A stretch of 64,000 bases of DNA from an uncultured Psychroserpens sp. (GTDB taxonomy: Bacteria > Bacteroidota > Bacteroidia > Flavobacteriales > Flavobacteriaceae). The notes beneath the pieces were generated by a model. That model was given only the letters and a program-made list of their open reading frames with translations, was not told the DNA's origin and searched no databases. A program made the translations under genes and the position numbers. Positions 1-64,000 of the stretch are shown piece by piece (the first letter of the stretch is position 1; the number at the start of each line of letters is the position of its first letter). Location of the stretch: positions 124,001 to 188,000 of the forward strand of contig NZ_CANMVN010000010.1 in the NCBI RefSeq assembly GCF_947501425.1, read 5' to 3'.

Positions 1-1223
1 ATAGCTTCTATTAAGTTTTCTTCTTCAACTTTTGAACGCTCAACAGCAGACACAATAAACGGCATCACATCGACTAGTTTATTGGCATTGATACTGTTCA
101 ATACGCTAGGTTTATGAGATATAATTTCTAAAATACCCATTAAGCCTTCATCATTGGCAATAGGTGCAAAGATTGCACTCTTTATACCTTGACTATGGAG
201 TGATTTTATATGTGGAGCCTTACCTTTTGAAATACCAAACATGCGATCGACATCTGATACTGAGAAATATTTCTTTTCAGTTAATAATCTTTGGTATGAC
301 CAACTACAAAGTGCATCAGCACATTGTTTGGTTTCAGCATCATTAAGAAGGTAACTATGGATTCCTGTTCCATAAACACGTTCAAAAACATCGTCTTCTT
401 TATTATAAATTGAAAATCCAACTTTAATGTCTTTTAAACCTAAAAGCGAACGAAATATGTCATGAAAATCTTTCATGAAACTTTCGTTTTTTCTCTTATC
501 GTTACCTATTAAACTAGACTTTATATTTGATATCGACTGATCATCTGTGACATCAAAAATATTAGAAATTACAAACCCTTTAAATGTGTAACTGTTAGGT
601 GGAAACTTTTCCTTCCATAACTCAATATTTTCAAAGTTATCAAGTAGCATTTTATAATCCTCCTCAGTTATTTTGGGAGCATCTTTGTTTGGAGTGATCT
701 CAGTAAAATCTGCATTATATAGAATTTTGTAATAACGCATGATTCCATTAGCATCAGGAATTTCGTAATAAAACGGCCTCTTAAAGTTTAGTTGATATCC
801 ATAGCAAAAGTTAAGTATGATTGTACAAGCAATGATGTACGTATCATCTTTAGGCATGTTCTTTATCTCTAATTCAAAATCGTCACCAGCCGTTTTTATA
901 ATGGATTTGAAGCGTTCAGAAGAATTAAAAATAAGATTATGAAACGGAACTGATGCTGTTTTAATCTCATTGTTGGTTAAGATCTTACTAAAAGAATCTT
1001 GTAAAATAATACTAATCTCTTTTTCCCTTTTAATAAGATCCTTAGGATTTGTAATTCCTTCTCTTAACTCAGGGTAAGCCTCTGCAGCCTTAAGCACACG
1101 ACGAGCCTTGGCAGCTATGAATTCGTCATCACTTTGTGATAATGACTCATAATGCTTAAGAATTGTATCAAAACTAACCTTTAATCTAAAGGGAGATTCA
1201 ATATTTTCATTAATATCATTCAT
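1..1223 (-). CDS. GAF-domain protein, N-terminal part (runs off window)
   Basis: Read on the minus strand from the ATG at 1223, the frame stays open to the window edge, so about 407 residues are visible and the C-terminus is missing. There is no signal peptide or membrane segment, so it is probably cytosolic. The last ~150 visible residues resemble a GAF domain: SAIFAPIANDEGLMGILEI has the strand-turn-strand pattern seen at the end of such domains. I do not recognise the first ~250 residues. GAF domains bind small ligands or serve as signalling modules; nothing here identifies the ligand. A TANNTTTG -7 box about 20 bp upstream supports this start and suggests its own transcription unit, separate from the glucan operon ending at 1348. 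Confidence 0.75.
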   Translation of the reverse strand, partial: MNDINENIESPFRLKVSFDTILKHYESLSQSDDEFIAAKARRVLKAAEAYPELREGITNPKDLIKREKEISIILQDSFSKILTNNEIKTASVPFHNLIFNSSERFKSIIKTAGDDFELEIKNMPKDDTYIIACTIILNFCYGYQLNFKRPFYYEIPDANGIMRYYKILYNADFTEITPNKDAPKITEEDYKMLLDNFENIELWKEKFPPNSYTFKGFVISNIFDVTDDQSISNIKSSLIGNDKRKNESFMKDFHDIFRSLLGLKDIKVGFSIYNKEDDVFERVYGTGIHSYLLNDAETKQCADALCSWSYQRLLTEKKYFSVSDVDRMFGISKGKAPHIKSLHSQGIKSAIFAPIANDEGLMGILEIISHKPSVLNSINANKLVDVMPFIVSAVERSKVEEENLIEA

Positions 1224-1242
1224 AATAACTTTTCTGAACATA

Positions 1243-1250
1243 CAAAGTTA
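1243..1250 (-). promoter_or_regulatory. Bacteroidota -7 promoter box for the GAF gene
   Basis: The minus strand reads TAACTTTG, an exact TANNTTTG match, 20 bp upstream of the ATG at 1223. No good -33 TTG is visible. An 8-bp inverted repeat (arms 1254-1261 and 1270-1277) lies directly upstream and could be an operator. Confidence 0.5.
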
Positions 1251-1347
1251 CAAATTAATAGTTTAGTCGCTATTAATGAGACTTTCTTACGCTAGAAATG
1301 TTACACGGATTAATGTTAAAAATGTGACAAACTGTAAAATGTTTTGA

Positions 1348-1842
1348 CTATAAGCCTAGGCTTCCGTAAGTCCAATTAGAACCATCACTAATAAAGATCA
1401 ATGTTTTTGTAATATCACCGCCATCTGCAGCTGTATCAGGCGTCATAGTAACAGAACCAAAAGGTCCAGCACTCGCTCTGCTATCACCACTAAAAAACTC
1501 AACACCAGCTCCAGGTGTTGCATTTCCACCAAAGGTATATATAGTGGCATTTACATTATCGGACACATTTCTTAAGATATAAATTCTACCAGGATACAGT
1601 GTTGCATCAGGTAAAATGAACTCTACATTACCTGCAGTTGGTGTTAGATTAATATAAGTTCCATCATCAATTGGTGTTGCACTACCACCTGGTCCACCAT
1701 TAAGACTAACTACTTTTAGAGACAAGTTTCCATTGATATCTAATGTACTTTGCGGATTAGTTGTACCAATTCCAACACCATCTACTTGAGCTGACAGATT
1801 CATGGAGATACATACGATTAAAATGGTTAAAATCTGTTTCAT
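1348..1842 (-). CDS. Small exported protein of unknown function
   Basis: 164 residues with a clear Sec signal peptide (cleavage near LSAQ, residue ~19). The mature start (VGIGTTNPQSTLDINGNL) is a motif often seen at the N-terminus of exported or surface proteins in Flavobacteriia and of tail-fibre-like proteins. The rest is rich in Gly, Thr and Asn and is probably beta-structured; no enzyme motif is visible. It begins 4 bp after the GH97 stop and is the last gene of the ten-gene glucan operon, so it is probably co-expressed with it. A link to glucan use is inferred only from position. Confidence 0.7.
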   Translation of the reverse strand: MKQILTILIVCISMNLSAQVDGVGIGTTNPQSTLDINGNLSLKVVSLNGGPGGSATPIDDGTYINLTPTAGNVEFILPDATLYPGRIYILRNVSDNVNATIYTFGGNATPGAGVEFFSGDSRASAGPFGSVTMTPDTAADGGDITKTLIFISDGSNWTYGSLGL

Positions 1843-1846
1843 AATA

Positions 1847-3964
1847 TTAATTTTTTAAGATACTAATGGCTACTCCTCCACCTGGGGCTAGCTTAAATTT
1901 TGATTTGGATGCCTTATTTACAGTTATTGTTTCTATGTCTAAATCCAAAGGGTTTTTATCCCAATGTGCATTTTTTCCGTCTTTATAAATTGTGGCAGTA
2001 TATGTCTCACCATCATCTAGGAAATCAAAACTGATATCAATTTCTCTAGCGTTTTCGTCAGTAATACTACCCAAAAACCAATTGCCCGTTTCTCGTTCTT
2101 TTCTAACAATTGTCACATAATCACCAACTTCACCATTGAGTACTTCAGTGCTTTCCCAATCTACTCCTACATCCTTGATAAATTGAAGAGGCTCGGGATT
2201 TGCTTCATAATGCTCTACCAGATCTGCTGCCATTTGGATTGGGCTATAAATTACAACATACAATGCCAATTGTTGTGCAATCGTTGTATTTACCTGATTT
2301 TCAGATTTATACTCATTGAATTTTATATTAAAAATACCAGGTGTAAAATCTATTGGTCCAGCCAACATTCTAGTAAAAGCAACAATTGGTAAATGTTCTG
2401 GCGGATTTCCACCATCTTCTGCCCAGGCATTAAACTCTTGTCCGCGAAGTCCTTCTCTAGAAATTGTATTAGGATAAGTTCGTCTTAAACCTGTTGCCTT
2501 GATTGGTTCGTGTGCATTTATGGCCACTTGATACTTAGCCGCTTTCTCAACAGTATTGTTATAGTGGTTAACCATGTATTGTCCATGATGATATTCTCCT
2601 TTCGGAAGAATTTTTCCCACATATCCTGTTTTAACAGAATGTATCCCATAGTGTTGCATTAAAGCAAATGCTGTATCCTGTTGTTTGGTATAAGTTTCGG
2701 TAGCTGCAGAGGTCTCGTGGTGCATTATAATGTCTACTCCCTTTTCTTTTCCATAGCGAATTACTTCATTAAGATCATAATCTGGATAAGTGGTTACAAA
2801 ATCAAAAACACCCTCTCTATCCTCAAAACCTATCCAGCGTTCCCAACCTGTATTCCAACCTTCTACCAACACGCCTTTAATATTGTTTTTTGCTGAAAAA
2901 TCTATAAATCGTTTCACGTTTTCAGTTGTTGCACCATGTTTACCATGTGCTTTTCCAGTATCTTTCCATTCACCATCAACCATCTCCATACCATAGTCCC
3001 AGGAGGATTTCCCAAGATGCATTTCCCACCAAACGCCAGTATATTTCATGGGTTTAAACCAAGACACATCACCAAGTTTGTTAGGTTCATTTAGATTTAC
3101 AATAAGGTTTGACTCAATAAGGTCTGGTGCATTATCGGTAATTTGAACAGTACGCCAAGGTGTATGGAATGGCAAGGTTCGTTTTACTTTATAATTTGTA
3201 TTCTCTGATCCAACAAGAAGACTTTCAAGATTTAAGTTTTTGGTATCTACTTTTAAAGTCATTCCAGAATAATCAACTAAAGCCGCTTCGTGAAAACTCA
3301 AATGCGTACCATCTTCACCTACCATTGTAACAGGTGTATTTACTGAATTTTCAGGAATATAGGTTTGTGCTAGATTAACATGATCAGCATAAGCTACAGC
3401 ATCAATCTCAGAAAGTTTTGTAGTACTGTATAAATGTTCATAGATATCCCAATCACCAGGAATCCAAAACGTTTTATAGTCTTGGGTCAAATTGAATTGT
3501 GTATGCTCTTCGGTAATTTCAACGGTTTTTAACCTAGATTGTTTTGGAAATTCATAGCGAAACCCAACACCATCATCATAGACTCTAAACACAATGTTCA
3601 GGAAACGTTCAGGAGATACTTTTTCTTGTAACATGACTCTCAATTCCCTGTAATTATTATCTACTAACAGCTGTTCTCCCCAAGGCATTGTCCATGTCTC
3701 TTTATGCGTTTCTGTTTCAGTATTTTTTATGATAAAATTTTTATCAAAAGCTGGTGCGTTTTTAAAATCGAATCCTAAAAAAGACGTATCAATCACAACA
3801 GTATTATTTCGAGACACAGTATAATAGGGTTGTCCTGCTTCGGAAAGATTAAAACTAAGCTTAAGTGAACCATTTGATGATACAGCTTCATAGGTCCTTT
3901 GCTCTTCAGAAGAATTGCAAGACAGTAAAAGCAGTGCTGTAAATACCGTAATAAATACTCTCAT
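1847..3964 (-). CDS. GH97 alpha-glucosidase, SusB-like lipoprotein
   Basis: 705 residues. A lipoprotein signal ends at Cys16 (LLLSC), followed by NSSEE, so it is membrane-anchored and possibly surface-exposed. Layout is that of GH97: N-terminal beta-sandwich (~25-290), catalytic barrel (~300-600) and C-terminal beta domain. Three glutamates, E417 (HHETS), E486 (NAHEP) and E510 (RGQEF), align with E439, E508 and E532 of Bacteroides thetaiotaomicron SusB at a constant offset of 22. This places it in the inverting alpha-glucosidase branch rather than the retaining branch. It should release glucose from non-reducing ends of malto-oligosaccharides. Gaps to its neighbours are 4 and 6 bp, so it belongs to the operon. 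Confidence 0.93.
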   Translation of the reverse strand: MRVFITVFTALLLLSCNSSEEQRTYEAVSSNGSLKLSFNLSEAGQPYYTVSRNNTVVIDTSFLGFDFKNAPAFDKNFIIKNTETETHKETWTMPWGEQLLVDNNYRELRVMLQEKVSPERFLNIVFRVYDDGVGFRYEFPKQSRLKTVEITEEHTQFNLTQDYKTFWIPGDWDIYEHLYSTTKLSEIDAVAYADHVNLAQTYIPENSVNTPVTMVGEDGTHLSFHEAALVDYSGMTLKVDTKNLNLESLLVGSENTNYKVKRTLPFHTPWRTVQITDNAPDLIESNLIVNLNEPNKLGDVSWFKPMKYTGVWWEMHLGKSSWDYGMEMVDGEWKDTGKAHGKHGATTENVKRFIDFSAKNNIKGVLVEGWNTGWERWIGFEDREGVFDFVTTYPDYDLNEVIRYGKEKGVDIIMHHETSAATETYTKQQDTAFALMQHYGIHSVKTGYVGKILPKGEYHHGQYMVNHYNNTVEKAAKYQVAINAHEPIKATGLRRTYPNTISREGLRGQEFNAWAEDGGNPPEHLPIVAFTRMLAGPIDFTPGIFNIKFNEYKSENQVNTTIAQQLALYVVIYSPIQMAADLVEHYEANPEPLQFIKDVGVDWESTEVLNGEVGDYVTIVRKERETGNWFLGSITDENAREIDISFDFLDDGETYTATIYKDGKNAHWDKNPLDLDIETITVNKASKSKFKLAPGGGVAISILKN

Positions 3965-3970
3965 AACTTA

Positions 3971-5632
3971 TTATTTATGCTCTAAAAGAACCATATCAAA
4001 TTCTGAATTTATAGCAACCTTTCCATTAGCTACTGCCACACTCTGATTAGAATAGGCATCATGAATCATGTCTCCATCTTTGAATACCTTTGATACATCT
4101 ATAGTTTTTTGTCCTTTTCCTAAGTCTATCCCTACAACTACAAGATCTTTATAATTATCATTCGTATAACTTCTGTAGAATGTGTATGGTTGTTGTGTAA
4201 TCATTTGGTGAATTCCAGCTCCTATTGAAGGATGATTTGCTCTAAATTGTCCTAATTTTTGCCAATGCTCTAGAACAGCTTGAGTTTCATTACTATTCTT
4301 AATTGCTTCCCAATTCATATTAGAACGTAAATTGGCATCTCCAACAGCACCATCAACTACTAACACTCTGGCAGATTCATCTCCATAATATACCTGAGAA
4401 GTTCCAGGACCTAATAACAGCTTAGTAGCAGTTTCATAAGGTTTCTCTCTGGTTGGGTCAAAAGGTTGTCCGTCATCATGAGAACTCAAATAATTTAGCA
4501 CTCCAAAACCTTTCAAGTCAGTATGAAGCGTCTTAGAATACTGTTTAAACACTTCTTCTAATGGCTGTTGTGCAACATGCCATTTATATTGAAAATTAAT
4601 CTGACTTGTAAACCTATTGTCATAATAGTTGACTTTCTTATCTCCAAAATCAAAGTATTTTCCACCACTTATCCCATAGTTATAGACTTCGCCTACCAAA
4701 TAGAATTCATTATCATCTAAAACCTTATCTGGATTGTTCTTTTTATATTTTAGAAATGCATAATCGCATTCTGTTTTAAACTCTTCCCAAACAAATTCTT
4801 CAGTGTGTTTTACAGTATCACATCTATAACCGTCAATACCAAATTCAGTAATGTAATCTGTTAGCCATTTCATGATATAAAACCGAGGAGCTCTTGGATG
4901 ACCTGTTCTCTTAAAGAACGCATCAAGCTCTGCAACCTCTTGCTCATATCGTCCTTCTTTTTTCCATTTTTCAACTAATTGCGGAGGAAGTTCAACAGCC
5001 TGATCACTTTCAGTTTTAATGTCGGGTAAATTTTTCACTAAGGTACAAGTGATTGTATTTTCGTAATTACTGTATTGACATTGCGGTTCGGTTCTTACCC
5101 AATCGCTTGGCCAAACAGGATCCTTTTCTGTAACGGGACCAGTATGATTGATCACAGCATCTAATAAAACCCGGATGCCTCTTGCGTGAGCAGCTTCGAC
5201 TAATTGTTTCAAATCATCCTTTGTTCCATAGTTAGCATCAATAGCTGTCCAATCTTTGGCCCAATAGCCATGAAAACCATAGGTAACACCAGTGCCTTCA
5301 TCTGTACCTCCATGTATTTGTTCAACAACAGGTGTCATCCAAATGGCATTAATGCCAAGATTGGAGAAGTATCCTTCTTCAATTTTTTGAGTAATCCCTT
5401 TGAGATCTCCTCCTTCAAAACCTCGTAACACTCCTGTTTCGCTGCTTCTGTCATAATTAACATCATTAGAGGTATCACCATTATTAAAACGATCTGTTAG
5501 TAAAAAATAAAGGTTAGCACTTTCCCAGACAAATGGTGTTTCGGTAATTTCTGTACTTGCTTTTTCTTTGATTTGTGTTTCACAATTAAAAAAGGTCACA
5601 AATAATAGTGTTATTATAGCTAGTTTTTTCAT
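3971..5632 (-). CDS. GH13 alpha-amylase family lipoprotein
   Basis: 553 residues with lipidation Cys17 (FFNC). A GH13 catalytic barrel starts at ~40. The four conserved regions are present: I at DAVINH (158-163), II at GYRCD with nucleophile D272, III at LVGEV with acid/base E315, and IV at SSHDD with D386. An extra cysteine-containing segment (~180-200) lies in domain B. It should hydrolyse alpha-1,4 linkages in starch-type glucans or oligosaccharides, probably in the periplasm or on the surface. It is 1-2 bp from the next GH13 gene, with which it shares the fold but little close identity; the subfamily is not resolved. Confidence 0.92.
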   Translation of the reverse strand: MKKLAIITLLFVTFFNCETQIKEKASTEITETPFVWESANLYFLLTDRFNNGDTSNDVNYDRSSETGVLRGFEGGDLKGITQKIEEGYFSNLGINAIWMTPVVEQIHGGTDEGTGVTYGFHGYWAKDWTAIDANYGTKDDLKQLVEAAHARGIRVLLDAVINHTGPVTEKDPVWPSDWVRTEPQCQYSNYENTITCTLVKNLPDIKTESDQAVELPPQLVEKWKKEGRYEQEVAELDAFFKRTGHPRAPRFYIMKWLTDYITEFGIDGYRCDTVKHTEEFVWEEFKTECDYAFLKYKKNNPDKVLDDNEFYLVGEVYNYGISGGKYFDFGDKKVNYYDNRFTSQINFQYKWHVAQQPLEEVFKQYSKTLHTDLKGFGVLNYLSSHDDGQPFDPTREKPYETATKLLLGPGTSQVYYGDESARVLVVDGAVGDANLRSNMNWEAIKNSNETQAVLEHWQKLGQFRANHPSIGAGIHQMITQQPYTFYRSYTNDNYKDLVVVGIDLGKGQKTIDVSKVFKDGDMIHDAYSNQSVAVANGKVAINSEFDMVLLEHK

Positions 5633-5633
5633 G

Positions 5634-7517
5634 TTATTTTTTCAATTTAAGGATGACTGATTGCAACGGTTCGAGGGAAATATTTACTACACCCTCTTTG
5701 CCTTCAATAGTTAATTGAGTACTGTAATTGTTATATAATTGATCTGATAATTGGTACTCTCGGTGTTCCAAGTGCCATGCATTAATTATGGCTTCAGGAA
5801 CCCTTAATTCAAATTTTTGAATGGTTTCATCATCAAAATTTGAAATAATGATAAGTTGTTCATCGTCACTCCAACGCACAAATGACAGTACTTTATCGTT
5901 ATAATCGTTTGTGTTTTTACGATTATACTCATGAATATCTTTATAGTTGCCAGCCAGAGCATTACTGTTGATTGTAAAGTTCAATAATCGTTTATAGAAA
6001 TCTCGAAGTTCTTTTTCTTCGGAAGTGGATTTTCCACCGTCAAACTTATGGTCATTGACCCAACGAACAACACTCGGTACCGAACCATAATCAAATATTG
6101 ACGTACGAGTTGGATCTCCAAAACCTAGATCTTCTGCTCCAGATTCACCGAATTCCTGACCAAAATACACCATTGTTGGTGCTGAACTAATTGTTGAAGA
6201 CACTACCATAGCAGGCATTCCTTTTTGAGCGCTACCAGCAAAATCCGGACTAGCAATACGTTGTTCGTCATGATTTTCAAGGAAGTGTAGCATGTGATGC
6301 TCAATGTCCTTTAAATCCTCTTGAATTGGTGGAATATGATCTGTTTTTCCGTGACCTTGCATCACGTGTTTAATCGTATCATAGAGTTGCACTTTGTCAT
6401 AGAGATAATCCATTTTACCTTTTTTGATGTAGTCTCTATATAAATTTGGATTATAAACTTCAGCCAATAAAAAAGCATCAGGATTTTTCATTTTGATATG
6501 TGAGTTCATATAGCTCCAAAACTCAACAGGCACCATTTCTGCCATATCATATCGGAAACCATCAACTCCTTTTTCAGTCCAGTAGAGTGCGATATCCTTA
6601 AATTTGATCCATGAGCTAGGTACTGTTTTATCTTTCCAAAACTCAAAGTGTTTCTTATAATCTTCGTTATCAAAACCTTCGGGTAATTCGTTAAAATCTT
6701 TTTTTCCGTCTGGAGAGACACCATAATTAACCTTAACAGTCTCATACCAATCATACATATCTGGTTGTGATGCACGCGAGCCATTTCCAGTCCATTTAGC
6801 TGGATTCTCATCAAACTTTCTATCTGCCAGAGGATGATTTTCGCCACCAAGAGGTTGGTAATCATTTTTCCACTCTGGTACTCTGAACGCTTCTCCAGGA
6901 TTGTAATAAAAATTGTTATTTACTGCGTAAGTTACCGTTGTATCATCTTCAGCTCCGAAATCGGTTGTACCTTCAGGATTAGTCAAACTTTGATAATTTC
7001 GTGCCACATGGTTAGGAACAATATCAATAATCACTTTTAATCCAGCTTTATGAGAGCGTTCAATTAAGGCTTCAAATTCCTGAAGACGATTTTCTACATT
7101 TTCAGCTAAATCTGGATTAACATTATAATAATCCTTAACAGCATATGGCGAACCAGCTCTCCCTTTCACAATATCAGGATCATCATTTGAAATGCCATAT
7201 TTGGTGTAATCTGTAATCACATCATGATGCGGAACTCCAGTATACCAGATATGCGTCACACCCAAGTCCTTGATTTCCCTCAATGCTATATCAGTAAAAT
7301 CATTAAACTTACCAACACCATTTTCTTCAAGTGTTCCCCATGGCTTGTTAGTTGTATTAGTATTTCCAAACAATCGCGTGAAAACTTGATAAACGACTTG
7401 TTTTTTCTTCAATTCTATCCTAGTTTTAGTTGTTTCCTTCAAAGGTTTTTCTTCGTTTTTACATCCAAAGCAAACAACTAATACAACAGATAATATGGTC
7501 AATTTTATGTGTTTCAT
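5634..7517 (-). CDS. GH13 alpha-amylase family lipoprotein
   Basis: 627 residues. Lipoprotein signal with Cys19 (CFGC; Cys16 is a possible alternative). The GH13 barrel begins at ~40 (VVYQVFTRLF). Region I is DIVPNH (165-170), region II GFRYD with nucleophile D324, region III LAEVY with acid/base E353, and region IV ENHDE with D417. A C-terminal beta domain (~530-627) ends the protein. It is expected to be an endo- or oligosaccharide-acting alpha-glucan hydrolase in the cell envelope. It lies 6 bp from the GH31 gene upstream and belongs to the same operon. Confidence 0.92.
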   Translation of the reverse strand: MKHIKLTILSVVLVVCFGCKNEEKPLKETTKTRIELKKKQVVYQVFTRLFGNTNTTNKPWGTLEENGVGKFNDFTDIALREIKDLGVTHIWYTGVPHHDVITDYTKYGISNDDPDIVKGRAGSPYAVKDYYNVNPDLAENVENRLQEFEALIERSHKAGLKVIIDIVPNHVARNYQSLTNPEGTTDFGAEDDTTVTYAVNNNFYYNPGEAFRVPEWKNDYQPLGGENHPLADRKFDENPAKWTGNGSRASQPDMYDWYETVKVNYGVSPDGKKDFNELPEGFDNEDYKKHFEFWKDKTVPSSWIKFKDIALYWTEKGVDGFRYDMAEMVPVEFWSYMNSHIKMKNPDAFLLAEVYNPNLYRDYIKKGKMDYLYDKVQLYDTIKHVMQGHGKTDHIPPIQEDLKDIEHHMLHFLENHDEQRIASPDFAGSAQKGMPAMVVSSTISSAPTMVYFGQEFGESGAEDLGFGDPTRTSIFDYGSVPSVVRWVNDHKFDGGKSTSEEKELRDFYKRLLNFTINSNALAGNYKDIHEYNRKNTNDYNDKVLSFVRWSDDEQLIIISNFDDETIQKFELRVPEAIINAWHLEHREYQLSDQLYNNYSTQLTIEGKEGVVNISLEPLQSVILKLKK

Positions 7518-7523
7518 TTTGGA

Positions 7524-9956
7524 TTATTTTTTTAGTTTTATTTTGATTTTCTTTTGTTTTTCCTGGTGTCCGTAATCTATTGGAAAGCGAAGCACTCCCT
7601 CTTCATATTGAAATTTAGTGGCTTTACCATTTATCTTCACCTGTTTTGGAGCCTTAGATATTCCATGAATAACTACTAATGACACTTTAGAAGAAAACTC
7701 TGATTCTTTTCCCAATTCAGAATCGATTTCTATGAAAAGCTTATTAGACTTATACTTACTTTTGAAATGATTAAACATAAAATCATACTCTAGAGTGTAT
7801 TTATTATCGTATGCTTTATCATCATAAATAGATCTATAGCTTGAAGTTACTCTTGCATCGTGATAATAATGCAATTCTATGTCTCGTTGAGTATACTGAG
7901 TAGTGCTTTGCTGTTCTTTCCTTTCCAAAGGAATAAAAGCACCTGCTCTCAAATAGGTTGGAATTGAATTCTCTCTGGTCTCAACCATTTTTGTCTGTCC
8001 GCCTTCAATTTTTTCATCTGTATAAAAATCAAACCATACATTATTCTTCGGAAAATAGATCTCTTTTTCTTTTTGGTCAGCCTTTAAGATTGGAGACACT
8101 AAGAAATCCTTTCCCCAAAGATAGGCTTCAGAATAGGTAGCCAATTTTAGATTTTCTGCTTCCTCAAAAAATAGAGGTCGCATTAAAGGTGCTCCAGTTA
8201 AGTTATTACGATACACTAAATTGTAATTGTATGGAAGCATTTTATAACGCAAACCAATAGCTTCTTTTGCTAATGCTTTAGCTTTTTCACTTCTAAAAAT
8301 TGGTTCACTAGCTACATCTTCTTGTGCATGCGGACGATAAATAGGTTGAAACACTCCATACTGTAACCACCTCACATATAGTTCATCATCAAGATTTGCA
8401 CCAGCAAAGCCACCAAGATCACTATGCATATAAGCCAATCCTTGCATGCTCATTTGGAGCGCAATTTCTGGCTGACTTTGTAAGCCTCCCCAGGATCTGT
8501 TCACATCACCAGACCAAGGCACCATTCCATAGCGCTGAGAACCTGAGTAACCTGCTCTCATTAAAATAAAAGGTCGTTGTTGTGGATTGACTTCAAGACT
8601 AGCCTCATATACTAGTTTTGCCCAATCATGTCCGTAAATATTATGAACCTCATCTGCAGAACCTGTAGCGTGCTGTACCCAATTTGGATGTACTTCAGGT
8701 TCTCCCAGATCTCCCCAAAAACCATTAACACCTAGCTTGGCTAAATCTTTATAAATAGTTTTAAACCATGCATTTCCATTATTACTGTAAATATCTATAA
8801 TACCTGTATTTCCGAAGTAAAAATCATAAGTTGCAGGATTTCCAATAGAATCTTTGGCCAGAACATCTTTGTCAACGGCTTCTTTCCAACGATTAGACGT
8901 TGATAATATAAAAGGTTCTGTAATTAAAATGGTTTCAACATTCTTTGATTTTAGATCTTCAACCATTTGCTTAGGATCAGGAAATGAATCTCTCAAAAAT
9001 TCCAGATTTCCCATAGTGCCTTTAATGTCTTTTCCAAACCAATAGAGGTCCAAAATAATGGCATCAACAGGAATCTCTTCTTCTCTGAACTTTGAAATAG
9101 TTTCCAGAACCTCTTTCTGTGAATGATATCCAAATCGACTAGAAAAATTACCTAAAGCCCAACGTGGTAACATAGGCTGTTTCCCCGTAAGATTAGTATA
9201 ATTATCCATAATATCGTACCAAGAATCGCCTGCAATGAGTTGGTACGTCTTACGACCAGAAATAGTCTCATAAGTTAAGGTATTGTCATGTTTACTATCC
9301 AGATCCAAATATCCAATTGGTGCGTTATCAAAATGGATCATATATTGATTTGATGACATCACAATAGGTAATGTATAATTCATCAACTCTGATCGTGTTT
9401 CGTAACCATAGTGTGCTCTATTGAATAAAGGCAAACGGTTTCCGCGTCTGTTCATACCTAAAGCTCTTGCGCCTCCTCCATAAAGTATTTCTTGTTTGGT
9501 GATATTGAATTCTATCTTTTCTGTTTGATCAGCTACAATATTACCTTTGACCAAATCCATTGGTTCATGATTACTCTTATAGTAGCCACGTTTTTCGGAA
9601 ATAACAGGTTGATCTTTATAAGTGTATGATATCTGAAATGGATTGGTTGTAATACTTACGCTAATTCCAGAGGTTCCGTAAGTTATGGTGTTCCCAACAT
9701 AAGCATACGTAGTCTTTACCTTTTCAGGAGACATCACTACAGCATGACTTTTAGGGTTTACTTTATCATCATTAGGGATAAAGGTCGTTTCAATAATTGC
9801 TTCCGAATAAAACTGAAAAGTATATGTACCATCATTGGTAATCACCGAGAATATTCCATTCCCCTCGTTATGTGATTGATACTTCCGACTGTCATTTTGG
9901 GCAACAGACCATTGTATTGATAAAATGATAAATAGGACGTACGTGAGGTTTTTCAT
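7524..9956 (-). CDS. GH31 alpha-glucosidase, exported
   Basis: 810 residues with a Sec signal peptide ending near SVAQ (residue 20) and no lipobox, so it is periplasmic or secreted. Layout matches GH31: N-terminal beta-sandwich with galactose-mutarotase-like fold (~30-255), catalytic barrel (~260-600) and C-terminal beta domains. Nucleophile D416 lies in GFWGDLGEPE and the acid/base D484 in WSGD. It should remove terminal alpha-linked glucose, possibly including alpha-1,6 linkages left by the GH13 enzymes. A 59-bp gap with a GC-rich hairpin separates it from the esterase gene upstream; this is the largest gap inside the operon. Confidence 0.92.
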   Translation of the reverse strand: MKNLTYVLFIILSIQWSVAQNDSRKYQSHNEGNGIFSVITNDGTYTFQFYSEAIIETTFIPNDDKVNPKSHAVVMSPEKVKTTYAYVGNTITYGTSGISVSITTNPFQISYTYKDQPVISEKRGYYKSNHEPMDLVKGNIVADQTEKIEFNITKQEILYGGGARALGMNRRGNRLPLFNRAHYGYETRSELMNYTLPIVMSSNQYMIHFDNAPIGYLDLDSKHDNTLTYETISGRKTYQLIAGDSWYDIMDNYTNLTGKQPMLPRWALGNFSSRFGYHSQKEVLETISKFREEEIPVDAIILDLYWFGKDIKGTMGNLEFLRDSFPDPKQMVEDLKSKNVETILITEPFILSTSNRWKEAVDKDVLAKDSIGNPATYDFYFGNTGIIDIYSNNGNAWFKTIYKDLAKLGVNGFWGDLGEPEVHPNWVQHATGSADEVHNIYGHDWAKLVYEASLEVNPQQRPFILMRAGYSGSQRYGMVPWSGDVNRSWGGLQSQPEIALQMSMQGLAYMHSDLGGFAGANLDDELYVRWLQYGVFQPIYRPHAQEDVASEPIFRSEKAKALAKEAIGLRYKMLPYNYNLVYRNNLTGAPLMRPLFFEEAENLKLATYSEAYLWGKDFLVSPILKADQKEKEIYFPKNNVWFDFYTDEKIEGGQTKMVETRENSIPTYLRAGAFIPLERKEQQSTTQYTQRDIELHYYHDARVTSSYRSIYDDKAYDNKYTLEYDFMFNHFKSKYKSNKLFIEIDSELGKESEFSSKVSLVVIHGISKAPKQVKINGKATKFQYEEGVLRFPIDYGHQEKQKKIKIKLKK

Positions 9957-9972
9957 TTATAAAATTTATAAA

Positions 9973-9998
9973 TCTCGCAGGCTAAATAGCCTGCAAGA
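9973..9998 (-). other. Intra-operon stem-loop between esterase and GH31 genes
   Basis: Arms 9973-9983 and 9988-9998 form an 11-bp stem with one G-T wobble on the minus strand and a 4-nt loop. On the minus strand it is followed by ATTTATAAATTTT. It is much more GC-rich than its surroundings. It could be a partial terminator or an mRNA processing/stabilising structure that sets different levels for the upstream and downstream halves of the operon. Confidence 0.55.
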
Positions 9999-10015
9999 TC
10001 TAAGTTGCTATTAAT

Positions 10016-10984
10016 CTAATTTATACCTAACAAAAATGTTAGTGGTTGATCTAATCTTTTATTCCATGAGTTTTCAGAATGATCTGTACCTTCAAAGAAT
10101 ACATTTTTAGAGTTTTTTGCTGTGTATCCTTTTTGTTTTAGTATTTCATCAACTCTAGGTGCAAATTTTGGATAAAACGCATCTAAGGTTTTATTTCCAT
10201 AATCAAAATAGATTCTGTGAGTATCAGCAGATGGCAGATTTGCTTCCATATATTGAAAAATAGCTTCAGGATATGGATTATTTGGCATTGGCATAGCACC
10301 AACCCAATGTGTGGAAACGCATGCAGCTGCACTAAAAATGTCTGGGTATTCGGACATGGCATACATAGACATTAATCCACCCATACTTGAACCTGCTACA
10401 AATGTGTTGTTTTTATCAGACAATGTTGCATAGGTTTCATCTATGATTGGTTTTAATTCTTCAACAATGAATTTTAGGTAATTATCACCATTAAAATCAG
10501 CCTTGAAATTATTTTTCTTAGCTACATCGAGTAAGGAGTCTTGTGTTTTTTTATTGATATAGTCAAAAGCTTTCTGCGGAAATAGGTCCAACCACCTAAT
10601 TTGTGGAATGTTATGAACTCCAACTACTATAAAATCGCGAGTTTTACCTTCACTCATAAGTTTTGATGCCCAATCGTCAACTTTCCATTCTTGCTTATTC
10701 CATGTGGTCGTGGAATCAAAGAGATTTTGGCCATCATGCATGTAGAGTACTGCATAGTTTTTAGTTGTAGAATAATCTTTAGGCAACCATACATCAACTG
10801 GTCTTGGTTTGATATATTTTGAAGGAAAACTATCTAAACGATGGAGTGTTCCTGAGTACAGTTCAGCTTCTTTAAGTAATTTAAATTCAACTTTGGGTGT
10901 TTCTTTTGAAACTTTTATACCATTAGATTGTGCATGGCACGAATACATCAAGACTATTGCTATAACTAGAATCAACTGTTTCAT
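10016..10984 (-). CDS. Alpha/beta-hydrolase esterase lipoprotein (esterase D/CE1-like)
   Basis: 322 residues. Lipoprotein-type signal with Cys16 (YSCH). An alpha/beta-hydrolase fold of the putative-esterase family: an early HDGQNLFD motif (83-90), nucleophile elbow GSSMGG with S200, and probable catalytic H302 in GTDHSE. Related proteins include Fes/IroE-like enzymes and CE1 carbohydrate esterases. It sits inside the glucan operon, with 2 bp to the GH13 gene upstream. This suggests removal of acyl groups from decorated glucan, or a carbohydrate-ester role, but the substrate is unknown. Confidence 0.85.
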   Translation of the reverse strand: MKQLILVIAIVLMYSCHAQSNGIKVSKETPKVEFKLLKEAELYSGTLHRLDSFPSKYIKPRPVDVWLPKDYSTTKNYAVLYMHDGQNLFDSTTTWNKQEWKVDDWASKLMSEGKTRDFIVVGVHNIPQIRWLDLFPQKAFDYINKKTQDSLLDVAKKNNFKADFNGDNYLKFIVEELKPIIDETYATLSDKNNTFVAGSSMGGLMSMYAMSEYPDIFSAAACVSTHWVGAMPMPNNPYPEAIFQYMEANLPSADTHRIYFDYGNKTLDAFYPKFAPRVDEILKQKGYTAKNSKNVFFEGTDHSENSWNKRLDQPLTFLLGIN

Positions 10985-10986
10985 CT

Positions 10987-12954
10987 CTAATTGGCTTTAG
11001 TAGTTAGTATTAAAACTCCCTTTTCATTGAGGTCAATATCATCTTTCCAAGTAAAAGAATCTCCTGTGATAATATTTGTCAGTGTCTTTCCATCGAGTCC
11101 AATTTCTGCATAGCGCTTAAGATCGATAGTTATTGGTTTTTCATTTTTATTGATAATCATAACTACTGTTTCTTCACCAAGTGATCTAAACAAGAAATAA
11201 GTGCCCATAAATGGAGCAAAGTGAACTGTTTTGCCGTCATGAATAGCTTTACTATGCTTTCTGTAATTGAGTAATGTTTTTACAAACGATTGCATGTTTT
11301 TTTGATCTTCAGTTAGACCTTGACCTGTAAATGCATTTACAGTATCACCTTCCCAACCTCCAGGATAATCGGTTCTTATCAAACCATGATCACCAGGCTT
11401 ATCAAAATCATCCATCAAAATTTCAGTACCATAATACATTTGTAAAATTCGTGGCATCATAGCGTAAGTTGCCACAGCCATTTTAGTATTAACAACATCT
11501 CCTTTTAATTGGGTAAATATGCGGCTCATATCATGATTCCCTTCAAAAACCATAATATCTTTTGGTTTGGCATAATGAAAATCGTTGGCTAGTCCTTCAT
11601 AGATTTTAACAAGTCCTTTATCCCAAGATTCTTCTTCATTAAACGCTTCAACAACTTTTTGTTGCATAGCAAAATCCATTGGTGATCTCAGGTTGGAGTC
11701 ATAACCATCTCTATTATTAGCACCTTCTTGCCAGTAACCAATAAGCAATGGATTGTAACTCCACTCTTCACCAACAATGCTAAAATTAGGATATTCGGTC
11801 ATAATAGCTCCAGCCCAATTGCTCATAAATGCTTTATCTGGATACGGATAAGTATCCTGTCTAATGCCATCTAACTGCGCGGTTTCAATCCACCAAATAC
11901 TATTTTGGATAATGTATTTTGCCATAAATGGATTGCGTTGATTTAAATCTGGCATAGTAGCAACAAACCATCCTTGCGAGTTACCATCTTTATCATATTG
12001 AGAGGCATAGATATCTTGATTTGTTGTACGTCTGTGATTAGAATTTATGGTTGACTTCCAATCCCAGTTATCAATATTCTTTTCATAGTTTTCTTGTAGG
12101 CTTACCCAATCTTTAAAAGGCAAGTCTTTCATCCACCAATGTTCAAGTCCGCAATGATTAGCTACTTGATCCATGATGAGTTTCATTCCTTTTTCCTTAG
12201 CCTTTTGTGATAATTTCTGATACTCACCTAAGGTACCAAATCGAGGATCAATTTTATATAGATCTGTAATAGCATAACCATGATAAGAGCCTTCTTTCAT
12301 ATCATTGATCAACATAGGCTGAGGCCAAACTGCTGTAAATCCAAGATCATTAATATACTCTAAATGATTAATTATACCTTCAATATCTCCACCATGGCGT
12401 GCATAATTATCATTCCTATCAACTGTTTTCTCTAATAATCCCTCTTGACCTTCCATTGCAATTGGTGTATCATTATCAGGATTTGCATTAGCAAAACGAT
12501 CAGGTGTTATCAAATAAATAGCATCACTACTATTAAAGCCTATATAATCTTCGGCTGGTTTGACACGTTCCTTTAGTTGGTAAACATCAATAAGTTCATC
12601 ACCATTATCATTTTTAAATGAAATATTGAATGTTCCAGGTGAGGCACTTTCAGAAATAACCAAATCAATAAACAAATAATTATTACTATTATTTCCTTTA
12701 CTTACTTTCTCTATTGAAACGCCTCGATAAGATATACTAGGTGTATAATTACCAATATTTTTGTGTTTTACTAAAAGTTGTAAACTATCGTTCTCGAAAC
12801 CAATCCACCAATTAGGAGGCTCTATACGCTCAATATCAGATTTGTTAATCAATTTTGAAGTAACAACTTCATTAGTGTTGCTATTGGCATTCTCTTTACA
12901 AGACACACCTAAAACCAATATACATGAGAAAAATAAGTAACTAAGTTTTTTCAT
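10987..12954 (-). CDS. GH13 neopullulanase/cyclomaltodextrinase-like lipoprotein (SusA-like)
   Basis: 655 residues with lipidation Cys19 (GVSC). The N-terminal domain (~40-130, with IEPPNWWIGF) is of the cyclomaltodextrinase N-terminal type. It is followed by the GH13 barrel and a C-terminal beta domain. Conserved regions: I DQVANH (262-267), II GIRQD with nucleophile D366 followed by TYPYP, III VGEEW with acid/base E396, IV GNHDM with D475. This layout matches periplasmic neopullulanases such as SusA, which cut imported malto-oligosaccharides to maltose and panose. That would feed the maltose phosphorylase encoded 29 bp upstream. Confidence 0.92.
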   Translation of the reverse strand: MKKLSYLFFSCILVLGVSCKENANSNTNEVVTSKLINKSDIERIEPPNWWIGFENDSLQLLVKHKNIGNYTPSISYRGVSIEKVSKGNNSNNYLFIDLVISESASPGTFNISFKNDNGDELIDVYQLKERVKPAEDYIGFNSSDAIYLITPDRFANANPDNDTPIAMEGQEGLLEKTVDRNDNYARHGGDIEGIINHLEYINDLGFTAVWPQPMLINDMKEGSYHGYAITDLYKIDPRFGTLGEYQKLSQKAKEKGMKLIMDQVANHCGLEHWWMKDLPFKDWVSLQENYEKNIDNWDWKSTINSNHRRTTNQDIYASQYDKDGNSQGWFVATMPDLNQRNPFMAKYIIQNSIWWIETAQLDGIRQDTYPYPDKAFMSNWAGAIMTEYPNFSIVGEEWSYNPLLIGYWQEGANNRDGYDSNLRSPMDFAMQQKVVEAFNEEESWDKGLVKIYEGLANDFHYAKPKDIMVFEGNHDMSRIFTQLKGDVVNTKMAVATYAMMPRILQMYYGTEILMDDFDKPGDHGLIRTDYPGGWEGDTVNAFTGQGLTEDQKNMQSFVKTLLNYRKHSKAIHDGKTVHFAPFMGTYFLFRSLGEETVVMIINKNEKPITIDLKRYAEIGLDGKTLTNIITGDSFTWKDDIDLNEKGVLILTTKAN

Positions 12955-12983
12955 TTCTAAATTATTTTAAGTGTTATTTACAA

Positions 12984-15290
12984 TTATACAGTCACCAAAT
13001 TATTAGGACTAATAGTTACTAAATTACCATTAACCATAATATCCAGATCCTTGTCACCTTCAAGCTCAAAATGCGTATGATCTTTACAGGCATTAACTTT
13101 TAATATCTGATTTCTAAAATTGATCTTGAAAGAATAACCATTCCATTGTTCTGGAATTTTAGGTTCGAAAGACAGCATATTATTTACAATACGCATACCA
13201 CCAAAACCTTCAACTATACTCATCCACGTACCAGCCATAGAGGTAATATGCAAGCCTTCTTCAACTTCGTGGTTGTAATCATCAAGGTCTAAACGCGAAG
13301 TTCTCAAATAAAACTCATAAGCTTGATCCATACGATCTAATTTAGCGGCTTGAATGCTGTGTACACATGGCGACAATGAGCTTTCGTGAACAGTAAATGG
13401 CTCGTAAAAATCGAAATGGCGTTCTAATTCTTCAATTGAAAAATGATCTTCAAAGAAATAGAATCCTTGCAAGGTATCTGCCTGCTTTATATAAGGGGAA
13501 CGTAAGATTCGATCCCATGACCATTTTTGATTGATTGGTCGTTCTGATTTTGGTAAATCAGCTACAGTAATTAATTCTTTATCCAAGAATCCATCTTGTT
13601 GCAGGTATACATTCTTTTCTTCTGAGAAAGGGAAATACATGCCCTCGGCGACGGTTTTCCATTGTGATATTTCAGCTTTAGAAAGTTTCGCTTTATTCAT
13701 AATTCTGGTATAATCAGAACTATAATCTTGTTCAACTTTGGCAATATTCTCCAGCGCATATTCAATACACCATTTGGCAATGTAGTTGGTATACCAGTTA
13801 TTATTGACGTTGTTTTCGTATTCATTAGGTCCAGTTACACCAAGAATGACATATTTCTTTTTTGCATCGGAAAATGTAGCTCTCTGGTGCCAGAATCTTG
13901 CAATTCCAATAAGTACTTCTAATCCTTTTTCAGGGATATAGCTGTAATCATCTGTAAAACGATGGTAGTTGTAAATTGCAAATGCAATGGCACCATTACG
14001 ATGAATTTCTTCAAATGTAATTTCCCATTCATTATGACATTCTTCACCATTCATCGTCACCATTGGATATAGAGCTGCTCCATTAGAAAACCCTAATTTC
14101 TCAGCATTTTCAATGGCTTTTTCCAAATGATTATAGCGGTATTCTAAAAGGCTTTTGGCAACATTTTGATCTTTCGTTGCCATATAAAATGGAATACAGT
14201 AGGCTTCGGTATCCCAATAGGTGCTTCCTCCATATTTCTCACCTGTAAACCCCTTAGGTCCAATATTTAAGCGTGCATCAGTACCTAAATACGTTTGATT
14301 TAACTGAAATATATTAAATCTAATACCCTGTTGAGCAGCAACATCGCCTTCAATTGTAATATCTGCTTTGTCCCATATTTTGGCCCATGCTTCTTTTTGT
14401 TGTTCTAACAATGCATCAAAACCAAGTTCAGACACTGTTTTAAGTGTGTTTTTTGCGACTGAAATTAAATCGTTCTTATCATGATTTCGATCTGATGTAT
14501 AGCCGCCAAATTTAGTGAGTGTGATTGTATCACCTTTACTCACTTGGTTTTGATATGAAAACTCAATTTTATCGATTGAGTCATTAATTGTCTTATCTTG
14601 CTTCAAAACTTTACCATTAAGAGACACTTCGGTTTGCATTGAAGTACATACATAAAAATGCGTTTTCATTGTTTTTGAGACAATAAAAGCTTGTTCTTTT
14701 TCATGATTGACACTTAAGACATCCCAAAATTTGTCATCCCAGTTAGAATCTTCATTTGTAATGCCGTTATCTAAATATGGTGAAAAATCTATCTGAGCAT
14801 CATTATTTAGAGGTGTGACATTATATTTAATAGCTCCAACCTCATCTATATCCAAACTTAAAAAACGCTTAGTTTCCACTCTAACCTCTGTGAAGTTTTG
14901 TAGTGTTGCAGTAAAACTTCTGGACAACCAACCTTCTTTCATGTTGAGTTCTCTTCTAAAGTCATCTACTTTCTTACAGGTAGCTAAGTCTAGAATTTCG
15001 CCATTAATTGTAACATTAATACCAATCCAATTAGGAGCATTCAAGACTTTGGCAAAATATTCTGGATAGCCATTTTTCCACCAACCTACTCTTGTTTTGT
15101 CAGGATAATAAACACCTGCAACATAACTTCCTTGAAAGGTCTCTCCGGAATAGTGCTCTTCAAAATTTGCACGTTGTCCCATAGCACCATTACCAAGACT
15201 CATTAAGCTTTCTGAAGACTTGACACGACCTGCATCAAAACCTTCTTCTATAATTGACCAGTTATCTGGTTGTATATAATTATTATTCAT
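12984..15290 (-). CDS. GH65 maltose phosphorylase
   Basis: 768 residues with no signal peptide, so cytosolic. A full-length GH65 protein: N-terminal beta-sandwich (~1-280), helical (alpha/alpha)6 barrel (~320-690) and C-terminal beta strands. The GPNEY motif carries E490, which corresponds by position to the catalytic acid E487 of Lactobacillus brevis maltose phosphorylase. The reaction is maltose plus phosphate to beta-D-glucose-1-phosphate and glucose. GH65 also contains kojibiose, trehalose and nigerose phosphorylases, but the starch-type context favours maltose. The neighbouring beta-phosphoglucomutase gene, 13 bp upstream, supports the phosphorolytic assignment. Confidence 0.93.
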   Translation of the reverse strand: MNNNYIQPDNWSIIEEGFDAGRVKSSESLMSLGNGAMGQRANFEEHYSGETFQGSYVAGVYYPDKTRVGWWKNGYPEYFAKVLNAPNWIGINVTINGEILDLATCKKVDDFRRELNMKEGWLSRSFTATLQNFTEVRVETKRFLSLDIDEVGAIKYNVTPLNNDAQIDFSPYLDNGITNEDSNWDDKFWDVLSVNHEKEQAFIVSKTMKTHFYVCTSMQTEVSLNGKVLKQDKTINDSIDKIEFSYQNQVSKGDTITLTKFGGYTSDRNHDKNDLISVAKNTLKTVSELGFDALLEQQKEAWAKIWDKADITIEGDVAAQQGIRFNIFQLNQTYLGTDARLNIGPKGFTGEKYGGSTYWDTEAYCIPFYMATKDQNVAKSLLEYRYNHLEKAIENAEKLGFSNGAALYPMVTMNGEECHNEWEITFEEIHRNGAIAFAIYNYHRFTDDYSYIPEKGLEVLIGIARFWHQRATFSDAKKKYVILGVTGPNEYENNVNNNWYTNYIAKWCIEYALENIAKVEQDYSSDYTRIMNKAKLSKAEISQWKTVAEGMYFPFSEEKNVYLQQDGFLDKELITVADLPKSERPINQKWSWDRILRSPYIKQADTLQGFYFFEDHFSIEELERHFDFYEPFTVHESSLSPCVHSIQAAKLDRMDQAYEFYLRTSRLDLDDYNHEVEEGLHITSMAGTWMSIVEGFGGMRIVNNMLSFEPKIPEQWNGYSFKINFRNQILKVNACKDHTHFELEGDKDLDIMVNGNLVTISPNNLVTV

Positions 15291-15303
15291 TCTATTTTAA
15301 AAA

Positions 15304-16002
15304 TCAATTGTTGATTGATAAATTATTTTTTGGTTGTTTTTTTATTGTTCCTGAAATCAAATCCTCTAAAAACTGAGAGGACATTTCGGTAAAGTCTTTA
15401 AATATGTAATCAGCTTCATGAAGCACATCGTCCTCTCCAATACCAATAGATATCATATTTGCAATGTTTGCAGCTTGAACTCCTGCAACTGAATCTTCAA
15501 ACACAATACAATCTTCAGGATTCATTTTTAAAAGTTTAGCTCCAATTAGGAACACTTCAGGATCAGGTTTTGCTTTTGACACATCATTTCCATCAACAAT
15601 GGCATCAAATTTTTGAAAAAGATTCACCTTATGTAAAATAGGTGTCGCATTTTTACTTGCTGAACCAAGCGCAATAGCTTGCCCTTTTTTAATTAAAAAG
15701 TCAAGTGTTTTTGAGACGTCTGGTAGAATTTCAGAAGCATCCATTGTATTAATGTATGTGAGATAATCCTCATTTTTCATTGCCATGAGTCTCATGAACT
15801 CATCTTCAGGCAGCGTTTTATTTCCCCATTCTAATATTTTTTCTAACGAACGTACACGACTTACACCTTTAAGCTGTTCGTTTTGTACTTCGGAAAAATC
15901 AACTCCTATACTATTAGCTAGTTTTTTCCAAGCTAGGAAGTGATATTTTGCGGTATCTACAATGACACCATCAAGGTCAAATATGAATCCTTTTTTAAAC
16001 AT
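15304..16002 (-). CDS. pgmB: Beta-phosphoglucomutase
   Basis: 232 residues, cytosolic HAD-family protein. It starts with FIFDLDGVIVDTA, where D9 is the phospho-acceptor nucleophile and D11 the general acid/base, as D8 and D10 are in the Lactococcus enzyme. The helical cap follows (~15-95), then GSASKN, KPDPEVF and EDSVAGVQAA motifs. It converts beta-glucose-1-phosphate from maltose phosphorylase to glucose-6-phosphate. Its start overlaps the end of the transporter gene by 8 bp, indicating translational coupling. Confidence 0.93.
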   Translation of the reverse strand: MFKKGFIFDLDGVIVDTAKYHFLAWKKLANSIGVDFSEVQNEQLKGVSRVRSLEKILEWGNKTLPEDEFMRLMAMKNEDYLTYINTMDASEILPDVSKTLDFLIKKGQAIALGSASKNATPILHKVNLFQKFDAIVDGNDVSKAKPDPEVFLIGAKLLKMNPEDCIVFEDSVAGVQAANIANMISIGIGEDDVLHEADYIFKDFTEMSSQFLEDLISGTIKKQPKNNLSINN

Positions 16003-17356
16003 TTACAGTATCTTTTTTATCGTTTATTTTGAATGACAATAATCCTGCAATGATAAAGCTCACACCACTGACTACTAAGGCAAAAATAGCTTGATTATCG
16101 TACGCATATTTTACTAATGGCCCTCCAATAATTCCATTAATAATTTGAGGTATCACGATGAAGAAGTTAAAAATCCCCATGTAAACACCCATTTTTTTAG
16201 CTGAGATAGATCCTGCTAACATGGCGTAAGGCATTGAGAGTATACTTGCCCAAGCAATACCAATACAAAACATTGGTAAGATTAACCAATATTCATTTGG
16301 CATAAAGTATATAAGAATTAGGCCAATTCCTCCAATAAACAATGAATACGCATGTGTCTTTTTTCTACTAATTCTCTTTGCTATATATGGAAGAAGGAAC
16401 GCAAATATTGCAGAAATCCCATTATAGATTCCAAACAGAATTCCAACCCAATTACCCGCTTCCTGATAAACCTCGCTACTAGAATCTTCAGCAGGTAATC
16501 CATAAATATGTTGCGCTATGGCTGGTACAGCAAACACCCACATTCCAAATAAAGCAAACCAAGAAAAAAATTGCACCCAACTCAATTGACGCATTGTCTC
16601 AGGCATTTTTCTAAAGTCTTCAAAAATATCTGTTAGTTTGGCTTTTCTCTCTTCAGCAACATCTTCAGAATTCCCATTAGGGTTTTTAGAGGCTTCAAAC
16701 TGAGCTAATTCTTCTGGTGAATACTCTTTCGTAGTAAAAATGGTTATTAATATAGATCCAATTAATGCAATCGCTCCAATAATAAAAGACCATAATAAAT
16801 TATCAGGTACAGTTCCTTGGGCAGATGTTTTGGCAACTCCAAACCAATTAGTTAGCATCCATGGCAGCCATGAACCTACTACCGCTCCAATACCAATTAA
16901 AGCGGTTTGTATGCTAAATCCTTTAGTGGTTTGCTCATCAGAAAGATTATCAGCAACCAATGCTCTAAACGGCTCCATAGCAATATTAAAAGAGGCATCC
17001 ATTATCATTAACATTCCTGCTCCTACCCAAAGAGCAGGTAAAATAGCAATCATAAAGTCTGCTTGTGGAATAAGTATCATTCCAACAGATGCTAAAACAG
17101 CACCTAGAAGAAAAAATGGTTTTCTACGTCCAAATCTTGTCCAAGTATTGTCACTGTAATGCCCAATAATTGGCTGGACGATAAGTCCCATAATTGGTGC
17201 AATAAGCCAAAACCATGAGAGCTCGTGTACATCAGCTCCAAAAATTTGTAAAATTCTACTTGCGTTGGCATTTTGTAGGGCAAAACCCATTTGAATCCCT
17301 AAGAAACCGAAACTCATGTTCCAGATCTCCCAGAAACCTAGCGTGCGCTTTTTCAT
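15995..17356 (-). CDS. MFS sugar (maltose/maltodextrin) transporter
   Basis: 453 residues with about 12 predicted transmembrane segments. It has a typical MFS loop 2-3 motif (RFGRRKPFFLLGA) and a central cytosolic loop (~205-255). This group of MFS carriers imports glucosides by cation symport, and in Bacteroidota is repeatedly encoded beside GH65 and beta-phosphoglucomutase genes. The inner membrane role would be uptake of maltose made by the periplasmic GH13 enzymes. It is the first gene of the ten-gene operon; the region upstream (17357-17486) holds the inverted and 17-bp repeats described separately. Confidence 0.88.
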   Translation of the reverse strand: MKKRTLGFWEIWNMSFGFLGIQMGFALQNANASRILQIFGADVHELSWFWLIAPIMGLIVQPIIGHYSDNTWTRFGRRKPFFLLGAVLASVGMILIPQADFMIAILPALWVGAGMLMIMDASFNIAMEPFRALVADNLSDEQTTKGFSIQTALIGIGAVVGSWLPWMLTNWFGVAKTSAQGTVPDNLLWSFIIGAIALIGSILITIFTTKEYSPEELAQFEASKNPNGNSEDVAEERKAKLTDIFEDFRKMPETMRQLSWVQFFSWFALFGMWVFAVPAIAQHIYGLPAEDSSSEVYQEAGNWVGILFGIYNGISAIFAFLLPYIAKRISRKKTHAYSLFIGGIGLILIYFMPNEYWLILPMFCIGIAWASILSMPYAMLAGSISAKKMGVYMGIFNFFIVIPQIINGIIGGPLVKYAYDNQAIFALVVSGVSFIIAGLLSFKINDKKDTVNV

Positions 17357-17399
17357 AATAGTATGTATTATTTAATACTATTGACAAGCGATAAAACTT

Positions 17400-17439
17400 A
17401 TCAAAACTTAATTGTAGAAGTGAAAATATAAGTTTTGAT
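17400..17439. repeat. 11-bp perfect inverted repeat upstream of the glucan operon
   Basis: ATCAAAACTTA at 17400-17410 is repeated in inverse orientation at 17429-17439, with an 18-nt spacer that contains most of the 17-bp element at 17415-17431. It lies between the end of the LacI-type gene and the transporter start. It could be the regulator gene's terminator or an operator for the minus-strand operon. The left arm also overlaps a direct repeat of TAAGTTTT on the minus strand. Confidence 0.6.
17415..17431 (+). promoter_or_regulatory. 17-bp shared element, copy 1 (upstream of transporter operon)
   Basis: TAGAAGTGAAAATATAA occurs here, about 59 bp upstream of the transporter ATG, and again exactly at 18803-18819 upstream of susC. 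I saw no further exact copy in the window. Two copies in the upstream regions of the two halves of one locus suggest a common regulator site. Confidence 0.5.
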
Positions 17440-17486
17440 TAAGGTGTAAATATAGTAAAGTTTTTATTTAATCCATGTTAAATCTC

Positions 17487-18539
17487 TTATTTGGTAGATT
17501 CTCTTTCGATAAGATCTGTTTCAATAACTACGGTTTCATAGACCTCTTCTTCTTCCTCGTCACCTTCATCCATCTCTAACCTGTCTATTAAAAGATCTGC
17601 AGCTTTTTCTCCTATTCTTTGTCCGTGCTGACTCACTGTTGTTAAACTAGGTGTTGAATGTTTAGAAAGCACACCATCAGTAAAACTGACCACTTGAAGT
17701 GACTTAGGAATTTCCAATCCGAGTTTTCGAGCTACCTTAATTGCAGTTACTGCATATAATTCATTTACCGCAAATATACCGTCAATAGATTTGTTCGATT
17801 TGAATAACAGTTCGATCTCCTTTTCTAACTTATCTAAATGATCATCAGACAATAGCTTATCTTCAATCTTTAGAATCAATGAGGCTTTAGGGTGAATTTT
17901 ATGTTCTTCTAAAGCTTCTAAATACCCTTGAGTTCTCAGTTTCCCTACACTCACATAATCTTTAGTAGTAATGATAGCAATGTTTTTACACCCACTTGCA
18001 ACTAGTTTTCCAACGGCTTGCTTAGCGCCTTTTACATCATCAACCACAACTTTATCACAAGGGATTTCATTCACCACACGGTCAAACATTACAATAGGCA
18101 TTCCTTGATTAATGGTTTCGGTAAAATGATGATAATCCTGTTGCAGAAGAGTTTCTTTTGCAATTGATAAAATAAATCCATCAATACTTCCATTGGCTAA
18201 CATTTGCATATTAATAACCTCCTTATCAAAAGACTCATTAGACAAACCAACAATTACATTATAACCTCTTTTATTTGCAACTAGTTCAATACCTGTAATA
18301 ACTGTAGAAAAGAAATAGTGCACTATTTCAGGGATGATAATTCCAATGGTTTTAGTTTTTCTGTTTTTAAGACTGAGAGCAATATTATTTGGTCTGTAAT
18401 TGTAAAGCTTTGCAAACGCTTGAACTTTCTGACGTGTATCTTCACTTATTTCTACACTATTTCGAAGTGCCTTAGATACCGTTGAAATTGATACATCGAG
18501 TTCTTTAGCTATTTGTTTTAGGGTAATTTTTCGCTTCAT
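17487..18539 (-). CDS. LacI-family transcriptional regulator of the glucan locus
   Basis: 350 residues from the ATG at 18539. An upstream in-frame start at 18596 would add 19 residues before the helix-turn-helix and is less likely, because LacI proteins begin almost directly with the HTH. The DNA-binding domain (ITLKQIAKELDVSISTVSKAL) and hinge helix (~50-60) are followed by a periplasmic-binding-protein-like sensor domain (~62-340). The sensor probably binds maltose or a glucan-derived sugar. It is divergent from susC, and the spacer holds a perfect 14-bp LacI-type palindrome. The C-terminus has an acidic run (DEGDEEEEE). Many starch loci in Bacteroides use SusR instead, so LacI control is a local variant. 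Confidence 0.9.
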   Translation of the reverse strand: MKRKITLKQIAKELDVSISTVSKALRNSVEISEDTRQKVQAFAKLYNYRPNNIALSLKNRKTKTIGIIIPEIVHYFFSTVITGIELVANKRGYNVIVGLSNESFDKEVINMQMLANGSIDGFILSIAKETLLQQDYHHFTETINQGMPIVMFDRVVNEIPCDKVVVDDVKGAKQAVGKLVASGCKNIAIITTKDYVSVGKLRTQGYLEALEEHKIHPKASLILKIEDKLLSDDHLDKLEKEIELLFKSNKSIDGIFAVNELYAVTAIKVARKLGLEIPKSLQVVSFTDGVLSKHSTPSLTTVSQHGQRIGEKAADLLIDRLEMDEGDEEEEEVYETVVIETDLIERESTK

Positions 18540-18730
18540 TAAGGGAGTATGGTTTTGCGGTTTTTTGTTTAATTGATTTTTGTTAAAATTAAACAATAAT
18601 TGATTTTTTTATTTAAATATATTTATTTTTAGTATTCGAATTTGATATTAAAGATACTATTTTAGAATAAAGTTGATAATTTAAGGCTTGGATTTGCTGA
18701 TTATTGTTAAAATTTAAAAAGTTTTTAACA

Positions 18731-18744
18731 CGAAAACGTTTTCG
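18731..18744. promoter_or_regulatory. LacI-type operator palindrome upstream of susC
   Basis: CGAAAACGTTTTCG is a perfect 14-bp palindrome centred on CpG, the classic form of LacI/PurR/CcpA-family operators. It lies in the 315-bp spacer (18540-18854) between the LacI-type gene and susC, 111 bp before the susC start. Its symmetry and GC-rich centre stand out from the AT-rich surroundings. I see no clear TANNTTTG promoter for susC in the spacer. Confidence 0.75.
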
Positions 18745-18802
18745 CAAATTAATAGGAATAGCGAATGTTAAAATTTACCTAAATTTTACATAAATTTAAC
18801 CC

Positions 18803-18819
18803 TAGAAGTGAAAATATAA
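18803..18819 (+). promoter_or_regulatory. 17-bp shared element, copy 2 (upstream of susC)
   Basis: Exact copy of the element at 17415-17431, ending 35 bp before the susC start codon, so probably in the promoter or leader of the susC mRNA. Confidence 0.5.
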
Positions 18820-18854
18820 ACAAATAACTAAGCAATTAACTTTAAAAATATTTT

Positions 18855-21758
18855 ATGAAAACATTTTTGAATAGCTTACTATTACTGACTTTCTTAATAC
18901 CTGCAACATTTTTTGGTCAAACCAAAATCTCAGGTACAGTAACAGATGAAGCTAACGCATTACCGCTACCAGGTGTAAATATTCTTGTTAAAGGGACTAC
19001 TACTGGAGCTTCGACTGATTTTGATGGTAATTATACAATATCAGTCAATCAAGGGGATATCCTAGTTTATTCTTATTTAGGATATACCACTAAAGAAATC
19101 ACTTACACTGGTCAATCACCATTAAATGTAGCCTTAGCTCAGGATACTAGCCAATTAGACGAAGTTGTTTTAATTGGTTATGGTTCTACTCGAAAGCAAG
19201 ATGCTACAGGTGCAGTTGACAAAGTATCTGATGAAGAGTTTAACAAAGGGGCTATCGTCTCGCCAGAACAATTAATTGCTGGTAAATCTGCTGGTGTAAG
19301 AGTAACTTCTGCTGGTGGTGCTCCTGGTGAAGGTTCTCAAATTAGAATTCGTGGTGGTGCATCATTATCTGCAAATAGTGATCCTTTAATTGTTGTAGAT
19401 GGTTTACCATTAGATCAAAGAGGTGTCCAAGGTGTGAGAGGTGCATTAAATGCTATCAACCCGAATGACATTGAAGACTTTGTTGTTTTAAAAGATGCAT
19501 CGGCTACTGCAATCTATGGTTCTAGAGCCTCAAACGGTGTTATCTTAATTACCACTAAAAAAGGTAAAAGAAACAGTCCGTTAACTTTTGAATATGATCT
19601 TAAAGCATCTGTACAACAAGTATCTGATTTCGTTGATGTATTAAATGCATCACAACACAGAGCTATAGCAGAAACTGCTCCAGGATTTAATCCTGATTTA
19701 ACAGGTAACACGAGTACAGATTGGCAAGATGAAATTTATCAAACTGCAATTGGAGCAATTCATAACTTGACGGTTTCTAAAGGTTATGAGAACTTTAACT
19801 TCAGAGCAAATTTCAACCACGCTTCTCAGGAAGGTGTACTTACTGGAGATTTATATGAGCGTAATAATTTGAACTTAGCTTTAGTTCACCGTTTCTTAGA
19901 TAATGATCTTAAATTATCATTAACCTCAAATACAAGTATTGATGAGAATAAGTTTGCCGATAGAGCTGCTATTGGTGAGGCTGTAACATTCGATCCAACT
20001 CAACCTGTATATAATGATGATGGTAGTTTTTTCCAGTATTTTGGAGAAAACTTAGCGCCTCTAAACCCATTATACCGATTAGAGAACTTTGATAATAGAG
20101 CTCAAAACAAAAGAAACATTACCAATTTCAATATTGACTACAAGTTCTGGTTCTTAAAAGAATTAAAGTTCAATTTAAACGCAGGTTTTGATTATTCTGA
20201 ATTAGACGGAAAACAATTCAATCCAGCTGTTCCAACTAACCCAGATAGTTTTGCTTACCAAAACTTCTACACTGGTTTAAACAGAAATACCTCTTTAGAT
20301 TTCTACTTCAACTACAAAAAAGAATTAGAATCGCTTAATACACTTGTGGATTTAACTGCAGGTCACGCTTATCAAGAATTTTATATCAGATCAGATAGAA
20401 ATGAAACAGATAATGGTACCTTAACCATGCGTCCGACAGTTATCAATAGAAATAGTTTAGAATCTTACTTTGCAAGAGCAAGCTTTGATATTGCTGATAA
20501 GTATCTTGTATCATTAAGTTATAGACGTGATGGATCATCTAGATTTAATCCTGATGGCCGTTGGGGTAATTTCCCAGGAGCTTCTGTTGGTTGGAAAATT
20601 ATCAATGAAGATTTCATGGCCGATTCATTCTTCTCTAACTTAAAGTTAAGAGCTGGTTGGGGAAAAACAGGTCAGAATGAAATTAATAATAACTACGGTT
20701 ATTTAGGAGTATATTCTCCGGGTCGTAATGATGCAAGCGTGCAAATTGGAACAAATCCTGATGGAAGTCCAATCTTCGTAAATACACTTAGACCAGAAGA
20801 GTTTGACGAGAACTTAACCTGGGAAAAAACAACTCAATATAATGTTGCATTAGACTTTGGTCTATTTGAAGATAGACTTACAGGTACTATTGATGGATAC
20901 TACAGAGAAACTGATGACCTTTTAGCAACAATTCCAACAGCTGCAGGTTCTAACCTTTCAGATTTATTAACTACTAATGTTGGTTCAATAACAAGTAAAG
21001 GTCTTGAGTTTAGTCTTAATGGTGATGTATTTAAATCGGAAGATTTTGAATGGAACCTTGGATTCAATGTGACACTTCAAGAAATCGAAATCACAAAACT
21101 TAATTTAAGTGGTGATGATGAGTTCTTCATCCCAACTGGAGGTATTTCAGGTGGTGTTGGTAACAACATACAATTATGGAGACCAGGATTAGATCCATCA
21201 ACATTCTTTGTATTCAGACAAGTATATGACGATAACGGAAACCCAATTGAAGGGGCCTATGTGGATGTAAATGGTGATAACCAAATTACAGAAGCTGATA
21301 GACAAGCCTACAAAAAAGGTAATCCAGATGCATTTGCAGGTTTTACTAGTAACCTTAGATACAAGAATTTTGACTTTAACTTTACGTTTAGAGGAAGCTT
21401 TGGTAACTATGTATACAATAACACAGCATCAGACAGAGGTAATACTGGAACAGTAACAGCTGCACCTGGTAATTTCTATCCAAACGCTCATGCAAGTGTA
21501 CTAGACACAAACTTCCAAAATCAAAACTTATTCTCTGATTTATACATTCAGAGAGCTGATTTTGTAAGATTAGATAACATATCTATAGGCTACACTATAC
21601 CTTTTGAAAAGGCTACACTAAGAGCTTCATTAACTGGAAATAACTTGTTTGTTATTACTGAGTATGATGGTCTTGATCCTGAAATTCAAAATGGTATTGA
21701 TAATAATTTCTATCCTAGACCACGTACGTATGTATTAGGATTGAATCTTACTTTTTAA
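18855..21758 (+). CDS. susC: SusC-like TonB-dependent outer-membrane glucan transporter
   Basis: 967 residues. Signal peptide to ~FFGQ (residue 22), then a carboxypeptidase-regulatory-like beta-sandwich (~25-100), the segment DEVVLIGYGSTRKQDATGAV that marks SusC-family plugs, a plug domain (~115-235) and a 22-stranded barrel ending in the aromatic GLNLTF. There is no STN domain, so no direct anti-sigma signalling is expected. It imports malto-oligosaccharides across the outer membrane using TonB energy. It is first in the + operon, 34 bp before SusD, and faces the LacI-type operator. Confidence 0.95.
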   Translation: MKTFLNSLLLLTFLIPATFFGQTKISGTVTDEANALPLPGVNILVKGTTTGASTDFDGNYTISVNQGDILVYSYLGYTTKEITYTGQSPLNVALAQDTSQLDEVVLIGYGSTRKQDATGAVDKVSDEEFNKGAIVSPEQLIAGKSAGVRVTSAGGAPGEGSQIRIRGGASLSANSDPLIVVDGLPLDQRGVQGVRGALNAINPNDIEDFVVLKDASATAIYGSRASNGVILITTKKGKRNSPLTFEYDLKASVQQVSDFVDVLNASQHRAIAETAPGFNPDLTGNTSTDWQDEIYQTAIGAIHNLTVSKGYENFNFRANFNHASQEGVLTGDLYERNNLNLALVHRFLDNDLKLSLTSNTSIDENKFADRAAIGEAVTFDPTQPVYNDDGSFFQYFGENLAPLNPLYRLENFDNRAQNKRNITNFNIDYKFWFLKELKFNLNAGFDYSELDGKQFNPAVPTNPDSFAYQNFYTGLNRNTSLDFYFNYKKELESLNTLVDLTAGHAYQEFYIRSDRNETDNGTLTMRPTVINRNSLESYFARASFDIADKYLVSLSYRRDGSSRFNPDGRWGNFPGASVGWKIINEDFMADSFFSNLKLRAGWGKTGQNEINNNYGYLGVYSPGRNDASVQIGTNPDGSPIFVNTLRPEEFDENLTWEKTTQYNVALDFGLFEDRLTGTIDGYYRETDDLLATIPTAAGSNLSDLLTTNVGSITSKGLEFSLNGDVFKSEDFEWNLGFNVTLQEIEITKLNLSGDDEFFIPTGGISGGVGNNIQLWRPGLDPSTFFVFRQVYDDNGNPIEGAYVDVNGDNQITEADRQAYKKGNPDAFAGFTSNLRYKNFDFNFTFRGSFGNYVYNNTASDRGNTGTVTAAPGNFYPNAHASVLDTNFQNQNLFSDLYIQRADFVRLDNISIGYTIPFEKATLRASLTGNNLFVITEYDGLDPEIQNGIDNNFYPRPRTYVLGLNLTF

Positions 21759-21792
21759 AAAAAATGATGAAAACTAATAAATATTTAAAGCT

Positions 21793-23391
21793 ATGATGAA
21801 AACAGTTAAAAATATCTTTATTGCCTTCACAGTGATACTGTTCGTACAGTCCTGTGCAAGCGATTTAGATTTACAACCTGAAGACAATCGTCTTACTGCA
21901 GATGCAGCCTTTGAAGATCCTGCAGCTTACAAGCAGTTCCTTGCAAAATTATATGCTGGAATCTCTCTAAGTGGACAAGATGGTCCTGCTGGTAATCCAG
22001 ATTTAGCAGGTTTAGACGAAGGATTTTCCAACTACCTTAGATTGTATTGGAAAATGCAAGAACTAACAACTGACGAAGCAATTATCGGTTGGAATGATGG
22101 AACTATTAAAGATTTACACGGACAAACATGGACTGCTGGTAATGAATTTATAAGAACGATGTATAGTAGAATTTTCTACCAAATAGCATTGACAAATGAA
22201 TTTTTACGTCAGACAACAAGTTCTAAATTAGATGGAAGAGGTGTTGATGCAGATTTAAGAGCAGAAATCCAAGATTACAGAGCTGAAGCTCGTTTCATGA
22301 GAGCACTTAGTTATTGGCATGCAATGGATTTATTTGCTAATGTTCCTTTTGTTACTGAAGAAGATCCAATTGGAGCTTTCTTACCACAACAGATTCAACG
22401 TGCAGATCTATTCAACTACATTGAAAGTGAATTATTAGATATTGAAGATGATATCGTTGCAGCCAGACAAAATGAGTATGGTCGTGCAGATCAGGCAGCT
22501 GTTTGGATGTTATTATCAAAATTGTATATCAATGCAGAAGTGTATACTGGATCTCCTAGATATACTGATGTTATTACATATACTACTAATGTAATTAATG
22601 CTGGTTATACAATTCCAAGTAATGAATATTTCCAATTATTCTTAGCTGATAATGATTCTAACGGAGCACAAGAGGAAGTAATTTTCCCTATCACATTTGA
22701 TGGTTTAAACACACAATCCTTTGGTGGTATGACATTCTTAGTTCATGCACCTGTAGGAGGTTCTATGGATCCAGCAGAGTTTGGTATCAATGGTGGATGG
22801 TTTGGAATAAGAACGACTCCAACTTTTGTTGAATTATTCCCTGGAGAAGAAAATTCTGCCGATGGTAGAGCAATGTTCTACACAGATGGACAACAAAAAG
22901 ATATCGATGATACATCACCTTTCAATAACGGTTTCGCTATTGAAAAATATAGAAACGTAGATGTTAACGGTGTTCAAGGATCTGATGCTACTGGTGATCA
23001 TCCTGATACTGACTTCCCTATGTTTAGATTAGCAGATGCTTACTTAATGTATGCTGAAGCTTCTCTTAGAGGTGGTGGAGGAACGCTTTCTAATGCGAGA
23101 GACTACATCAATGAGTTAAGAGAGAGAGCTTACGGCGATACTAGTGGAAACATCAATGAATCTGATATCACTCTTGATTTCATTCTCGATGAAAGAGCTC
23201 GCGAATTATATTGGGAAGGACATAGAAGAACTGACTTGATTAGATTTGGTCAATTTTCAGATCAAGGTGTATGGCAATGGAAAGGTAACGTTCAGCAAGG
23301 TGTAACTACCGATGCTTACAGAGACGTAATGCCTATTCCAGCTACAGACCTTGGAATTAATACTAATTTACAACAAAACGAAGGATACTAA
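21793..23391 (+). CDS. susD: SusD-like starch-binding lipoprotein
   Basis: 532 residues; lipidation at Cys21 (VQSC) followed by ASDLDLQPED, typical for SusD. The start at 21793 is followed by a second ATG at 21796 that is equally plausible. The helical RagB/SusD fold is indicated by the N-terminal TPR-like region and the C-terminal segment with DERARELYWEGHRRTDLIRFG, a family hallmark. It forms a lid on SusC at the cell surface and delivers oligosaccharides. It sits between SusC and the SusE/F-like gene. Confidence 0.95.
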   Translation: MMKTVKNIFIAFTVILFVQSCASDLDLQPEDNRLTADAAFEDPAAYKQFLAKLYAGISLSGQDGPAGNPDLAGLDEGFSNYLRLYWKMQELTTDEAIIGWNDGTIKDLHGQTWTAGNEFIRTMYSRIFYQIALTNEFLRQTTSSKLDGRGVDADLRAEIQDYRAEARFMRALSYWHAMDLFANVPFVTEEDPIGAFLPQQIQRADLFNYIESELLDIEDDIVAARQNEYGRADQAAVWMLLSKLYINAEVYTGSPRYTDVITYTTNVINAGYTIPSNEYFQLFLADNDSNGAQEEVIFPITFDGLNTQSFGGMTFLVHAPVGGSMDPAEFGINGGWFGIRTTPTFVELFPGEENSADGRAMFYTDGQQKDIDDTSPFNNGFAIEKYRNVDVNGVQGSDATGDHPDTDFPMFRLADAYLMYAEASLRGGGGTLSNARDYINELRERAYGDTSGNINESDITLDFILDERARELYWEGHRRTDLIRFGQFSDQGVWQWKGNVQQGVTTDAYRDVMPIPATDLGINTNLQQNEGY

Positions 23392-23403
23392 ACATCAAAC
23401 AAC

Positions 23404-24594
23404 ATGAAAAATATTAAATTTTTAACCTTATTATTTATAGCCTTATTAGGCTTTAACTCTTGCGAAACTGAAGACGATGTAGTTTTCGTTGCAAGTGAAT
23501 CTGAATTACAATTCTCTAACTCTTTTCAGGGTGAGTACATATTAACACCTGCTACTGCAGGAAATTTAGCTGAACGTTTTACATGGAATTCTCCTGATGC
23601 AGGTGTTCCTACAAACTTCACTTTCGAATTACAAAGATCGATTGCTGGTGACTTTAGTGATGCTGAGGCTGTTGGTTCTACAACTGCTAACGAAATTGCA
23701 GTAACTGTTGGAGATATGTTAGGATTTGCTGCTCTAGCAGGTCTTGACAACGATCCAGATACTGAAGCTCCTAATACAGGATCAGTATCATTTAGATTAC
23801 GTGCTTTTGCAGGTACAGGCGGATTAGAAACATTCTCTCCTGCACAAGCTTTAACAGTAGTGCTTCCTGAAGGTGAAGCTGCTGCTGCTGTTTGTGAATT
23901 TGAGCAATTATACTTAGTTGGTGCTGGTGTTGTAGATGCAGGATGGTCTTGGGACACTCCAGTTGCATTACCATGCGTTGAAAACGGAGTGTACGGTGGA
24001 AATGTTGCCTTCCAAAATATGGGTGGTGATGATCCAATGAATAATTTCAGATTCTTTACTGTAAATACAGATTGGGGTTCTGGACGTAACTTCCCTTTCT
24101 ATGCAGATGCTGGATATACTATAGATTCTGGATTTGAAAATGCAATGGATGACGATTCAAACTTTGGATTTGTTGGTACTACAGGTCTTTATTATTTAGA
24201 AATTGATACTAACGCTAAAACAATCACATTAGATGCGCCTCAGGCTACTGGTTCTTGTGAGTTTGATTTACTATATGGCGTTGGTGCTGGTTTAACTGAT
24301 GCAGGATGGTCTTGGGACACTCCAGTACAAATCCTATGTTCTAGTGATGGTGTTTACACTGCTAATGTAGCACTACAAAATAATGGTGGTGCAGATAACA
24401 ACTTTAGATTCTTTACTGTAAATACAGACTGGGGTTCTGGACGTAACTATCCTTTCTATGAAGATGAAGGTTATACATTTGACTCTAACTTAGTAAATGC
24501 AATGGATGATGATTCAAACTTTGCTTTTATCGGAACAACAGGAACATACTTGTTAACCATAGACACTGTTGCTAAAACTATAACTTTAGAATAA
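23404..24594 (+). CDS. SusE/SusF-like surface starch-binding lipoprotein with two tandem modules
   Basis: 396 residues; lipidation at Cys20 (FNSC) followed by ETEDD, an acidic pattern linked with surface export of Bacteroidota lipoproteins. An Ig-like SusE N-terminal domain (~25-155) is followed by two near-identical modules of ~115 residues, C164-~280 and C285-396. Each contains DAGWSWDTPV, NNFRFFTVNTDWGSGRN and AMDDDSNF. The conserved tryptophans and aromatics are candidates for sugar stacking, as in SusE/F starch-binding modules. It should hold starch at the surface near SusCD. At the DNA level the modules share exact 29-bp blocks (23935-23963 and 24298-24326), a sign of recent duplication or gene conversion. 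Confidence 0.88.
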   Translation: MKNIKFLTLLFIALLGFNSCETEDDVVFVASESELQFSNSFQGEYILTPATAGNLAERFTWNSPDAGVPTNFTFELQRSIAGDFSDAEAVGSTTANEIAVTVGDMLGFAALAGLDNDPDTEAPNTGSVSFRLRAFAGTGGLETFSPAQALTVVLPEGEAAAAVCEFEQLYLVGAGVVDAGWSWDTPVALPCVENGVYGGNVAFQNMGGDDPMNNFRFFTVNTDWGSGRNFPFYADAGYTIDSGFENAMDDDSNFGFVGTTGLYYLEIDTNAKTITLDAPQATGSCEFDLLYGVGAGLTDAGWSWDTPVQILCSSDGVYTANVALQNNGGADNNFRFFTVNTDWGSGRNYPFYEDEGYTFDSNLVNAMDDDSNFAFIGTTGTYLLTIDTVAKTITLE

Positions 24595-24630
24595 TAGATT
24601 CTCTTTTGATGATAATTATATAAGTTAACT

Positions 24631-24667
24631 AAAAAAGGCTATGTCATATCAACATGGCCTTTTTTTT
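24631..24667 (+). terminator. Rho-independent terminator between SusE/F-like and amylase genes
   Basis: Arms 24631-24643 and 24653-24665 pair over 13 bp with one wobble, with a 9-nt loop and a run of T after the stem. It would end or attenuate transcription after the SusE/F-like gene. It also shows that the ATG at 24641, inside this hairpin, is not the start of the amylase gene. Confidence 0.85.
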
Positions 24668-24679
24668 AAAATAAAAACT

Positions 24680-27607
24680 ATGAAAAGAAAATTATGTTTT
24701 TTATTGCTCATGTGCACTGCTTTTTTGAACGCACAGGTCTCATTAAATGTTGGTGCAATTGAAGTTGACGAACCTGTTACCATAACTGTTGATATCAATA
24801 GTTCTGATTCTGATTGTAATGGTATCAGTAATCCTGGAGCTGTATATATGCATTCAGGAATTGGAGATAATTCTAACGCGTTTGGATTTAGTGTTATCGG
24901 AAACTGGGGACAAGATGATGGTGTTGGTCAAATGACTAACAATGGAGATGGTACCTACAGTATAACCATAACACCACAATCTTATTACGGACTTAGTCAG
25001 GCAGAAGCTGATGCAGCAACCCAAATTGGAATAGTTTTCAGAAATGAAGACGGAACTCAGGAATTGAAAGCTAATGGCTGTAACGACTTTATTTTTGCGG
25101 TTGGTAGTGTATCTATAAATTTATCACAACCTTCAAGTCCTACTGTTGTTCTAAATTCTGGAGATAACCTGAGTGTGAGTGCTACAATTCTATTTCAAGG
25201 ATCTACAACAGTTCAAGGGTCTTATGAGATTTATAAGAATGACGAGATCACACCTATCATTACTGGCAACTGCGGATTTCCTAATTGTAATGCGACTATA
25301 ACCAACATTACTGAATATGCTGAATATACCTTTGTTGGTTCACCTCAAGGCTCTTCTGAAACTGGAGAAGCTTCTTTTGAAGTATTTGTGGTAGGAAGTG
25401 TAACAGAGCAAGCGCTACCTACTGGTGTTGAAGATGGTATTAATTATAGTGCTGATGCCACAAAAGCTACACTTGTGCTTAATGCACCAAAAAAGGAATA
25501 CATCCAGGTAGCTGGTAGTTTTAATAATTACTCGCCAACATCTGCTGATGTCATGAAACGAGATCCAGCAACTGGCAAATATTGGTTAGAATTAACAGGA
25601 TTGACTCCTGGACAGATTGAGACTTATCAATATTGGGTATTTGATTTAAATCCAATTGCCGACTCTCCTGCTCTGGTAAAAACTGCTGATCCATATTCTA
25701 CATTAGTATTATCGCCTTTTGACGATCCTTTTATTCCTATAAATACGTATCCAAACTTACCAGCTTATCCTGCTGGTCAAGAACGTGAAGTAACTGTTTT
25801 GCAAACTGGACAAACACCTTACAATTGGCAAGTCACAAATTTTCAGAAACCAAAAGAAGAAGACTTGATTGTATATGAAGTGTTAGTTAGAGATTTTGAT
25901 GCCAATAGAAACTATCAAGATTTAATCGATAGAATTGATTATTTCAAAAATCTTAATGTTAATGCCATTCAACTTATGCCTGTTATGGAGTTTGAAGGTA
26001 ATGAAAGTTGGGGATACAATACCTCATTTCACATGGCTTTGGACAAATACTACGGAACAGAAGACAAGTTCAAAGAGTTCATTGATCTCTGTCATCAAAA
26101 TGGTATTGCTGTTATTCTTGATTTAGCTATAAATCACGCCTTTGGAAGAAGTCCGATGGTTCGTATGTGGATGGATGATCCTGATAATGATGGATGGGGT
26201 GGTCCAAGTAGTGAGAATCCGTATTTTAACCAAACACCACAACACAGCTATAATGTAGGGTCTGATTTTAGTCATACAGAAGAAGAACCTAATGATCCTG
26301 GTGCCAGCAATAATGATACGACAAACCCAATTACCAATGACTACGTAAAACGTGTGTTAAAACATTGGATTGAGGAGTTTAAAATTGATGGTATTCGTTG
26401 GGATTTAACTAAAGGATTTACTCAAAACTGTAGTGGAAGTAATGAAGGATGTACAAATGCCTATCAGCAGGATAGAATTGATATTCTTAAAGAATATGCA
26501 GATTATTCATGGTCATTAGACCCAGATCACTATGTGATTTTCGAGCATTTAGGTTCGCAAAATGAAGAAAAAGAATGGGCAAACTATCGCTTAGGTGAAG
26601 GTAAAGGCATCATGATGTGGGGAAAAATGACAGATCCTTACAATGAATTAACAATGGGTTTCACAGCTAATATAGAAGGTGTAGGTCATAAATCACGTGC
26701 GCAGTTTAACGGTCCTCGTGTTATGGGCTATCCAGAAAGTCACGATGAAGAACGTTTGATGTACAAAAATGTAACCTTTGGAAATCAATCTACACCATCT
26801 CATAATGTTAGAGACTTAGATACAGCGTTGTCTAGAATGTCTGCATTAGGAGCAGTAAGCCTAACTGTACCTGGTCCTAAAATGATTTGGCATTTTGGTG
26901 CTTTAGGAATGGATAATTCTATATTTACTTGTCCTAACGGAAGTGTTAACAATCCAGATTGTAAACTGGACACAAAACCACAACCACAATGGACAGAAAA
27001 TTGGTTAGGAGATCCTTTAAGACGACAAATTTATGATGATTGGGCCAGACTTAATCTTTTGAAAATAAACGAACCTGTTTTTGAAGGTGATTATACCTTT
27101 AATAACAATAGTGGAGCATCAACGCTTGTACAACGTATTGATATTTTTGATACCTCAATTCCAGTTACCGAATTGAGAAATGTGATTGTACTTGCAAACT
27201 TTGATGTGGTTTCACAAACTGTAAATACATCATTTCCAATTGCAGGTAATTGGTATGACCTAATGGATGAAACCGGAAACACAACTTATAGTGCTTCTAC
27301 AGTAACTATAGCTCCTGGTCAATTTAGAATTTTTGGCAATCAGCCATCAACATTAAGTACTGATGACTTTGAAATTAATAATTCATTCAGTATTTATCCA
27401 AACCCTGTAAATACATCATTTAAAACTAATAAAGCGCTAAATAGTTTACAAATATTTGATATTACAGGTAAATTAGTGAAGTCTTTTAATGGAGATTTTA
27501 CTGAAAATGACACTTATGATATTTCAAACTTAACACAGAGTATTTATCTGGTTAAAATTGAAAATAGTAATGGTCAAACTTTAACTTCGAAGCTTATTAA
27601 ACTTTAA
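24680..27607 (+). CDS. T9SS-secreted multidomain GH13 alpha-amylase
   Basis: 975 residues from the ATG at 24680, chosen because it begins the signal peptide (MKRKLCFLLLMCTAFLNAQ) and the longer frame starts inside a terminator. N-terminal beta domains (~25-260) precede a CBM48-like domain (~270-370; QVAGSFNNYSP), the GH13 barrel (~390-810) and a T9SS type A sorting domain (last ~75 residues, SIYPNPVNTSF to the end). Catalytic residues: D575 (GIRWD), E622 (IFEHLG) and D689 (SHDEE). It should be released or attached outside the cell by the type IX system and start starch digestion. It follows SusE/F, with a terminator between them. Confidence 0.92.
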   Translation: MKRKLCFLLLMCTAFLNAQVSLNVGAIEVDEPVTITVDINSSDSDCNGISNPGAVYMHSGIGDNSNAFGFSVIGNWGQDDGVGQMTNNGDGTYSITITPQSYYGLSQAEADAATQIGIVFRNEDGTQELKANGCNDFIFAVGSVSINLSQPSSPTVVLNSGDNLSVSATILFQGSTTVQGSYEIYKNDEITPIITGNCGFPNCNATITNITEYAEYTFVGSPQGSSETGEASFEVFVVGSVTEQALPTGVEDGINYSADATKATLVLNAPKKEYIQVAGSFNNYSPTSADVMKRDPATGKYWLELTGLTPGQIETYQYWVFDLNPIADSPALVKTADPYSTLVLSPFDDPFIPINTYPNLPAYPAGQEREVTVLQTGQTPYNWQVTNFQKPKEEDLIVYEVLVRDFDANRNYQDLIDRIDYFKNLNVNAIQLMPVMEFEGNESWGYNTSFHMALDKYYGTEDKFKEFIDLCHQNGIAVILDLAINHAFGRSPMVRMWMDDPDNDGWGGPSSENPYFNQTPQHSYNVGSDFSHTEEEPNDPGASNNDTTNPITNDYVKRVLKHWIEEFKIDGIRWDLTKGFTQNCSGSNEGCTNAYQQDRIDILKEYADYSWSLDPDHYVIFEHLGSQNEEKEWANYRLGEGKGIMMWGKMTDPYNELTMGFTANIEGVGHKSRAQFNGPRVMGYPESHDEERLMYKNVTFGNQSTPSHNVRDLDTALSRMSALGAVSLTVPGPKMIWHFGALGMDNSIFTCPNGSVNNPDCKLDTKPQPQWTENWLGDPLRRQIYDDWARLNLLKINEPVFEGDYTFNNNSGASTLVQRIDIFDTSIPVTELRNVIVLANFDVVSQTVNTSFPIAGNWYDLMDETGNTTYSASTVTIAPGQFRIFGNQPSTLSTDDFEINNSFSIYPNPVNTSFKTNKALNSLQIFDITGKLVKSFNGDFTENDTYDISNLTQSIYLVKIENSNGQTLTSKLIKL

Positions 27608-27638
27608 TATAGATTAATTAGTGATTTGAATTAGCCTG

Positions 27639-27670
27639 AAAACCTCCTTGAAATCTCAAGGAGGTTTTTT
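27639..27670 (+). terminator. Terminator of the susC-amylase operon
   Basis: Perfect 12-bp stem (27639-27650 with 27657-27668), 6-nt loop, followed by T residues, 31 bp after the amylase stop. Confidence 0.9.
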
Positions 27671-27687
27671 ATATCTATCATTAAAAC

Positions 27688-27717
27688 AAAAAAGCCAACT
27701 CGTTAAAGTTAGCTTTT
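27688..27717 (-). terminator. Terminator downstream of tRNA-Leu
   Basis: On the minus strand, AAAGCTAACT and AGTTGGCTTTT pair with one G-T wobble and lead into a T run. It lies 11 bp beyond the 3' end of the tRNA. Confidence 0.75.
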
Positions 27718-27727
27718 ACTTAAATCG

Positions 27728-27809
27728 TGCGGGCGGCGAGACTCGAACTCGCACACCTCGCGGCACTAGATCCTAAGTCTAGCGTGTCTACCAATTCCAC
27801 CACGCCCGC
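27728..27809 (-). tRNA. tRNA-Leu (anticodon UAG)
   Basis: 82-nt class II tRNA. Acceptor stem GCGGGCG (27803-27809) pairs with 27729-27735. The anticodon stem-loop CTAGA-CTTAGGA-TCTAG gives anticodon TAG, there is a long variable arm, and the T-loop is GTTCGAGTC. The CCA end is not encoded. Confidence 0.95.
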
Positions 27810-27885
27810 AAATAAGGACTGCAAATATAAACAATAGTTTGAATATTCAAATAACTTTATTTCGAAAAAATAGCACTCATTTTTG

Positions 27886-27893
27886 TACTTTTG
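27886..27893 (+). promoter_or_regulatory. -7 box for the M20 dipeptidase gene
   Basis: TACTTTTG is an exact TANNTTTG match, 24 bp before the ATG at 27918. It excludes the TTG at 27891, which lies inside the box, as a start codon. Confidence 0.6.
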
Positions 27894-27917
27894 AAAGCGT
27901 ATAAAAAACAGACACTC

Positions 27918-29309
27918 ATGCAACATATCAAATCCTATATTGAAGAAAACAAAGACCGATTCTTAAATGAGCTTATCGACTTACTCAAAATACCCTCAGT
28001 GAGTGCAGATTCTGCCTATAAAGATGATGTAATAAAAACTGCTGAAGTTATTAAATCCAGTCTTGAGAAAGCAGGTTGTGATCATGTTGAAATATGTGAA
28101 ACTGATGGATATCCTATTGTATATGGTGAAAAAATAATAGACACCAACCTTCCAACAGTTCTTGTTTATGGGCACTATGATGTGCAACCAGCAGATCCAA
28201 TTGAGTTATGGGACTCACCGCCTTATGAGCCTGTAATTAAAAAAACAGAGATTCATCCTGAAGGCGCAATCTTTGCCAGAGGTGCTTGTGATGATAAAGG
28301 CCAAATGTATATGCATGTGAAAGCTATGGAATTCATGACCTCAACAGATCAACTTCCATGTAATGTTAAATTTATGATTGAAGGTGAAGAAGAAGTAGGC
28401 AGCGTCAACCTTTCAACATTTGTGAAAAACAATCAGGAAAAGCTTAAAAATGATGTCATTCTTATTTCAGATACAGGGATGATAGCTCAGGATGTACCAT
28501 CAATCACAACTGGACTTCGCGGATTAAGCTATGTGGAAGTTGAAGTCACTGGACCTAATAGAGATCTGCATTCAGGGCTTTATGGAGGTGCTGTAGCTAA
28601 TCCGATAAATATCCTTACTAAGATGATTGCCTCGTTACATGACGAGAATAACCATATTACAATTCCTGGCTTTTATGATAAGGTAGAGAAACTTTCCGAA
28701 GCTGAACGACAAGAAATGGCCAAAGCACCATTCTCACTTGATGATTATAAAAAAGCTTTAGATATTGATGCGGTATATGGTGAAAAAGGGTATTCAACTA
28801 ATGAGCGTAACTCCATAAGACCTACATTAGATGTAAATGGTATTTGGGGAGGTTATATTGGTGAAGGTGCTAAAACCGTTATTGCCAGTCAGGCCTTTGC
28901 TAAAATATCAATGCGACTAGTTCCTCATCAGGATTGGGAAGAAATTACAGAATTGTTCAAGACACATTTTGAGAGCATTGCTCCTGCTGGAGTTAAAGTA
29001 AAGGTAAAACCACATCATGGCGGACAAGGATATGTGACACCAATTGACAGTATTGGTTATCAAGCTGCTTCAAAAGCTTATGAGGATACCTTCGGAAGAA
29101 AGCCTATTCCTCAAAGAAGTGGAGGCAGTATCCCCATTGTAGCTCTGTTCGAACAAGAACTTAAGAGTAAAACCATTTTAATGGGATTTGGGCTAAACAG
29201 TGATGCTATTCATTCGCCTAATGAACATTTTGGAGTTTGGAATTATTTTAAAGGAATTGAAACCATTCCACTATTCTATAAATATTTTGTAGAGCTCAAT
29301 AAAGCCTAA
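27918..29309 (+). CDS. M20 family dipeptidase/metallopeptidase
   Basis: 463 residues from ATG 27918, matching the usual ~460 of the family. Cytosolic. The two-zinc M20 site is visible: VYGHYDVQPADP with the first His and Asp, GACDDKGQ with the bridging Asp, EGEEEVGS with the catalytic and ligand Glu, SDTGM with a ligand Asp, and HSPNEHF near the C-terminus with the last His. A lid/dimerisation domain (~190-350) interrupts the catalytic domain. It hydrolyses dipeptides or small peptides. It is a single gene between the tRNA and a shared terminator, so it is independently transcribed. Confidence 0.9.
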   Translation: MQHIKSYIEENKDRFLNELIDLLKIPSVSADSAYKDDVIKTAEVIKSSLEKAGCDHVEICETDGYPIVYGEKIIDTNLPTVLVYGHYDVQPADPIELWDSPPYEPVIKKTEIHPEGAIFARGACDDKGQMYMHVKAMEFMTSTDQLPCNVKFMIEGEEEVGSVNLSTFVKNNQEKLKNDVILISDTGMIAQDVPSITTGLRGLSYVEVEVTGPNRDLHSGLYGGAVANPINILTKMIASLHDENNHITIPGFYDKVEKLSEAERQEMAKAPFSLDDYKKALDIDAVYGEKGYSTNERNSIRPTLDVNGIWGGYIGEGAKTVIASQAFAKISMRLVPHQDWEEITELFKTHFESIAPAGVKVKVKPHHGGQGYVTPIDSIGYQAASKAYEDTFGRKPIPQRSGGSIPIVALFEQELKSKTILMGFGLNSDAIHSPNEHFGVWNYFKGIETIPLFYKYFVELNKA

Positions 29310-29313
29310 TAAA

Positions 29314-29346
29314 AAAAGCCACCAGTCAAAAAAGATGGTGGCTTTT
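29314..29346. terminator. Bidirectional terminator between M20 and M28 genes
   Basis: An 11-bp perfect stem (29314-29324 with 29336-29346) has A runs before and T runs after, so it can end both converging transcripts. Confidence 0.85.
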
Positions 29347-29366
29347 CTTATATTTTTTCTAAAGTT

Positions 29367-30761
29367 TTACTCCTTTACAATTTTATATGTTCCATTTTTT
29401 TCTGAGGATTTTACATTGAGAAAATAAATGCCTTGAGGTAGCGCTTTAACATTTAATGTTGTAAGCGTATCGGATGAACTTCTCTCTAATAGTAATTTTC
29501 CTGAAAGATCATATAGTAAAATCTCTAAATCCTGAACATCATTATGTATTTCTATGTTAAGATTGGTTTTTACAGGATTAGGAAATACATTTACTTCTCC
29601 TTCCTGAAACGATTCTAAGCCAAGTGTATCAAAAAGCAGGCATTCACTGCGCTCTGTACATGTTCCTGATGTAACTTCAACTGCATAATTACCATTAGCT
29701 GATGGTATATAAGATTGGTTTGTTGCTCCGGAAATAGGACTACCAGTATCACAGTCATACCATTGGTAAGATGCTGAAGCTTGATTGGATGTTAATGTAG
29801 TCAACGTTTGAGTAACCGTATTATCTACAGCTACCAGACTACCTTTAGTTGCCATGTAAGCAGCAACAAACTTTACCATTTCGGTATAATATTGAAGATC
29901 AAGTGTTAACAAACGATCGCCAGGACTGTGATAGAAAGGTGTTTCATCATTAGTTTCCCAGGATTCTCCCACCAAAACTGCAGAAAAAGCATCATTAGGA
30001 AACGTTCCAGCGAACCAAAAACTAGCATGATCACTGGCAGTTGTTCCTGGATTTACCTCAACAACACTTAAGTCGAAGGTATAATCACCTAAAACATTTA
30101 AAAGGTCGTTTTTCATGGCAACAGAACCAGCTATATTTCTATAATCAATATCAAACTCATTATCACCAGGCTGACCAGGAGCATCACCATCATAACCCAT
30201 CATATCCATATTCAAAACACCAAGTATGTTATCCCCATTTGCTGCAGCCTGATCTGCATAAAATGAAGAACCGCGTAGGCCGATTTCTTCCTCATCCCAT
30301 AAAGCATAAATAATGGTATTGTCTAAACATTGGGTAGATAAAATTCTAGCAATCTCCAAAACTGCACCAGTACCTGTAGCATTATCATCTGCACAAAAAT
30401 CGGCTACTGTATCGTAGTGAGCACAGACAATATAGATATTATTTGGGTTCGTCTTCCCTAATTGGGTTGCAATAATATTTCGACCATTGGTATTAAACGA
30501 TTGATCTGTAATCGTAATATTATCTAAAGCCTCAAACTGTTCAATCAGATAATCTGCTGCTAAATCATTATTATCTTCTTCTCTATTTAAAATCGTGACA
30601 TTATTCCCATCGACTGTTGTCATTTGTTCTCCGGAAAATTCGCTTAAGAAAAGATTTAGTCTATTAGAATCAACCTGGTCAATTATGTCTTGTATCGTTT
30701 GTCCATATGAGCATACAGAACAAAATAAAAGGCATATCAAAGTAGTAGTAATTGTCTTCAT
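29367..30761 (-). CDS. T9SS-secreted M28 zinc aminopeptidase
   Basis: 464 residues from ATG 30761, the start that directly begins the signal peptide (a start 9 nt upstream is possible). After the signal (~SYGQ) comes an M28 peptidase domain (~25-310). AHYDT supplies the first zinc His and Asp, CADDNATGTGAV the bridging Asp, WDEEEIGLRGS the catalytic and ligand Glu, NMDMMGYD a ligand Asp, and SDHASF the last His. An Ig-like linker (~315-385) and a T9SS type A sorting domain (VFPNPVKTNL to the end) follow. It digests peptides outside the cell. A -7 box TATCTTTG (30792-30799) precedes it. Confidence 0.9.
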   Translation of the reverse strand: MKTITTTLICLLFCSVCSYGQTIQDIIDQVDSNRLNLFLSEFSGEQMTTVDGNNVTILNREEDNNDLAADYLIEQFEALDNITITDQSFNTNGRNIIATQLGKTNPNNIYIVCAHYDTVADFCADDNATGTGAVLEIARILSTQCLDNTIIYALWDEEEIGLRGSSFYADQAAANGDNILGVLNMDMMGYDGDAPGQPGDNEFDIDYRNIAGSVAMKNDLLNVLGDYTFDLSVVEVNPGTTASDHASFWFAGTFPNDAFSAVLVGESWETNDETPFYHSPGDRLLTLDLQYYTEMVKFVAAYMATKGSLVAVDNTVTQTLTTLTSNQASASYQWYDCDTGSPISGATNQSYIPSANGNYAVEVTSGTCTERSECLLFDTLGLESFQEGEVNVFPNPVKTNLNIEIHNDVQDLEILLYDLSGKLLLERSSSDTLTTLNVKALPQGIYFLNVKSSEKNGTYKIVKE

Positions 30762-30791
30762 TGTGGGCACTTTTTTCTTTTAACTTTTTAT

Positions 30792-30799
30792 CAAAGATA
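30792..30799 (-). promoter_or_regulatory. -7 box for the M28 peptidase gene
   Basis: The minus strand reads TATCTTTG, an exact TANNTTTG match, 30 bp before the ATG at 30761; no clear -33 element is present. Confidence 0.45.
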
Positions 30800-30830
30800 A
30801 GTGATTTTAGTAAAATAGATAGTCTGTCTG

Positions 30831-30866
30831 TTTGCAAATTCAATTTTTTATTCTACATTTGTAGAA
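30831..30866 (+). promoter_or_regulatory. BlaI-type promoter with overlapping operator
   Basis: TTTG at 30831-30834 and TACATTTG at 30854-30861 are separated by 19 bp, the classic Bacteroidota -33/-7 arrangement. The -7 box lies inside the palindrome TTCTACATTTGTAGAA (30851-30866), whose core TACA-N2-TGTA is the BlaI/MecI operator. The start of the regulator gene follows 22 bp later, so the repressor probably blocks its own operon. Confidence 0.8.
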
Positions 30867-30888
30867 CATATTCTAAAAACGTAGAGCA

Positions 30889-31254
30889 ATGCAATTATCA
30901 AAAACAGAAGAACAACTCATGCAGTATCTATGGAAGCTTGAAAAAGCTTTTATGAAAGATATACTAGAGATTTATCCTGATCCTAAACCTGCCACAACAA
31001 CTGTTGCAACACTATTAAAACGGATGATCGATAAAGGTTTTGTTGCCTACAAACTCTACGGAAAATCTCGGGAATATTATCCCTTAGTTAAGAAAAAAGA
31101 CTATTTCTCAAAGCATGTAAATGCCTTGATAAAGACGTTTTTTAATGATAGTGCTTCTCAATTCGCCTCTTTTTTCACGAAAGAAACTGATCTGACCAAA
31201 GAAGAGCTGGAAGACTTAAAGGCTTTGATTGATAATGAAATTAAAAATAAATAA
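30889..31254 (+). CDS. BlaI/MecI-family transcriptional repressor
   Basis: 121 residues. Winged helix (~1-75: LSKTEEQLMQYLW, then TTVATLLKRMIDKGFV) and a C-terminal dimerisation helix pair (~85-120), the exact size and layout of BlaI. These repressors are released from DNA after cleavage triggered by a membrane M56 sensor-protease, here encoded 2 bp downstream. The inducing signal in Flavobacteriia is usually unknown and need not be a beta-lactam. Its own promoter contains a matching palindrome, so autoregulation is likely. Confidence 0.92.
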   Translation: MQLSKTEEQLMQYLWKLEKAFMKDILEIYPDPKPATTTVATLLKRMIDKGFVAYKLYGKSREYYPLVKKKDYFSKHVNALIKTFFNDSASQFASFFTKETDLTKEELEDLKALIDNEIKNK

Positions 31255-31256
31255 CC

Positions 31257-33836
31257 ATGGCAGTTTACCTCTTAAAATTTAGTGTTTGTTTGGCGATACT
31301 TATGGTATTCTACAAGCTATTTTTAGAAAACACCAGTATACATAAGTTTAAAAGATTTTACCTTCTAGGCGCGCTCTTAATTGCGTTTCTTATTCCGTCT
31401 TTAACATTCATAGAGTATATAGAGCCTGTGGCTACAGACATTGGATTTCTTGAACCCATAGCCAATGTTGACCTCAAAGAAGACACTTCACAAGTCAGTT
31501 CTATACATTACACTTCTATTATATTGTGGAGTCTTTATGGGCTGGGTGTGATTGTTTTTCTTTTTAAGTTTTGCTATAATCTTTATCAAATTGTATCCAG
31601 AATAAAAAATAATCCCAAGTATAAATCAGATAGTTTTATAAATGTTTTGGTATCTCATTTAAAAGTTCCTCATACCTTTTTTAGCTATATCTTTTTAAAC
31701 CGACATAAATTTGAAAATAACGATATTCCAAGGGAGGTATTGCTACATGAACAAACCCACGCCAAACAAAAGCATAGTATTGACATCCTTCTTCTTGAAT
31801 TACTTCAAATTGTATTCTGGTTTAATCCATTAATATACTTACTAAGGAAAGAGATAAAACTCAATCACGAATTTCTAGCTGATCAGGCTGTACTTGAAAT
31901 GGGTATACAACCATCTGCCTATCAAAATATCATATTAGCTTTCTCTTCTAAAGCATCAGATCAACAATTGGCTAACGCCATCAATTATTCATCCATCAAA
32001 AAACGATTTACAGTTATGAAAACAAAAACATCAAAACAATCCATTTGGGTAAAGAGTTTACTCATTCTGCCTATATTGGCCATTTTATTTTACAGCTTTA
32101 CTGAAAGAAAGCAGGTAGTAAAGAAAAACACTGACACCTCCTCACTCTTAAACCGTACATCTGAAGGTGTTTCAGAAGCATTAATGAAAGAGTATAATGA
32201 TTTTATCATTGATTTTATTACAACTCAAAAACTGAACTTTTCCAAATATGAAAGATGTGTAACTATCTACAATTTAATGTCTGATGAACAAAAGGCTTCT
32301 GTTGAACCATATCCAAAAATTCCTGGTATAGATTTGTCAAAAACTAAAGCTATAATACCTTCAGTAAATCAATTTGAGTCATGGAAAAATGAAAACGAAT
32401 ATGCTATTTGGCTTGATGGTGTCAAGATTCCAAATGCCAAATTAAACTCCTATTCTGTTGATGATATCGCACACTATGTAAACAGCTTTGTTCATAAGAA
32501 TGCACGTAATGAGGACTTTCCGCAGCCAAATCAGTTGAGCCTATATACTAAAGAAGGATTTAAAACCTCCTATCAAGAATCAAAAATTAATGAATACAAA
32601 GCAGCAACTAAAACCTATTCTGAAGCTATCCAACGCTATATAAAAGGTGAACAGATGAATCATTCAGAACTATTAATACTTAAAGATCGCTCTCTAAGAT
32701 TATATGAGTCATTCTCCAAAGAGGAGCTAAAAAAACATAAACTAAAACCGCCACCACCACCTCCTGCAAAGAAAGTTTATCAAGAAGGCGCAAGTAAAGC
32801 ACAAGTTGTAGCATACAACAGTTGGGCAAAGGCAATTAATCAGAAAATGGCTAAAGCAAAGGCAAATAGCGATGTTAACGAATATCCTATAATAAAGGTA
32901 AAAGAAGTGAAAAAATACAAAGCTATTTACAGTATAATGACAGAAACTCAAAAGAAAGCATCAGAACCATGGCCAAGTTTTCCTCCTCCACCGCCACCAC
33001 CTCCACCACCAATACACAAAGGAAAAGTGAGCGAAAGCTTAATAAAAACCTATAACAATTGGGTAAAGGGTCTTAAGAATTCGGATGGGACTTATAATAG
33101 AATTACTTCTGATAATTATAAATATTACATTAGTATTTACCATGCAATGACAGATGAGCAAAAGAAAAATTCAGCTGGTATTCCACCTCCACCTCCTCCG
33201 CCAATTCCTGGAAATTTGGCACCTGAGGGGAAGAAAAAAACTCAAGCTAGTAGAGAACAATCTTTAAAAACCCATTACGATAAAGTATTAAAAGCAAATT
33301 CAAACACAGGTACATCAAATCTTCCACCTCCTCCTCCGCCTCCTAAATCTCCATTGGATCATATAATCGATATGGCAAAAAAGGACGCAAAATTCTTTTA
33401 TAATGACAAAGAAATTACTTCAGACAAAGCTATTTCAATTGTAAAAAGAAAAGGTGGACTTGTAGACATAAGTACTCAATCAATGAATAACAAGAGACCG
33501 TTAGTTTACATTACTGAAAAAGGACATTTAGTTGGTGTAAAGGGTACTGATGAATTAGTAGTGATGATCAATGGAAAAACACCTGTAAATGGTCAACTTT
33601 CACTACCTAGAAATGAATTCAATAACTTGAATTTGACCATGGATAAATTGAAAATTCAGAGTTTTAAATTCAAAGTTCCTGGTAAACGAACAGTATCAAT
33701 TTCTGGAAATTCTTTAAATGATACATCTAAATCTTATGTCAAAGATATTCCGGAAGGAAGTAGTGTTCAATTTTTTGATATCAAAAGTACTAACGGCTTA
33801 AAACTTCCTCCCGTTGTAGTTTCAATAAAAAAATAA
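31257..33836 (+). CDS. BlaR1-like M56 membrane peptidase with proline-rich repeat tail
   Basis: 859 residues. Membrane segments near 2-20, 34-50, 88-106 and 264-282; zinc motif HEQTH (H164, E165, H168) followed by a downstream NHEFLADQ, as in M56 peptidases. The C-terminal ~550 residues, outside the membrane, hold at least four copies of a ~55-70-residue unit (starting near 306, 441, 511 and 590; partial near 661). The pattern is Y-N-x-W/F, then Y-x-x-I-Y-x-x-M-T/S-x-E-Q-K. Proline runs follow or separate the copies (498-503, 576-585, 643-649, 690-696). The last ~150 residues are a separate beta-rich domain. It should sense an envelope signal and trigger BlaI cleavage; there is no penicillin-binding sensor domain. 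Confidence 0.85.
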   Translation: MAVYLLKFSVCLAILMVFYKLFLENTSIHKFKRFYLLGALLIAFLIPSLTFIEYIEPVATDIGFLEPIANVDLKEDTSQVSSIHYTSIILWSLYGLGVIVFLFKFCYNLYQIVSRIKNNPKYKSDSFINVLVSHLKVPHTFFSYIFLNRHKFENNDIPREVLLHEQTHAKQKHSIDILLLELLQIVFWFNPLIYLLRKEIKLNHEFLADQAVLEMGIQPSAYQNIILAFSSKASDQQLANAINYSSIKKRFTVMKTKTSKQSIWVKSLLILPILAILFYSFTERKQVVKKNTDTSSLLNRTSEGVSEALMKEYNDFIIDFITTQKLNFSKYERCVTIYNLMSDEQKASVEPYPKIPGIDLSKTKAIIPSVNQFESWKNENEYAIWLDGVKIPNAKLNSYSVDDIAHYVNSFVHKNARNEDFPQPNQLSLYTKEGFKTSYQESKINEYKAATKTYSEAIQRYIKGEQMNHSELLILKDRSLRLYESFSKEELKKHKLKPPPPPPAKKVYQEGASKAQVVAYNSWAKAINQKMAKAKANSDVNEYPIIKVKEVKKYKAIYSIMTETQKKASEPWPSFPPPPPPPPPPIHKGKVSESLIKTYNNWVKGLKNSDGTYNRITSDNYKYYISIYHAMTDEQKKNSAGIPPPPPPPIPGNLAPEGKKKTQASREQSLKTHYDKVLKANSNTGTSNLPPPPPPPKSPLDHIIDMAKKDAKFFYNDKEITSDKAISIVKRKGGLVDISTQSMNNKRPLVYITEKGHLVGVKGTDELVVMINGKTPVNGQLSLPRNEFNNLNLTMDKLKIQSFKFKVPGKRTVSISGNSLNDTSKSYVKDIPEGSSVQFFDIKSTNGLKLPPVVVSIKK

Positions 33837-33849
33837 TCACATCATATGC

Positions 33850-33879
33850 AAAAGAGCCTCAACAATTGAGGCTTTTTTT
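33850..33879 (+). terminator. Terminator of the BlaI-M56 operon
   Basis: Stem GCCTCAA/TTGAGGC (33856-33862 with 33866-33872) is flanked by A residues and a run of seven T, just after the M56 stop. Confidence 0.85.
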
Positions 33880-33944
33880 ACACGTATTTTTACCTGATTT
33901 ACGTTTTAGGTGTTTTGTATCTATAAATGTCTCGTGCAAGAAGT

Positions 33945-33952
33945 TATTTTTG
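33945..33952 (+). promoter_or_regulatory. -7 box for the lipoprotein gene at 33978
   Basis: TATTTTTG is an exact TANNTTTG match 25 bp before the start codon. Confidence 0.45.
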
Positions 33953-33977
33953 AATAACAACCAATTCTTGTTCTACA

Positions 33978-34790
33978 ATGAAATCATCACAACAGCCAAG
34001 AGTGCGTATCATTTTATCTTTACTCTTTTTATTATGCTTGGCGGTCAATCTCACCATGTGTAAGCAAGCAAAGACAAAAGAAAAATCTAATAACACAGGA
34101 ATGCTACCTATCATAAAAGATAGTGTACCTCATCTTGAGAAATTATTCAAAGCTGCAATGCTAGATGCTCTTAATCCAGAACCTAGTGAAATTAGTCATA
34201 ATCTTATTAATCTTGAAACTGATAAAAATCTTATAGATACCATTATCAATGGAGAACGCTATTTAAAAATGGTGTCCTGGAAACTAGATCCAAAATGGTA
34301 TCCAAAGAAAGGAAAGTTTAATAATGAATCACGAGTTATTTGGGTAACTGCGGCGCCAATAATCCAGGATAGCTGTAGAAAATTTTATAAAACGCAAAAA
34401 GATCCAAATATGCGTTTGAGGCAGCTATTAGGCTTACAACCTTTTACAGTTGAAACCTTTTTCCTTGAACTTTGGGTAAAACCCGAAGACATGTTCAGAC
34501 CTGCTCCAGATAATGAAACCAATGATAGTACCACTGGTTTGAATTTACCAGAAAATGTAAGTAATGAATATAGAAACTGGTTCAATACTACTAGAGCTTT
34601 TCAATACAGAGATTGTACCGATTCCATATTTGATGAATATGGTTACCCATGGACTCAGTTAGGTTATACTTATGATTGGAGTCCTGAGAACCCTTCAAAC
34701 GTCGGTCTTTCAGAATTTGTTATTAGAGAACATACAGATATGTTTGTTAGTGGTGAATATACTAATATCCAATATTGCAACTCTAACTAG
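33978..34790 (+). CDS. Lipoprotein of unknown function
   Basis: 270 residues; hydrophobic signal ending at Cys28 (NLTMC), then KQAKTKEK, so probably anchored facing the periplasm. No domain is recognised. Visible traits: a cysteine near the middle (DSCRKFY) and further ones near the C-terminus, several Trp/Tyr-rich stretches (YPWTQLGYTYDW), and a conserved-looking tail (GLSEFVIREHTDMF). It is a single gene with its own -7 box and terminator. A ligand-binding or envelope role is possible but unproven. Confidence 0.75.
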   Translation: MKSSQQPRVRIILSLLFLLCLAVNLTMCKQAKTKEKSNNTGMLPIIKDSVPHLEKLFKAAMLDALNPEPSEISHNLINLETDKNLIDTIINGERYLKMVSWKLDPKWYPKKGKFNNESRVIWVTAAPIIQDSCRKFYKTQKDPNMRLRQLLGLQPFTVETFFLELWVKPEDMFRPAPDNETNDSTTGLNLPENVSNEYRNWFNTTRAFQYRDCTDSIFDEYGYPWTQLGYTYDWSPENPSNVGLSEFVIREHTDMFVSGEYTNIQYCNSN

Positions 34791-34820
34791 ATATAGATTT
34801 ATAATCCTCACAACCCATCA

Positions 34821-34855
34821 GACCTTTTAGGAATACTAAACTAAAAGGTCTTTTT
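34821..34855 (+). terminator. Terminator after the lipoprotein gene
   Basis: Perfect 10-bp stem GACCTTTTAG/CTAAAAGGTC (34821-34830 with 34841-34850), 10-nt loop, then TTTTT. Confidence 0.85.
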
Positions 34856-34924
34856 CTGTTAAATAATGTAACAAAACTACTGGCTTTGCGTTCTAATAGT
34901 CAATCAATCAAAAAACAAATCATC

Positions 34925-36025
34925 ATGTTAAAAAAATTCTTCATCATCTGTTCAGGCTCTGATACAGATATTCTCGATAGTTGTGCTATAGGCGAACAAA
35001 ACAAATTTGCAGGTATTGGTGCTACTGTGTTTTTCACAGCTGTTATGGCTTTTATCGCCTGTAGTTATGCCTTATACACAGTATTTGATAATCTTTATGC
35101 TTCTATAGGATTTGGCTTTGTTTGGGGTTTATTGATATTTAATCTAGATCGTTTTATTGTATCAACGATTAAGAAAAGAAACAATATTATTGACGAAATT
35201 ATCCAGGCGACACCAAGACTTATCCTTGCAGTTATCATTGCTGTGGTCATTTCAAAACCATTGGAGCTTAAAATCTTTGAAAAGGAAATTAATCAGGTAT
35301 TATTGGAGCAAAAAAATGATCTCACTCTGGCCAATCAGAATCAAATTGCAGCACAGTACACACCAAATGTTGAAGCCCTAGAAAATAATATTACAACGCT
35401 ACAATCTGAGATAGTTACTAAAGAAGCTGAAGTGAATGCTCTTTATGATATTTATATTTCTGAGGCTGAGGGTACAGCTGGCACTCAATTACTCGGAAAA
35501 GGCCCTGTATATAAAGAAAAGCGTGAAAAACATGATGCTGCTTTGGCAGAATTACAACAACTAAAAGCGGATAACAAGGCTAAGATTTCTGCTACTGAAA
35601 CTCAAATTGCTAAACTCAAATCAGATTACGAAACACAGGTGAGTACTTCTCAACCCATTATCGACGGTTTTGATGGATTAATGGCTCGTGTAAACGCCCT
35701 TAGTGAGCTACCTTGGCTACCATCATTCTTTATTTTATTATTGTTTCTGGCAGTGGAAACCTCTCCTATCTTTGCAAAATTATTATCTCCAAAAGGCGAG
35801 TATGATTATAAATTAGAAGATGCTGAAACCGCTGTTAAAACATGGGTTGAGCAAAAAGTAAACGAACGTAAAATTCTATTACAAACTGATCAAACTTTAA
35901 ATAACAAGATCTATAACGATATTGCCGATGAAGATGAGTTATATACCTACAAACGTAAAAAAGCTCGCGAACTCATGCAACTTCAAGCTGATGCCTTTTT
36001 TAAACACCAAAAAAATGCGCTTTAA
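34925..36025 (+). CDS. DUF4407 membrane protein
   Basis: 366 residues from ATG 34925; the longer frame from 34886 adds an unlikely extension. It begins with LKKFFIICSGSD, the DUF4407 signature. Four membrane segments (~30-52, 60-76, 93-112 and ~265-283) surround a long, highly charged coiled-coil region (~120-255) that would sit in the periplasm, and a cytosolic tail (~290-366) follows. The family is widespread in Bacteroidota and its role is unknown. The gene is followed 44 bp later by the NTF2-like lipoprotein gene on the same strand. Confidence 0.85.
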   Translation: MLKKFFIICSGSDTDILDSCAIGEQNKFAGIGATVFFTAVMAFIACSYALYTVFDNLYASIGFGFVWGLLIFNLDRFIVSTIKKRNNIIDEIIQATPRLILAVIIAVVISKPLELKIFEKEINQVLLEQKNDLTLANQNQIAAQYTPNVEALENNITTLQSEIVTKEAEVNALYDIYISEAEGTAGTQLLGKGPVYKEKREKHDAALAELQQLKADNKAKISATETQIAKLKSDYETQVSTSQPIIDGFDGLMARVNALSELPWLPSFFILLLFLAVETSPIFAKLLSPKGEYDYKLEDAETAVKTWVEQKVNERKILLQTDQTLNNKIYNDIADEDELYTYKRKKARELMQLQADAFFKHQKNAL

Positions 36026-36069
36026 AGAATAGTTAGTACATTTAGATTGAATTTTTAAAACTCGATCTT

Positions 36070-36540
36070 ATGAAATACGTATGCATCATATTAATCTCTG
36101 CTTTGTGTTTAAGTTGTATTAGCATCAAAGCAGATGTAACAACAGAAACTTCCGAAGTGCATCAAAGTGATAAGAATACTGCCGAAGCTGGTATAAGATT
36201 GGTTATGGAAGCTCAGGAACTTGCATGGAACAAACATGACTTAGAAGGCTTTATGGAGGGCTACTGGAAAAGTGAGCAGCTAAAATTTTATGGTGCAAAC
36301 GGCCTCACTCTTGGATGGAATAAGACTTTAGAAAACTATAAAAAAGGTTATCCTACTCAAGCTGAAAGTGGTACACTAAATTTTATCATCAATGATATTT
36401 CTAAAATTGAGAATGACAGCTACTGGGTGATGGGCGAATACCATTTAAAACGATCAGTAGGTGATGCAAATGGTGTATTTATGATCATCTTTAAAAAGAT
36501 AAATGGACAATGGAAAATAGTTGCTGATATGTCTTGCTAA
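36070..36540 (+). CDS. NTF2-like (DUF4440/SnoaL) lipoprotein
   Basis: 156 residues. Lipidation at Cys16 (CLSC). The mature part (~40-156) has the cone-shaped NTF2-like pattern: a first helix with AQELAWNKHDLEGFMEGYW, then strands ending in FMIIFKKINGQWKIVADMSC, typical of DUF4440. Such domains bind small ligands or act as simple enzymes; nothing identifies a substrate. It may be co-transcribed with the DUF4407 gene. Its stop lies directly against the stop of the convergent STAS gene. Confidence 0.8.
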   Translation: MKYVCIILISALCLSCISIKADVTTETSEVHQSDKNTAEAGIRLVMEAQELAWNKHDLEGFMEGYWKSEQLKFYGANGLTLGWNKTLENYKKGYPTQAESGTLNFIINDISKIENDSYWVMGEYHLKRSVGDANGVFMIIFKKINGQWKIVADMSC

Positions 36541-36819
36541 TTAAGCAGCTTCTTCCGATTTGAAATGATTATAAAGGTTGCTATGCCCTAGTCCGATAAT
36601 TGACAAGCGTTTGTTCTTAACCAATGCTTCGTTATGTAATTGTGCAATAGCACTAACACCATATCGGTCAATACTGGTTAAGTTTTCTATGCTTACGGTA
36701 ATTACATTCGCTTTTTCGAAGATGTTTCTAAATTGCTTTTTAAACACATGAATGTTGTGTCTATCCAGAGACCCTTTAACTTTAAAAAAGTTATTGGCTT
36801 GAGTAATTTCTAAGTTCAT
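36541..36819 (-). CDS. STAS-domain protein without the phosphorylatable serine
   Basis: 92 residues, a single STAS domain of SpoIIAA/anti-anti-sigma type. At the usual DSSG site it reads DRYG (51-54), so the serine that is phosphorylated in SpoIIAA-like proteins is Tyr53. It is the same length as the STAS protein at 49234-49512, with its motif at the same position and the same AA ending, so the two are paralogues. It could be a constitutively unphosphorylated partner, or bind a different protein. No kinase or PP2C phosphatase of the partner-switch type is encoded nearby. Confidence 0.8.
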   Translation of the reverse strand: MNLEITQANNFFKVKGSLDRHNIHVFKKQFRNIFEKANVITVSIENLTSIDRYGVSAIAQLHNEALVKNKRLSIIGLGHSNLYNHFKSEEAA

Positions 36820-37001
36820 AACAATACGATTTAAGGTTTATAGTCTTGTTTGCTATTAATCAATATTATTATGATATAAATATCTAAAATAAATTAGGGT
36901 TTCTATTATATTTTCGATTAAATGTATAATTGGCTGGTTTTAGATTACAAATGGACGCCTTTACCCGATAAACAGCACATTATAAACCATTTACCTTAGC
37001 A

Positions 37002-37259
37002 CTACTCTAAGTTTTCGTAGTGTTTTTCCAGATCTACAGGCTTATAAATCACTTTGATAGAGACTGGGTATTTTTTTAATAACGCTTTTGGTCTGATTGG
37101 TCTTGGTGTAAAACCGCCTCCACAATTAGGGCAAACCTCCTGTAATACCTCAACACAATCTTTACAGAAGGTGCACTCAAATGTACAAATCATTGCCTCT
37201 TTTGAATCAAATGGCAATGATTTATTACAGTGTTCACAGGTTGGTCTGATATCTAACAT
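37002..37259 (-). CDS. DUF1272 zinc-ribbon protein
   Basis: 85 residues, cytosolic. Four Cys pairs (CEHC, CTFEC/CTFCKDC, CPNC) in the first 48 residues give two probable zinc knuckles, followed by the RPIRPKALLKKYP segment typical of DUF1272. The function of the family is not known. It is encoded 6 bp downstream of the PhnA gene, probably in one transcript. Confidence 0.85.
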   Translation of the reverse strand: MLDIRPTCEHCNKSLPFDSKEAMICTFECTFCKDCVEVLQEVCPNCGGGFTPRPIRPKALLKKYPVSIKVIYKPVDLEKHYENLE

Positions 37260-37265
37260 AAATCA

Positions 37266-37844
37266 TTAAAGCTTTTTAACATATTGAGTTATGATTACAA
37301 TGTGTTGTCCGTCAACCTTACCTTCAATATACTCTGCATTTTCATGGTCTAAGCGAATGTTTCTCACAGCAGTTCCTTGCTTAGCAACCATACTTGATCC
37401 TTTTACTTTAAGGTCTTTGATCAAAACCACAGAATCTCCAGCTTCTAAAATAACACCATTTGAATCGCGATGTATGATTTTAGCCGATTCGTCTTCATGT
37501 TCTCCTGTAGCTCTTGCCAAAGCCAAGGCCTCATCATCAAGATACATCATACCCAATAGATCTTGAGGCCAACCTTCATTTCGTAGTCGTTGTAACATTC
37601 TCCAGGCCATAATTTGTACAGGAACATGTTCACTCCACATACTGTCATTGAGACATCTCCAATGATTAGAGTCCATATCTGTTTTACCCTCAATTTGGTC
37701 TAAACATGTACTGCAAACTAATACATCATTTGCGACGTTTTCATTTAATGATGGTGGTATTGTGTACTGTTGTAATTCCTGATTAGATGTACATAATTCG
37801 CAAGTGGAATTGCTTCTGTCTTTTAGAGTTTGCAATACGCTCAT
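37266..37844 (-). CDS. phnA: PhnA-domain zinc-ribbon protein
   Basis: 192 residues. N-terminal zinc ribbon (CELC at 16-19, CSTC at ~50) and C-terminal PhnA domain (~125-192; DSNGVILEAGDSVVLIKDLKVKGSS). Despite the name, PhnA/YjdM proteins are not proven phosphonate enzymes. It starts the two-gene unit with DUF1272. No LytTR-type repeat precedes it, in contrast to manA's operon just upstream. Confidence 0.88.
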   Translation of the reverse strand: MSVLQTLKDRSNSTCELCTSNQELQQYTIPPSLNENVANDVLVCSTCLDQIEGKTDMDSNHWRCLNDSMWSEHVPVQIMAWRMLQRLRNEGWPQDLLGMMYLDDEALALARATGEHEDESAKIIHRDSNGVILEAGDSVVLIKDLKVKGSSMVAKQGTAVRNIRLDHENAEYIEGKVDGQHIVIITQYVKKL

Positions 37845-37921
37845 ATTGATTGTTTAGTTTAGGTAAACAAATATATGAATTGTGAATTGGTAATAGCGTG
37901 TAAAGATTTTATTGCTATTAA

Positions 37922-38896
37922 TTAATCTATATAAACTTCGAGGAGTTTGGCATTTTGAGAATTTAATATGATGTGATTGGCAGCTGCTGGAATTAACAGG
38001 GTTTCTCCCATTTTTATTGATTCAGTGTACTCATTCAATGTTATTTGTACTGATCCTTCAACACACATTAGTATAACAAATGAATCCAGTTGAGAATAGT
38101 CTAATGTTTGAGAGCTATTTGAATGTAATAGATTGGTTGTAAAATATTCGCATTTCACTAGATTACTTGAACTCTTAGTATCAGAATTATATTGCAATTT
38201 GTAGTTGTCATCTAGATCAAAATGCTTAGTAGCTTTTTTTGCTAGCTCCGTATGTAATTCTCTTTTACATCCCATATCGTCTACTCTGTCCCAATCGTAA
38301 ACTCTGTAGGTGATGTCTGAAGTTTGCTGAATTTCCGCAGCAAGCACACCAGCTCCTATCGCATGGATCTTTCCTGCAGGAATAAAATAACTATCACCTC
38401 TATTTACTTTTGTTCTATTAAAAACATGATCCACGTTGTTGATGTCAATATGATCTAGAATTTCAGTATTTGTAGTTTCATCTTTTAAACCCAGAATAAT
38501 ATTAGCATCAGCATCACTATCCATAATGTACCACATTTCGGTTTTCCCAAAGGAATTATGATAGGCAGCTGCCATGTCATTATCAGGATGAACTTGCACT
38601 GACAAATCGGTATGAGCGTCCAGGAACTTGATCAATAACGGAAAATTTGTTCCGTAAATTTCAAAATTTTGAGCACCTAAAAGTTGTTCTTTATGATTTT
38701 GGAGCAAAGCTTTGAGATTACTTCCTTGATAAGGACCATTCTGAACTTGAGATATATTTCCCTCAACATCAGACAACTCCCAGCTTTCACCAATATTACC
38801 TTGGTGTTTTCCCTTGTTTAAAATGGTATTTAATTTATGTCCTCCCCAGATTTTTTCTTTTAAAATGGGCTGAAATTTTATTGGGTATAGAATCAT
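37922..38896 (-). CDS. manA: Mannose-6-phosphate isomerase, class I
   Basis: 324 residues, cytosolic. Cupin-type zinc enzyme interconverting fructose-6-phosphate and mannose-6-phosphate. Zinc ligands are visible in QVHPD (His), KTEMWY (Glu) and GKIHAIG (His). It is short compared with E. coli ManA but normal for the Bacillus-like type. It overlaps the upstream GT2-like gene by 4 bp and ends the operon that starts with the receiver-GT2 fusion, so it likely supplies mannose-6-phosphate for GDP-mannose used in glycan assembly. Confidence 0.92.
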   Translation of the reverse strand: MILYPIKFQPILKEKIWGGHKLNTILNKGKHQGNIGESWELSDVEGNISQVQNGPYQGSNLKALLQNHKEQLLGAQNFEIYGTNFPLLIKFLDAHTDLSVQVHPDNDMAAAYHNSFGKTEMWYIMDSDADANIILGLKDETTNTEILDHIDINNVDHVFNRTKVNRGDSYFIPAGKIHAIGAGVLAAEIQQTSDITYRVYDWDRVDDMGCKRELHTELAKKATKHFDLDDNYKLQYNSDTKSSSNLVKCEYFTTNLLHSNSSQTLDYSQLDSFVILMCVEGSVQITLNEYTESIKMGETLLIPAAANHIILNSQNAKLLEVYID

Positions 38897-39399
38897 TTTA
38901 CTATTATTTTTTTAGGGTTATGAAAAGAATCAGAATGTTGATTTTCTAATTCAATTTTTGTAATACAATCGAGAATCGGAAATAATTTTTTAAAGAGGGT
39001 TTGCTTAATAGACTTAGCCGATAATAGCTTAACACGATACTCAATAATTGCATATTGCTTCTGCTTAATCAGTTTAAGAACCATTTCTAATGTGTTCGCT
39101 TTTAAGCTTAATATATTGGTGTTAACATATCCAATATGGTCTAATTTACATGTACTATTCAAAAATCGCGCTCCAGCTCTTACCGCTGCAGCATCTGATT
39201 TAAATTTCTTAATATTTACCACAGAGACATTGTCACAAGCTGTTTTAATTTCTTTCAAAACATTGTAGGTATTGTCTTTACTATCATTATTAACAAGACA
39301 CAACATGATATTATCAAATTGGTTTGCATGCGTAATAAATACCTCCTTATTGATATGCTTTTCATAGTTATGGAATATGAGGATTATTCCTGTTTTCAT
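38893..39399 (-). CDS. Degenerate GT2-like protein lacking the catalytic DXD
   Basis: 168 residues. It aligns with the N-terminal GT2 half of the next gene: LCLVNNDSKDNT here versus LCFVNDGSKDNT there, followed by a matching VRAGARFL/VRLGMLHM segment. The metal-binding DAD of the active enzyme is replaced by NTN (93-95), and the acceptor half is missing. It is therefore probably not a glycosyltransferase by itself. It may be a regulatory or scaffolding paralogue of the fusion enzyme, made from the same mRNA and 12 bp downstream. Confidence 0.7.
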   Translation of the reverse strand: MKTGIILIFHNYEKHINKEVFITHANQFDNIMLCLVNNDSKDNTYNVLKEIKTACDNVSVVNIKKFKSDAAAVRAGARFLNSTCKLDHIGYVNTNILSLKANTLEMVLKLIKQKQYAIIEYRVKLLSAKSIKQTLFKKLFPILDCITKIELENQHSDSFHNPKKIIVK

Positions 39400-39411
39400 A
39401 TGATGTTGAAT

Positions 39412-40611
39412 TTAGTTTGAAATCATCTCTAAAGTATTTAGAGATGCATTATTAGATTTAGTCCCTTTTTTGTTTCTGTATACCCAAGCAATTTGAGCAA
39501 GTTGTCCAATTATCTTGACAGAGTCTTTTAGAGATAATTTTGAACCATCTGCATGAATCCAACGCTTCAAAGGTTGCTCACAAATGATTGATCTCGCCTT
39601 TTCCAAACCATAATAATGTGTCATGCGTTTAAAAATTTCAACATCAAAAATCCATTGTGTGACAAATGCTTTGTGAAATGCAATATGAATCACATCTTTA
39701 TGAAAAATCTTTGCTCCGCACTGGGTGTCTTTAAAATCCATGGATAGTATTTTTCTTATGAAAAAGTTGATGGTTAGACTTATTATTTTTCTTGCAGATT
39801 CTTTAGTGATATTTGCACCCATTCTCGCTATTCTTGAACCGCTTACTATTTTAAAATCAGATTGTTCGATAACCTTCACTAAATCATCAAAATCAGCTAA
39901 GTCTGTTGAAAGATCTGCATCTAAAAAGCCAATATAATCCAGGTCTTCTTTTGCTGCCATATGAAGCATTCCTAATCTAACAGCCTCTGCTTTACCACCA
40001 TTTTGTTCACAATTATAAACAGTTATAAAATCTTCTCTTCCTTTTTGTAGCGTGTGTAAAACCTCCAAAGTATTGTCTTTACTTCCGTCGTTAACAAAAC
40101 ACAAATGATACCCCGTATTTTTATCTATATAATCGATAAACTCTTTACTTAGCAATCGTTCTTCTTCATTGTAACACGGAATGACAACACCAACACAACG
40201 TTGTTGTATGATTACATTAGAATTATCCTCCGTTAGTTTTACTGATGACGTTGGAGTTCCTATAAGACGTCTCACACGAGCACATATTTCATTGAGGCTT
40301 AACGGCTTTTTCATGTAATCATCAATTCCTAATTCAAATCCTTGAGTAATAATATCATCTTGAGTGTTCCCAGACAATACCATAATAGAAGTTGGAGTTG
40401 AACTTGAATTCTTTATATGTTTAATGATATCAATGCCAGAAATATCAGGCATGTTTATATCTACAATTACTAAATCGGGCTTGAAAGCATCAAATAATTT
40501 TAATCCTTTAATAGAATTTGTTTCAATCTTTACTTCATACCCTAATTCTACCAGTCGTTTTTGTAAAGGCAGTAAAACAAGCTGTTGATCGTCTATTGCT
40601 AAAATTTTCAT
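39412..40611 (-). CDS. Response-regulator receiver fused to GT2 (polyprenyl-phosphate glycosyltransferase-like)
   Basis: 399 residues. Receiver domain at 1-118: acidic pair D7/D8, phospho-acceptor D51 in VIVDINMPD, S80 in LSG, and K102 in MKKP. A linker (~119-138) leads to a GT2 domain (~139-385) with VVIPCYNEEERL, NDGSKDNT, the metal-binding DAD (231-233) and QCGAKIF. The GT2 resembles dolichyl/polyprenyl-phosphate glucose or mannose synthases (ALG5/DPM1-like). It would make a polyprenyl-linked sugar donor under phosphorylation control. It is the first gene of the operon with the degenerate GT2 and manA, and carries an exact -7 box and repeat pair upstream. Confidence 0.88.
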   Translation of the reverse strand: MKILAIDDQQLVLLPLQKRLVELGYEVKIETNSIKGLKLFDAFKPDLVIVDINMPDISGIDIIKHIKNSSSTPTSIMVLSGNTQDDIITQGFELGIDDYMKKPLSLNEICARVRRLIGTPTSSVKLTEDNSNVIIQQRCVGVVIPCYNEEERLLSKEFIDYIDKNTGYHLCFVNDGSKDNTLEVLHTLQKGREDFITVYNCEQNGGKAEAVRLGMLHMAAKEDLDYIGFLDADLSTDLADFDDLVKVIEQSDFKIVSGSRIARMGANITKESARKIISLTINFFIRKILSMDFKDTQCGAKIFHKDVIHIAFHKAFVTQWIFDVEIFKRMTHYYGLEKARSIICEQPLKRWIHADGSKLSLKDSVKIIGQLAQIAWVYRNKKGTKSNNASLNTLEMISN

Positions 40612-40639
40612 AGTACTGTTTTTATACGTTTTGTGAATC

Positions 40640-40729
40640 CAAAATTAGCCTGATTGACGTTCAAAAAAAGTATAATTAGCCTATCAAACCTTAAGTGTCG
40701 ATGAGTGGTAGTTTCCTGTAGATGACTGA
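40640..40729 (-). promoter_or_regulatory. LytTR-type site A and promoter of the receiver-GT2 operon
   Basis: Half-sites TGTCGATGAGTGG (from 40696) and TGTAGATGACTGA (from 40717) are 21 bp apart. The minus strand carries TAATTTTG (40640-40647), an exact TANNTTTG -7 box, 49 bp from the proximal half-site and 28 bp before the ATG at 40611. The + gene at 40790 starts 60 bp from the other end and may share the site. Confidence 0.75.
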
Positions 40730-40789
40730 TAATCCTCTGGCTATCTATATTATTTATATTTACCATATCGAAATACTAATAGTTTTTAA

Positions 40790-43700
40790 ATGAAAGAAAC
40801 CACTAATAAATATTTAATAGTAGCATTACTTTTAGGAGTTGTATTTCATGGAAGTTCCATTTTTTTCACTCTGGAAACTACATATGATGCATTAATCCAT
40901 TTGTTTTTTGCAGATCATTACGCAAACAGTTGGTTTGAACCTTGGAATTACAAATGGTATACAGGATTTACTGTTATGGGTTATCCTCCTTTGGTACATC
41001 AATCCATTGCATTGTTTTCAATGATTGGTGGTTTAAAATTCGGACTCTTTACTGTAGCTTTAATTGGCATATTATTATTTATTACTGGAGTATATCGCTT
41101 TTCACTTCTCATTACAGGACATAGAACTGTAGCAGGTTATGCAGCACTACTTGCTGTATTTTCATCTTCTTTTGTTGAGACTTTACACGTCTTTGGTCAG
41201 TTACCAAGTATTATTGGAATATCCGTTTTAATGCATGCATTACCAGAAATTTATTTATGGTTAAAAACTGGTAGATATTGGTATTTAGCTACTTCTCTTT
41301 CATTAATTGCTGTCACTGTAACCTCACATCACGTAACACCAATTTTTGGAATGGTCTTCTTTATTTTTCCTTTAATTGGAATGCTAATCATGGATCATTC
41401 CACCGAACAAGTTAACACTCTAAAAGCAGTAACATTTAGAAGTTTCATAAACAGTTTTACTAAGCTTTTTAAACGTATTATTACATTTGGAATTGCCTCA
41501 CTCATAATCATTATTGGATGTATTCTACCTTATTGGATTAATTCTAAAAACAATCCAATAACACAAGTTCCTATACCACACGGATCCAGAGATAATTTTC
41601 TTGAAATTACATCGTCCGGATTAGTGTTCTTTTTAATTCCATGGGGTATTTTACTTTTACTTTTACCTTATATTTTTTATAGATTTTACAGCAGACGGTA
41701 TCTATTTTTTGGTTTATCAATTACTATTTTAACCGTTTTAGGAACTGGTGGAAGTACGCCAATTCCAAGGTTTTTATTAGGTGAAACCGCATTTAATATT
41801 TTAACTTTAGATCGATTTACACTATGGGCATCTATTATGTCATTACCCATTTTAGGAGAATTTGCATTCCGATTTGTTCAAGGTGATCTAAAGACTTTGA
41901 TGCAATCAAAATTTGGTGCGGTTTATCATAGAATTAGTGGCGGTTTTCTTGCTAGTCTATTTGTAGGCATGACTATTTTCACGATGAGCTTAGGCTATTT
42001 TAGACCATCTCAACCTCAGAAAATTAAAATGTTGCCCATTGTCAATTTCTTAAACCAAGATGACCATGATAAATGGCGGTTTTTAACTCTTGGCTTTGGT
42101 GATCAAATGGCTTGGCTTAGTGCTCAAACTAATGCCATGACCGTTGATGGAAATTACCATTCAGCAAGGAGACTACCTGAATTGACTACCAGACCAATAG
42201 AACGATTAGAGAATTCAAAATTCAAGGGCGTTGCTGGAATTGGATCTTTACAACAGTTTTTAACAACTCCAGAAAAATATAATCTAAAATATATTTTTTC
42301 TAACGACAAATTTTATGATCCCATTTTGTACTTCTGCGGATGGCAACGCTTGAGACAATTAGAAAATGGCATTATGGTTTGGGAACGATTAAATGTACCT
42401 CCAATTCCATCTATTTTACCAAAAGACGATGTCTCTAAATGGCAAAAAATACTTTGGGGAGTTATTCCTCTAAGCACTGTTCTGATTGCATTCCTTTTAA
42501 ATATTCAAATGCTGCTTGTAAACGCGCTTAAAACAAAAATAAAAGCAAGTCCTGAATTCCTAAAATTCAAGAGTAACTATTCAGTATTCTCAAACTCTAT
42601 TCTTAAAGTTTCCCATATTTGGTCCTTTATCCTAACTGTAATTTTTGTGTTGGGCATTTATAATTATTACATCAAAAATGATGCGCAGCATAGCCCTGAG
42701 AATGTTATTCTAGCTTATTATGACGCTTTAGATTTTAAAGATTTTGAAACGGCTCACCAATTAATCAATCCCGAGAACAACAAAACTATAGCGCAATATA
42801 TGCTTGAAGTATCAGTGACAGACGGACTTCTGAGTAGTTATGCTAAATTGGATGCTTTAGAGACTAAAATCATAAACAAAAATGATAGTTTAGCCACAAT
42901 TAAAGTAACAACTAAATGGATTACTCCTCTTGAAAAAATTGAACGAGTAGATTATAAATCATTGACAAAATTAAATGGCAAATGGTACCTAGATTCAGAA
43001 GAGATTGATACAGACCTTCCTCCTGATCAATTATATTCAAATAATACTACAAGTTATTTTAATCAAGGTCGAAGAAGAATTACAACCGAACAAACTCACC
43101 ATGAAGATGTATTGAAGCAGCCAGTTTTGGAAGTACTTTCTGCTAAACTTGTAAAGTTTGATAAGTCTTATGCTATCATTGGTGAAGTTCAAAATATTGA
43201 TAATGTGCCAGCTGATATTGTCTTGAAAGGAACTTTGTACAATGACAATAACAAAGCGCTAGCTAGTTACAATGCCAAATATCATATAAAACACAAATTA
43301 ATGCCAAAAGAAACTACTGCGTTCAAAATAAACTTTGAAGGCATTGCATGGTCTCAAACTCAAGATTCTATTCCAAAAGCATTTGATCCTGATGAGTTTA
43401 CACCAATTGAGCTTGAAGAACAGCCAACAAAATTTAATTTGCAAGCTGCTGGAAACGTTTCCGGTTCAGATCTATATAAGCAAATCATTATAAGTGACAT
43501 CGAAATGCAGACACAACAAATCCAGGGGACTTTGTTTAATAGTGGCATCCAAGAAGTCACAATACCTCAACTATTGATTTCATATTACAACAGTGATAAA
43601 ACACTGAGTTGGGTAGATCATAAATTTGTAAAAGAAGGTATAAGGCAACAGAGAAAACAGAGTTTTGAATATCACTTAATTGAGAATATATCCATCAAAA

Positions 43701-43879
43701 TAATAAATGATAGTATGGAAAATGTATTTGTCAATGGACTTTCAAATAATTCCATTTCAAATAAAATTATACCTCACAGAATTGACAACCATATAAATTC
43801 AAAATTACAACCCATTAATCATTCAGAATTTAGTTATATTAAAATTGAAACTAACGCATATATTGGAAATCCGAACTAA
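40790..43879 (+). CDS. Large membrane protein, PTPS-related/GT-C-like, with extracytoplasmic C-terminal domains
   Basis: 1029 residues. About ten membrane segments within 1-~420, starting with TYDALIHLFFADHYANSWFEPWNYKWYTGF (20-residue windows of it are typical of the 6-pyruvoyl-tetrahydropterin-synthase-related membrane family, which resembles GT-C glycosyltransferases in layout). A soluble part (~420-555), another membrane segment (~565) and one near 620 follow. Then come an NTF2-like segment (~640-745) and an FxLYD-like domain (~775-870). A GT-C enzyme would use polyprenyl-phosphate sugars, which fits the divergent receiver-GT2 gene. It heads a three-gene operon; the next ATG overlaps its stop by 1 bp. 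Confidence 0.75.
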   Translation: MKETTNKYLIVALLLGVVFHGSSIFFTLETTYDALIHLFFADHYANSWFEPWNYKWYTGFTVMGYPPLVHQSIALFSMIGGLKFGLFTVALIGILLFITGVYRFSLLITGHRTVAGYAALLAVFSSSFVETLHVFGQLPSIIGISVLMHALPEIYLWLKTGRYWYLATSLSLIAVTVTSHHVTPIFGMVFFIFPLIGMLIMDHSTEQVNTLKAVTFRSFINSFTKLFKRIITFGIASLIIIIGCILPYWINSKNNPITQVPIPHGSRDNFLEITSSGLVFFLIPWGILLLLLPYIFYRFYSRRYLFFGLSITILTVLGTGGSTPIPRFLLGETAFNILTLDRFTLWASIMSLPILGEFAFRFVQGDLKTLMQSKFGAVYHRISGGFLASLFVGMTIFTMSLGYFRPSQPQKIKMLPIVNFLNQDDHDKWRFLTLGFGDQMAWLSAQTNAMTVDGNYHSARRLPELTTRPIERLENSKFKGVAGIGSLQQFLTTPEKYNLKYIFSNDKFYDPILYFCGWQRLRQLENGIMVWERLNVPPIPSILPKDDVSKWQKILWGVIPLSTVLIAFLLNIQMLLVNALKTKIKASPEFLKFKSNYSVFSNSILKVSHIWSFILTVIFVLGIYNYYIKNDAQHSPENVILAYYDALDFKDFETAHQLINPENNKTIAQYMLEVSVTDGLLSSYAKLDALETKIINKNDSLATIKVTTKWITPLEKIERVDYKSLTKLNGKWYLDSEEIDTDLPPDQLYSNNTTSYFNQGRRRITTEQTHHEDVLKQPVLEVLSAKLVKFDKSYAIIGEVQNIDNVPADIVLKGTLYNDNNKALASYNAKYHIKHKLMPKETTAFKINFEGIAWSQTQDSIPKAFDPDEFTPIELEEQPTKFNLQAAGNVSGSDLYKQIIISDIEMQTQQIQGTLFNSGIQEVTIPQLLISYYNSDKTLSWVDHKFVKEGIRQQRKQSFEYHLIENISIKIINDSMENVFVNGLSNNSISNKIIPHRIDNHINSKLQPINHSEFSYIKIETNAYIGNPN

Positions 43880-45108
43880 TGAAACTCAAAATTATCTACT
43901 TCCATATTCTTGTATTGACATGCGTATTATCTCATGATCACATTTCAGATCGTAGAGAAGACAACACCTTTTCTGATATAAAATTGCTAACAGACAAAAG
44001 TGTATTTCAAGCTGGCGAACCTATAACGCTTCAGTTTTCATCTACAAACAATTCTATTGCGCCACAGCTGTACTGTACTAACAGTCATGGATCAACACTA
44101 TTAGAACCTCTAAAAAAAGGGACTCTGATAGATTATAAACTACCAGATTATATGACTCGTAAAATAGGCGTGTTGCATTGGAGACTTTTAAACAACAATT
44201 CCTTAATTCGTGGATCAATAGAAATCGTTTCAAAAAAACAAGTGGCTCACATGGAAACTTATATTGGACCACCTAGTATAGAGGCTGGCGGAACGGATTA
44301 CACGATGCTAGTGGTTATTCCCACAGATAGCTTAGATAATCCTTTACCAGACAATACAACAGTAGTAACAAAACACCAGTTCTTGACAAAAATATCTACC
44401 GATACTGTTAAAACAAGACATCTCATTGCTTACAAAAACATTAATTCTGAAATTAAAAGTGGACGGATGTTAGTGTCTTCCGAAAGTCATAATACCAATT
44501 CTAAAGAATTCACAATTAATGTACTTCCATCAATACCCAAAGGTTTTACAATTTCGGCTCAACGACCTCATGACTATGCTGACGGAAATCAACAAACCGT
44601 TTTTTCAACTTCTGTTTTAAAAGATAGCTATGGCAACGTGGTTAGTGATGGCACCTTTGTGAGTTTTTTTATAACCACAAATAATGGAAACATACTGAAA
44701 AGCTACGGTAAAACCATTAAAGGTGTTGCTGAAGCAAGAATGATTCATCCAGATCATCAATCGCAATGGAATGTCCAAGCTTACGTAACTGGTATGGCAG
44801 AAAGTAATACAATAACTTTAACCTATAAACAAGTCTTTAAAGAATTCAACGTGGAGTTTTCAGATAATAATAGAACGATTACTGTAGGTCCGCTACAAAG
44901 CTTTATGAAACAAATGGCACCTGATGGATTAGAGATAAAGCTTTACATCTACAAGAATAATGAACTTCTAGAACAACGCATTAAATTCTCGGTTGATGGT
45001 TTTGCTCATTTCAAATTAAAACCAAATATTTTAGAAAATGACACCTATGATTTTAAAATTAAAACTGCTGGTATTGAACAATCTTTTAATTCAAAAACAC
45101 TATGGTAA
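43879..45108 (+). CDS. Exported Ig-like/invasin-like protein
   Basis: 409 residues with an N-terminal signal peptide (~18 residues, no clear lipobox). The remainder looks like three or four beta-sandwich domains; the segment ~225-315 (TVFSTSVLKDSYGNVVSDGTFVSF) resembles bacterial Ig-like (Big-1/invasin) domains. No catalytic motif. It is translationally coupled on both sides, with a 1-bp overlap upstream and a 7-bp overlap downstream, so it probably works in a complex with the membrane protein and the GH5-like protein, perhaps holding or guiding a glycan chain in the periplasm. Confidence 0.7.
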   Translation: MKLKIIYFHILVLTCVLSHDHISDRREDNTFSDIKLLTDKSVFQAGEPITLQFSSTNNSIAPQLYCTNSHGSTLLEPLKKGTLIDYKLPDYMTRKIGVLHWRLLNNNSLIRGSIEIVSKKQVAHMETYIGPPSIEAGGTDYTMLVVIPTDSLDNPLPDNTTVVTKHQFLTKISTDTVKTRHLIAYKNINSEIKSGRMLVSSESHNTNSKEFTINVLPSIPKGFTISAQRPHDYADGNQQTVFSTSVLKDSYGNVVSDGTFVSFFITTNNGNILKSYGKTIKGVAEARMIHPDHQSQWNVQAYVTGMAESNTITLTYKQVFKEFNVEFSDNNRTITVGPLQSFMKQMAPDGLEIKLYIYKNNELLEQRIKFSVDGFAHFKLKPNILENDTYDFKIKTAGIEQSFNSKTLW

Positions 45109-46619
45109 ATTACAATAAGAGCATACTTCGCGTTATTATAATTGCCTCCTACATTATGGTCATTACTTTAATCATAGCTGGTATAAGTGCCTTATTTGGA
45201 TATCTAAATACTGGTGCAGATCGCAGTACAATTCTTCATACTGAAATACAAAAAATTGAACAATACCTCCCTAAAGTGATATGGGCTCCATTATCCAACG
45301 AAGGTAGAGTTATGGACAAAGAAAATTTAAAATCTATAGAAAATAATTATCTGGATGCATGGTATGTAAAACACATTGCCTACAAAACCAATCGTACTGA
45401 TGGAATTAAAGATTACTATACAGACAATGCCAGATCAAATATCTTTGATTTTATTCAATACAACACCTCGCAAAATATTAGTATTGAATCTACAACTCTT
45501 GAACATCATCCAACTCTAGATTTTTTTAGTGAAGATGGACAATTAGCAATCATCACCGATAAAGATGTTGTTGAATATAAACGTGTTTTTCAAAATGAAA
45601 AATTTGTTTTAGAATCTACGGAAATATCCACTTATAAGGTAATTCTTCTACGTGAAGATGGGTTTTGGCGCATTAGACATATGGTGAAAAAATCTACTGA
45701 AGACTATAATGACAACACAGAACATGTAGCTACTGAACATCTGAATATTAAGGGAATAAATTACTACCCCAAGGATACACCATGGCAAATGTTTAGTGAT
45801 ACATTTTCAAGAGATACTATAGCAAAAGATTTCAAAATAATTAAAGACGCAGGCTTAAATACCATTCGAATGTTTATTCAATATGAAGACTTTGGAAAAG
45901 CAAATATTGATAAATCAAAACTTGAAAAACTAAAAAGCACACTAGATATTGCTCAAAATAATAACTTGAAAGTTGTTATGACCCTTTTTGATTTTTATGG
46001 AGATTATTCTGTATTAGATTGGACTTTAAATAGGCGTCATGCCGAGACTCTAGTCACCGAACTTAAAGCTCATGATGCTATTCTCGCCTGGGATATTAAA
46101 AATGAACCTGATTTAGATTTTGAATCTCGAGGAAAAGAGGAAGTGATTGCATGGTTAGACAATATGATACATCTCGTAAAATCTATAGATAAGCATCACC
46201 CAATCACCATTGGCTGGTCTAATAGTGAAAGCGCCTTACTGTTAAAAGACAAAGTAGATTTTGTAAGCTTTCATTATTACGACGATTTGGAGAATTTAGA
46301 TCAGACTGTAACCACTCTAAAAACATCTATTCCTAATAAAACTATAGTGATGGGCGAGTTTGGAATGTCATCCTACAACGGGTTTTGGAAACCGTTTGGA
46401 AGTAATAACAAAGATCAGGCAAATTATCATAAAAAAGCCCAGGAAATTATTGCAAATCATAATTTACAATTTATGTCCTGGACACTTTACGACTTTGAGA
46501 ATATACCAAAAGATGTTGTAGGTAAACTTCCATGGCGTAGGCATACTCAAAAGCAATTTGGCTTCATCAATAAGAATGGGGCAAAAAAGTCAGCGTTTAA
46601 ATATATTTCTGGACAGTAG
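45102..46619 (+). CDS. Membrane-anchored GH5-like (GH-A clan) glycoside hydrolase
   Basis: 505 residues. One N-terminal membrane segment (~9-34) with the bulk outside the inner membrane. Residues ~40-205 form an NTF2/SnoaL-like domain. The C-terminal barrel (~220-500) has KNEPD with E335 (acid/base) and VMGEFG with E419 (nucleophile), spaced as in clan GH-A (GH5/GH2-like). It probably trims or cuts the polysaccharide made by this locus, as the hydrolases of synthase-dependent systems do, rather than digesting food. It ends with a 23-bp convergent overlap with the GT4 gene. Confidence 0.8.
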   Translation: MVNYNKSILRVIIIASYIMVITLIIAGISALFGYLNTGADRSTILHTEIQKIEQYLPKVIWAPLSNEGRVMDKENLKSIENNYLDAWYVKHIAYKTNRTDGIKDYYTDNARSNIFDFIQYNTSQNISIESTTLEHHPTLDFFSEDGQLAIITDKDVVEYKRVFQNEKFVLESTEISTYKVILLREDGFWRIRHMVKKSTEDYNDNTEHVATEHLNIKGINYYPKDTPWQMFSDTFSRDTIAKDFKIIKDAGLNTIRMFIQYEDFGKANIDKSKLEKLKSTLDIAQNNNLKVVMTLFDFYGDYSVLDWTLNRRHAETLVTELKAHDAILAWDIKNEPDLDFESRGKEEVIAWLDNMIHLVKSIDKHHPITIGWSNSESALLLKDKVDFVSFHYYDDLENLDQTVTTLKTSIPNKTIVMGEFGMSSYNGFWKPFGSNNKDQANYHKKAQEIIANHNLQFMSWTLYDFENIPKDVVGKLPWRRHTQKQFGFINKNGAKKSAFKYISGQ

Positions 46620-47829
46620 ATGGTTCTAAATCTTTTTCATTAGAAACCATTTTACAGCTTTTTATGCTGTTAAATACGTTCAAGTACATCTCTGTTATTG
46701 TAGACATTGGAAAGGCTGTAGCTGCTTTATAATTGGCCTTACCTAAAGCTATTCTATAATCAGTATTAGTAACAATAGATGCAATTGCAGTTGCTAAACT
46801 TGTAACAGAAGTAGGATCAAAGAATTGGCCTTGATAACCTTCTTCTTTGATTAGTAATGCTAAATCACCAATATCTGGCATAACAACGGCCTTACCGTAA
46901 CTACCAGCCTGATGTAAAACACCTGAGCTTCCGGTTGTTGATGTATATGGAAACACAACAACTGCACTCTCATTAAACAGCTTTGGCACTTCAGTTTCTT
47001 CAACATAACCCGTAAATCGTATTTGAGGTATGTGCTTATATTTTTCTTTGACGCTTGCTAAATAACCTGGTACATTTGGATTATCAGTTCCTGCAATTAC
47101 AATTTCTAAATTCAATCCAGTCGAAGCTCTAACAAGCGCGACAGCTTCTATCATGGATTCTACTTTTTTATAGGTTCCAAATTTACCAAAGGTCATGATC
47201 TGCAATGGTCCGTTGGGAATTGTATAATCTGGTTTTTCCAGACCTATTTCAAATGTTCCATGTGGAATTAATGTTACATTATTCGCCTTATACTTCTCTT
47301 GTAAAATTGTAACGTATTTCTGCATAGTCACTGCAACAGTATCAGCTTGTAAGATCAGCCTAGTTAAGCAGGATCCAATAAATCCATAGACGTTTTGCAT
47401 CAATGCATTGGAGGTAAATCCTGCAGACCCTAAATCAACTTCTTCTAAAATATTGTGAAGCAAGACGATATTAGGAATACCTTTAAGTTTACAAATCAAA
47501 GGCATTAATAGTCCTAATGCAGCAGCTACCTTTTTATCACCAAACTTCATAAATTGAAGGTTGAAGAGAACTGCATCTGGTTTCATCTGATGTAGAGCTT
47601 TAGTCATATGAAAAACATTTGTATAGCTATTGAATTTCCAACATTCTCTCACAGTTATTTTACAACCGTTTTCAGTAAAATTAATGTCTTTATTACCTTC
47701 GGTCTTATCGGTTAGCAAGATTAGTTCAGTAATAGATTCTTTTTGTCTAAAATGTTTGACTAGATGGTATGCATATTCATTTAAAGTGACTTTACTCGGT
47801 GGATATGCTGTTACTATTGCTAATTTCAT
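46597..47829 (-). CDS. GT4 glycosyltransferase
   Basis: 410 residues, cytosolic, GT-B fold. The N-terminal Rossmann domain (~1-200) begins KLAIVTAYPPSKV. The C-terminal domain holds TFGKFGTYKKVE, the nucleotide-sugar part VVFPYTSTTGSSGVLHQAGSYGK and the final crossing helix. Members transfer sugars from NDP-donors to growing chains; PelF is also GT4. It has its own transcription start region with repeat pair B, 76 bp upstream. The neighbouring flippase and barrel exporter suggest it builds the exported polymer; its sugar donor cannot be read from sequence. Confidence 0.85.
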   Translation of the reverse strand: MKLAIVTAYPPSKVTLNEYAYHLVKHFRQKESITELILLTDKTEGNKDINFTENGCKITVRECWKFNSYTNVFHMTKALHQMKPDAVLFNLQFMKFGDKKVAAALGLLMPLICKLKGIPNIVLLHNILEEVDLGSAGFTSNALMQNVYGFIGSCLTRLILQADTVAVTMQKYVTILQEKYKANNVTLIPHGTFEIGLEKPDYTIPNGPLQIMTFGKFGTYKKVESMIEAVALVRASTGLNLEIVIAGTDNPNVPGYLASVKEKYKHIPQIRFTGYVEETEVPKLFNESAVVVFPYTSTTGSSGVLHQAGSYGKAVVMPDIGDLALLIKEEGYQGQFFDPTSVTSLATAIASIVTNTDYRIALGKANYKAATAFPMSTITEMYLNVFNSIKSCKMVSNEKDLEPSTVQKYI

Positions 47830-47904
47830 ATACTGGATTTTTACTATTTTTAATTATTAATTTCATTGTAAATTTGCACTATAAAACTCAGTATAATTGA
47901 CAAC

Positions 47905-47938
47905 TGTAGACCGAATGCTGTTTACTGTAGATGAAAGG
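47905..47938 (-). promoter_or_regulatory. LytTR-type site B upstream of GT4
   Basis: ACTGTAGA occurs twice, 21 bp apart (47903 and 47924); the second full half-site is TGTAGATGAAAGG. It starts 76 bp before the GT4 start, in the same orientation as the other sites. No TANNTTTG is found at the expected 49-bp position (the minus strand reads TAATTAAA there). Confidence 0.6.
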
Positions 47939-47959
47939 AATAAAGGCTTCGATTTCGTT

Positions 47960-49207
47960 TTAAGCCTTTTTCAAAATAGAATCAAAAATGAAGTATCCTA
48001 GTTGAAATACAAGAAGTAGTATCATTGCTGCAATTTGCATTTGTACTACTTGCTCTAAACTTTCATGCCATACAATAACCAAAGCCATTTGAAGTAAGCC
48101 AAAAAGGCCAGAAAACAGCACAGGAATATAACGATCTAAGGATAAATAGTAATAGGCAAAAATATTTGAGATTGCAAACAAACCTGTGGCTAAGGCATAT
48201 TTCCAAAGTAATGGTGCCATGGCTAAATAGCTTTTCCCAAACAGCAATGTAATTCCTAATTCAGGGCATATGGCACATGCACAAATAATTACCAAAGCAA
48301 TTACTGCGATGTATCCAATGTATTTAAACAAAATTGGTGCAGTTGACTTACCGTCTTTTTTAAGCTGAACAACTTTAGGAAGTAAGAGCATTACAAACAT
48401 CCAGGCCAGAAAGTACACAATGCGTCCAACAAGAGCCAATGACGCATAGAGACCAGCCTCATAAGATGGAAAATAATGTTTAACCAATAGAATATCACTA
48501 TTATTTATAATAATTTGAGTGAGTTCGTAAAACGCTGTGATTACAAAAAAACGTCGAATTTGTCTTGAGTATTCAAACTCTAAATCAAATGATGTTTTAA
48601 ACTGAAAGCGTCTGAACTTAAACGGTATTAAACCAAAACCAAATGAGATCAAGATTCCAATAGCTATGACGATTGATGATTGTATTTGAAATAAAAATAT
48701 TAATCCGAGTGTAAAGATCAACCGGCTTAACATTTCAGCTTGATAAGTGATAGATAAAGATTTAAAAGCGCTCTGACCTTGATATACTCCTCGGTTTACA
48801 CTCATTAAAAAATACAAAGGGACACCAATTCCGAAAATGACAAACATACCAGAAGAAGAGGTGTGAAACCATTGTTGTAACTGACTTGAAAATCCAATAA
48901 TCAAGAGTCCGAAAGCAACACCTATAAGGCATGCATTTCTATAGATATTAGAAATGAATTTTGTAAAAACATGATGCTCGAAAATAACTGAGAATTTTGC
49001 TGTAACCAATTGAAAGGTCATGGCTACAAAGGACAATACTAATAAAAATGTTATTAAAACTGCAGCATCAGCAAACTGCTCAGGTCCTAAAAGACGACCT
49101 AAAATAAGGTTGTATCCATAGTTACCTGCATTAACCAACAAAACACTCAACATAAACAGTTGTTCTGGTGTCAACATTTTCGATTTAATTACTGAAATTA
49201 CCTGCAT
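47960..49207 (-). CDS. Polysaccharide flippase (MATE/Wzx/PelG-like)
   Basis: 415 residues from ATG 49207. An upstream in-frame ATG at 49279 would overlap the STAS gene by 46 bp and add a charged, non-membrane extension, so I reject it. Twelve or more membrane segments in the MOP-superfamily pattern. The family moves lipid-linked or nascent glycans across the inner membrane, and PelG is a related example. It follows the STAS gene by 26 bp in one operon, which suggests that STAS controls the flippase or associated synthase. Confidence 0.85.
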   Translation of the reverse strand: MQVISVIKSKMLTPEQLFMLSVLLVNAGNYGYNLILGRLLGPEQFADAAVLITFLLVLSFVAMTFQLVTAKFSVIFEHHVFTKFISNIYRNACLIGVAFGLLIIGFSSQLQQWFHTSSSGMFVIFGIGVPLYFLMSVNRGVYQGQSAFKSLSITYQAEMLSRLIFTLGLIFLFQIQSSIVIAIGILISFGFGLIPFKFRRFQFKTSFDLEFEYSRQIRRFFVITAFYELTQIIINNSDILLVKHYFPSYEAGLYASLALVGRIVYFLAWMFVMLLLPKVVQLKKDGKSTAPILFKYIGYIAVIALVIICACAICPELGITLLFGKSYLAMAPLLWKYALATGLFAISNIFAYYYLSLDRYIPVLFSGLFGLLQMALVIVWHESLEQVVQMQIAAMILLLVFQLGYFIFDSILKKA

Positions 49208-49233
49208 GTTTTTTTTATTTAGTAGCTTTTCTA

Positions 49234-49512
49234 TTATGCTGCAAAAGAACTTTTGTAATCCTCGTATATATCTTTGCATCCATTTCCAATAATTGAAAAC
49301 ACATGATTACTTTTAAATGCAGTTGCCATTAAAATTTTAAAAGCTTCTACTCCCGAAGAATCAATAGAACTAACATGATCGATATCTACTGTGATATCTT
49401 TTACCGTATTAATGATGTGTTCAAAATGACTAATAAATGATCTGGTTGTTGTTGCATTTAAACTTCCGTGTAATTGAAAAGTTCCGTTTTCTTCTAAAAT
49501 TTGTAGTGCCAT
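49234..49512 (-). CDS. STAS-domain protein with phosphorylatable serine
   Basis: 92 residues, a single SpoIIAA-like STAS domain. The motif DSSG (51-54) keeps Ser53, the position phosphorylated in anti-anti-sigma factors. It is a paralogue of the DRYG protein at 36541-36819. It is co-transcribed with the flippase and preceded by repeat pair C. It probably regulates export or synthesis through a phospho-switch with a kinase encoded elsewhere. Confidence 0.85.
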   Translation of the reverse strand: MALQILEENGTFQLHGSLNATTTRSFISHFEHIINTVKDITVDIDHVSSIDSSGVEAFKILMATAFKSNHVFSIIGNGCKDIYEDYKSSFAA

Positions 49513-49587
49513 AATCTTGATTTTTTAAGGGTTATGCGTTTTAATTTGACGCTAATATCCGAACATATTCCACGTATGCCCTTTTGA

Positions 49588-49621
49588 TTTCGACGGATGG
49601 CAGTTTGCTGTAGATGAATGA
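49588..49621 (-). promoter_or_regulatory. LytTR-type site C between STAS-flippase operon and TPR-barrel gene
   Basis: Half-sites TTTCGACGGATGG (from 49588) and TGTAGATGAATGA (from 49609), 21 bp apart. The site begins 76 bp before the STAS ATG (49512) and ends 45 bp before the divergent exporter ATG (49666), so both units may respond. No exact -7 box is seen at 49 bp. Confidence 0.65.
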
Positions 49622-49665
49622 AGTGGTCTTCATCCGTAACTTGCAAATAAGCAAATCAAACCTAT

Positions 49666-51729
49666 ATGAAGACTTTAAAATCATTGATCTATCTTACTTT
49701 TTTGTTCATTAGCATATCTGTTAGTTCACAACAAATGCAGAAAGGTTTTAACTATCTGGAAACAGGACAATATGAACAAGCCCAATTATTTTTTGAAAAC
49801 ATTCTCAAAGAGTTTCCAAATAATAAAACAGCACGTTTATGCTACGGAAGAGCCATTGGTCTAAACGGAAATCCAGAAAAAGCAAATGCTGTTTTCACTA
49901 AACTTCTCAATGAATATCCAACCGATTTTGAGGTGAAGTTAAATTATGGCGAATCGCTGTTATGGAATGAACAATTCTCTGAAGCGAAAACATATTATAA
50001 TGCCTTAGTAGAGGAAGCTCCAAAAAATTTCTCTGCACTATTGGGATACGCAAACACATTATCTAACTTAAAAGCATATGATATGGCGTTATTATATGTA
50101 AACAGCGCTCTAGAAGTCTCACCAGGAAACACCAATGCTCTCATCTCAAAAAAATATATCAACTTAGGGTTTGCTTATTCTAAACAACAAGCGCAACAAT
50201 ACGATGAAGCCGAAACCTTATTAATTCAAAATCTGGAATTTCTAGGAGAGGACAAAGAGACCTTAATGAATCTTGCCAATTTATATTTAATTACAAATTC
50301 ATTAGATTTTGCTGAAAGCACCTACAACAGATTGGCTAAAAACCCATCAAACCAGATAGAAGCCATAAATGGATTGGCGCTAGTAGCGCACCTTCACGGA
50401 AAAGAGAAAAAGGCATTGCAACTAAGTACTAATGCATATAAGCTCTTAGATTCTGATACTTCGGAAAAAGTTACACAACAAACCACTGAACGCTACATAC
50501 AGGCTTTAATATGGAATAAAACTTTTAACAAAGCCGAGAGACTTATTGAAGCTTTAATGCTCAAGCAACCTAATGAAAATTGGATTCTCGCATTAAGAGC
50601 AACATTAAATATTTACAAAAGTAACTTTAAAAAAAGTCTGGAAGATTACAATAGAATACTTGTAAATGATAGCACTTCATTTGATGGAAATCTCGGTAAG
50701 GCTAATGCTTTGAAAGCCTTAGGCTATTATGATGATGCCTACACTTCTGCAGAAAACACATTAAAGTTTTACACCAATCAAAAGGATGCAATGAATTTTA
50801 TAACTGTCTTAAATGAGAATTTTTCACCTGTCTTGGATTCCAGAACATCCTATACATTTGATAATGGCGATAATAAAGCTTTTTCATTTGGTACGAAGGT
50901 ATCATTTCCAATAACAACAAAATTCAAACTCCTTGGAAGTTATAACTACAGAACTACAAACAATGCGGTAACTAAGATTAAAGCTAACTCTAATGATATA
51001 TCTGTGGGGCTTTCTTACCAACTCCTAAATACAATTACATTTAAAGGTACAGCAGGATTAACTTCAGCTAGATCAGAAAACAACGATTTCACACAACTCT
51101 TAACAGATATATCGTTTCATATCAAACCTTTTAAAATGCAAACCTTAGATTTAGGATACAAACGCGATATTCAAAGTTTTAATGCTGATCTCTTAGCACG
51201 AGAGATTGTTCAGAATAATTTTTATGCCAATTACAACCTAAGTTCAAATTATAATCTTGGTTGGTTTACACAATATATGTATACATCACAAAACGACGAA
51301 AACACAAGACATTTACTATTTACCTCATTATATTATAACCTACTATCAAAACCGTCACTAAAACTCGGACTCAACTATCAATACATTACATTTAAAGAGC
51401 AGGTTCCTAATATTTACTTTAGTCCAGAATCATTTCAAGCAGGAGAAGTCTTTTTAAATTGGATCAAAGATGTAAATACAGCCAAACCAAAAACATGGTT
51501 CTATGAGTTAACGGCTGCAACAGGCATACAAATTATAGATGATGGCACACAGCAGAGCACCTATAGATTTCAGGGTAAATTAGGCTATAAGATTTCAGAT
51601 CGAAGTATGTTTAATCTCTTTGGAGCACGCAGCAATATTGCCTCTGCTACAGCTGCTGGTTTTACTTTTACAGAAATTGGATTACGATTTAAGTATCGAT
51701 TTGGAGATCGGAATATTTTTAAGAAGTAG
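49666..51729 (+). CDS. TPR protein with C-terminal outer-membrane barrel (polysaccharide exporter-like)
   Basis: 687 residues. Signal peptide to ~SVSSQ (22). About ten TPR-type helical repeats (~25-385) precede a beta-barrel (~395-687) ending in the aromatic-rich GLRFKYRFGDRNIF, similar to the YaiO family. TPR plus barrel is the layout of the outer-membrane exporters BcsC, PgaA and PelB, although the barrel here is of the size used by ~12-14 strands. It probably guides the polymer through the periplasm and outer membrane. It is divergent from STAS-flippase with site C between. Confidence 0.82.
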   Translation: MKTLKSLIYLTFLFISISVSSQQMQKGFNYLETGQYEQAQLFFENILKEFPNNKTARLCYGRAIGLNGNPEKANAVFTKLLNEYPTDFEVKLNYGESLLWNEQFSEAKTYYNALVEEAPKNFSALLGYANTLSNLKAYDMALLYVNSALEVSPGNTNALISKKYINLGFAYSKQQAQQYDEAETLLIQNLEFLGEDKETLMNLANLYLITNSLDFAESTYNRLAKNPSNQIEAINGLALVAHLHGKEKKALQLSTNAYKLLDSDTSEKVTQQTTERYIQALIWNKTFNKAERLIEALMLKQPNENWILALRATLNIYKSNFKKSLEDYNRILVNDSTSFDGNLGKANALKALGYYDDAYTSAENTLKFYTNQKDAMNFITVLNENFSPVLDSRTSYTFDNGDNKAFSFGTKVSFPITTKFKLLGSYNYRTTNNAVTKIKANSNDISVGLSYQLLNTITFKGTAGLTSARSENNDFTQLLTDISFHIKPFKMQTLDLGYKRDIQSFNADLLAREIVQNNFYANYNLSSNYNLGWFTQYMYTSQNDENTRHLLFTSLYYNLLSKPSLKLGLNYQYITFKEQVPNIYFSPESFQAGEVFLNWIKDVNTAKPKTWFYELTAATGIQIIDDGTQQSTYRFQGKLGYKISDRSMFNLFGARSNIASATAAGFTFTEIGLRFKYRFGDRNIFKK

Positions 51730-51769
51730 GCACAGCAAACAATGTCCTAAGTATTCTTATAAACGGTAT

Positions 51770-52552
51770 CTATTTGGTTAATTCTATTTGAAACTTTGTA
51801 GCATCAAATGCCATTTTTAATCCTCTAAGATTAGGTTCAGTTTTATTAGTCTCAAATAATTCATTAAGATATTCGGTTTGCTTAGCAACTTTGCCTTTAT
51901 CTTTTTTGAAGATTTGATATTTCAAGAGAAGTAAATTAGCCATGATTTCATCAGATATATCCAAATCACTTGCTTTAAGAAATTCGTCTAATGCACTTTT
52001 TACCTCAGCATCGTTTTCGGGTAGTTCATCAAACAGATAAGCATTAGCTAAATCAGATTTATTCATACTTGAGTAATCATTCTCGCTAGACATATCTTTC
52101 CTGTAGGTCATTTTGTTTCCATTTAAAAAATACCATCTCGTGTAGGAATCGTTTTCTATTTTTATGTCTTTCTCAAATTCCTTTTTCTTTGTGCTCCAAT
52201 TTGTAAAAGCAATTAAAAGCTCTGTTCCGTCATCTTTTTTCAATATTGCAAATCGGATTAAGTAATTCCTGTTTCCTGGTTTTTCAATTTCAATGTCTAA
52301 TTTATTGTCTACTGAAACATACTTCATTAGAGCACTTAGAATAGAGGAAACATCTTCCGGACTTGCTTCTGGAAATAAGTTTTCTCTCAAAAACAGATCA
52401 ATATAAAGATAATGGGTTAAATAAAATTCGTCTATTTTTAGATAATTAGACTCCGTTAAATTATCAGATTTTATTTTGATTTGTTCTGATTGAGCATATC
52501 CAAAATTTGTGAATATTATTAATAGTAAAATCGGAATTACTTTTCTTTTCAT
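51770..52552 (-). CDS. Exported protein of unknown function
   Basis: 260 residues with a Sec signal peptide ending near NFGYAQ (21). The mature protein is charged and rich in Lys, Glu, Asp and Leu, with no recognised domain. The first half looks alpha/beta with a strand-rich segment (DGTELLIAFTNWSTKKKEF); the second half is mainly helical. It is convergent with the exporter gene and has no LytTR-type repeat upstream, so it may not belong to the same regulon. Confidence 0.65.
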   Translation of the reverse strand: MKRKVIPILLLIIFTNFGYAQSEQIKIKSDNLTESNYLKIDEFYLTHYLYIDLFLRENLFPEASPEDVSSILSALMKYVSVDNKLDIEIEKPGNRNYLIRFAILKKDDGTELLIAFTNWSTKKKEFEKDIKIENDSYTRWYFLNGNKMTYRKDMSSENDYSSMNKSDLANAYLFDELPENDAEVKSALDEFLKASDLDISDEIMANLLLLKYQIFKKDKGKVAKQTEYLNELFETNKTEPNLRGLKMAFDATKFQIELTK

Positions 52553-52664
52553 TTTAAACGTTTGTGTAGTGTATTACATGTTATATCACATCTAAGATAA
52601 CATTATTTATTCAACAAGATTACACAACGTTTACCTTTTATTAAAAATGAAACGGTAACAACAT

Positions 52665-52697
52665 AAAAAAGGCAAAAGCTTTCGCTTTTGCCTTTAC
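52665..52697 (-). terminator. Terminator of the large T9SS protein gene
   Basis: Perfect 12-bp stem (52668-52679 with 52684-52695), 4-nt loop, T run on the minus strand, 57 bp beyond the stop at 52754. Confidence 0.85.
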
Positions 52698-52753
52698 TCA
52701 AAACAACTTAACAGCAAATCTCCTTGTAAGTTGAATCAAGAACTAAACTAGGG

Positions 52754-55351
52754 TTATCTAATTATTAATTTTAGGGGATTATATACATTTTGTCGACTTA
52801 TAATTTTACAGAAATACATTCCAGCATCCAGTTGATTTCTATTCAGTCGTATTTCATTTGTTCCAAACTGAGCTCTATAACTTGTTTGGTATACTATTTT
52901 ACCCAACTGATCAAAGACTACTAATTGTAATATTTCAGTTTGATTTGCCTTAAACTGTATTGTTGTATAAGTTGACATCGGATTTGGAATCGCAGAAACG
53001 CGTAAAGTTTGTACCTCCAATTCTTCAACAGATAAGGTGTCTTGAGAAAAACGCAAGTTTTCTAGAGTCATTTCTTTGGTGGTGGTTGTACCATCTAAAC
53101 TCACCATTGTAAACACCACAGAAACCACATCATCTAAATAAGGATCAACCCCATTGATCGAATCAAAACTAATTATCGGTAATACATAATCTTCATTAAC
53201 ATTAGATAATGTGATTGTCTTGTGGTATTGTTCTTCCCAATTTGAAATACCTTGCTTTACTAAAGTTACTTCTAAAGTTCCAGTACCTTTAGCACTAAAT
53301 TTCAAACTGTTATAATCTGTAAGATCAACAGGCTTAAATCTTGGTGTTAAAGCTCTGTATGCTGCTACGTAACTATTGGTTGTGGCTTTTAATACAATAT
53401 TACGCTCCAGCGGAAAATCAGTAATGTCATAAACAAATTCGTTTGGCAATACTGCATAAGTATCTATGGTTGTATCTACCTGAGAATCATCAATTCCCCA
53501 GGGACCATCAGACATAAACAAATCATCAGGTGTTGCGATCCCGTCACCAATTCTGAATCCGATATCAAAGAGATGTCCAGTTTCTACTTGTAGGTTAGTG
53601 ATGTAATTTTCGTTAAGATCTATGGTAGAATTTAGGGCTCCAAATTCGCTTGTTTCGGTAATTCTAAAACCAGCGTCAAAGGATACGTTTTCGCTAAAAT
53701 TGGTATTAATGATTTGTAGGTCGAGGGCTCCATTAATATATTTTCCTTTTCTAACGAAAACTGAGGGAGGGATTGAATTATTATAGCTGGAAATAGGCTT
53801 TTGTACGTCTAGAAGATTCAATACTTCTTGTCCAAGTGCATAGAGATCATCTACAGCATTAGTCCATATCTGAAAGTTATAATACGTTACATTTGCTTCA
53901 TATTGATCAAGATTCCAATGGCTCTCTATGGCGAAGTTCTCTTCATTATTAATCACTTTTGCCGACAAACTCAATACAAACTCATAAGTACCATCAGTGT
54001 TTTTTATAATCGACTTGATAAATGCTTGTCCGTTAATATCAATTGTATTAACAGAGATTAATTCTGCTCCAAGTAGTCTATCGCATATGTATTTGGTGTG
54101 CTCATAAACGCCATTTTCTGTTTTTAAAGCCATAATAGTCGCTACTGGTGTATTATTCTCTAAATAATCAACTGCATATATTTCGGTAGCATTTGTGATA
54201 TTGAGTAAATCTACAGGAGTAGATTCAATAACTTCATCTTCGTTGATAACATCTAATGGAATAAAATCTTCAAGCGTAAATTCAGAATTGATAGTTCTTT
54301 GTAAATATGTACTTGATTTTGTGAGACGTCTTGCTGTATTTCTGTTAAACACATACCCTGTTTTTATACGATTGAAATTTCGCTTATTGATTTGCTCAGA
54401 TAATCTATTATTACTTTCTAAACCACCCTGATTCCCTCCACTAGTTGGAGGTGTGATTAAAGCACAGTCACCATATCCAGAACATGAAGGATCTTGGCAG
54501 TCGATGAGTCCATCACCATCATCATCAATGCCATTATCGCAAATTTCTTGCAATACTGGAGCTGTAGGACAGCGTGCGCCATCATTACTAGAACTGGAAG
54601 GACCAAAAGCAAATAAATTAGAATCCATACTACTATTAGCCACTAGTGTTTGTACATTTTGAATGACATAAATAGTTCCGGTTTGATTGGCAGACACATA
54701 AAATCTACCTTCGGCGTCAAAATAAACTGCACCATAGGTATAATTTAAACCAGACAGAATTGGCACCTCTCCTATTGCCTGAACATTTCCGTTTGAAGCA
54801 TCTATTCGATATAAAATATTTGTATTTTTTTCTACTGTATATAACATTCCGTCAACTGCATTAAACGCCCAATCATGAATGTTTATGTTTTGAGATAATA
54901 CAGCCGTTTCCTGATGCTCAGTATAATTAACTGACTCTGGGTCAAGATCAATTTTATAATATGTTGTCCCACCACCTTTAAGGTAATATATACCCTGTGG
55001 ACTCACATCACCTACGTACCTGTTATTGGTAGGTAATTGGTCAATGTAGTATGTGGTAGTTGTAAAATTTTTTCCAATTCTAACAATAGTTTTAGCAGGA
55101 GAAGTTAAAGATCCCCAAATAAATCCATCAGCTGGATTGTATGCTGCGGCATTTACATTTCCTTGGGTGATATTTTCAGCTACCTGATATGAACTTCCAG
55201 AAGCTAGGTCAATAGCATAAACATCATTGTATTGAAATAGATATGCGTTATAGTCACAATTAAAAGGAATGTCTTGAGCATCAGAAAAGAAGCTCATTAA
55301 GATGGTTCCAAAAACGGTTAACCAAATTTTAGAATAGTAGTGTTTATACAT
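52754..55351 (-). CDS. Large T9SS-secreted surface protein with propeller-like and carbohydrate-binding-like domains
   Basis: 865 residues. Signal peptide to ~SDAQ (26). The first ~240 mature residues form a beta-propeller-like domain of repeated strand motifs. Next is a short calcium-binding segment (CDNGIDDDGDGLIDCQDPSC, with DxDxDG-type acidic ligands), a middle region with no clear match, a beta-sandwich near 650-780 resembling carbohydrate-binding modules (DYNSLKFSAKGTGTLEVTLV), and a T9SS type A sorting domain (IPNPMSTYTTIQF to the end). It is preceded by site D and an exact -7 box, so it is probably induced with the glycan locus and may act as a matrix or adhesion protein. Confidence 0.8.
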   Translation of the reverse strand: MYKHYYSKIWLTVFGTILMSFFSDAQDIPFNCDYNAYLFQYNDVYAIDLASGSSYQVAENITQGNVNAAAYNPADGFIWGSLTSPAKTIVRIGKNFTTTTYYIDQLPTNNRYVGDVSPQGIYYLKGGGTTYYKIDLDPESVNYTEHQETAVLSQNINIHDWAFNAVDGMLYTVEKNTNILYRIDASNGNVQAIGEVPILSGLNYTYGAVYFDAEGRFYVSANQTGTIYVIQNVQTLVANSSMDSNLFAFGPSSSSNDGARCPTAPVLQEICDNGIDDDGDGLIDCQDPSCSGYGDCALITPPTSGGNQGGLESNNRLSEQINKRNFNRIKTGYVFNRNTARRLTKSSTYLQRTINSEFTLEDFIPLDVINEDEVIESTPVDLLNITNATEIYAVDYLENNTPVATIMALKTENGVYEHTKYICDRLLGAELISVNTIDINGQAFIKSIIKNTDGTYEFVLSLSAKVINNEENFAIESHWNLDQYEANVTYYNFQIWTNAVDDLYALGQEVLNLLDVQKPISSYNNSIPPSVFVRKGKYINGALDLQIINTNFSENVSFDAGFRITETSEFGALNSTIDLNENYITNLQVETGHLFDIGFRIGDGIATPDDLFMSDGPWGIDDSQVDTTIDTYAVLPNEFVYDITDFPLERNIVLKATTNSYVAAYRALTPRFKPVDLTDYNSLKFSAKGTGTLEVTLVKQGISNWEEQYHKTITLSNVNEDYVLPIISFDSINGVDPYLDDVVSVVFTMVSLDGTTTTKEMTLENLRFSQDTLSVEELEVQTLRVSAIPNPMSTYTTIQFKANQTEILQLVVFDQLGKIVYQTSYRAQFGTNEIRLNRNQLDAGMYFCKIISRQNVYNPLKLIIR

Positions 55352-55376
55352 TGTTATTTACTAAAAGATTATGGAA

Positions 55377-55466
55377 CAAAACTAGGAGCTTAAACTGTTT
55401 ATTTTTTAAAATTTCGCTTAGTTAAATCCAGATGAAGTTAAATGACACTTAGCTATCGATGAATGG
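55377..55466 (-). promoter_or_regulatory. LytTR-type site D and promoter of the T9SS protein gene
   Basis: Half-sites TGAAGTTAAATGA (55433) and TATCGATGAATGG (55454), 21 bp apart. TAGTTTTG (55377-55384 on the minus strand) is an exact -7 box 49 bp from the proximal half-site and 25 bp before the ATG at 55351. Confidence 0.75.
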
Positions 55467-55475
55467 TATATAAAT

Positions 55476-55552
55476 AACAAAAGACAAAAGAGAAATCTTT
55501 TGCCTTTCGTCGTCCCATATACTAGTATTAACCCTTTTAAGGTTCAACCATT
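55476..55552 (-). ncRNA. Candidate small RNA 1 in the LytTR regulon
   Basis: Inferred ~77-nt transcript from the site E promoter to a terminator whose arms are 55480-55491 and 55496-55507 (11 of 12 pairs plus one minus-strand wobble). The body has a second small hairpin (AACC/GGTT around 55530) and no useful open frame. The intergenic region 55352-55830 (479 bp) holds three sites and two terminators but no gene. Alternative: the terminator merely stops read-through. Confidence 0.4.
55480..55507 (-). terminator. Minus-strand terminator downstream of site E
   Basis: A 12-bp stem with one G-T wobble on the minus strand and a GAAA/TTTC loop, followed by TTGTTATTT. Its arm AAAGGCAAAAGA is similar to the one in the terminator at 52665-52697. 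Confidence 0.7.
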
Positions 55553-55557
55553 TGTAG

Positions 55558-55648
55558 CGAATATAGCGTTAGGGTAAATATGCCAGAATAATTTTTCTAT
55601 GGTTAGCGTTATTTAGGACTTAAATGACGTATATCTATAGATAGGTGG
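55558..55648 (-). promoter_or_regulatory. LytTR-type site E with near-consensus promoter
   Basis: Half-sites AGGACTTAAATGA (55615) and TATAGATAGGTGG (55636), 21 bp apart and similar in layout to site D (both have TTAAATGA in the first half). The minus strand reads TATATTCG at 55558-55565, one base from TANNTTTG, at 50 bp. Confidence 0.55.
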
Positions 55649-55658
55649 TACTAAAACA

Positions 55659-55733
55659 ATAAAGGCAAGAGAATATAAAAATTCTCCTGCCTAAATTTCT
55701 GCTATTAATCACAAAACTATGATGTTATGATTC
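55659..55733 (-). ncRNA. Candidate small RNA 2 in the LytTR regulon
   Basis: Inferred ~75-nt transcript from the site F promoter (exact -7 box) to a terminator with arms 55664-55674 and 55681-55691 (one minus-strand wobble, 6-nt loop, T-rich tail). Size and layout match candidate 1, suggesting tandem units. No coding frame of note. Alternative: terminator of the signalling operon ending at 55831. Confidence 0.45.
55664..55691 (-). terminator. Minus-strand terminator downstream of site F
   Basis: An 11-bp stem with one G-T wobble, loop ATAAAA, then TTTATTGTTTT on the minus strand. It can also end read-through from the LytTR signalling operon. Confidence 0.75.
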
Positions 55734-55738
55734 TTAGA

Positions 55739-55828
55739 CAAAAATAGACACCTATCGGCTAGTAATAGATAATTTTCGTTAGATCGAAAATCAAGAGCGA
55801 TAGAATACAATTAAGTATCGATGAATGG
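55739..55828 (-). promoter_or_regulatory. LytTR-type site F with promoter
   Basis: Half-sites GAGCGATAGAATA (55795) and TATCGATGAATGG (55816), 21 bp apart. TATTTTTG at 55739-55746 on the minus strand is an exact -7 box at exactly 49 bp. No gene follows for 390 bp, only a terminator. Confidence 0.65.
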
Positions 55829-55830
55829 TT

Positions 55831-56541
55831 TTAGAGTAAATTAAGACGCTTCATTAACTCTGGTCGATTTGAACGACTAACAGGAATAACGTCTTTTTTG
55901 ATAAGCACACTATTGTCTTCAATGTCAATAATTTTGTTGACATTGATAATAAATGAACGATGGACTTTTAAAAATAAATCGTTTGGTAATTTCTCTTCAA
56001 TTTTTTTCAGGGTGGAGTGCACTGTATAGTTTTGACTCTCAGTTTTTACATGAATGTAATCCCCTTTAGCTTCCACCAAATAAATACTTGGAATATCAAT
56101 TTTGATGAGACGCCTGTCAATATTCACATACAAATCATTTCCTGAAGTAGTTTCAACTTTTTCAGATGAATCTAAACCAGTTGCAGTGACTGTTTTCGCG
56201 TTAGCTTTTTTTATAGCTTTTTGAAAACGTTCAAGTGTGATAGGCTTTACCAAATAATCAACGATACAATCATACTCAAAAGCCTGAATAGCAAAATTTG
56301 AATCTGACGTTGTTAAAATAATCTTTGGAGGGTTTTTGAGTGTTTCGATGAAATCAAAACCAGTAAAATCTGGCATATGAATATCTAAAAAAATTAGATC
56401 AATCTCATTTTGATTTAAATATTTAATGGCTTGTATTGCATTTGGAAATTCCTCTAAAACATTAAGATGATCTACGTTTGAGCACAATTGAGCAATTATA
56501 GCTCTGGCTGTAGCTTCATCATCAATAATAATACAATTCAT
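55831..56541 (-). CDS. LytTR-family response regulator
   Basis: 236 residues. Receiver domain (~1-118): IIIDDEA acidic pair, phospho-acceptor D53 in LIFLDIHMPD, and K in VKPIT. A linker leads to a LytTR DNA-binding domain (~138-236; SIYLVEAKGDYIHVKT, FLKVHRSFIINVNKI). LytTR regulators bind pairs of ~9-bp direct repeats about 21 bp apart, which matches the eight repeat pairs found only in this block. It is the last gene of the signalling operon, 11 bp after Hpt, so the likely route is kinases to Hpt to this regulator. Confidence 0.93.
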   Translation of the reverse strand: MNCIIIDDEATARAIIAQLCSNVDHLNVLEEFPNAIQAIKYLNQNEIDLIFLDIHMPDFTGFDFIETLKNPPKIILTTSDSNFAIQAFEYDCIVDYLVKPITLERFQKAIKKANAKTVTATGLDSSEKVETTSGNDLYVNIDRRLIKIDIPSIYLVEAKGDYIHVKTESQNYTVHSTLKKIEEKLPNDLFLKVHRSFIINVNKIIDIEDNSVLIKKDVIPVSRSNRPELMKRLNLL

Positions 56542-56552
56542 GTAATACTTAA

Positions 56553-56870
56553 TTATAACTGTTGCAAATAATTAGTTATGATGATTAATATGGATTCGAA
56601 TTCATCTTGAAGTGTTGTTCTATCTTCTAATAAATTGTTTTCGAATGTAACTGCAGTCTCATAACTCTTCTCGAGGCCTAAAATACTAATTTTATGTTTA
56701 AGTTTATGAACATTCTCAGCTGCAAGTTTATAATTTTTGGCAGTTATGTTCTCATAATAGATTTTTTTCTCCTCTGGAAATTCGCCTTTAATGATGTCTA
56801 TGAGTTTTTGTTCAAAACTCTTATCACCTCCAGACATACTGTGAATATAAGATAGATTAGGTTGCTCCAT
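56553..56870 (-). CDS. Hpt-domain phosphotransfer protein
   Basis: 105 residues, a single four-helix Hpt domain. The motif NVHKLKHKISILGLE has phospho-acceptor H55 followed by the Lys and the LG of the family pattern. It should relay phosphate between the kinases/receiver and the LytTR regulator. Its start overlaps the kinase stop upstream by 1 bp. Confidence 0.88.
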   Translation of the reverse strand: MEQPNLSYIHSMSGGDKSFEQKLIDIIKGEFPEEKKIYYENITAKNYKLAAENVHKLKHKISILGLEKSYETAVTFENNLLEDRTTLQDEFESILIIITNYLQQL

Positions 56871-58021
56871 TAATGCTTTTTTAAGGTAAAATAAAAGGTT
56901 GTGCCTTCATTAAGTTTTGATATTAGCCATATATTACCACCATACAAATTGACTATTTTTTTTACTATAGATAAGCCAATACCTGTAGATGACATATTAC
57001 TTTCCAGAGATTCAAAAGTCTTGAAAATCTTATCGAAGTATACATTATCTATGCCTTTGCCATTATCTGAAATATAAAATTCCCAAAATCCATCTTTATC
57101 ATTGGCTCCAATAGAGATTGTCCCTATAGGTTTATCATTGTATAGTATTGCATTATCAATGAGGTTTTGAAATAACTGCTGTAATCTATATTTATCTCCT
57201 TTGATTATTGGTAATTCATGAGTTGTAATAGTGATATGATTAGGGACTTGAATGATTTTTAAAATATCCTCAATAAGTGTATTAACATCAACATCGTAAG
57301 TTTCAATTTGATTTTTTGCAATTGTTGAGTACTCTAATATCCCATTGATTAAGGTATCCATTTTTTCAACACTATTTCTAATTAAGTGCAATTGTTGTTT
57401 CCCTTGTTTGTCAAACTTTTCTTTATAGTCTTCTTCTAACCATGAGGTTAATGTATCAATACTCCTTAGCGGCGATTTTAAATCATGTGATACCATATGA
57501 GCATAATCACTCAATTCTTGATTTCTTGATTCAAGATTATTTAACAATTGTTGTTGTTCACTAAACGCTTTACAAGCTTTTAGACCTACAGAGAACTTAT
57601 TGATAACAGGCTGTAATTGCAGTAAGTCTTTCGTTTTTAAATTATCTTTTTTAGAAAATAGAAACAAAAAACCCTGTTCAGCTAGACTGAAAATTGCTAC
57701 TGTACCATTTTGAATATCAATTGGTGATATATCTTCTATAATTGAATTAGAATCAATAATCTTAGACTCTTGAATTGAATTGAGAAGCTCACTAACTATA
57801 GGGTTAGGGTTATGATTAATCTCTTGTCCTAAAGGAATAGAATAGCGAGATGTTATTTGGTTCTCATTGTACTCAAGGATCCAGGCTGCATTTAGATTTT
57901 TTCGTTTCAGAATTAACTTAAGAAACACATCGCAACTCTCCTTATAGTTTAACGATTTACCAATAGCCATCGAAAACTCGTAGAGTTGCAAGATATCTGA
58001 TATGTGGTTTTCAATCTTCAT
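56870..58021 (-). CDS. Soluble GAF-like histidine kinase
   Basis: 383 residues with no membrane segment. N-terminal GAF-like region (~1-150), a helical linker, the dimerisation domain with YAHMVSHDLKSPL (phospho-acceptor H179), and a HATPase domain (~265-383) with NLIDNAILYND, DNGKGID and GIGLSIVKK. It is closely related to the PAS kinase of the same operon in its catalytic half. It lies between the FIST protein (adjacent, 0 bp) and Hpt (1-bp overlap). The FIST protein is the likely sensor partner, as NosP proteins pair with a neighbouring kinase. Confidence 0.9.
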   Translation of the reverse strand: MKIENHISDILQLYEFSMAIGKSLNYKESCDVFLKLILKRKNLNAAWILEYNENQITSRYSIPLGQEINHNPNPIVSELLNSIQESKIIDSNSIIEDISPIDIQNGTVAIFSLAEQGFLFLFSKKDNLKTKDLLQLQPVINKFSVGLKACKAFSEQQQLLNNLESRNQELSDYAHMVSHDLKSPLRSIDTLTSWLEEDYKEKFDKQGKQQLHLIRNSVEKMDTLINGILEYSTIAKNQIETYDVDVNTLIEDILKIIQVPNHITITTHELPIIKGDKYRLQQLFQNLIDNAILYNDKPIGTISIGANDKDGFWEFYISDNGKGIDNVYFDKIFKTFESLESNMSSTGIGLSIVKKIVNLYGGNIWLISKLNEGTTFYFTLKKH

Positions 58022-59119
58022 TTATTCAAATAATCCTACAACAACTGTTTTATTATAAAAATCTAAAAAACCATCACCATAAGAAGATATTTCACCTAAA
58101 GTTAATGCACCTCCTATTGAGACGTCTGGATATTTACGTTTTATGGTTTGCGTTATCGCTGTTAACTCCTTATGAAAACTATCTTCCAAAAACAAAATTC
58201 GAGAGATACAATCTATAATTATAGCTTTTCTTGGGTTTTGTGCCTGGTTAACACTTTCTTGAGCAGCCATTTCAGCGGCATTGATAAGTGACTCTTGGTT
58301 ACCATTAAGAATATCAACAAGTGTATTATCTTCTAATTCACCAACACAGATAAGCTCTCCTTTTTCATTAACCATTAATGGATCTCTAACAATACATTCG
58401 GCATTTTCTTTTACAATACCAAAAGGATATCCTTTAGCAATATCAAAGAAATTATTATCGGTAAATACTTTTTGAGAATGCGCTTCAACAACCTCTTTAT
58501 ATACTTGAAATGGATTTTTCCAATTGATTTCCTTAATAACGTTACCTTCTGCTTTGGTAACAATAAACGGACCATCAACTTTGTTCCATCCATGACGCAC
58601 TCCAATTTTAGAACTCATCCGCATGACACAACCCACAGCCGCATCCTGGAAAAACCCATCATTGTTAAAAACACATGGGTTTTGCTCTAATGACAAGCTA
58701 CCAGCTCCACCGCCAAAATAATTAGTTTGCATTCCGTAGTGTTCATATAATTCGCTTAAATAATGAGAAATATTAGATGTTAACCCATCTACATAGGTGA
58801 ATAAACTATACTCATGATTATTATCAAATGACATATTTGGAACCTGGTAATTTTTTTTACTTATATCTTTAATTAAAAACAAAGATTCTACATCATTAAG
58901 GGTATTAATGACAATCCCCTTTTCTAGTATGGTATTGCCGTGAATCACTTTAGGAAACAGACCACCTATGAAAGTGACCTTAGCGTCATTAAGTTTAGAG
59001 ATTAATTCATCTATATTGATCTCAGTATGCTCACCAAGAGAAATTAATGCACTATTGTCTTTGACATGATTTGAAATTGCACTAACAATCTCTTCTATAT
59101 TTGTACTTGTAATTAACAT
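58022..59119 (-). CDS. FIST-domain sensor protein (NosP-like)
   Basis: 365 residues, cytosolic. FIST_N (~20-215, with YFGGGAGSLSL and GVRHGWNKVDGPFIVTKAEG) and FIST_C (~220-345; YPFGI, GGALTLGEISS) domains cover the protein. FIST proteins include NosP, haem-binding nitric-oxide sensors that control co-encoded kinases. The operon context, two kinases and an H-NOX gene, supports a haem/NO role, but FIST domains may also bind other small ligands, and I cannot prove the haem site from sequence. Confidence 0.88.
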   Translation of the reverse strand: MLITSTNIEEIVSAISNHVKDNSALISLGEHTEINIDELISKLNDAKVTFIGGLFPKVIHGNTILEKGIVINTLNDVESLFLIKDISKKNYQVPNMSFDNNHEYSLFTYVDGLTSNISHYLSELYEHYGMQTNYFGGGAGSLSLEQNPCVFNNDGFFQDAAVGCVMRMSSKIGVRHGWNKVDGPFIVTKAEGNVIKEINWKNPFQVYKEVVEAHSQKVFTDNNFFDIAKGYPFGIVKENAECIVRDPLMVNEKGELICVGELEDNTLVDILNGNQESLINAAEMAAQESVNQAQNPRKAIIIDCISRILFLEDSFHKELTAITQTIKRKYPDVSIGGALTLGEISSYGDGFLDFYNKTVVVGLFE

Positions 59120-59120
59120 A

Positions 59121-61079
59121 CTATTTTTTTAGAGTAAAATAAAAAGTTGATCCTTTTTGGGGTTCACTCTCTACCCAAATATTGCCATCATGGAGATTGA
59201 CAATCTTTTTTACGATTGAGAGTCCTATTCCTGTTGAATCTTTACTTTTATTAAGTGAATGAAATATTTTAAATATTTTTTGATGGTACTGTTTCTCAAT
59301 ACCAATTCCATTATCTTTTATTGAAAATTGATAGTGTTTTGATTTTGTCGAAACATCAATCTCTATCAAACCTTTATCCTTATCACAAAATTTAACTGCA
59401 TTGCTGATAAGGTTTTGAAACACCTGCTGTAACTTAATTGCATCTCCACTTAAAGTAGGTAGTCTGTTCAATACGTTAATCTGAATATGATCAGGAACAT
59501 AAATCATATTTAGAAGGTCATTGACCAATATATTGGTATCAACATTAGTTGTTTCAACATGTTCAGCACCAACACTAGAATAGTTTAACACATCAGAAAT
59601 TAGCTGTTCCATTTTTTCTAAAGTGGTTTCAATATGTTCAAGATTCTTAACACTAGCATCATCTAATTTGTCCTTGTTATCCTCTTTTAACCAACTCACT
59701 AGAGCATCGATACTCCGTAGTGGTGATTTGAGATCGTGAGACACAATGTGTGCATATTCTTGCAATTCATTATTACTTTTTTCCAGCTTTTGCAGTAATT
59801 TTTCTTTTTGAAGTTCTAAACTCTTCAAATCGGTAATATCTAGATGAATTCCAATAGAGCCAACTACATTTCCTGCTAGATCAAAATTAGGAGCACCACT
59901 AATTAGCCAGTGCCTTATTTCTCCTGACTTAATTTTCACTTCTAACTCATAGGAATTTGACTCACCTTTTAGACGTTTTTTATTTTCAATATCTATAACA
60001 TCTTCATGATTATCAAATTGAAATACCTCACCTCCTTTTTTACCAATTAATTCGGCTTCGGAATAACCAGACATCTCTGAAAAACTTTGATTAATCATTA
60101 AAATTTCATCATCGTTGTTAACCTCAACCAATCCAAGATTCATATTCGCTATAATACTGCTATATTTTTCCTTTTGTGCTTCAAGGCTCCTACGATATGT
60201 ACGATTTAAAGTAACATCTGTAAATGTCCATAAAAAACCCTTAGATTTTTCTCCAATAGTTATAGGCATATAATCACGCTCTAGGATTTTTCCATCCAAC
60301 ATTTCTAATTCATCTCCAATAACAGGCTTTTTTTCTTTGTCTATATTTTGCATTCGATCAATGAAAGCCTCAGGGTTTTTAAATAATAATTTATTTTGTT
60401 CTGAAGCTGAACTACAATCCATACCAATCAAACTATCAGGTTCGACATTAAGATTAAAAAGCTCACAAAACTTTTTATTTGTTAGGACAATATTTCGGTT
60501 TTCATCCTCTAAAACAATTCCACTATCCAGATTTAATATGAGTGTAGCTAATCTGTTTTCAGATTCTATTAATTTTTCTTCAGAAGCTTTATCTGCTGTA
60601 ATATCTCTTACGATTCCTTGGGCTGCAATAGGAATTTGGTCTTTATCTATAACCATACTTGCATTGATATGTACCCACTTTACCTCGCCTGATTTTGTAT
60701 AAATTCTAGCCTCGTAGTTTTTGAAATAACCTTGAGCCTGTAAATCCATGTATGAGGACATAGCATACTGATAGTCTTCTTTATAAATTAGATCTTTTAC
60801 ATTTACAGACTCTTTATCGATATCGTAACCAAAAAGCCGAGTCGCTGCATCGTTAAATTTCAACACATTACCGTTGACATCCATAACCACGTAAGCATCG
60901 ACAATATTTTCAAAAACGCCTTGTAATTGTGAGGATTTCTCATCGAGAAGTTTTTCTAATTTTTGTGAAGTATTATAGAGTTCTCTAGATTTTTCTTCGA
61001 GAATTTTTTCGGCTGCTTTTCTAGCAGATTTCTCGCGCTCTAGTGCTCGTTTTAATATGTCAAGTTGGTCTTGACTCAT
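59121..61079 (-). CDS. Soluble multi-PAS histidine kinase (H-NOX-associated)
   Basis: 652 residues with no membrane segment. Coiled coil (~5-52), three PAS domains (~53-165, 175-290, 305-420), a second coiled coil, the phospho-acceptor domain YAHIVSHDLKSPL (H448) and a HATPase domain (~535-652; NLISNAVKF, DNGIGIE, STGIGLSIVKK). It has no receiver of its own. Its start overlaps the H-NOX stop by 1 bp, so H-NOX is the obvious regulator: NO-bound H-NOX usually inhibits its kinase. Output probably goes to the CheY-like receiver and/or the Hpt-LytTR route. Confidence 0.9.
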   Translation of the reverse strand: MSQDQLDILKRALEREKSARKAAEKILEEKSRELYNTSQKLEKLLDEKSSQLQGVFENIVDAYVVMDVNGNVLKFNDAATRLFGYDIDKESVNVKDLIYKEDYQYAMSSYMDLQAQGYFKNYEARIYTKSGEVKWVHINASMVIDKDQIPIAAQGIVRDITADKASEEKLIESENRLATLILNLDSGIVLEDENRNIVLTNKKFCELFNLNVEPDSLIGMDCSSASEQNKLLFKNPEAFIDRMQNIDKEKKPVIGDELEMLDGKILERDYMPITIGEKSKGFLWTFTDVTLNRTYRRSLEAQKEKYSSIIANMNLGLVEVNNDDEILMINQSFSEMSGYSEAELIGKKGGEVFQFDNHEDVIDIENKKRLKGESNSYELEVKIKSGEIRHWLISGAPNFDLAGNVVGSIGIHLDITDLKSLELQKEKLLQKLEKSNNELQEYAHIVSHDLKSPLRSIDALVSWLKEDNKDKLDDASVKNLEHIETTLEKMEQLISDVLNYSSVGAEHVETTNVDTNILVNDLLNMIYVPDHIQINVLNRLPTLSGDAIKLQQVFQNLISNAVKFCDKDKGLIEIDVSTKSKHYQFSIKDNGIGIEKQYHQKIFKIFHSLNKSKDSTGIGLSIVKKIVNLHDGNIWVESEPQKGSTFYFTLKK

Positions 61080-61618
61080 TAATTCTTTTTAATTATAAAA
61101 CGTACCTCAGTACCATCTTCTTTTATCTTCTCTAAAACAATATCTGCTGTTGAATTAAAGTGTTCAAATGTTTTGTTCATCAAACCTAAACCAAAATGAT
61201 GCATTGCTCTATTAGATTTATAATCCATTACCAGTGAGTTCTCTGTTTTTTCAATAACTTCAAATGTTGGTAATTCGGCATCAGGATATATTTTTCTCAC
61301 TTCAACATGGATGTGATTTTCTATAGATGACAACATTTCTATTGGATCAGTATACGTGGCCAATAAACCAGGATAGCTATCTTCCAGCACACTAAAGAAA
61401 TGTTCTGCATACACCAATAACAAATTATCAATGCTAATTTCTGTTTTTGCACTTAAATGTTGCAATAACTGAAGCATCTCAGAGAATTTATAAGTTCCAA
61501 CTGATGTATAGACACCTTCAGAGTCAAGATCAGAATTTGAAATGATATGATCAACCATTTCAAGTCCAAACTTATCTTCTACTAACTCTAAAAATTCTGT
61601 AAAAACAATCCCTTTCAT
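61079..61618 (-). CDS. H-NOX haem nitric-oxide sensor
   Basis: 179 residues, the usual size of stand-alone bacterial H-NOX. It starts MKGIVF; proximal haem ligand H104 (IHVEVRKIYP) and the porphyrin-binding YxSxR motif (Y133, S135, R137) fit Thermoanaerobacter H-NOX H102, Y131, S133 and R135 with a constant offset of 2. The distal Tyr140 of that O2-binding protein is Phe142 here, so NO-selective sensing is expected. It is coupled to both neighbours by 1-bp TAATG overlaps. Confidence 0.93.
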   Translation of the reverse strand: MKGIVFTEFLELVEDKFGLEMVDHIISNSDLDSEGVYTSVGTYKFSEMLQLLQHLSAKTEISIDNLLLVYAEHFFSVLEDSYPGLLATYTDPIEMLSSIENHIHVEVRKIYPDAELPTFEVIEKTENSLVMDYKSNRAMHHFGLGLMNKTFEHFNSTADIVLEKIKEDGTEVRFIIKKN

Positions 61619-62031
61619 TATACTTTTATTAATTCATTAATACTCCAATAAGCAAATAGACTATCGATTTTTCTAACATAATCTTCATATTTTAAAGGTT
61701 TCAAAATGTATCCAGCAACGCCTATTTTATAACACTCCAAAAGGTCTTTTTGATTATTAGATGTGGTGAGTATTATTGTTGGTATATACTTTAATGTGTT
61801 ATCATTCTTTAATATACTCAAAAACTCAATTCCGTTTATTTTGGGCATGTTTAAATCTAATAAAATTATGTCTGGTAACACCTCTTTTTTTTGTAAAATA
61901 TCCAATGCATCTTCACCATTATTAGCTTCAACAATTTGATGTTTAAGTTCAAGTGATGAGATGGCTCTACTTAATTTCATGACTTCTATAGCGTCATCTT
62001 CAATTAATAAAACTTTTAATAGATTACTCAT
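61618..62031 (-). CDS. CheY-like single-domain response regulator
   Basis: 137 residues from ATG 62031. A longer frame uses a TTG at 62061 that lies in the -7 box region, so I reject it. Receiver of the Rcp1 type: LLIEDD acidic pair, phospho-acceptor D59 in ILLDLNMPK, TTS, and LKPLK with the conserved Lys. No output domain. It is the first gene of the signalling operon and overlaps the H-NOX start by 1 bp. It may compete for phosphate or interact with the receiver-GT2 protein pathway. Confidence 0.9.
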   Translation of the reverse strand: MSNLLKVLLIEDDAIEVMKLSRAISSLELKHQIVEANNGEDALDILQKKEVLPDIILLDLNMPKINGIEFLSILKNDNTLKYIPTIILTTSNNQKDLLECYKIGVAGYILKPLKYEDYVRKIDSLFAYWSINELIKV

Positions 62032-62058
62032 GAGAGGGTACTTTACGTTATTGTATTG

Positions 62059-62147
62059 CAAAGTATACCAATTATAAAAAATGATAGATATATTTCGTCT
62101 AACTCGAATTTAGTGTCGTTGAATAACGCTTAAGTGTCGACGAATGG
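62059..62147 (-). promoter_or_regulatory. LytTR-type site G and promoter of the signalling operon
   Basis: Half-sites TGTCGTTGAATAA (62114) and TGTCGACGAATGG (62135), 21 bp apart. The minus strand has TATACTTTG (62059-62067), a -7-like box with one extra spacer base, 47 bp away and 28 bp before the ATG at 62031. This implies autoregulation by the LytTR protein encoded at the operon end. Confidence 0.65.
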
Positions 62148-62159
62148 TAATTGAAGAAT

Positions 62160-62459
62160 TTACTTTTTTTGATAGTTGATTAACTCTAGAGTATTCATTT
62201 GAGAATCGTATTTTATTCTCTCTAATTCCTGTAAAAAGCTAAGAGAATAGCTATCCTCTTTACGTTTATCAATATGCATTTCAAAATAGCTTATAAATTC
62301 TAATTGCTTTAAACTCGCTTGTAATTGTTTTGTTATTTTCATGGTTTCATCTTGGGGTTCATTCAATTTTGCTTTATATAACTCATCATCATGAACTCTG
62401 TCTGAAAACAAATTGAATACTCTTAATAATAGATTTTGGGTCGAGGGAAACATGGACAT
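62160..62459 (-). CDS. Small hypothetical protein in the LytTR regulon
   Basis: 99 residues, soluble, predicted mostly helical and highly charged (Lys and Glu rich, with several Gln). There is no signal peptide and no recognised domain. The start at 62459 is favoured because an exact -7 box (62480-62487) and site H lie at the standard distances upstream. It lies just before the signalling operon but ends upstream of site G, so it is a separate transcription unit. The shared site suggests a role in NO signalling or glycan control. Confidence 0.7.
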   Translation of the reverse strand: MSMFPSTQNLLLRVFNLFSDRVHDDELYKAKLNEPQDETMKITKQLQASLKQLEFISYFEMHIDKRKEDSYSLSFLQELERIKYDSQMNTLELINYQKK

Positions 62460-62479
62460 CTTACTTTGTTAATATGTAA

Positions 62480-62569
62480 CAAATGTATTATGACATTGTA
62501 TTCCTAATGAAAATATTCTATCGAAGAATTAATTTGATAGACGGATAGCAAATAAGTGTAGATGAATGA
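62480..62569 (-). promoter_or_regulatory. LytTR-type site H and promoter of the 99-residue gene
   Basis: Half-sites GATAGACGGATAG (62536) and TGTAGATGAATGA (62557), 21 bp apart; a further similar sequence TATCGAAGAATTA begins at 62519. TACATTTG (62480-62487, minus) is an exact -7 box at exactly 49 bp, 21 bp before the start codon. Confidence 0.75.
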
Positions 62570-62574
62570 AAATA

Positions 62575-62937
62575 CTAATCGAGTTCCTGTTGCTTTTTTT
62601 TAGGTAATCCTTTAACGACCATATCATAGGAATGATCAATAAGTCTTGTGATCAGTTTTGGAGATAATTCTCCAGTTTGGATATACACACTATTCCATTG
62701 TTGTTTGTGCATATGGTATCCTGGCTGAATACTCTCATAAGTTTCCCTCAATTCAATGGCATATTGAGGATCGCATTTTAAGTTGATAAATCCTTCGCCA
62801 CTTTCCCATTTTGTTAATGATGCCAAAGCAAACATTTTTCCTAATACTTTGAATACTAAAACATCATCATCAAAAGGAAAATGCTCAGTCACTGCCTTTT
62901 TACTCATGCAATAATTTCTATAGTCTTCTATATTCAT
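62575..62937 (-). CDS. MmcQ/YjbR family protein
   Basis: 120 residues covering the whole MmcQ/YjbR (CyaY-like fold) domain: KAVTEHFPFDDDVLVFKVLGKMFAL near the N-terminus, FINLKCDP in the middle and YHMHKQQWNSVYI later. The family is sometimes annotated as DNA-binding, but its function is not established. It ends 5 bp after site H begins to fade and is probably a separate unit with DUF4230 (31 bp upstream). Confidence 0.88.
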   Translation of the reverse strand: MNIEDYRNYCMSKKAVTEHFPFDDDVLVFKVLGKMFALASLTKWESGEGFINLKCDPQYAIELRETYESIQPGYHMHKQQWNSVYIQTGELSPKLITRLIDHSYDMVVKGLPKKKQQELD

Positions 62938-62968
62938 TTGTATAGGCTTTTAAGCTACTCAAATAAAA

Positions 62969-63580
62969 CTACTGCTCTATTTTTTTTGGTGCCTTATCTT
63001 CAATTTTCAAAGCAGAATAGTCTAAGGTCCAACCAATAGTTTGTACAATGGTTTCGATAAGTAGTACAGATTCTAAGGCTTCTTTTTTGGCAATCTCGTA
63101 TAAGCCGCTTTCCGGAACTTTATTCATGATATGAAGCTTGGCTTCATTGTGTAATTCGGTAAGATCTGAAGCCTCAAATTTATTGAACATGCCATCAGAT
63201 TTGTCGTAATAATTCAAATCGGTTTCTATACTCAACACTTCAGGTTGGGGAAAATGATACAATTTTAAAGTTTTGGTTTTGACATCAGAATCCATTTGGA
63301 TTTTAGACAAGTCAAATCCTACGTGTGCTTTAGCATTAATAACAACAAGTGCTTTCTTCTTACTGGAGATCAACTTTAAAAATCTTGCTTTAACATCTTC
63401 GTAGTGATAGATCTCTGCAAAATCACCTTCAACAGTAATGAATTTACATACTTTTTTAACTTTATCTAATAAGAGTATTGATTGTGAATTGGTTTGTTTT
63501 CTCGTTAAAAATTGTCTTACAATCGTTACAATTCCTAGTGTAACTAAAATACTTATGATGATGATAAAAAATGTATCCAT
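62969..63580 (-). CDS. DUF4230 membrane-anchored protein
   Basis: 203 residues. One N-terminal membrane segment (~4-21), then a soluble extracytoplasmic or cytoplasmic domain matching DUF4230: LLDKVKKVCKFITVEGDFAEIY, a central VVINAKAHVGFDLSK and a helical C-terminus. The family has no known function. It is 2 bp downstream of the DUF4260 gene and so in the same transcript. Confidence 0.85.
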   Translation of the reverse strand: MDTFFIIIISILVTLGIVTIVRQFLTRKQTNSQSILLLDKVKKVCKFITVEGDFAEIYHYEDVKARFLKLISSKKKALVVINAKAHVGFDLSKIQMDSDVKTKTLKLYHFPQPEVLSIETDLNYYDKSDGMFNKFEASDLTELHNEAKLHIMNKVPESGLYEIAKKEALESVLLIETIVQTIGWTLDYSALKIEDKAPKKIEQ

Positions 63581-63582
63581 AA

Positions 63583-63936
63583 TTAGTGTTTTCCAATATT
63601 GCCTAAATGCGTATGTGTAAAAGCATCTTCAAATTTTAAGCCATAACCAAAAATTCTATCCATTGATGCATGAGCAAACAAAATGATTCCTATTAGTTGT
63701 AATAGTTCGGTTTCAAAATATATGCCAAGACCATAAAGCAATACCGCTAATCCTTTATGATGGAATAGATTATAGGTTATTGCTCCTATTCTGCTACTTA
63801 CAAGGTAACCAAGCATTCCAATATCAGGAAGTAAAATTAAACCTATAAACCACCACCACGAATAATGCAATTGACTAAACATAAAGATCCCAAGCCCAAA
63901 CATTGCTAATTCCTCAAGTTTTAGTAGTGATTTCAT
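63583..63936 (-). CDS. DUF4260 membrane protein
   Basis: 117 residues from ATG 63936, where the family pattern (LLKLEELAMFGLGIFMF) begins; a start at 63999 near the window edge adds an atypical charged stretch. Four short membrane segments and the HKGLAVLLYGLGIYF and HASMDRIFGYGLKFEDAF motifs identify DUF4260. Function unknown. Confidence 0.85.
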   Translation of the reverse strand: MKSLLKLEELAMFGLGIFMFSQLHYSWWWFIGLILLPDIGMLGYLVSSRIGAITYNLFHHKGLAVLLYGLGIYFETELLQLIGIILFAHASMDRIFGYGLKFEDAFTHTHLGNIGKH

Positions 63937-64000
63937 ATTACCCAGATACTTTGTATAAAATTGGTTTACTTGGTGTTGCATCATTCTCAAATGGCGCAAT

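Follow-up and report, generated by a model that had tools for sequence, protein, structure and literature searches.

Do the two sensor genes of a seven-gene cluster in an uncultured Psychroserpens sp. (Flavobacteriaceae) feed a single phosphorelay, what might each of them sense, and which genes stand at the end of the relay? The cluster lies in a stretch of 64,000 nucleotides, analyzed here as a whole and referred to as the window. The initial annotation read it as one operon joining sensors and kinases to a phosphorelay with a LytTR output, and as a whole this observation was confirmed. All seven genes are present on the minus strand, with overlaps or with gaps of no more than 11 bases, and form a single unit with two sensor-kinase pairs for which Hpt and LytTR would be the common end. 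Clustering of receiver, H-NOX, kinase, Hpt, and LytTR genes in 86 of 100 H-NOX loci is not a matter of chance, and the unit of seven genes holds up as real and is conserved. New relative to that annotation are putative operators and an exopolysaccharide-type gene cluster adjoining the operon.

Organization of the operon

The first gene encodes a stand-alone receiver (REC; 61618..62031; Response_reg 4e-23), the likely first phospho-acceptor through D59, with its start at the ATG at 62031 rather than at the TTG at 62061 given in the ORF list. It is followed by H-NOX, a predicted heme NO sensor (61079..61618; HNOB 8e-39), by a non-hybrid PAS histidine kinase paired with it (59121..61079; PAS, HisKA, and HATPase_c domains, no receiver), by the sensor FIST-B (58022..59119; FIST 2e-28, FIST_C 1e-21), and by a second non-hybrid histidine kinase paired with FIST-B (56870..58021; HisKA, HATPase_c). 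The last two genes encode an Hpt phosphotransfer protein (56553..56870; H55) and a LytTR response regulator (55831..56541; D53), the predicted DNA-binding output, in which Pfam matched both a receiver domain (Response_reg, 68.8 bits) and a LytTR domain (3e-21, 76 bits). Pfam thus upheld the earlier labels of receiver, H-NOX, PAS kinase, FIST, second kinase, and LytTR; it gave no match for GAF, the label NosP-like proved weak (below), and the Hpt protein scored below the Pfam cut-off but has a predicted HPt fold. Relaxing the threshold to E 5 still brought up no Pfam GAF match in the second kinase. The predicted N-terminus of this kinase has an alpha/beta layout that is GAF-like by eye only, the fold-comparison rows covering mainly residues 153–383.

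Sensors

A YxSxR motif together with a proximal heme histidine is the signature of H-NOX proteins. The window’s H-NOX contains Y133-x-S135-x-R137 (Y133 and S135 each in 108/108 relatives, R137 in 100/108) and the proximal heme histidine H104, kept in 107/108. It scored 133.7 bits against the HNOB model (curated Pfam cut-off 25.5) and is identical at 150 of 179 residues (84%) to PDB 6bdd, described as the H-NOX of Kordia algicida (PMC7356049). This protein is a credible NO sensor that may be expected to bind heme and NO.

FIST-B carries FIST and FIST_C domains (100.1 and 77.5 bits in Pfam), as expected of NosP, which has been described as a FIST-domain heme NO sensor (PMC12570481); what FIST domains sense is described elsewhere as little understood (PMC8846402). 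The initial annotation called this protein NosP-like and took it as a second NO sensor. The label is weak and the role is not supported: NosP identity was rejected by score, FIST-B reaching 33.3 bits against the NCBIfam equivalog NF041558 (cut-off 450), for which the positive control, Azospirillum NosP, gave 500 bits. FIST-A also scored low (53–55 bits), and FIST-B shares 19–29% identity over the aligned stretch with the common operon FIST. A C-terminal histidine before an N-x-T motif was present in all six NosP-like proteins aligned, only two of which exceed the NosP cut-off. FIST-A retains it in 50/50; FIST-B rows have Tyr or Phe in its place, with Tyr in 86% of the 14 rows and Tyr355 in the window. 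Another histidine, near the FIST_N end in five of the six NosP-like proteins, is one alignment column off FIST-B His176. Our literature search found no residue named as the NosP heme ligand, and no solved FIST homologue was convincing by sequence (a single match, at E 0.31). Because FIST-B fails the NosP cut-off and does not have the histidine kept in NosPs, two NO inputs for this operon must be regarded as unproven.

Phosphorelay

The residues expected to carry phosphate are nearly invariant: REC D59 is present in 105/105 relatives, Hpt H55 in 100/101, and LytTR D53 in 99/99. REC K111 is likewise kept in 105/105. The Hpt protein matched the Pfam Hpt model only weakly (18.7 bits, cut-off 24.6), but its fold was predicted with a pLDDT of 95 and the PDB structures that matched it best are HPt domains (probability 1.00; lowest E 0.02, none reaching E 0.001). 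As modeled, it is a four-helix HPt fold with a phospho-His. Kinase, receiver, Hpt, and final receiver, the parts that make up a multi-step phosphorelay, all appear to be present with their catalytic residues, with the reservation that Hpt falls below the Pfam cut-off.

Both operon kinases have a common H-box. The kinases contrasted with them are in effect 12 off-operon FIST kinases, because the “other” group, 14 in number, includes the window’s own two kinases by mislabelling. Likeness between the DHp domains of the two kinases was no higher within loci (0.512) than between loci (0.518) across 52 pairs, so no locus-specific covariation points to a common partner. Kinase-REC-Hpt fusion proteins lie beside H-NOX in four of the nine kinases checked (L202, L203, L207, L208). 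At L208, a locus of another Bacteroidota family, the H-NOX kinase itself extends into receiver and Hpt domains and LytTR comes next, which supports the order kinase, receiver, Hpt, LytTR. We infer this order of transfer for the window, supported by the four fusions, and regard the CheY-like receiver, listed in the initial annotation as one of seven parts, as the likely first relay step. Convergence of both sensor-kinase pairs on Hpt and LytTR, proposed in that annotation, is strengthened by cassette swapping (below), by the common H-box, and by the L208 fusion; NO as the signal at both inputs is the part that found no support.

Conservation and cassette turnover

A synteny survey in Flavobacteriaceae, suggested with the initial annotation, found the operon conserved, with the five-gene core in those 86 loci mostly joined by overlaps or very short gaps. 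The survey covered 100 H-NOX loci from 98 genomes, one genome per genus. H-NOX matches were found in 104 genera, of which 98 were fetched, leaving out G112 and G327 (partial hits), G343, G359, G366, and G370; two loci each were taken from G135 and G140, whereas G160 and G076 each had a second hit that was left out. Gene labels came from models built on the window’s relatives and may confuse the PAS and GAF labels among distant kinases, so counts use a single histidine kinase (HK) class.

FIST is also present in 51/100 H-NOX loci, 49 of these 51 with a second kinase. Within the window’s own genus the sensor slot may be filled by FIST-B or by FIST-A, or be empty; in one operon, from Winogradskyella, H-NOX, FIST-A, and FIST-B occur together, each with its own kinase. 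Turnover of cassettes was seen at L135, at L141, and among six same-genus genomes; FIST-A with its kinase is sited elsewhere in G002, G050, and G320, and G773 keeps the relay and the repeat sites described below with H-NOX absent from the operon. At 5/100 loci, one of which (L071) is cut by a contig end, the cluster had receiver, H-NOX, and kinase but neither Hpt nor LytTR. As read from gene content, the trunk is constant and the sensor-kinase pairs vary. We recognized no published H-NOX/LytTR operon from Bacteroidota in a literature search of open-licence papers.

Candidate operators

Upstream of these operons we found a LytTR-type direct repeat with a 21-bp period, represented by 83 pairs, no other period between 12 and 44 having more than five. 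This period fits the LytTR-operator geometry of AgrA. The 109 upstream regions, all with sufficient DNA ahead of a receiver that scored well, came from the window, from 92 of the 100 loci, from eight of L133–L143, and from eight of L181–L220, and the repeat consensus was derived from the same operon upstreams in which the repeat was first counted. Sites of at least 14 bits occurred in 97/109 regions (81/81 used in training and 16/28 unused) versus 0/545 mononucleotide shuffles; 12/109 had no such site. No repeat site was found anywhere at L207 and L208, and none above 11.2 bits at L219.

Scanning the window with a matrix whose training set excluded it returned seven sites, each of which lies on the minus strand and precedes a minus-strand gene; the best score among ten two-base block shuffles was 10.6 bits. 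The candidate operator of the operon itself (62110..62146, 47.7 bits) has two repeats at 21 bp and a weak third copy just downstream. The two-copy pattern, allowing up to three mismatches, matched this genome in only four places, all inside the window. The genome has 13 LytTR genes, and at the other 12 the surrounding stretches of about 3.3 kb were free of sites. Same-genus genomes G774 and G776, which have no H-NOX, gave no match to the two-copy pattern, in a search that left out G267. The repeats are probable binding sites of the operon’s LytTR, judging from their sequence and placement.

Neighboring genes as putative targets

A probable target lies beyond the operon: an 865-aa T9SS-secreted protein (52754..55351, minus strand; Por_Secre_tail, DUF6923) preceded by a distal (55791..55827, 16.7 bits) and a proximal repeat (55429..55465, 20.6 bits). 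A site of at least 14 bits occurs upstream of 29/39 of its relatives, some of them weak (28–36% identity), compared with 17/275 control ORFs in the same loci, controls that include spurious ORFs. On the other side, a 99-aa ORF of no known family (62160..62459, minus strand; no Pfam match at E 0.001) has a repeat at 62532..62568 (30.2 bits) and is a possible target, with sites at this threshold before 3/3 relatives. None was found upstream of YjbR (0/23) or o203 (0/18).

The remaining sites fall within the exopolysaccharide-type cluster. One (49584..49620, 33.8 bits) lies between the genes for a STAS-domain protein (49234..49512, minus strand; STAS 30 bits) and a polysaccharide flippase-like protein (47960..49279, minus strand; Polysacc_synt_3), both probable targets, and a divergent TPR protein gene (49666..51729, plus strand; TPR models). 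The TPR/flippase divergent region carries a site of at least 14 bits in 16/29 cases and STAS in 3/3, with a site directly before flippase genes in 4/19 only. A glycosyltransferase group 1 (GT4) gene (46597..47829, minus strand; Glyco_trans_1_4), another probable target, has a repeat at 47901..47937 (25.1 bits), and such a site precedes 7/10 of its relatives. The last site (40692..40728, 33.2 bits) separates a receiver fused to a family 2 glycosyltransferase (39412..40611, minus strand; Response_reg, Glycos_transf_2), also a probable target, from a divergent gene for a 1029-aa protein of no family (40790..43879, plus strand; no Pfam match) found in the six of nine same-genus genomes that have the relay. 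The cluster further includes a 505-aa protein (45102..46619, plus strand), glycosidase-like below the cut-off (Glyco_hydro_cc, 19.9 of 21 bits), and a mannose-6-phosphate isomerase-like protein (37922..38896, minus strand; PMI_typeI_cat, MPI_cupin_dom). The site was absent before one of two receiver-GT2 genes and before the sole relative of the 505-aa gene. These genes are not always close to the operon: within 12-kb loci TPR was found in 32/100, flippase in 20/100, and GT4 in 13/100. The joint absence of relay and polysaccharide genes in three genomes could alternatively be one regional loss.

Proposed mechanism and alternatives

The best explanation, which we hold with moderate confidence, is a modular phosphorelay that integrates NO with another signal and acts through LytTR on matrix genes. 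It builds on sequence-level observations of the operon, its conservation, catalytic residues, module swapping, a fusion protein, and the repeats and their places. The trunk would consist of the stand-alone receiver encoded by the first gene, Hpt, and the LytTR response regulator, and the inputs would be pairs of a cytosolic sensor and a non-hybrid kinase placed between receiver and Hpt. NO would act through H-NOX on the PAS kinase and another ligand through FIST-B on the second kinase, both kinases passing phosphate to receiver D59, then to Hpt H55, and finally to LytTR D53. In its phosphorylated form LytTR would bind the tandem repeats of 21-bp period, those at its own operon providing feedback and others standing upstream of the T9SS-secreted 865-aa protein and of several transcription units in the exopolysaccharide-type cluster. 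Judging from Vibrio H-NOX/HqsK and NosP/VpsS, H-NOX with NO bound probably inhibits the kinase paired with it, which would mean less LytTR phosphate and altered matrix production; Legionella NosP has the opposite sign, NO activating its kinase. More tentatively, the locus may represent a plug-in hub of Bacteroidota in which interchangeable soluble cassettes (H-NOX for NO; FIST-A and FIST-B for other or overlapping ligands) share one receiver-Hpt-LytTR trunk that directly switches the adjacent exopolysaccharide locus, c-di-GMP not being needed and FIST-B having departed from the heme/NO function of NosP.

The main competing account, unlikely in our judgment, holds that FIST is a heme sensor of the NosP kind and that both kinases respond to NO with differing affinity or speed. 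It draws on the FIST and FIST_C domains of FIST-B, on a sensor gene followed by a kinase gene as in nosP-nahK, on the FIST-domain nature of NosP itself, on the C-terminal histidine retained by FIST-A, and on the position of nine of the 11 FIST-B loci found in or beside an H-NOX operon. Against these stand the low NosP scores of FIST-B and FIST-A, the Tyr or Phe replacing the conserved histidine, the offset of His176, and two loci (L142, L143) where FIST-B has a kinase nearby without H-NOX within the 21 kb fetched. The Winogradskyella operon, moreover, reads more easily as sensing different signals than as having three NO inputs.

The relay itself could also be arranged otherwise. A receiver acting as phosphate sink or separate output, with the kinases reaching LytTR by another route, would recall Legionella, where a single-domain receiver next to Hnox2 and its kinase is described without a known output (PMC11237717), and would suit the five loci with REC, H-NOX, and kinase but without Hpt or LytTR; it is improbable given the fusions of REC-Hpt to H-NOX kinases and the presence of receiver, Hpt, and LytTR with H-NOX and kinase in 86/100 loci. 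Binding of the repeats by another regulator is conceivable in a genome with 13 LytTR genes, the repeats having been found by sequence alone, yet we give it little weight: the pattern is confined to the window, bare surroundings characterize the other 12 LytTR genes, G774 and G776 gave no match, and the 21-bp period fits LytTR geometry. Adjacency need not mean common function, but that these are ordinary genomic neighbors is scarcely credible for five genes found together in most loci from 98 genera, largely overlapping or separated by very short gaps.

Comparison with known systems

In Spo0-type relays several kinases feed one stand-alone receiver, one phosphotransferase, and one DNA-binding regulator. 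The operon contains the same kinds of parts, with Hpt for Spo0B, LytTR for Spo0A, and all genes in one unit with soluble sensors. In Shewanella, NosP provides an input to HnoX/HnoK/HnoB, whose genes are not known to lie in one operon, and several NO inputs reach shared regulators. There too H-NOX controls a kinase (PMC8846402), but unlike in the window the output is c-di-GMP turnover. In Legionella, the H-NOX, kinase, and single-domain receiver of Hnox2-Lpg2458-Lpg2457 likewise share an operon, which as described has three genes, without Hpt, LytTR, or FIST (PMC11237717).

The statement in the initial annotation that known outputs go through c-di-GMP was over-broad. In Vibrio, H-NOX/HqsK and NosP/VpsS are reported to feed the Hpt protein LuxU and LuxO (PMC6769237), and in Pseudomonas NosP/NahK to feed HptB and RsmA (PMC12997753). 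The Vibrio case as described resembles the window in that a kinase lacking a sensory domain of its own is under the control of a cytosolic NO sensor and phosphate passes via Hpt to a DNA-binding protein; it differs in its hybrid kinases, in a LuxU common to quorum sensing, and in the occurrence of the H-NOX and NosP cases in different species (PMC6769237). The window, unlike Vibrio, has non-hybrid kinases, its own receiver and Hpt, and a LytTR output, all in one operon. FIST near hnox is noted for H-NOX network group 1 (PMC8738867), an article whose section 10 names no Bacteroidota operon and whose main text does not contain the words Hpt or LytTR.

NO control of biofilms in the work cited here concerns Proteobacteria, largely via c-di-GMP. 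The operon and the sites beside neighboring slime genes suggest a way to turn NO into a biofilm decision, and if the hub reading is true, this would be an NO-to-matrix pathway without need for c-di-GMP. The operon offers a concrete, testable pathway in common marine bacteria, with named phospho-residues, a candidate operator, and candidate target genes. Its relatives form a natural series for studying input integration and FIST sensing: H-NOX only, with FIST-A, with FIST-B, with all three, and without H-NOX.

Operon structure and conservation

Seven genes on the minus strand of the window (62031-55831) overlap or lie at most 11 bases apart. Pfam domains mark a receiver, an H-NOX haem NO sensor (HNOB), a PAS kinase, a FIST protein (FIST and FIST_C), a second kinase and a receiver-LytTR regulator, so that gene coordinates and domains bear out the single unit proposed in the initial annotation. 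Its gene labels stand apart from two that we soften: the Hpt protein scores under the Pfam Hpt cut-off, with a predicted HPt-domain fold, and the GAF label of the second kinase found no profile support among Pfam models.

Among the 397 genomes searched in the family to which the window belongs, 145 have an HNOB match and 116 a FIST match; HNOB was found in 27 of 395 genomes of a phylum sample. The synteny survey suggested for Flavobacteriaceae covered 100 H-NOX loci in 98 genomes, each from a different genus, out of 104 genera in which HNOB matched. Receiver, H-NOX, kinase, Hpt and LytTR genes share one cluster at 86 loci; of the 14 without all five, 5 hold only receiver, H-NOX and kinase. FIST is present at 51 loci, as the commoner FIST-A type (49) or the window's FIST-B type (2). 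Two kinases occur at 49 of these 51, and at least two at only three FIST-less loci, indicating that FIST and the second kinase are gained or lost as a pair. The full seven-gene form also occurs in another family of the same class (locus L204, genome G544). At L113, the operon is complete but interrupted by a 313-aa ORF, which separates the Hpt gene from the LytTR gene.

NO sensors and FIST proteins

The window H-NOX is identical to the solved Kordia algicida H-NOX (6bdd) at 150 of 179 residues, with H104 and YxSxR present; judged by sequence, its role as NO sensor stands on firmer ground than that of FIST-B. The molecule field of PDB 6bdd/6bde misleadingly calls this protein an aldolase.

FIST-B had been read as a NosP-like second NO sensor. 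Against a NosP model (cut-off 450 bits) it scores 33 bits and FIST-A 53-55, compared with 500 for Azospirillum NosP and 466 for a Variovorax protein; four further alphaproteobacterial FIST proteins (338-397 bits) also fall under the cut-off. These six proteins and FIST-A have a C-terminal His where FIST-B has Tyr or Phe. NosP/ErcS-type pairs also adjoin alcohol-oxidation genes, in our survey as well as in one study (PMC12997753), so what FIST proteins sense may vary. On these grounds we do not class the window protein as NosP. At L152 and L153, a NosP-like FIST, a response regulator and a PAS kinase have alcohol-oxidation genes as neighbours, which hints at a possible role of such FIST-kinase pairs in alcohol metabolism.

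Exchange of inputs on a constant trunk

FIST-A (377 aa) and FIST-B (365 aa) share 19-29% identity over the aligned stretch, and FIST-B takes the same operon slot at L076, L130, L133, L134 and L136-L140. L135 (Winogradskyella sp.) carries both, in the order receiver, H-NOX, kinase, FIST-A, kinase, FIST-B, kinase, Hpt, LytTR; at L141, FIST-B and a kinase follow a FIST-A operon after 278 bases. L142 and L143 have FIST-B with no H-NOX within 21 kb. FIST-A and its kinase stand apart from the H-NOX operon in G002 and G050, whose operons (L035, L050) are FIST-less, and likewise in G320. The content of the operon differs among members of the window's genus: FIST-B in the window, FIST-A in three genomes (G045, G775, G777), no FIST in G778, and neither H-NOX nor FIST in G773, whose divergent H-NOX lies elsewhere. 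In genus g127 (L214-L219), H-NOX scores only 52-72 bits versus mostly 255-306 in the first locus set, and receiver, Hpt and LytTR scores stay high where present (L219 is without Hpt and LytTR); it looks as if the H-NOX cassette was replaced and the trunk kept. The L214 kinase, the only one checked in g127, bears an HNOBA domain, and a third kinase stands ahead of Hpt at L214 and L216.

This constancy of the trunk (receiver, Hpt, LytTR) under exchange of inputs is the strongest argument for the proposed convergence of both sensor-kinase pairs on Hpt and LytTR, which it supports. Relay catalytic residues are conserved with almost no exception among operon relatives. Both kinases have the H-box HDLKSPLRSI (identity 0.65 over 26 residues between the PAS and second kinases), and 12 off-operon FIST kinases carry a different one, SHEIRTPL. 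As a point against, same-locus kinases show no particular similarity over the whole DHp domain.

We checked nine kinases that are linked to H-NOX but lie outside the standard set; four of them (L202, L203, L207, L208) are kinase-receiver-Hpt fusions. At L208 a LytTR regulator gene comes next; its product (256 bits) and the PAS part of the kinase (293 bits) are clear relatives under the operon models, and the Hpt part matches weakly (18 bits). These fusions, with the LytTR gene of L208, suggest that the window's separate receiver and Hpt most likely act as their fused counterparts do.

The proposed order NO sensor, Hpt, DNA-binding regulator resembles that of Vibrio, where NO sensors feed an Hpt and such a regulator (PMC6769237), and a neighbourhood network places FIST near hnox (PMC8738867). 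In the open-licence literature we found no report of a single operon with swappable inputs, of LytTR output or of LytTR operators on a matrix cluster.

L198 (G267, window's genus) has four neighbouring FIST genes (~380-397 aa), then a kinase; elsewhere in the family, some genomes contain clusters of 2-4 adjacent FIST matches.

Operator-like repeats and putative targets

The receiver gene is preceded by CATTCGTCGACACTTA, which recurs with a 21-bp period and is joined by a weaker third copy. Across 1.6 Mb of loci, period 21 yields 83 repeat pairs and any other period from 12 to 44 at most 5. Sites of at least 14 bits occur in 97 of 109 operon upstream regions versus 0 of 545 shuffles, and in 16 of 28 regions outside matrix training. 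With a matrix trained without the window, seven window sites were found (16.7-47.7 bits, all minus strand; best shuffle 10.6), preceding the operon, a 99-aa ORF, an 865-aa T9SS protein (two sites), the STAS and flippase genes, a GT4 glycosyltransferase and a receiver-GT2 protein; two lie between divergent genes. The two-copy pattern (up to 3 mismatches) has four matches in this genome, all inside the window, and a reversed control has none. The genome has 13 LytTR matches; the other 12 genes show no site within ~3.3 kb around each.

The stretch at 37.9-55.4 kb encodes glycosyltransferases and a polysaccharide flippase, along with a protein resembling mannose-6-phosphate isomerase, a TPR protein and a secreted protein bearing a T9SS tail; these contents point to a putative exopolysaccharide-type cluster. 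Its 1029-aa protein occurs in six of nine same-genus genomes, all six with the relay trunk; the three without it also lack H-NOX. Cluster and sites were mapped in the five of these six genomes other than the window's own (the G045 relay is L033). Beyond this genus, sites scoring 14 bits or more lie upstream of the T9SS protein (29/39), the STAS gene (3/3), GT4 (7/10) and the 99-aa ORF (3/3), in the divergent TPR/flippase region (16/29) and directly upstream of flippase genes (4/19); receiver-GT2 has one in 1/2 cases, the 505-aa protein in 0/1, YjbR in 0/23 and a 203-aa neighbour in 0/18. Control ORFs give 17/275.

The receiver-GT2 gene (39412-40611) fuses a receiver to a family 2 glycosyltransferase behind an operator-like repeat, and its product could be a direct, phospho-controlled relay target. 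A separate operator-like repeat belongs to the 99-aa ORF (62160-62459), which is located upstream of the operon, falls in no known family and has relatives in several loci.
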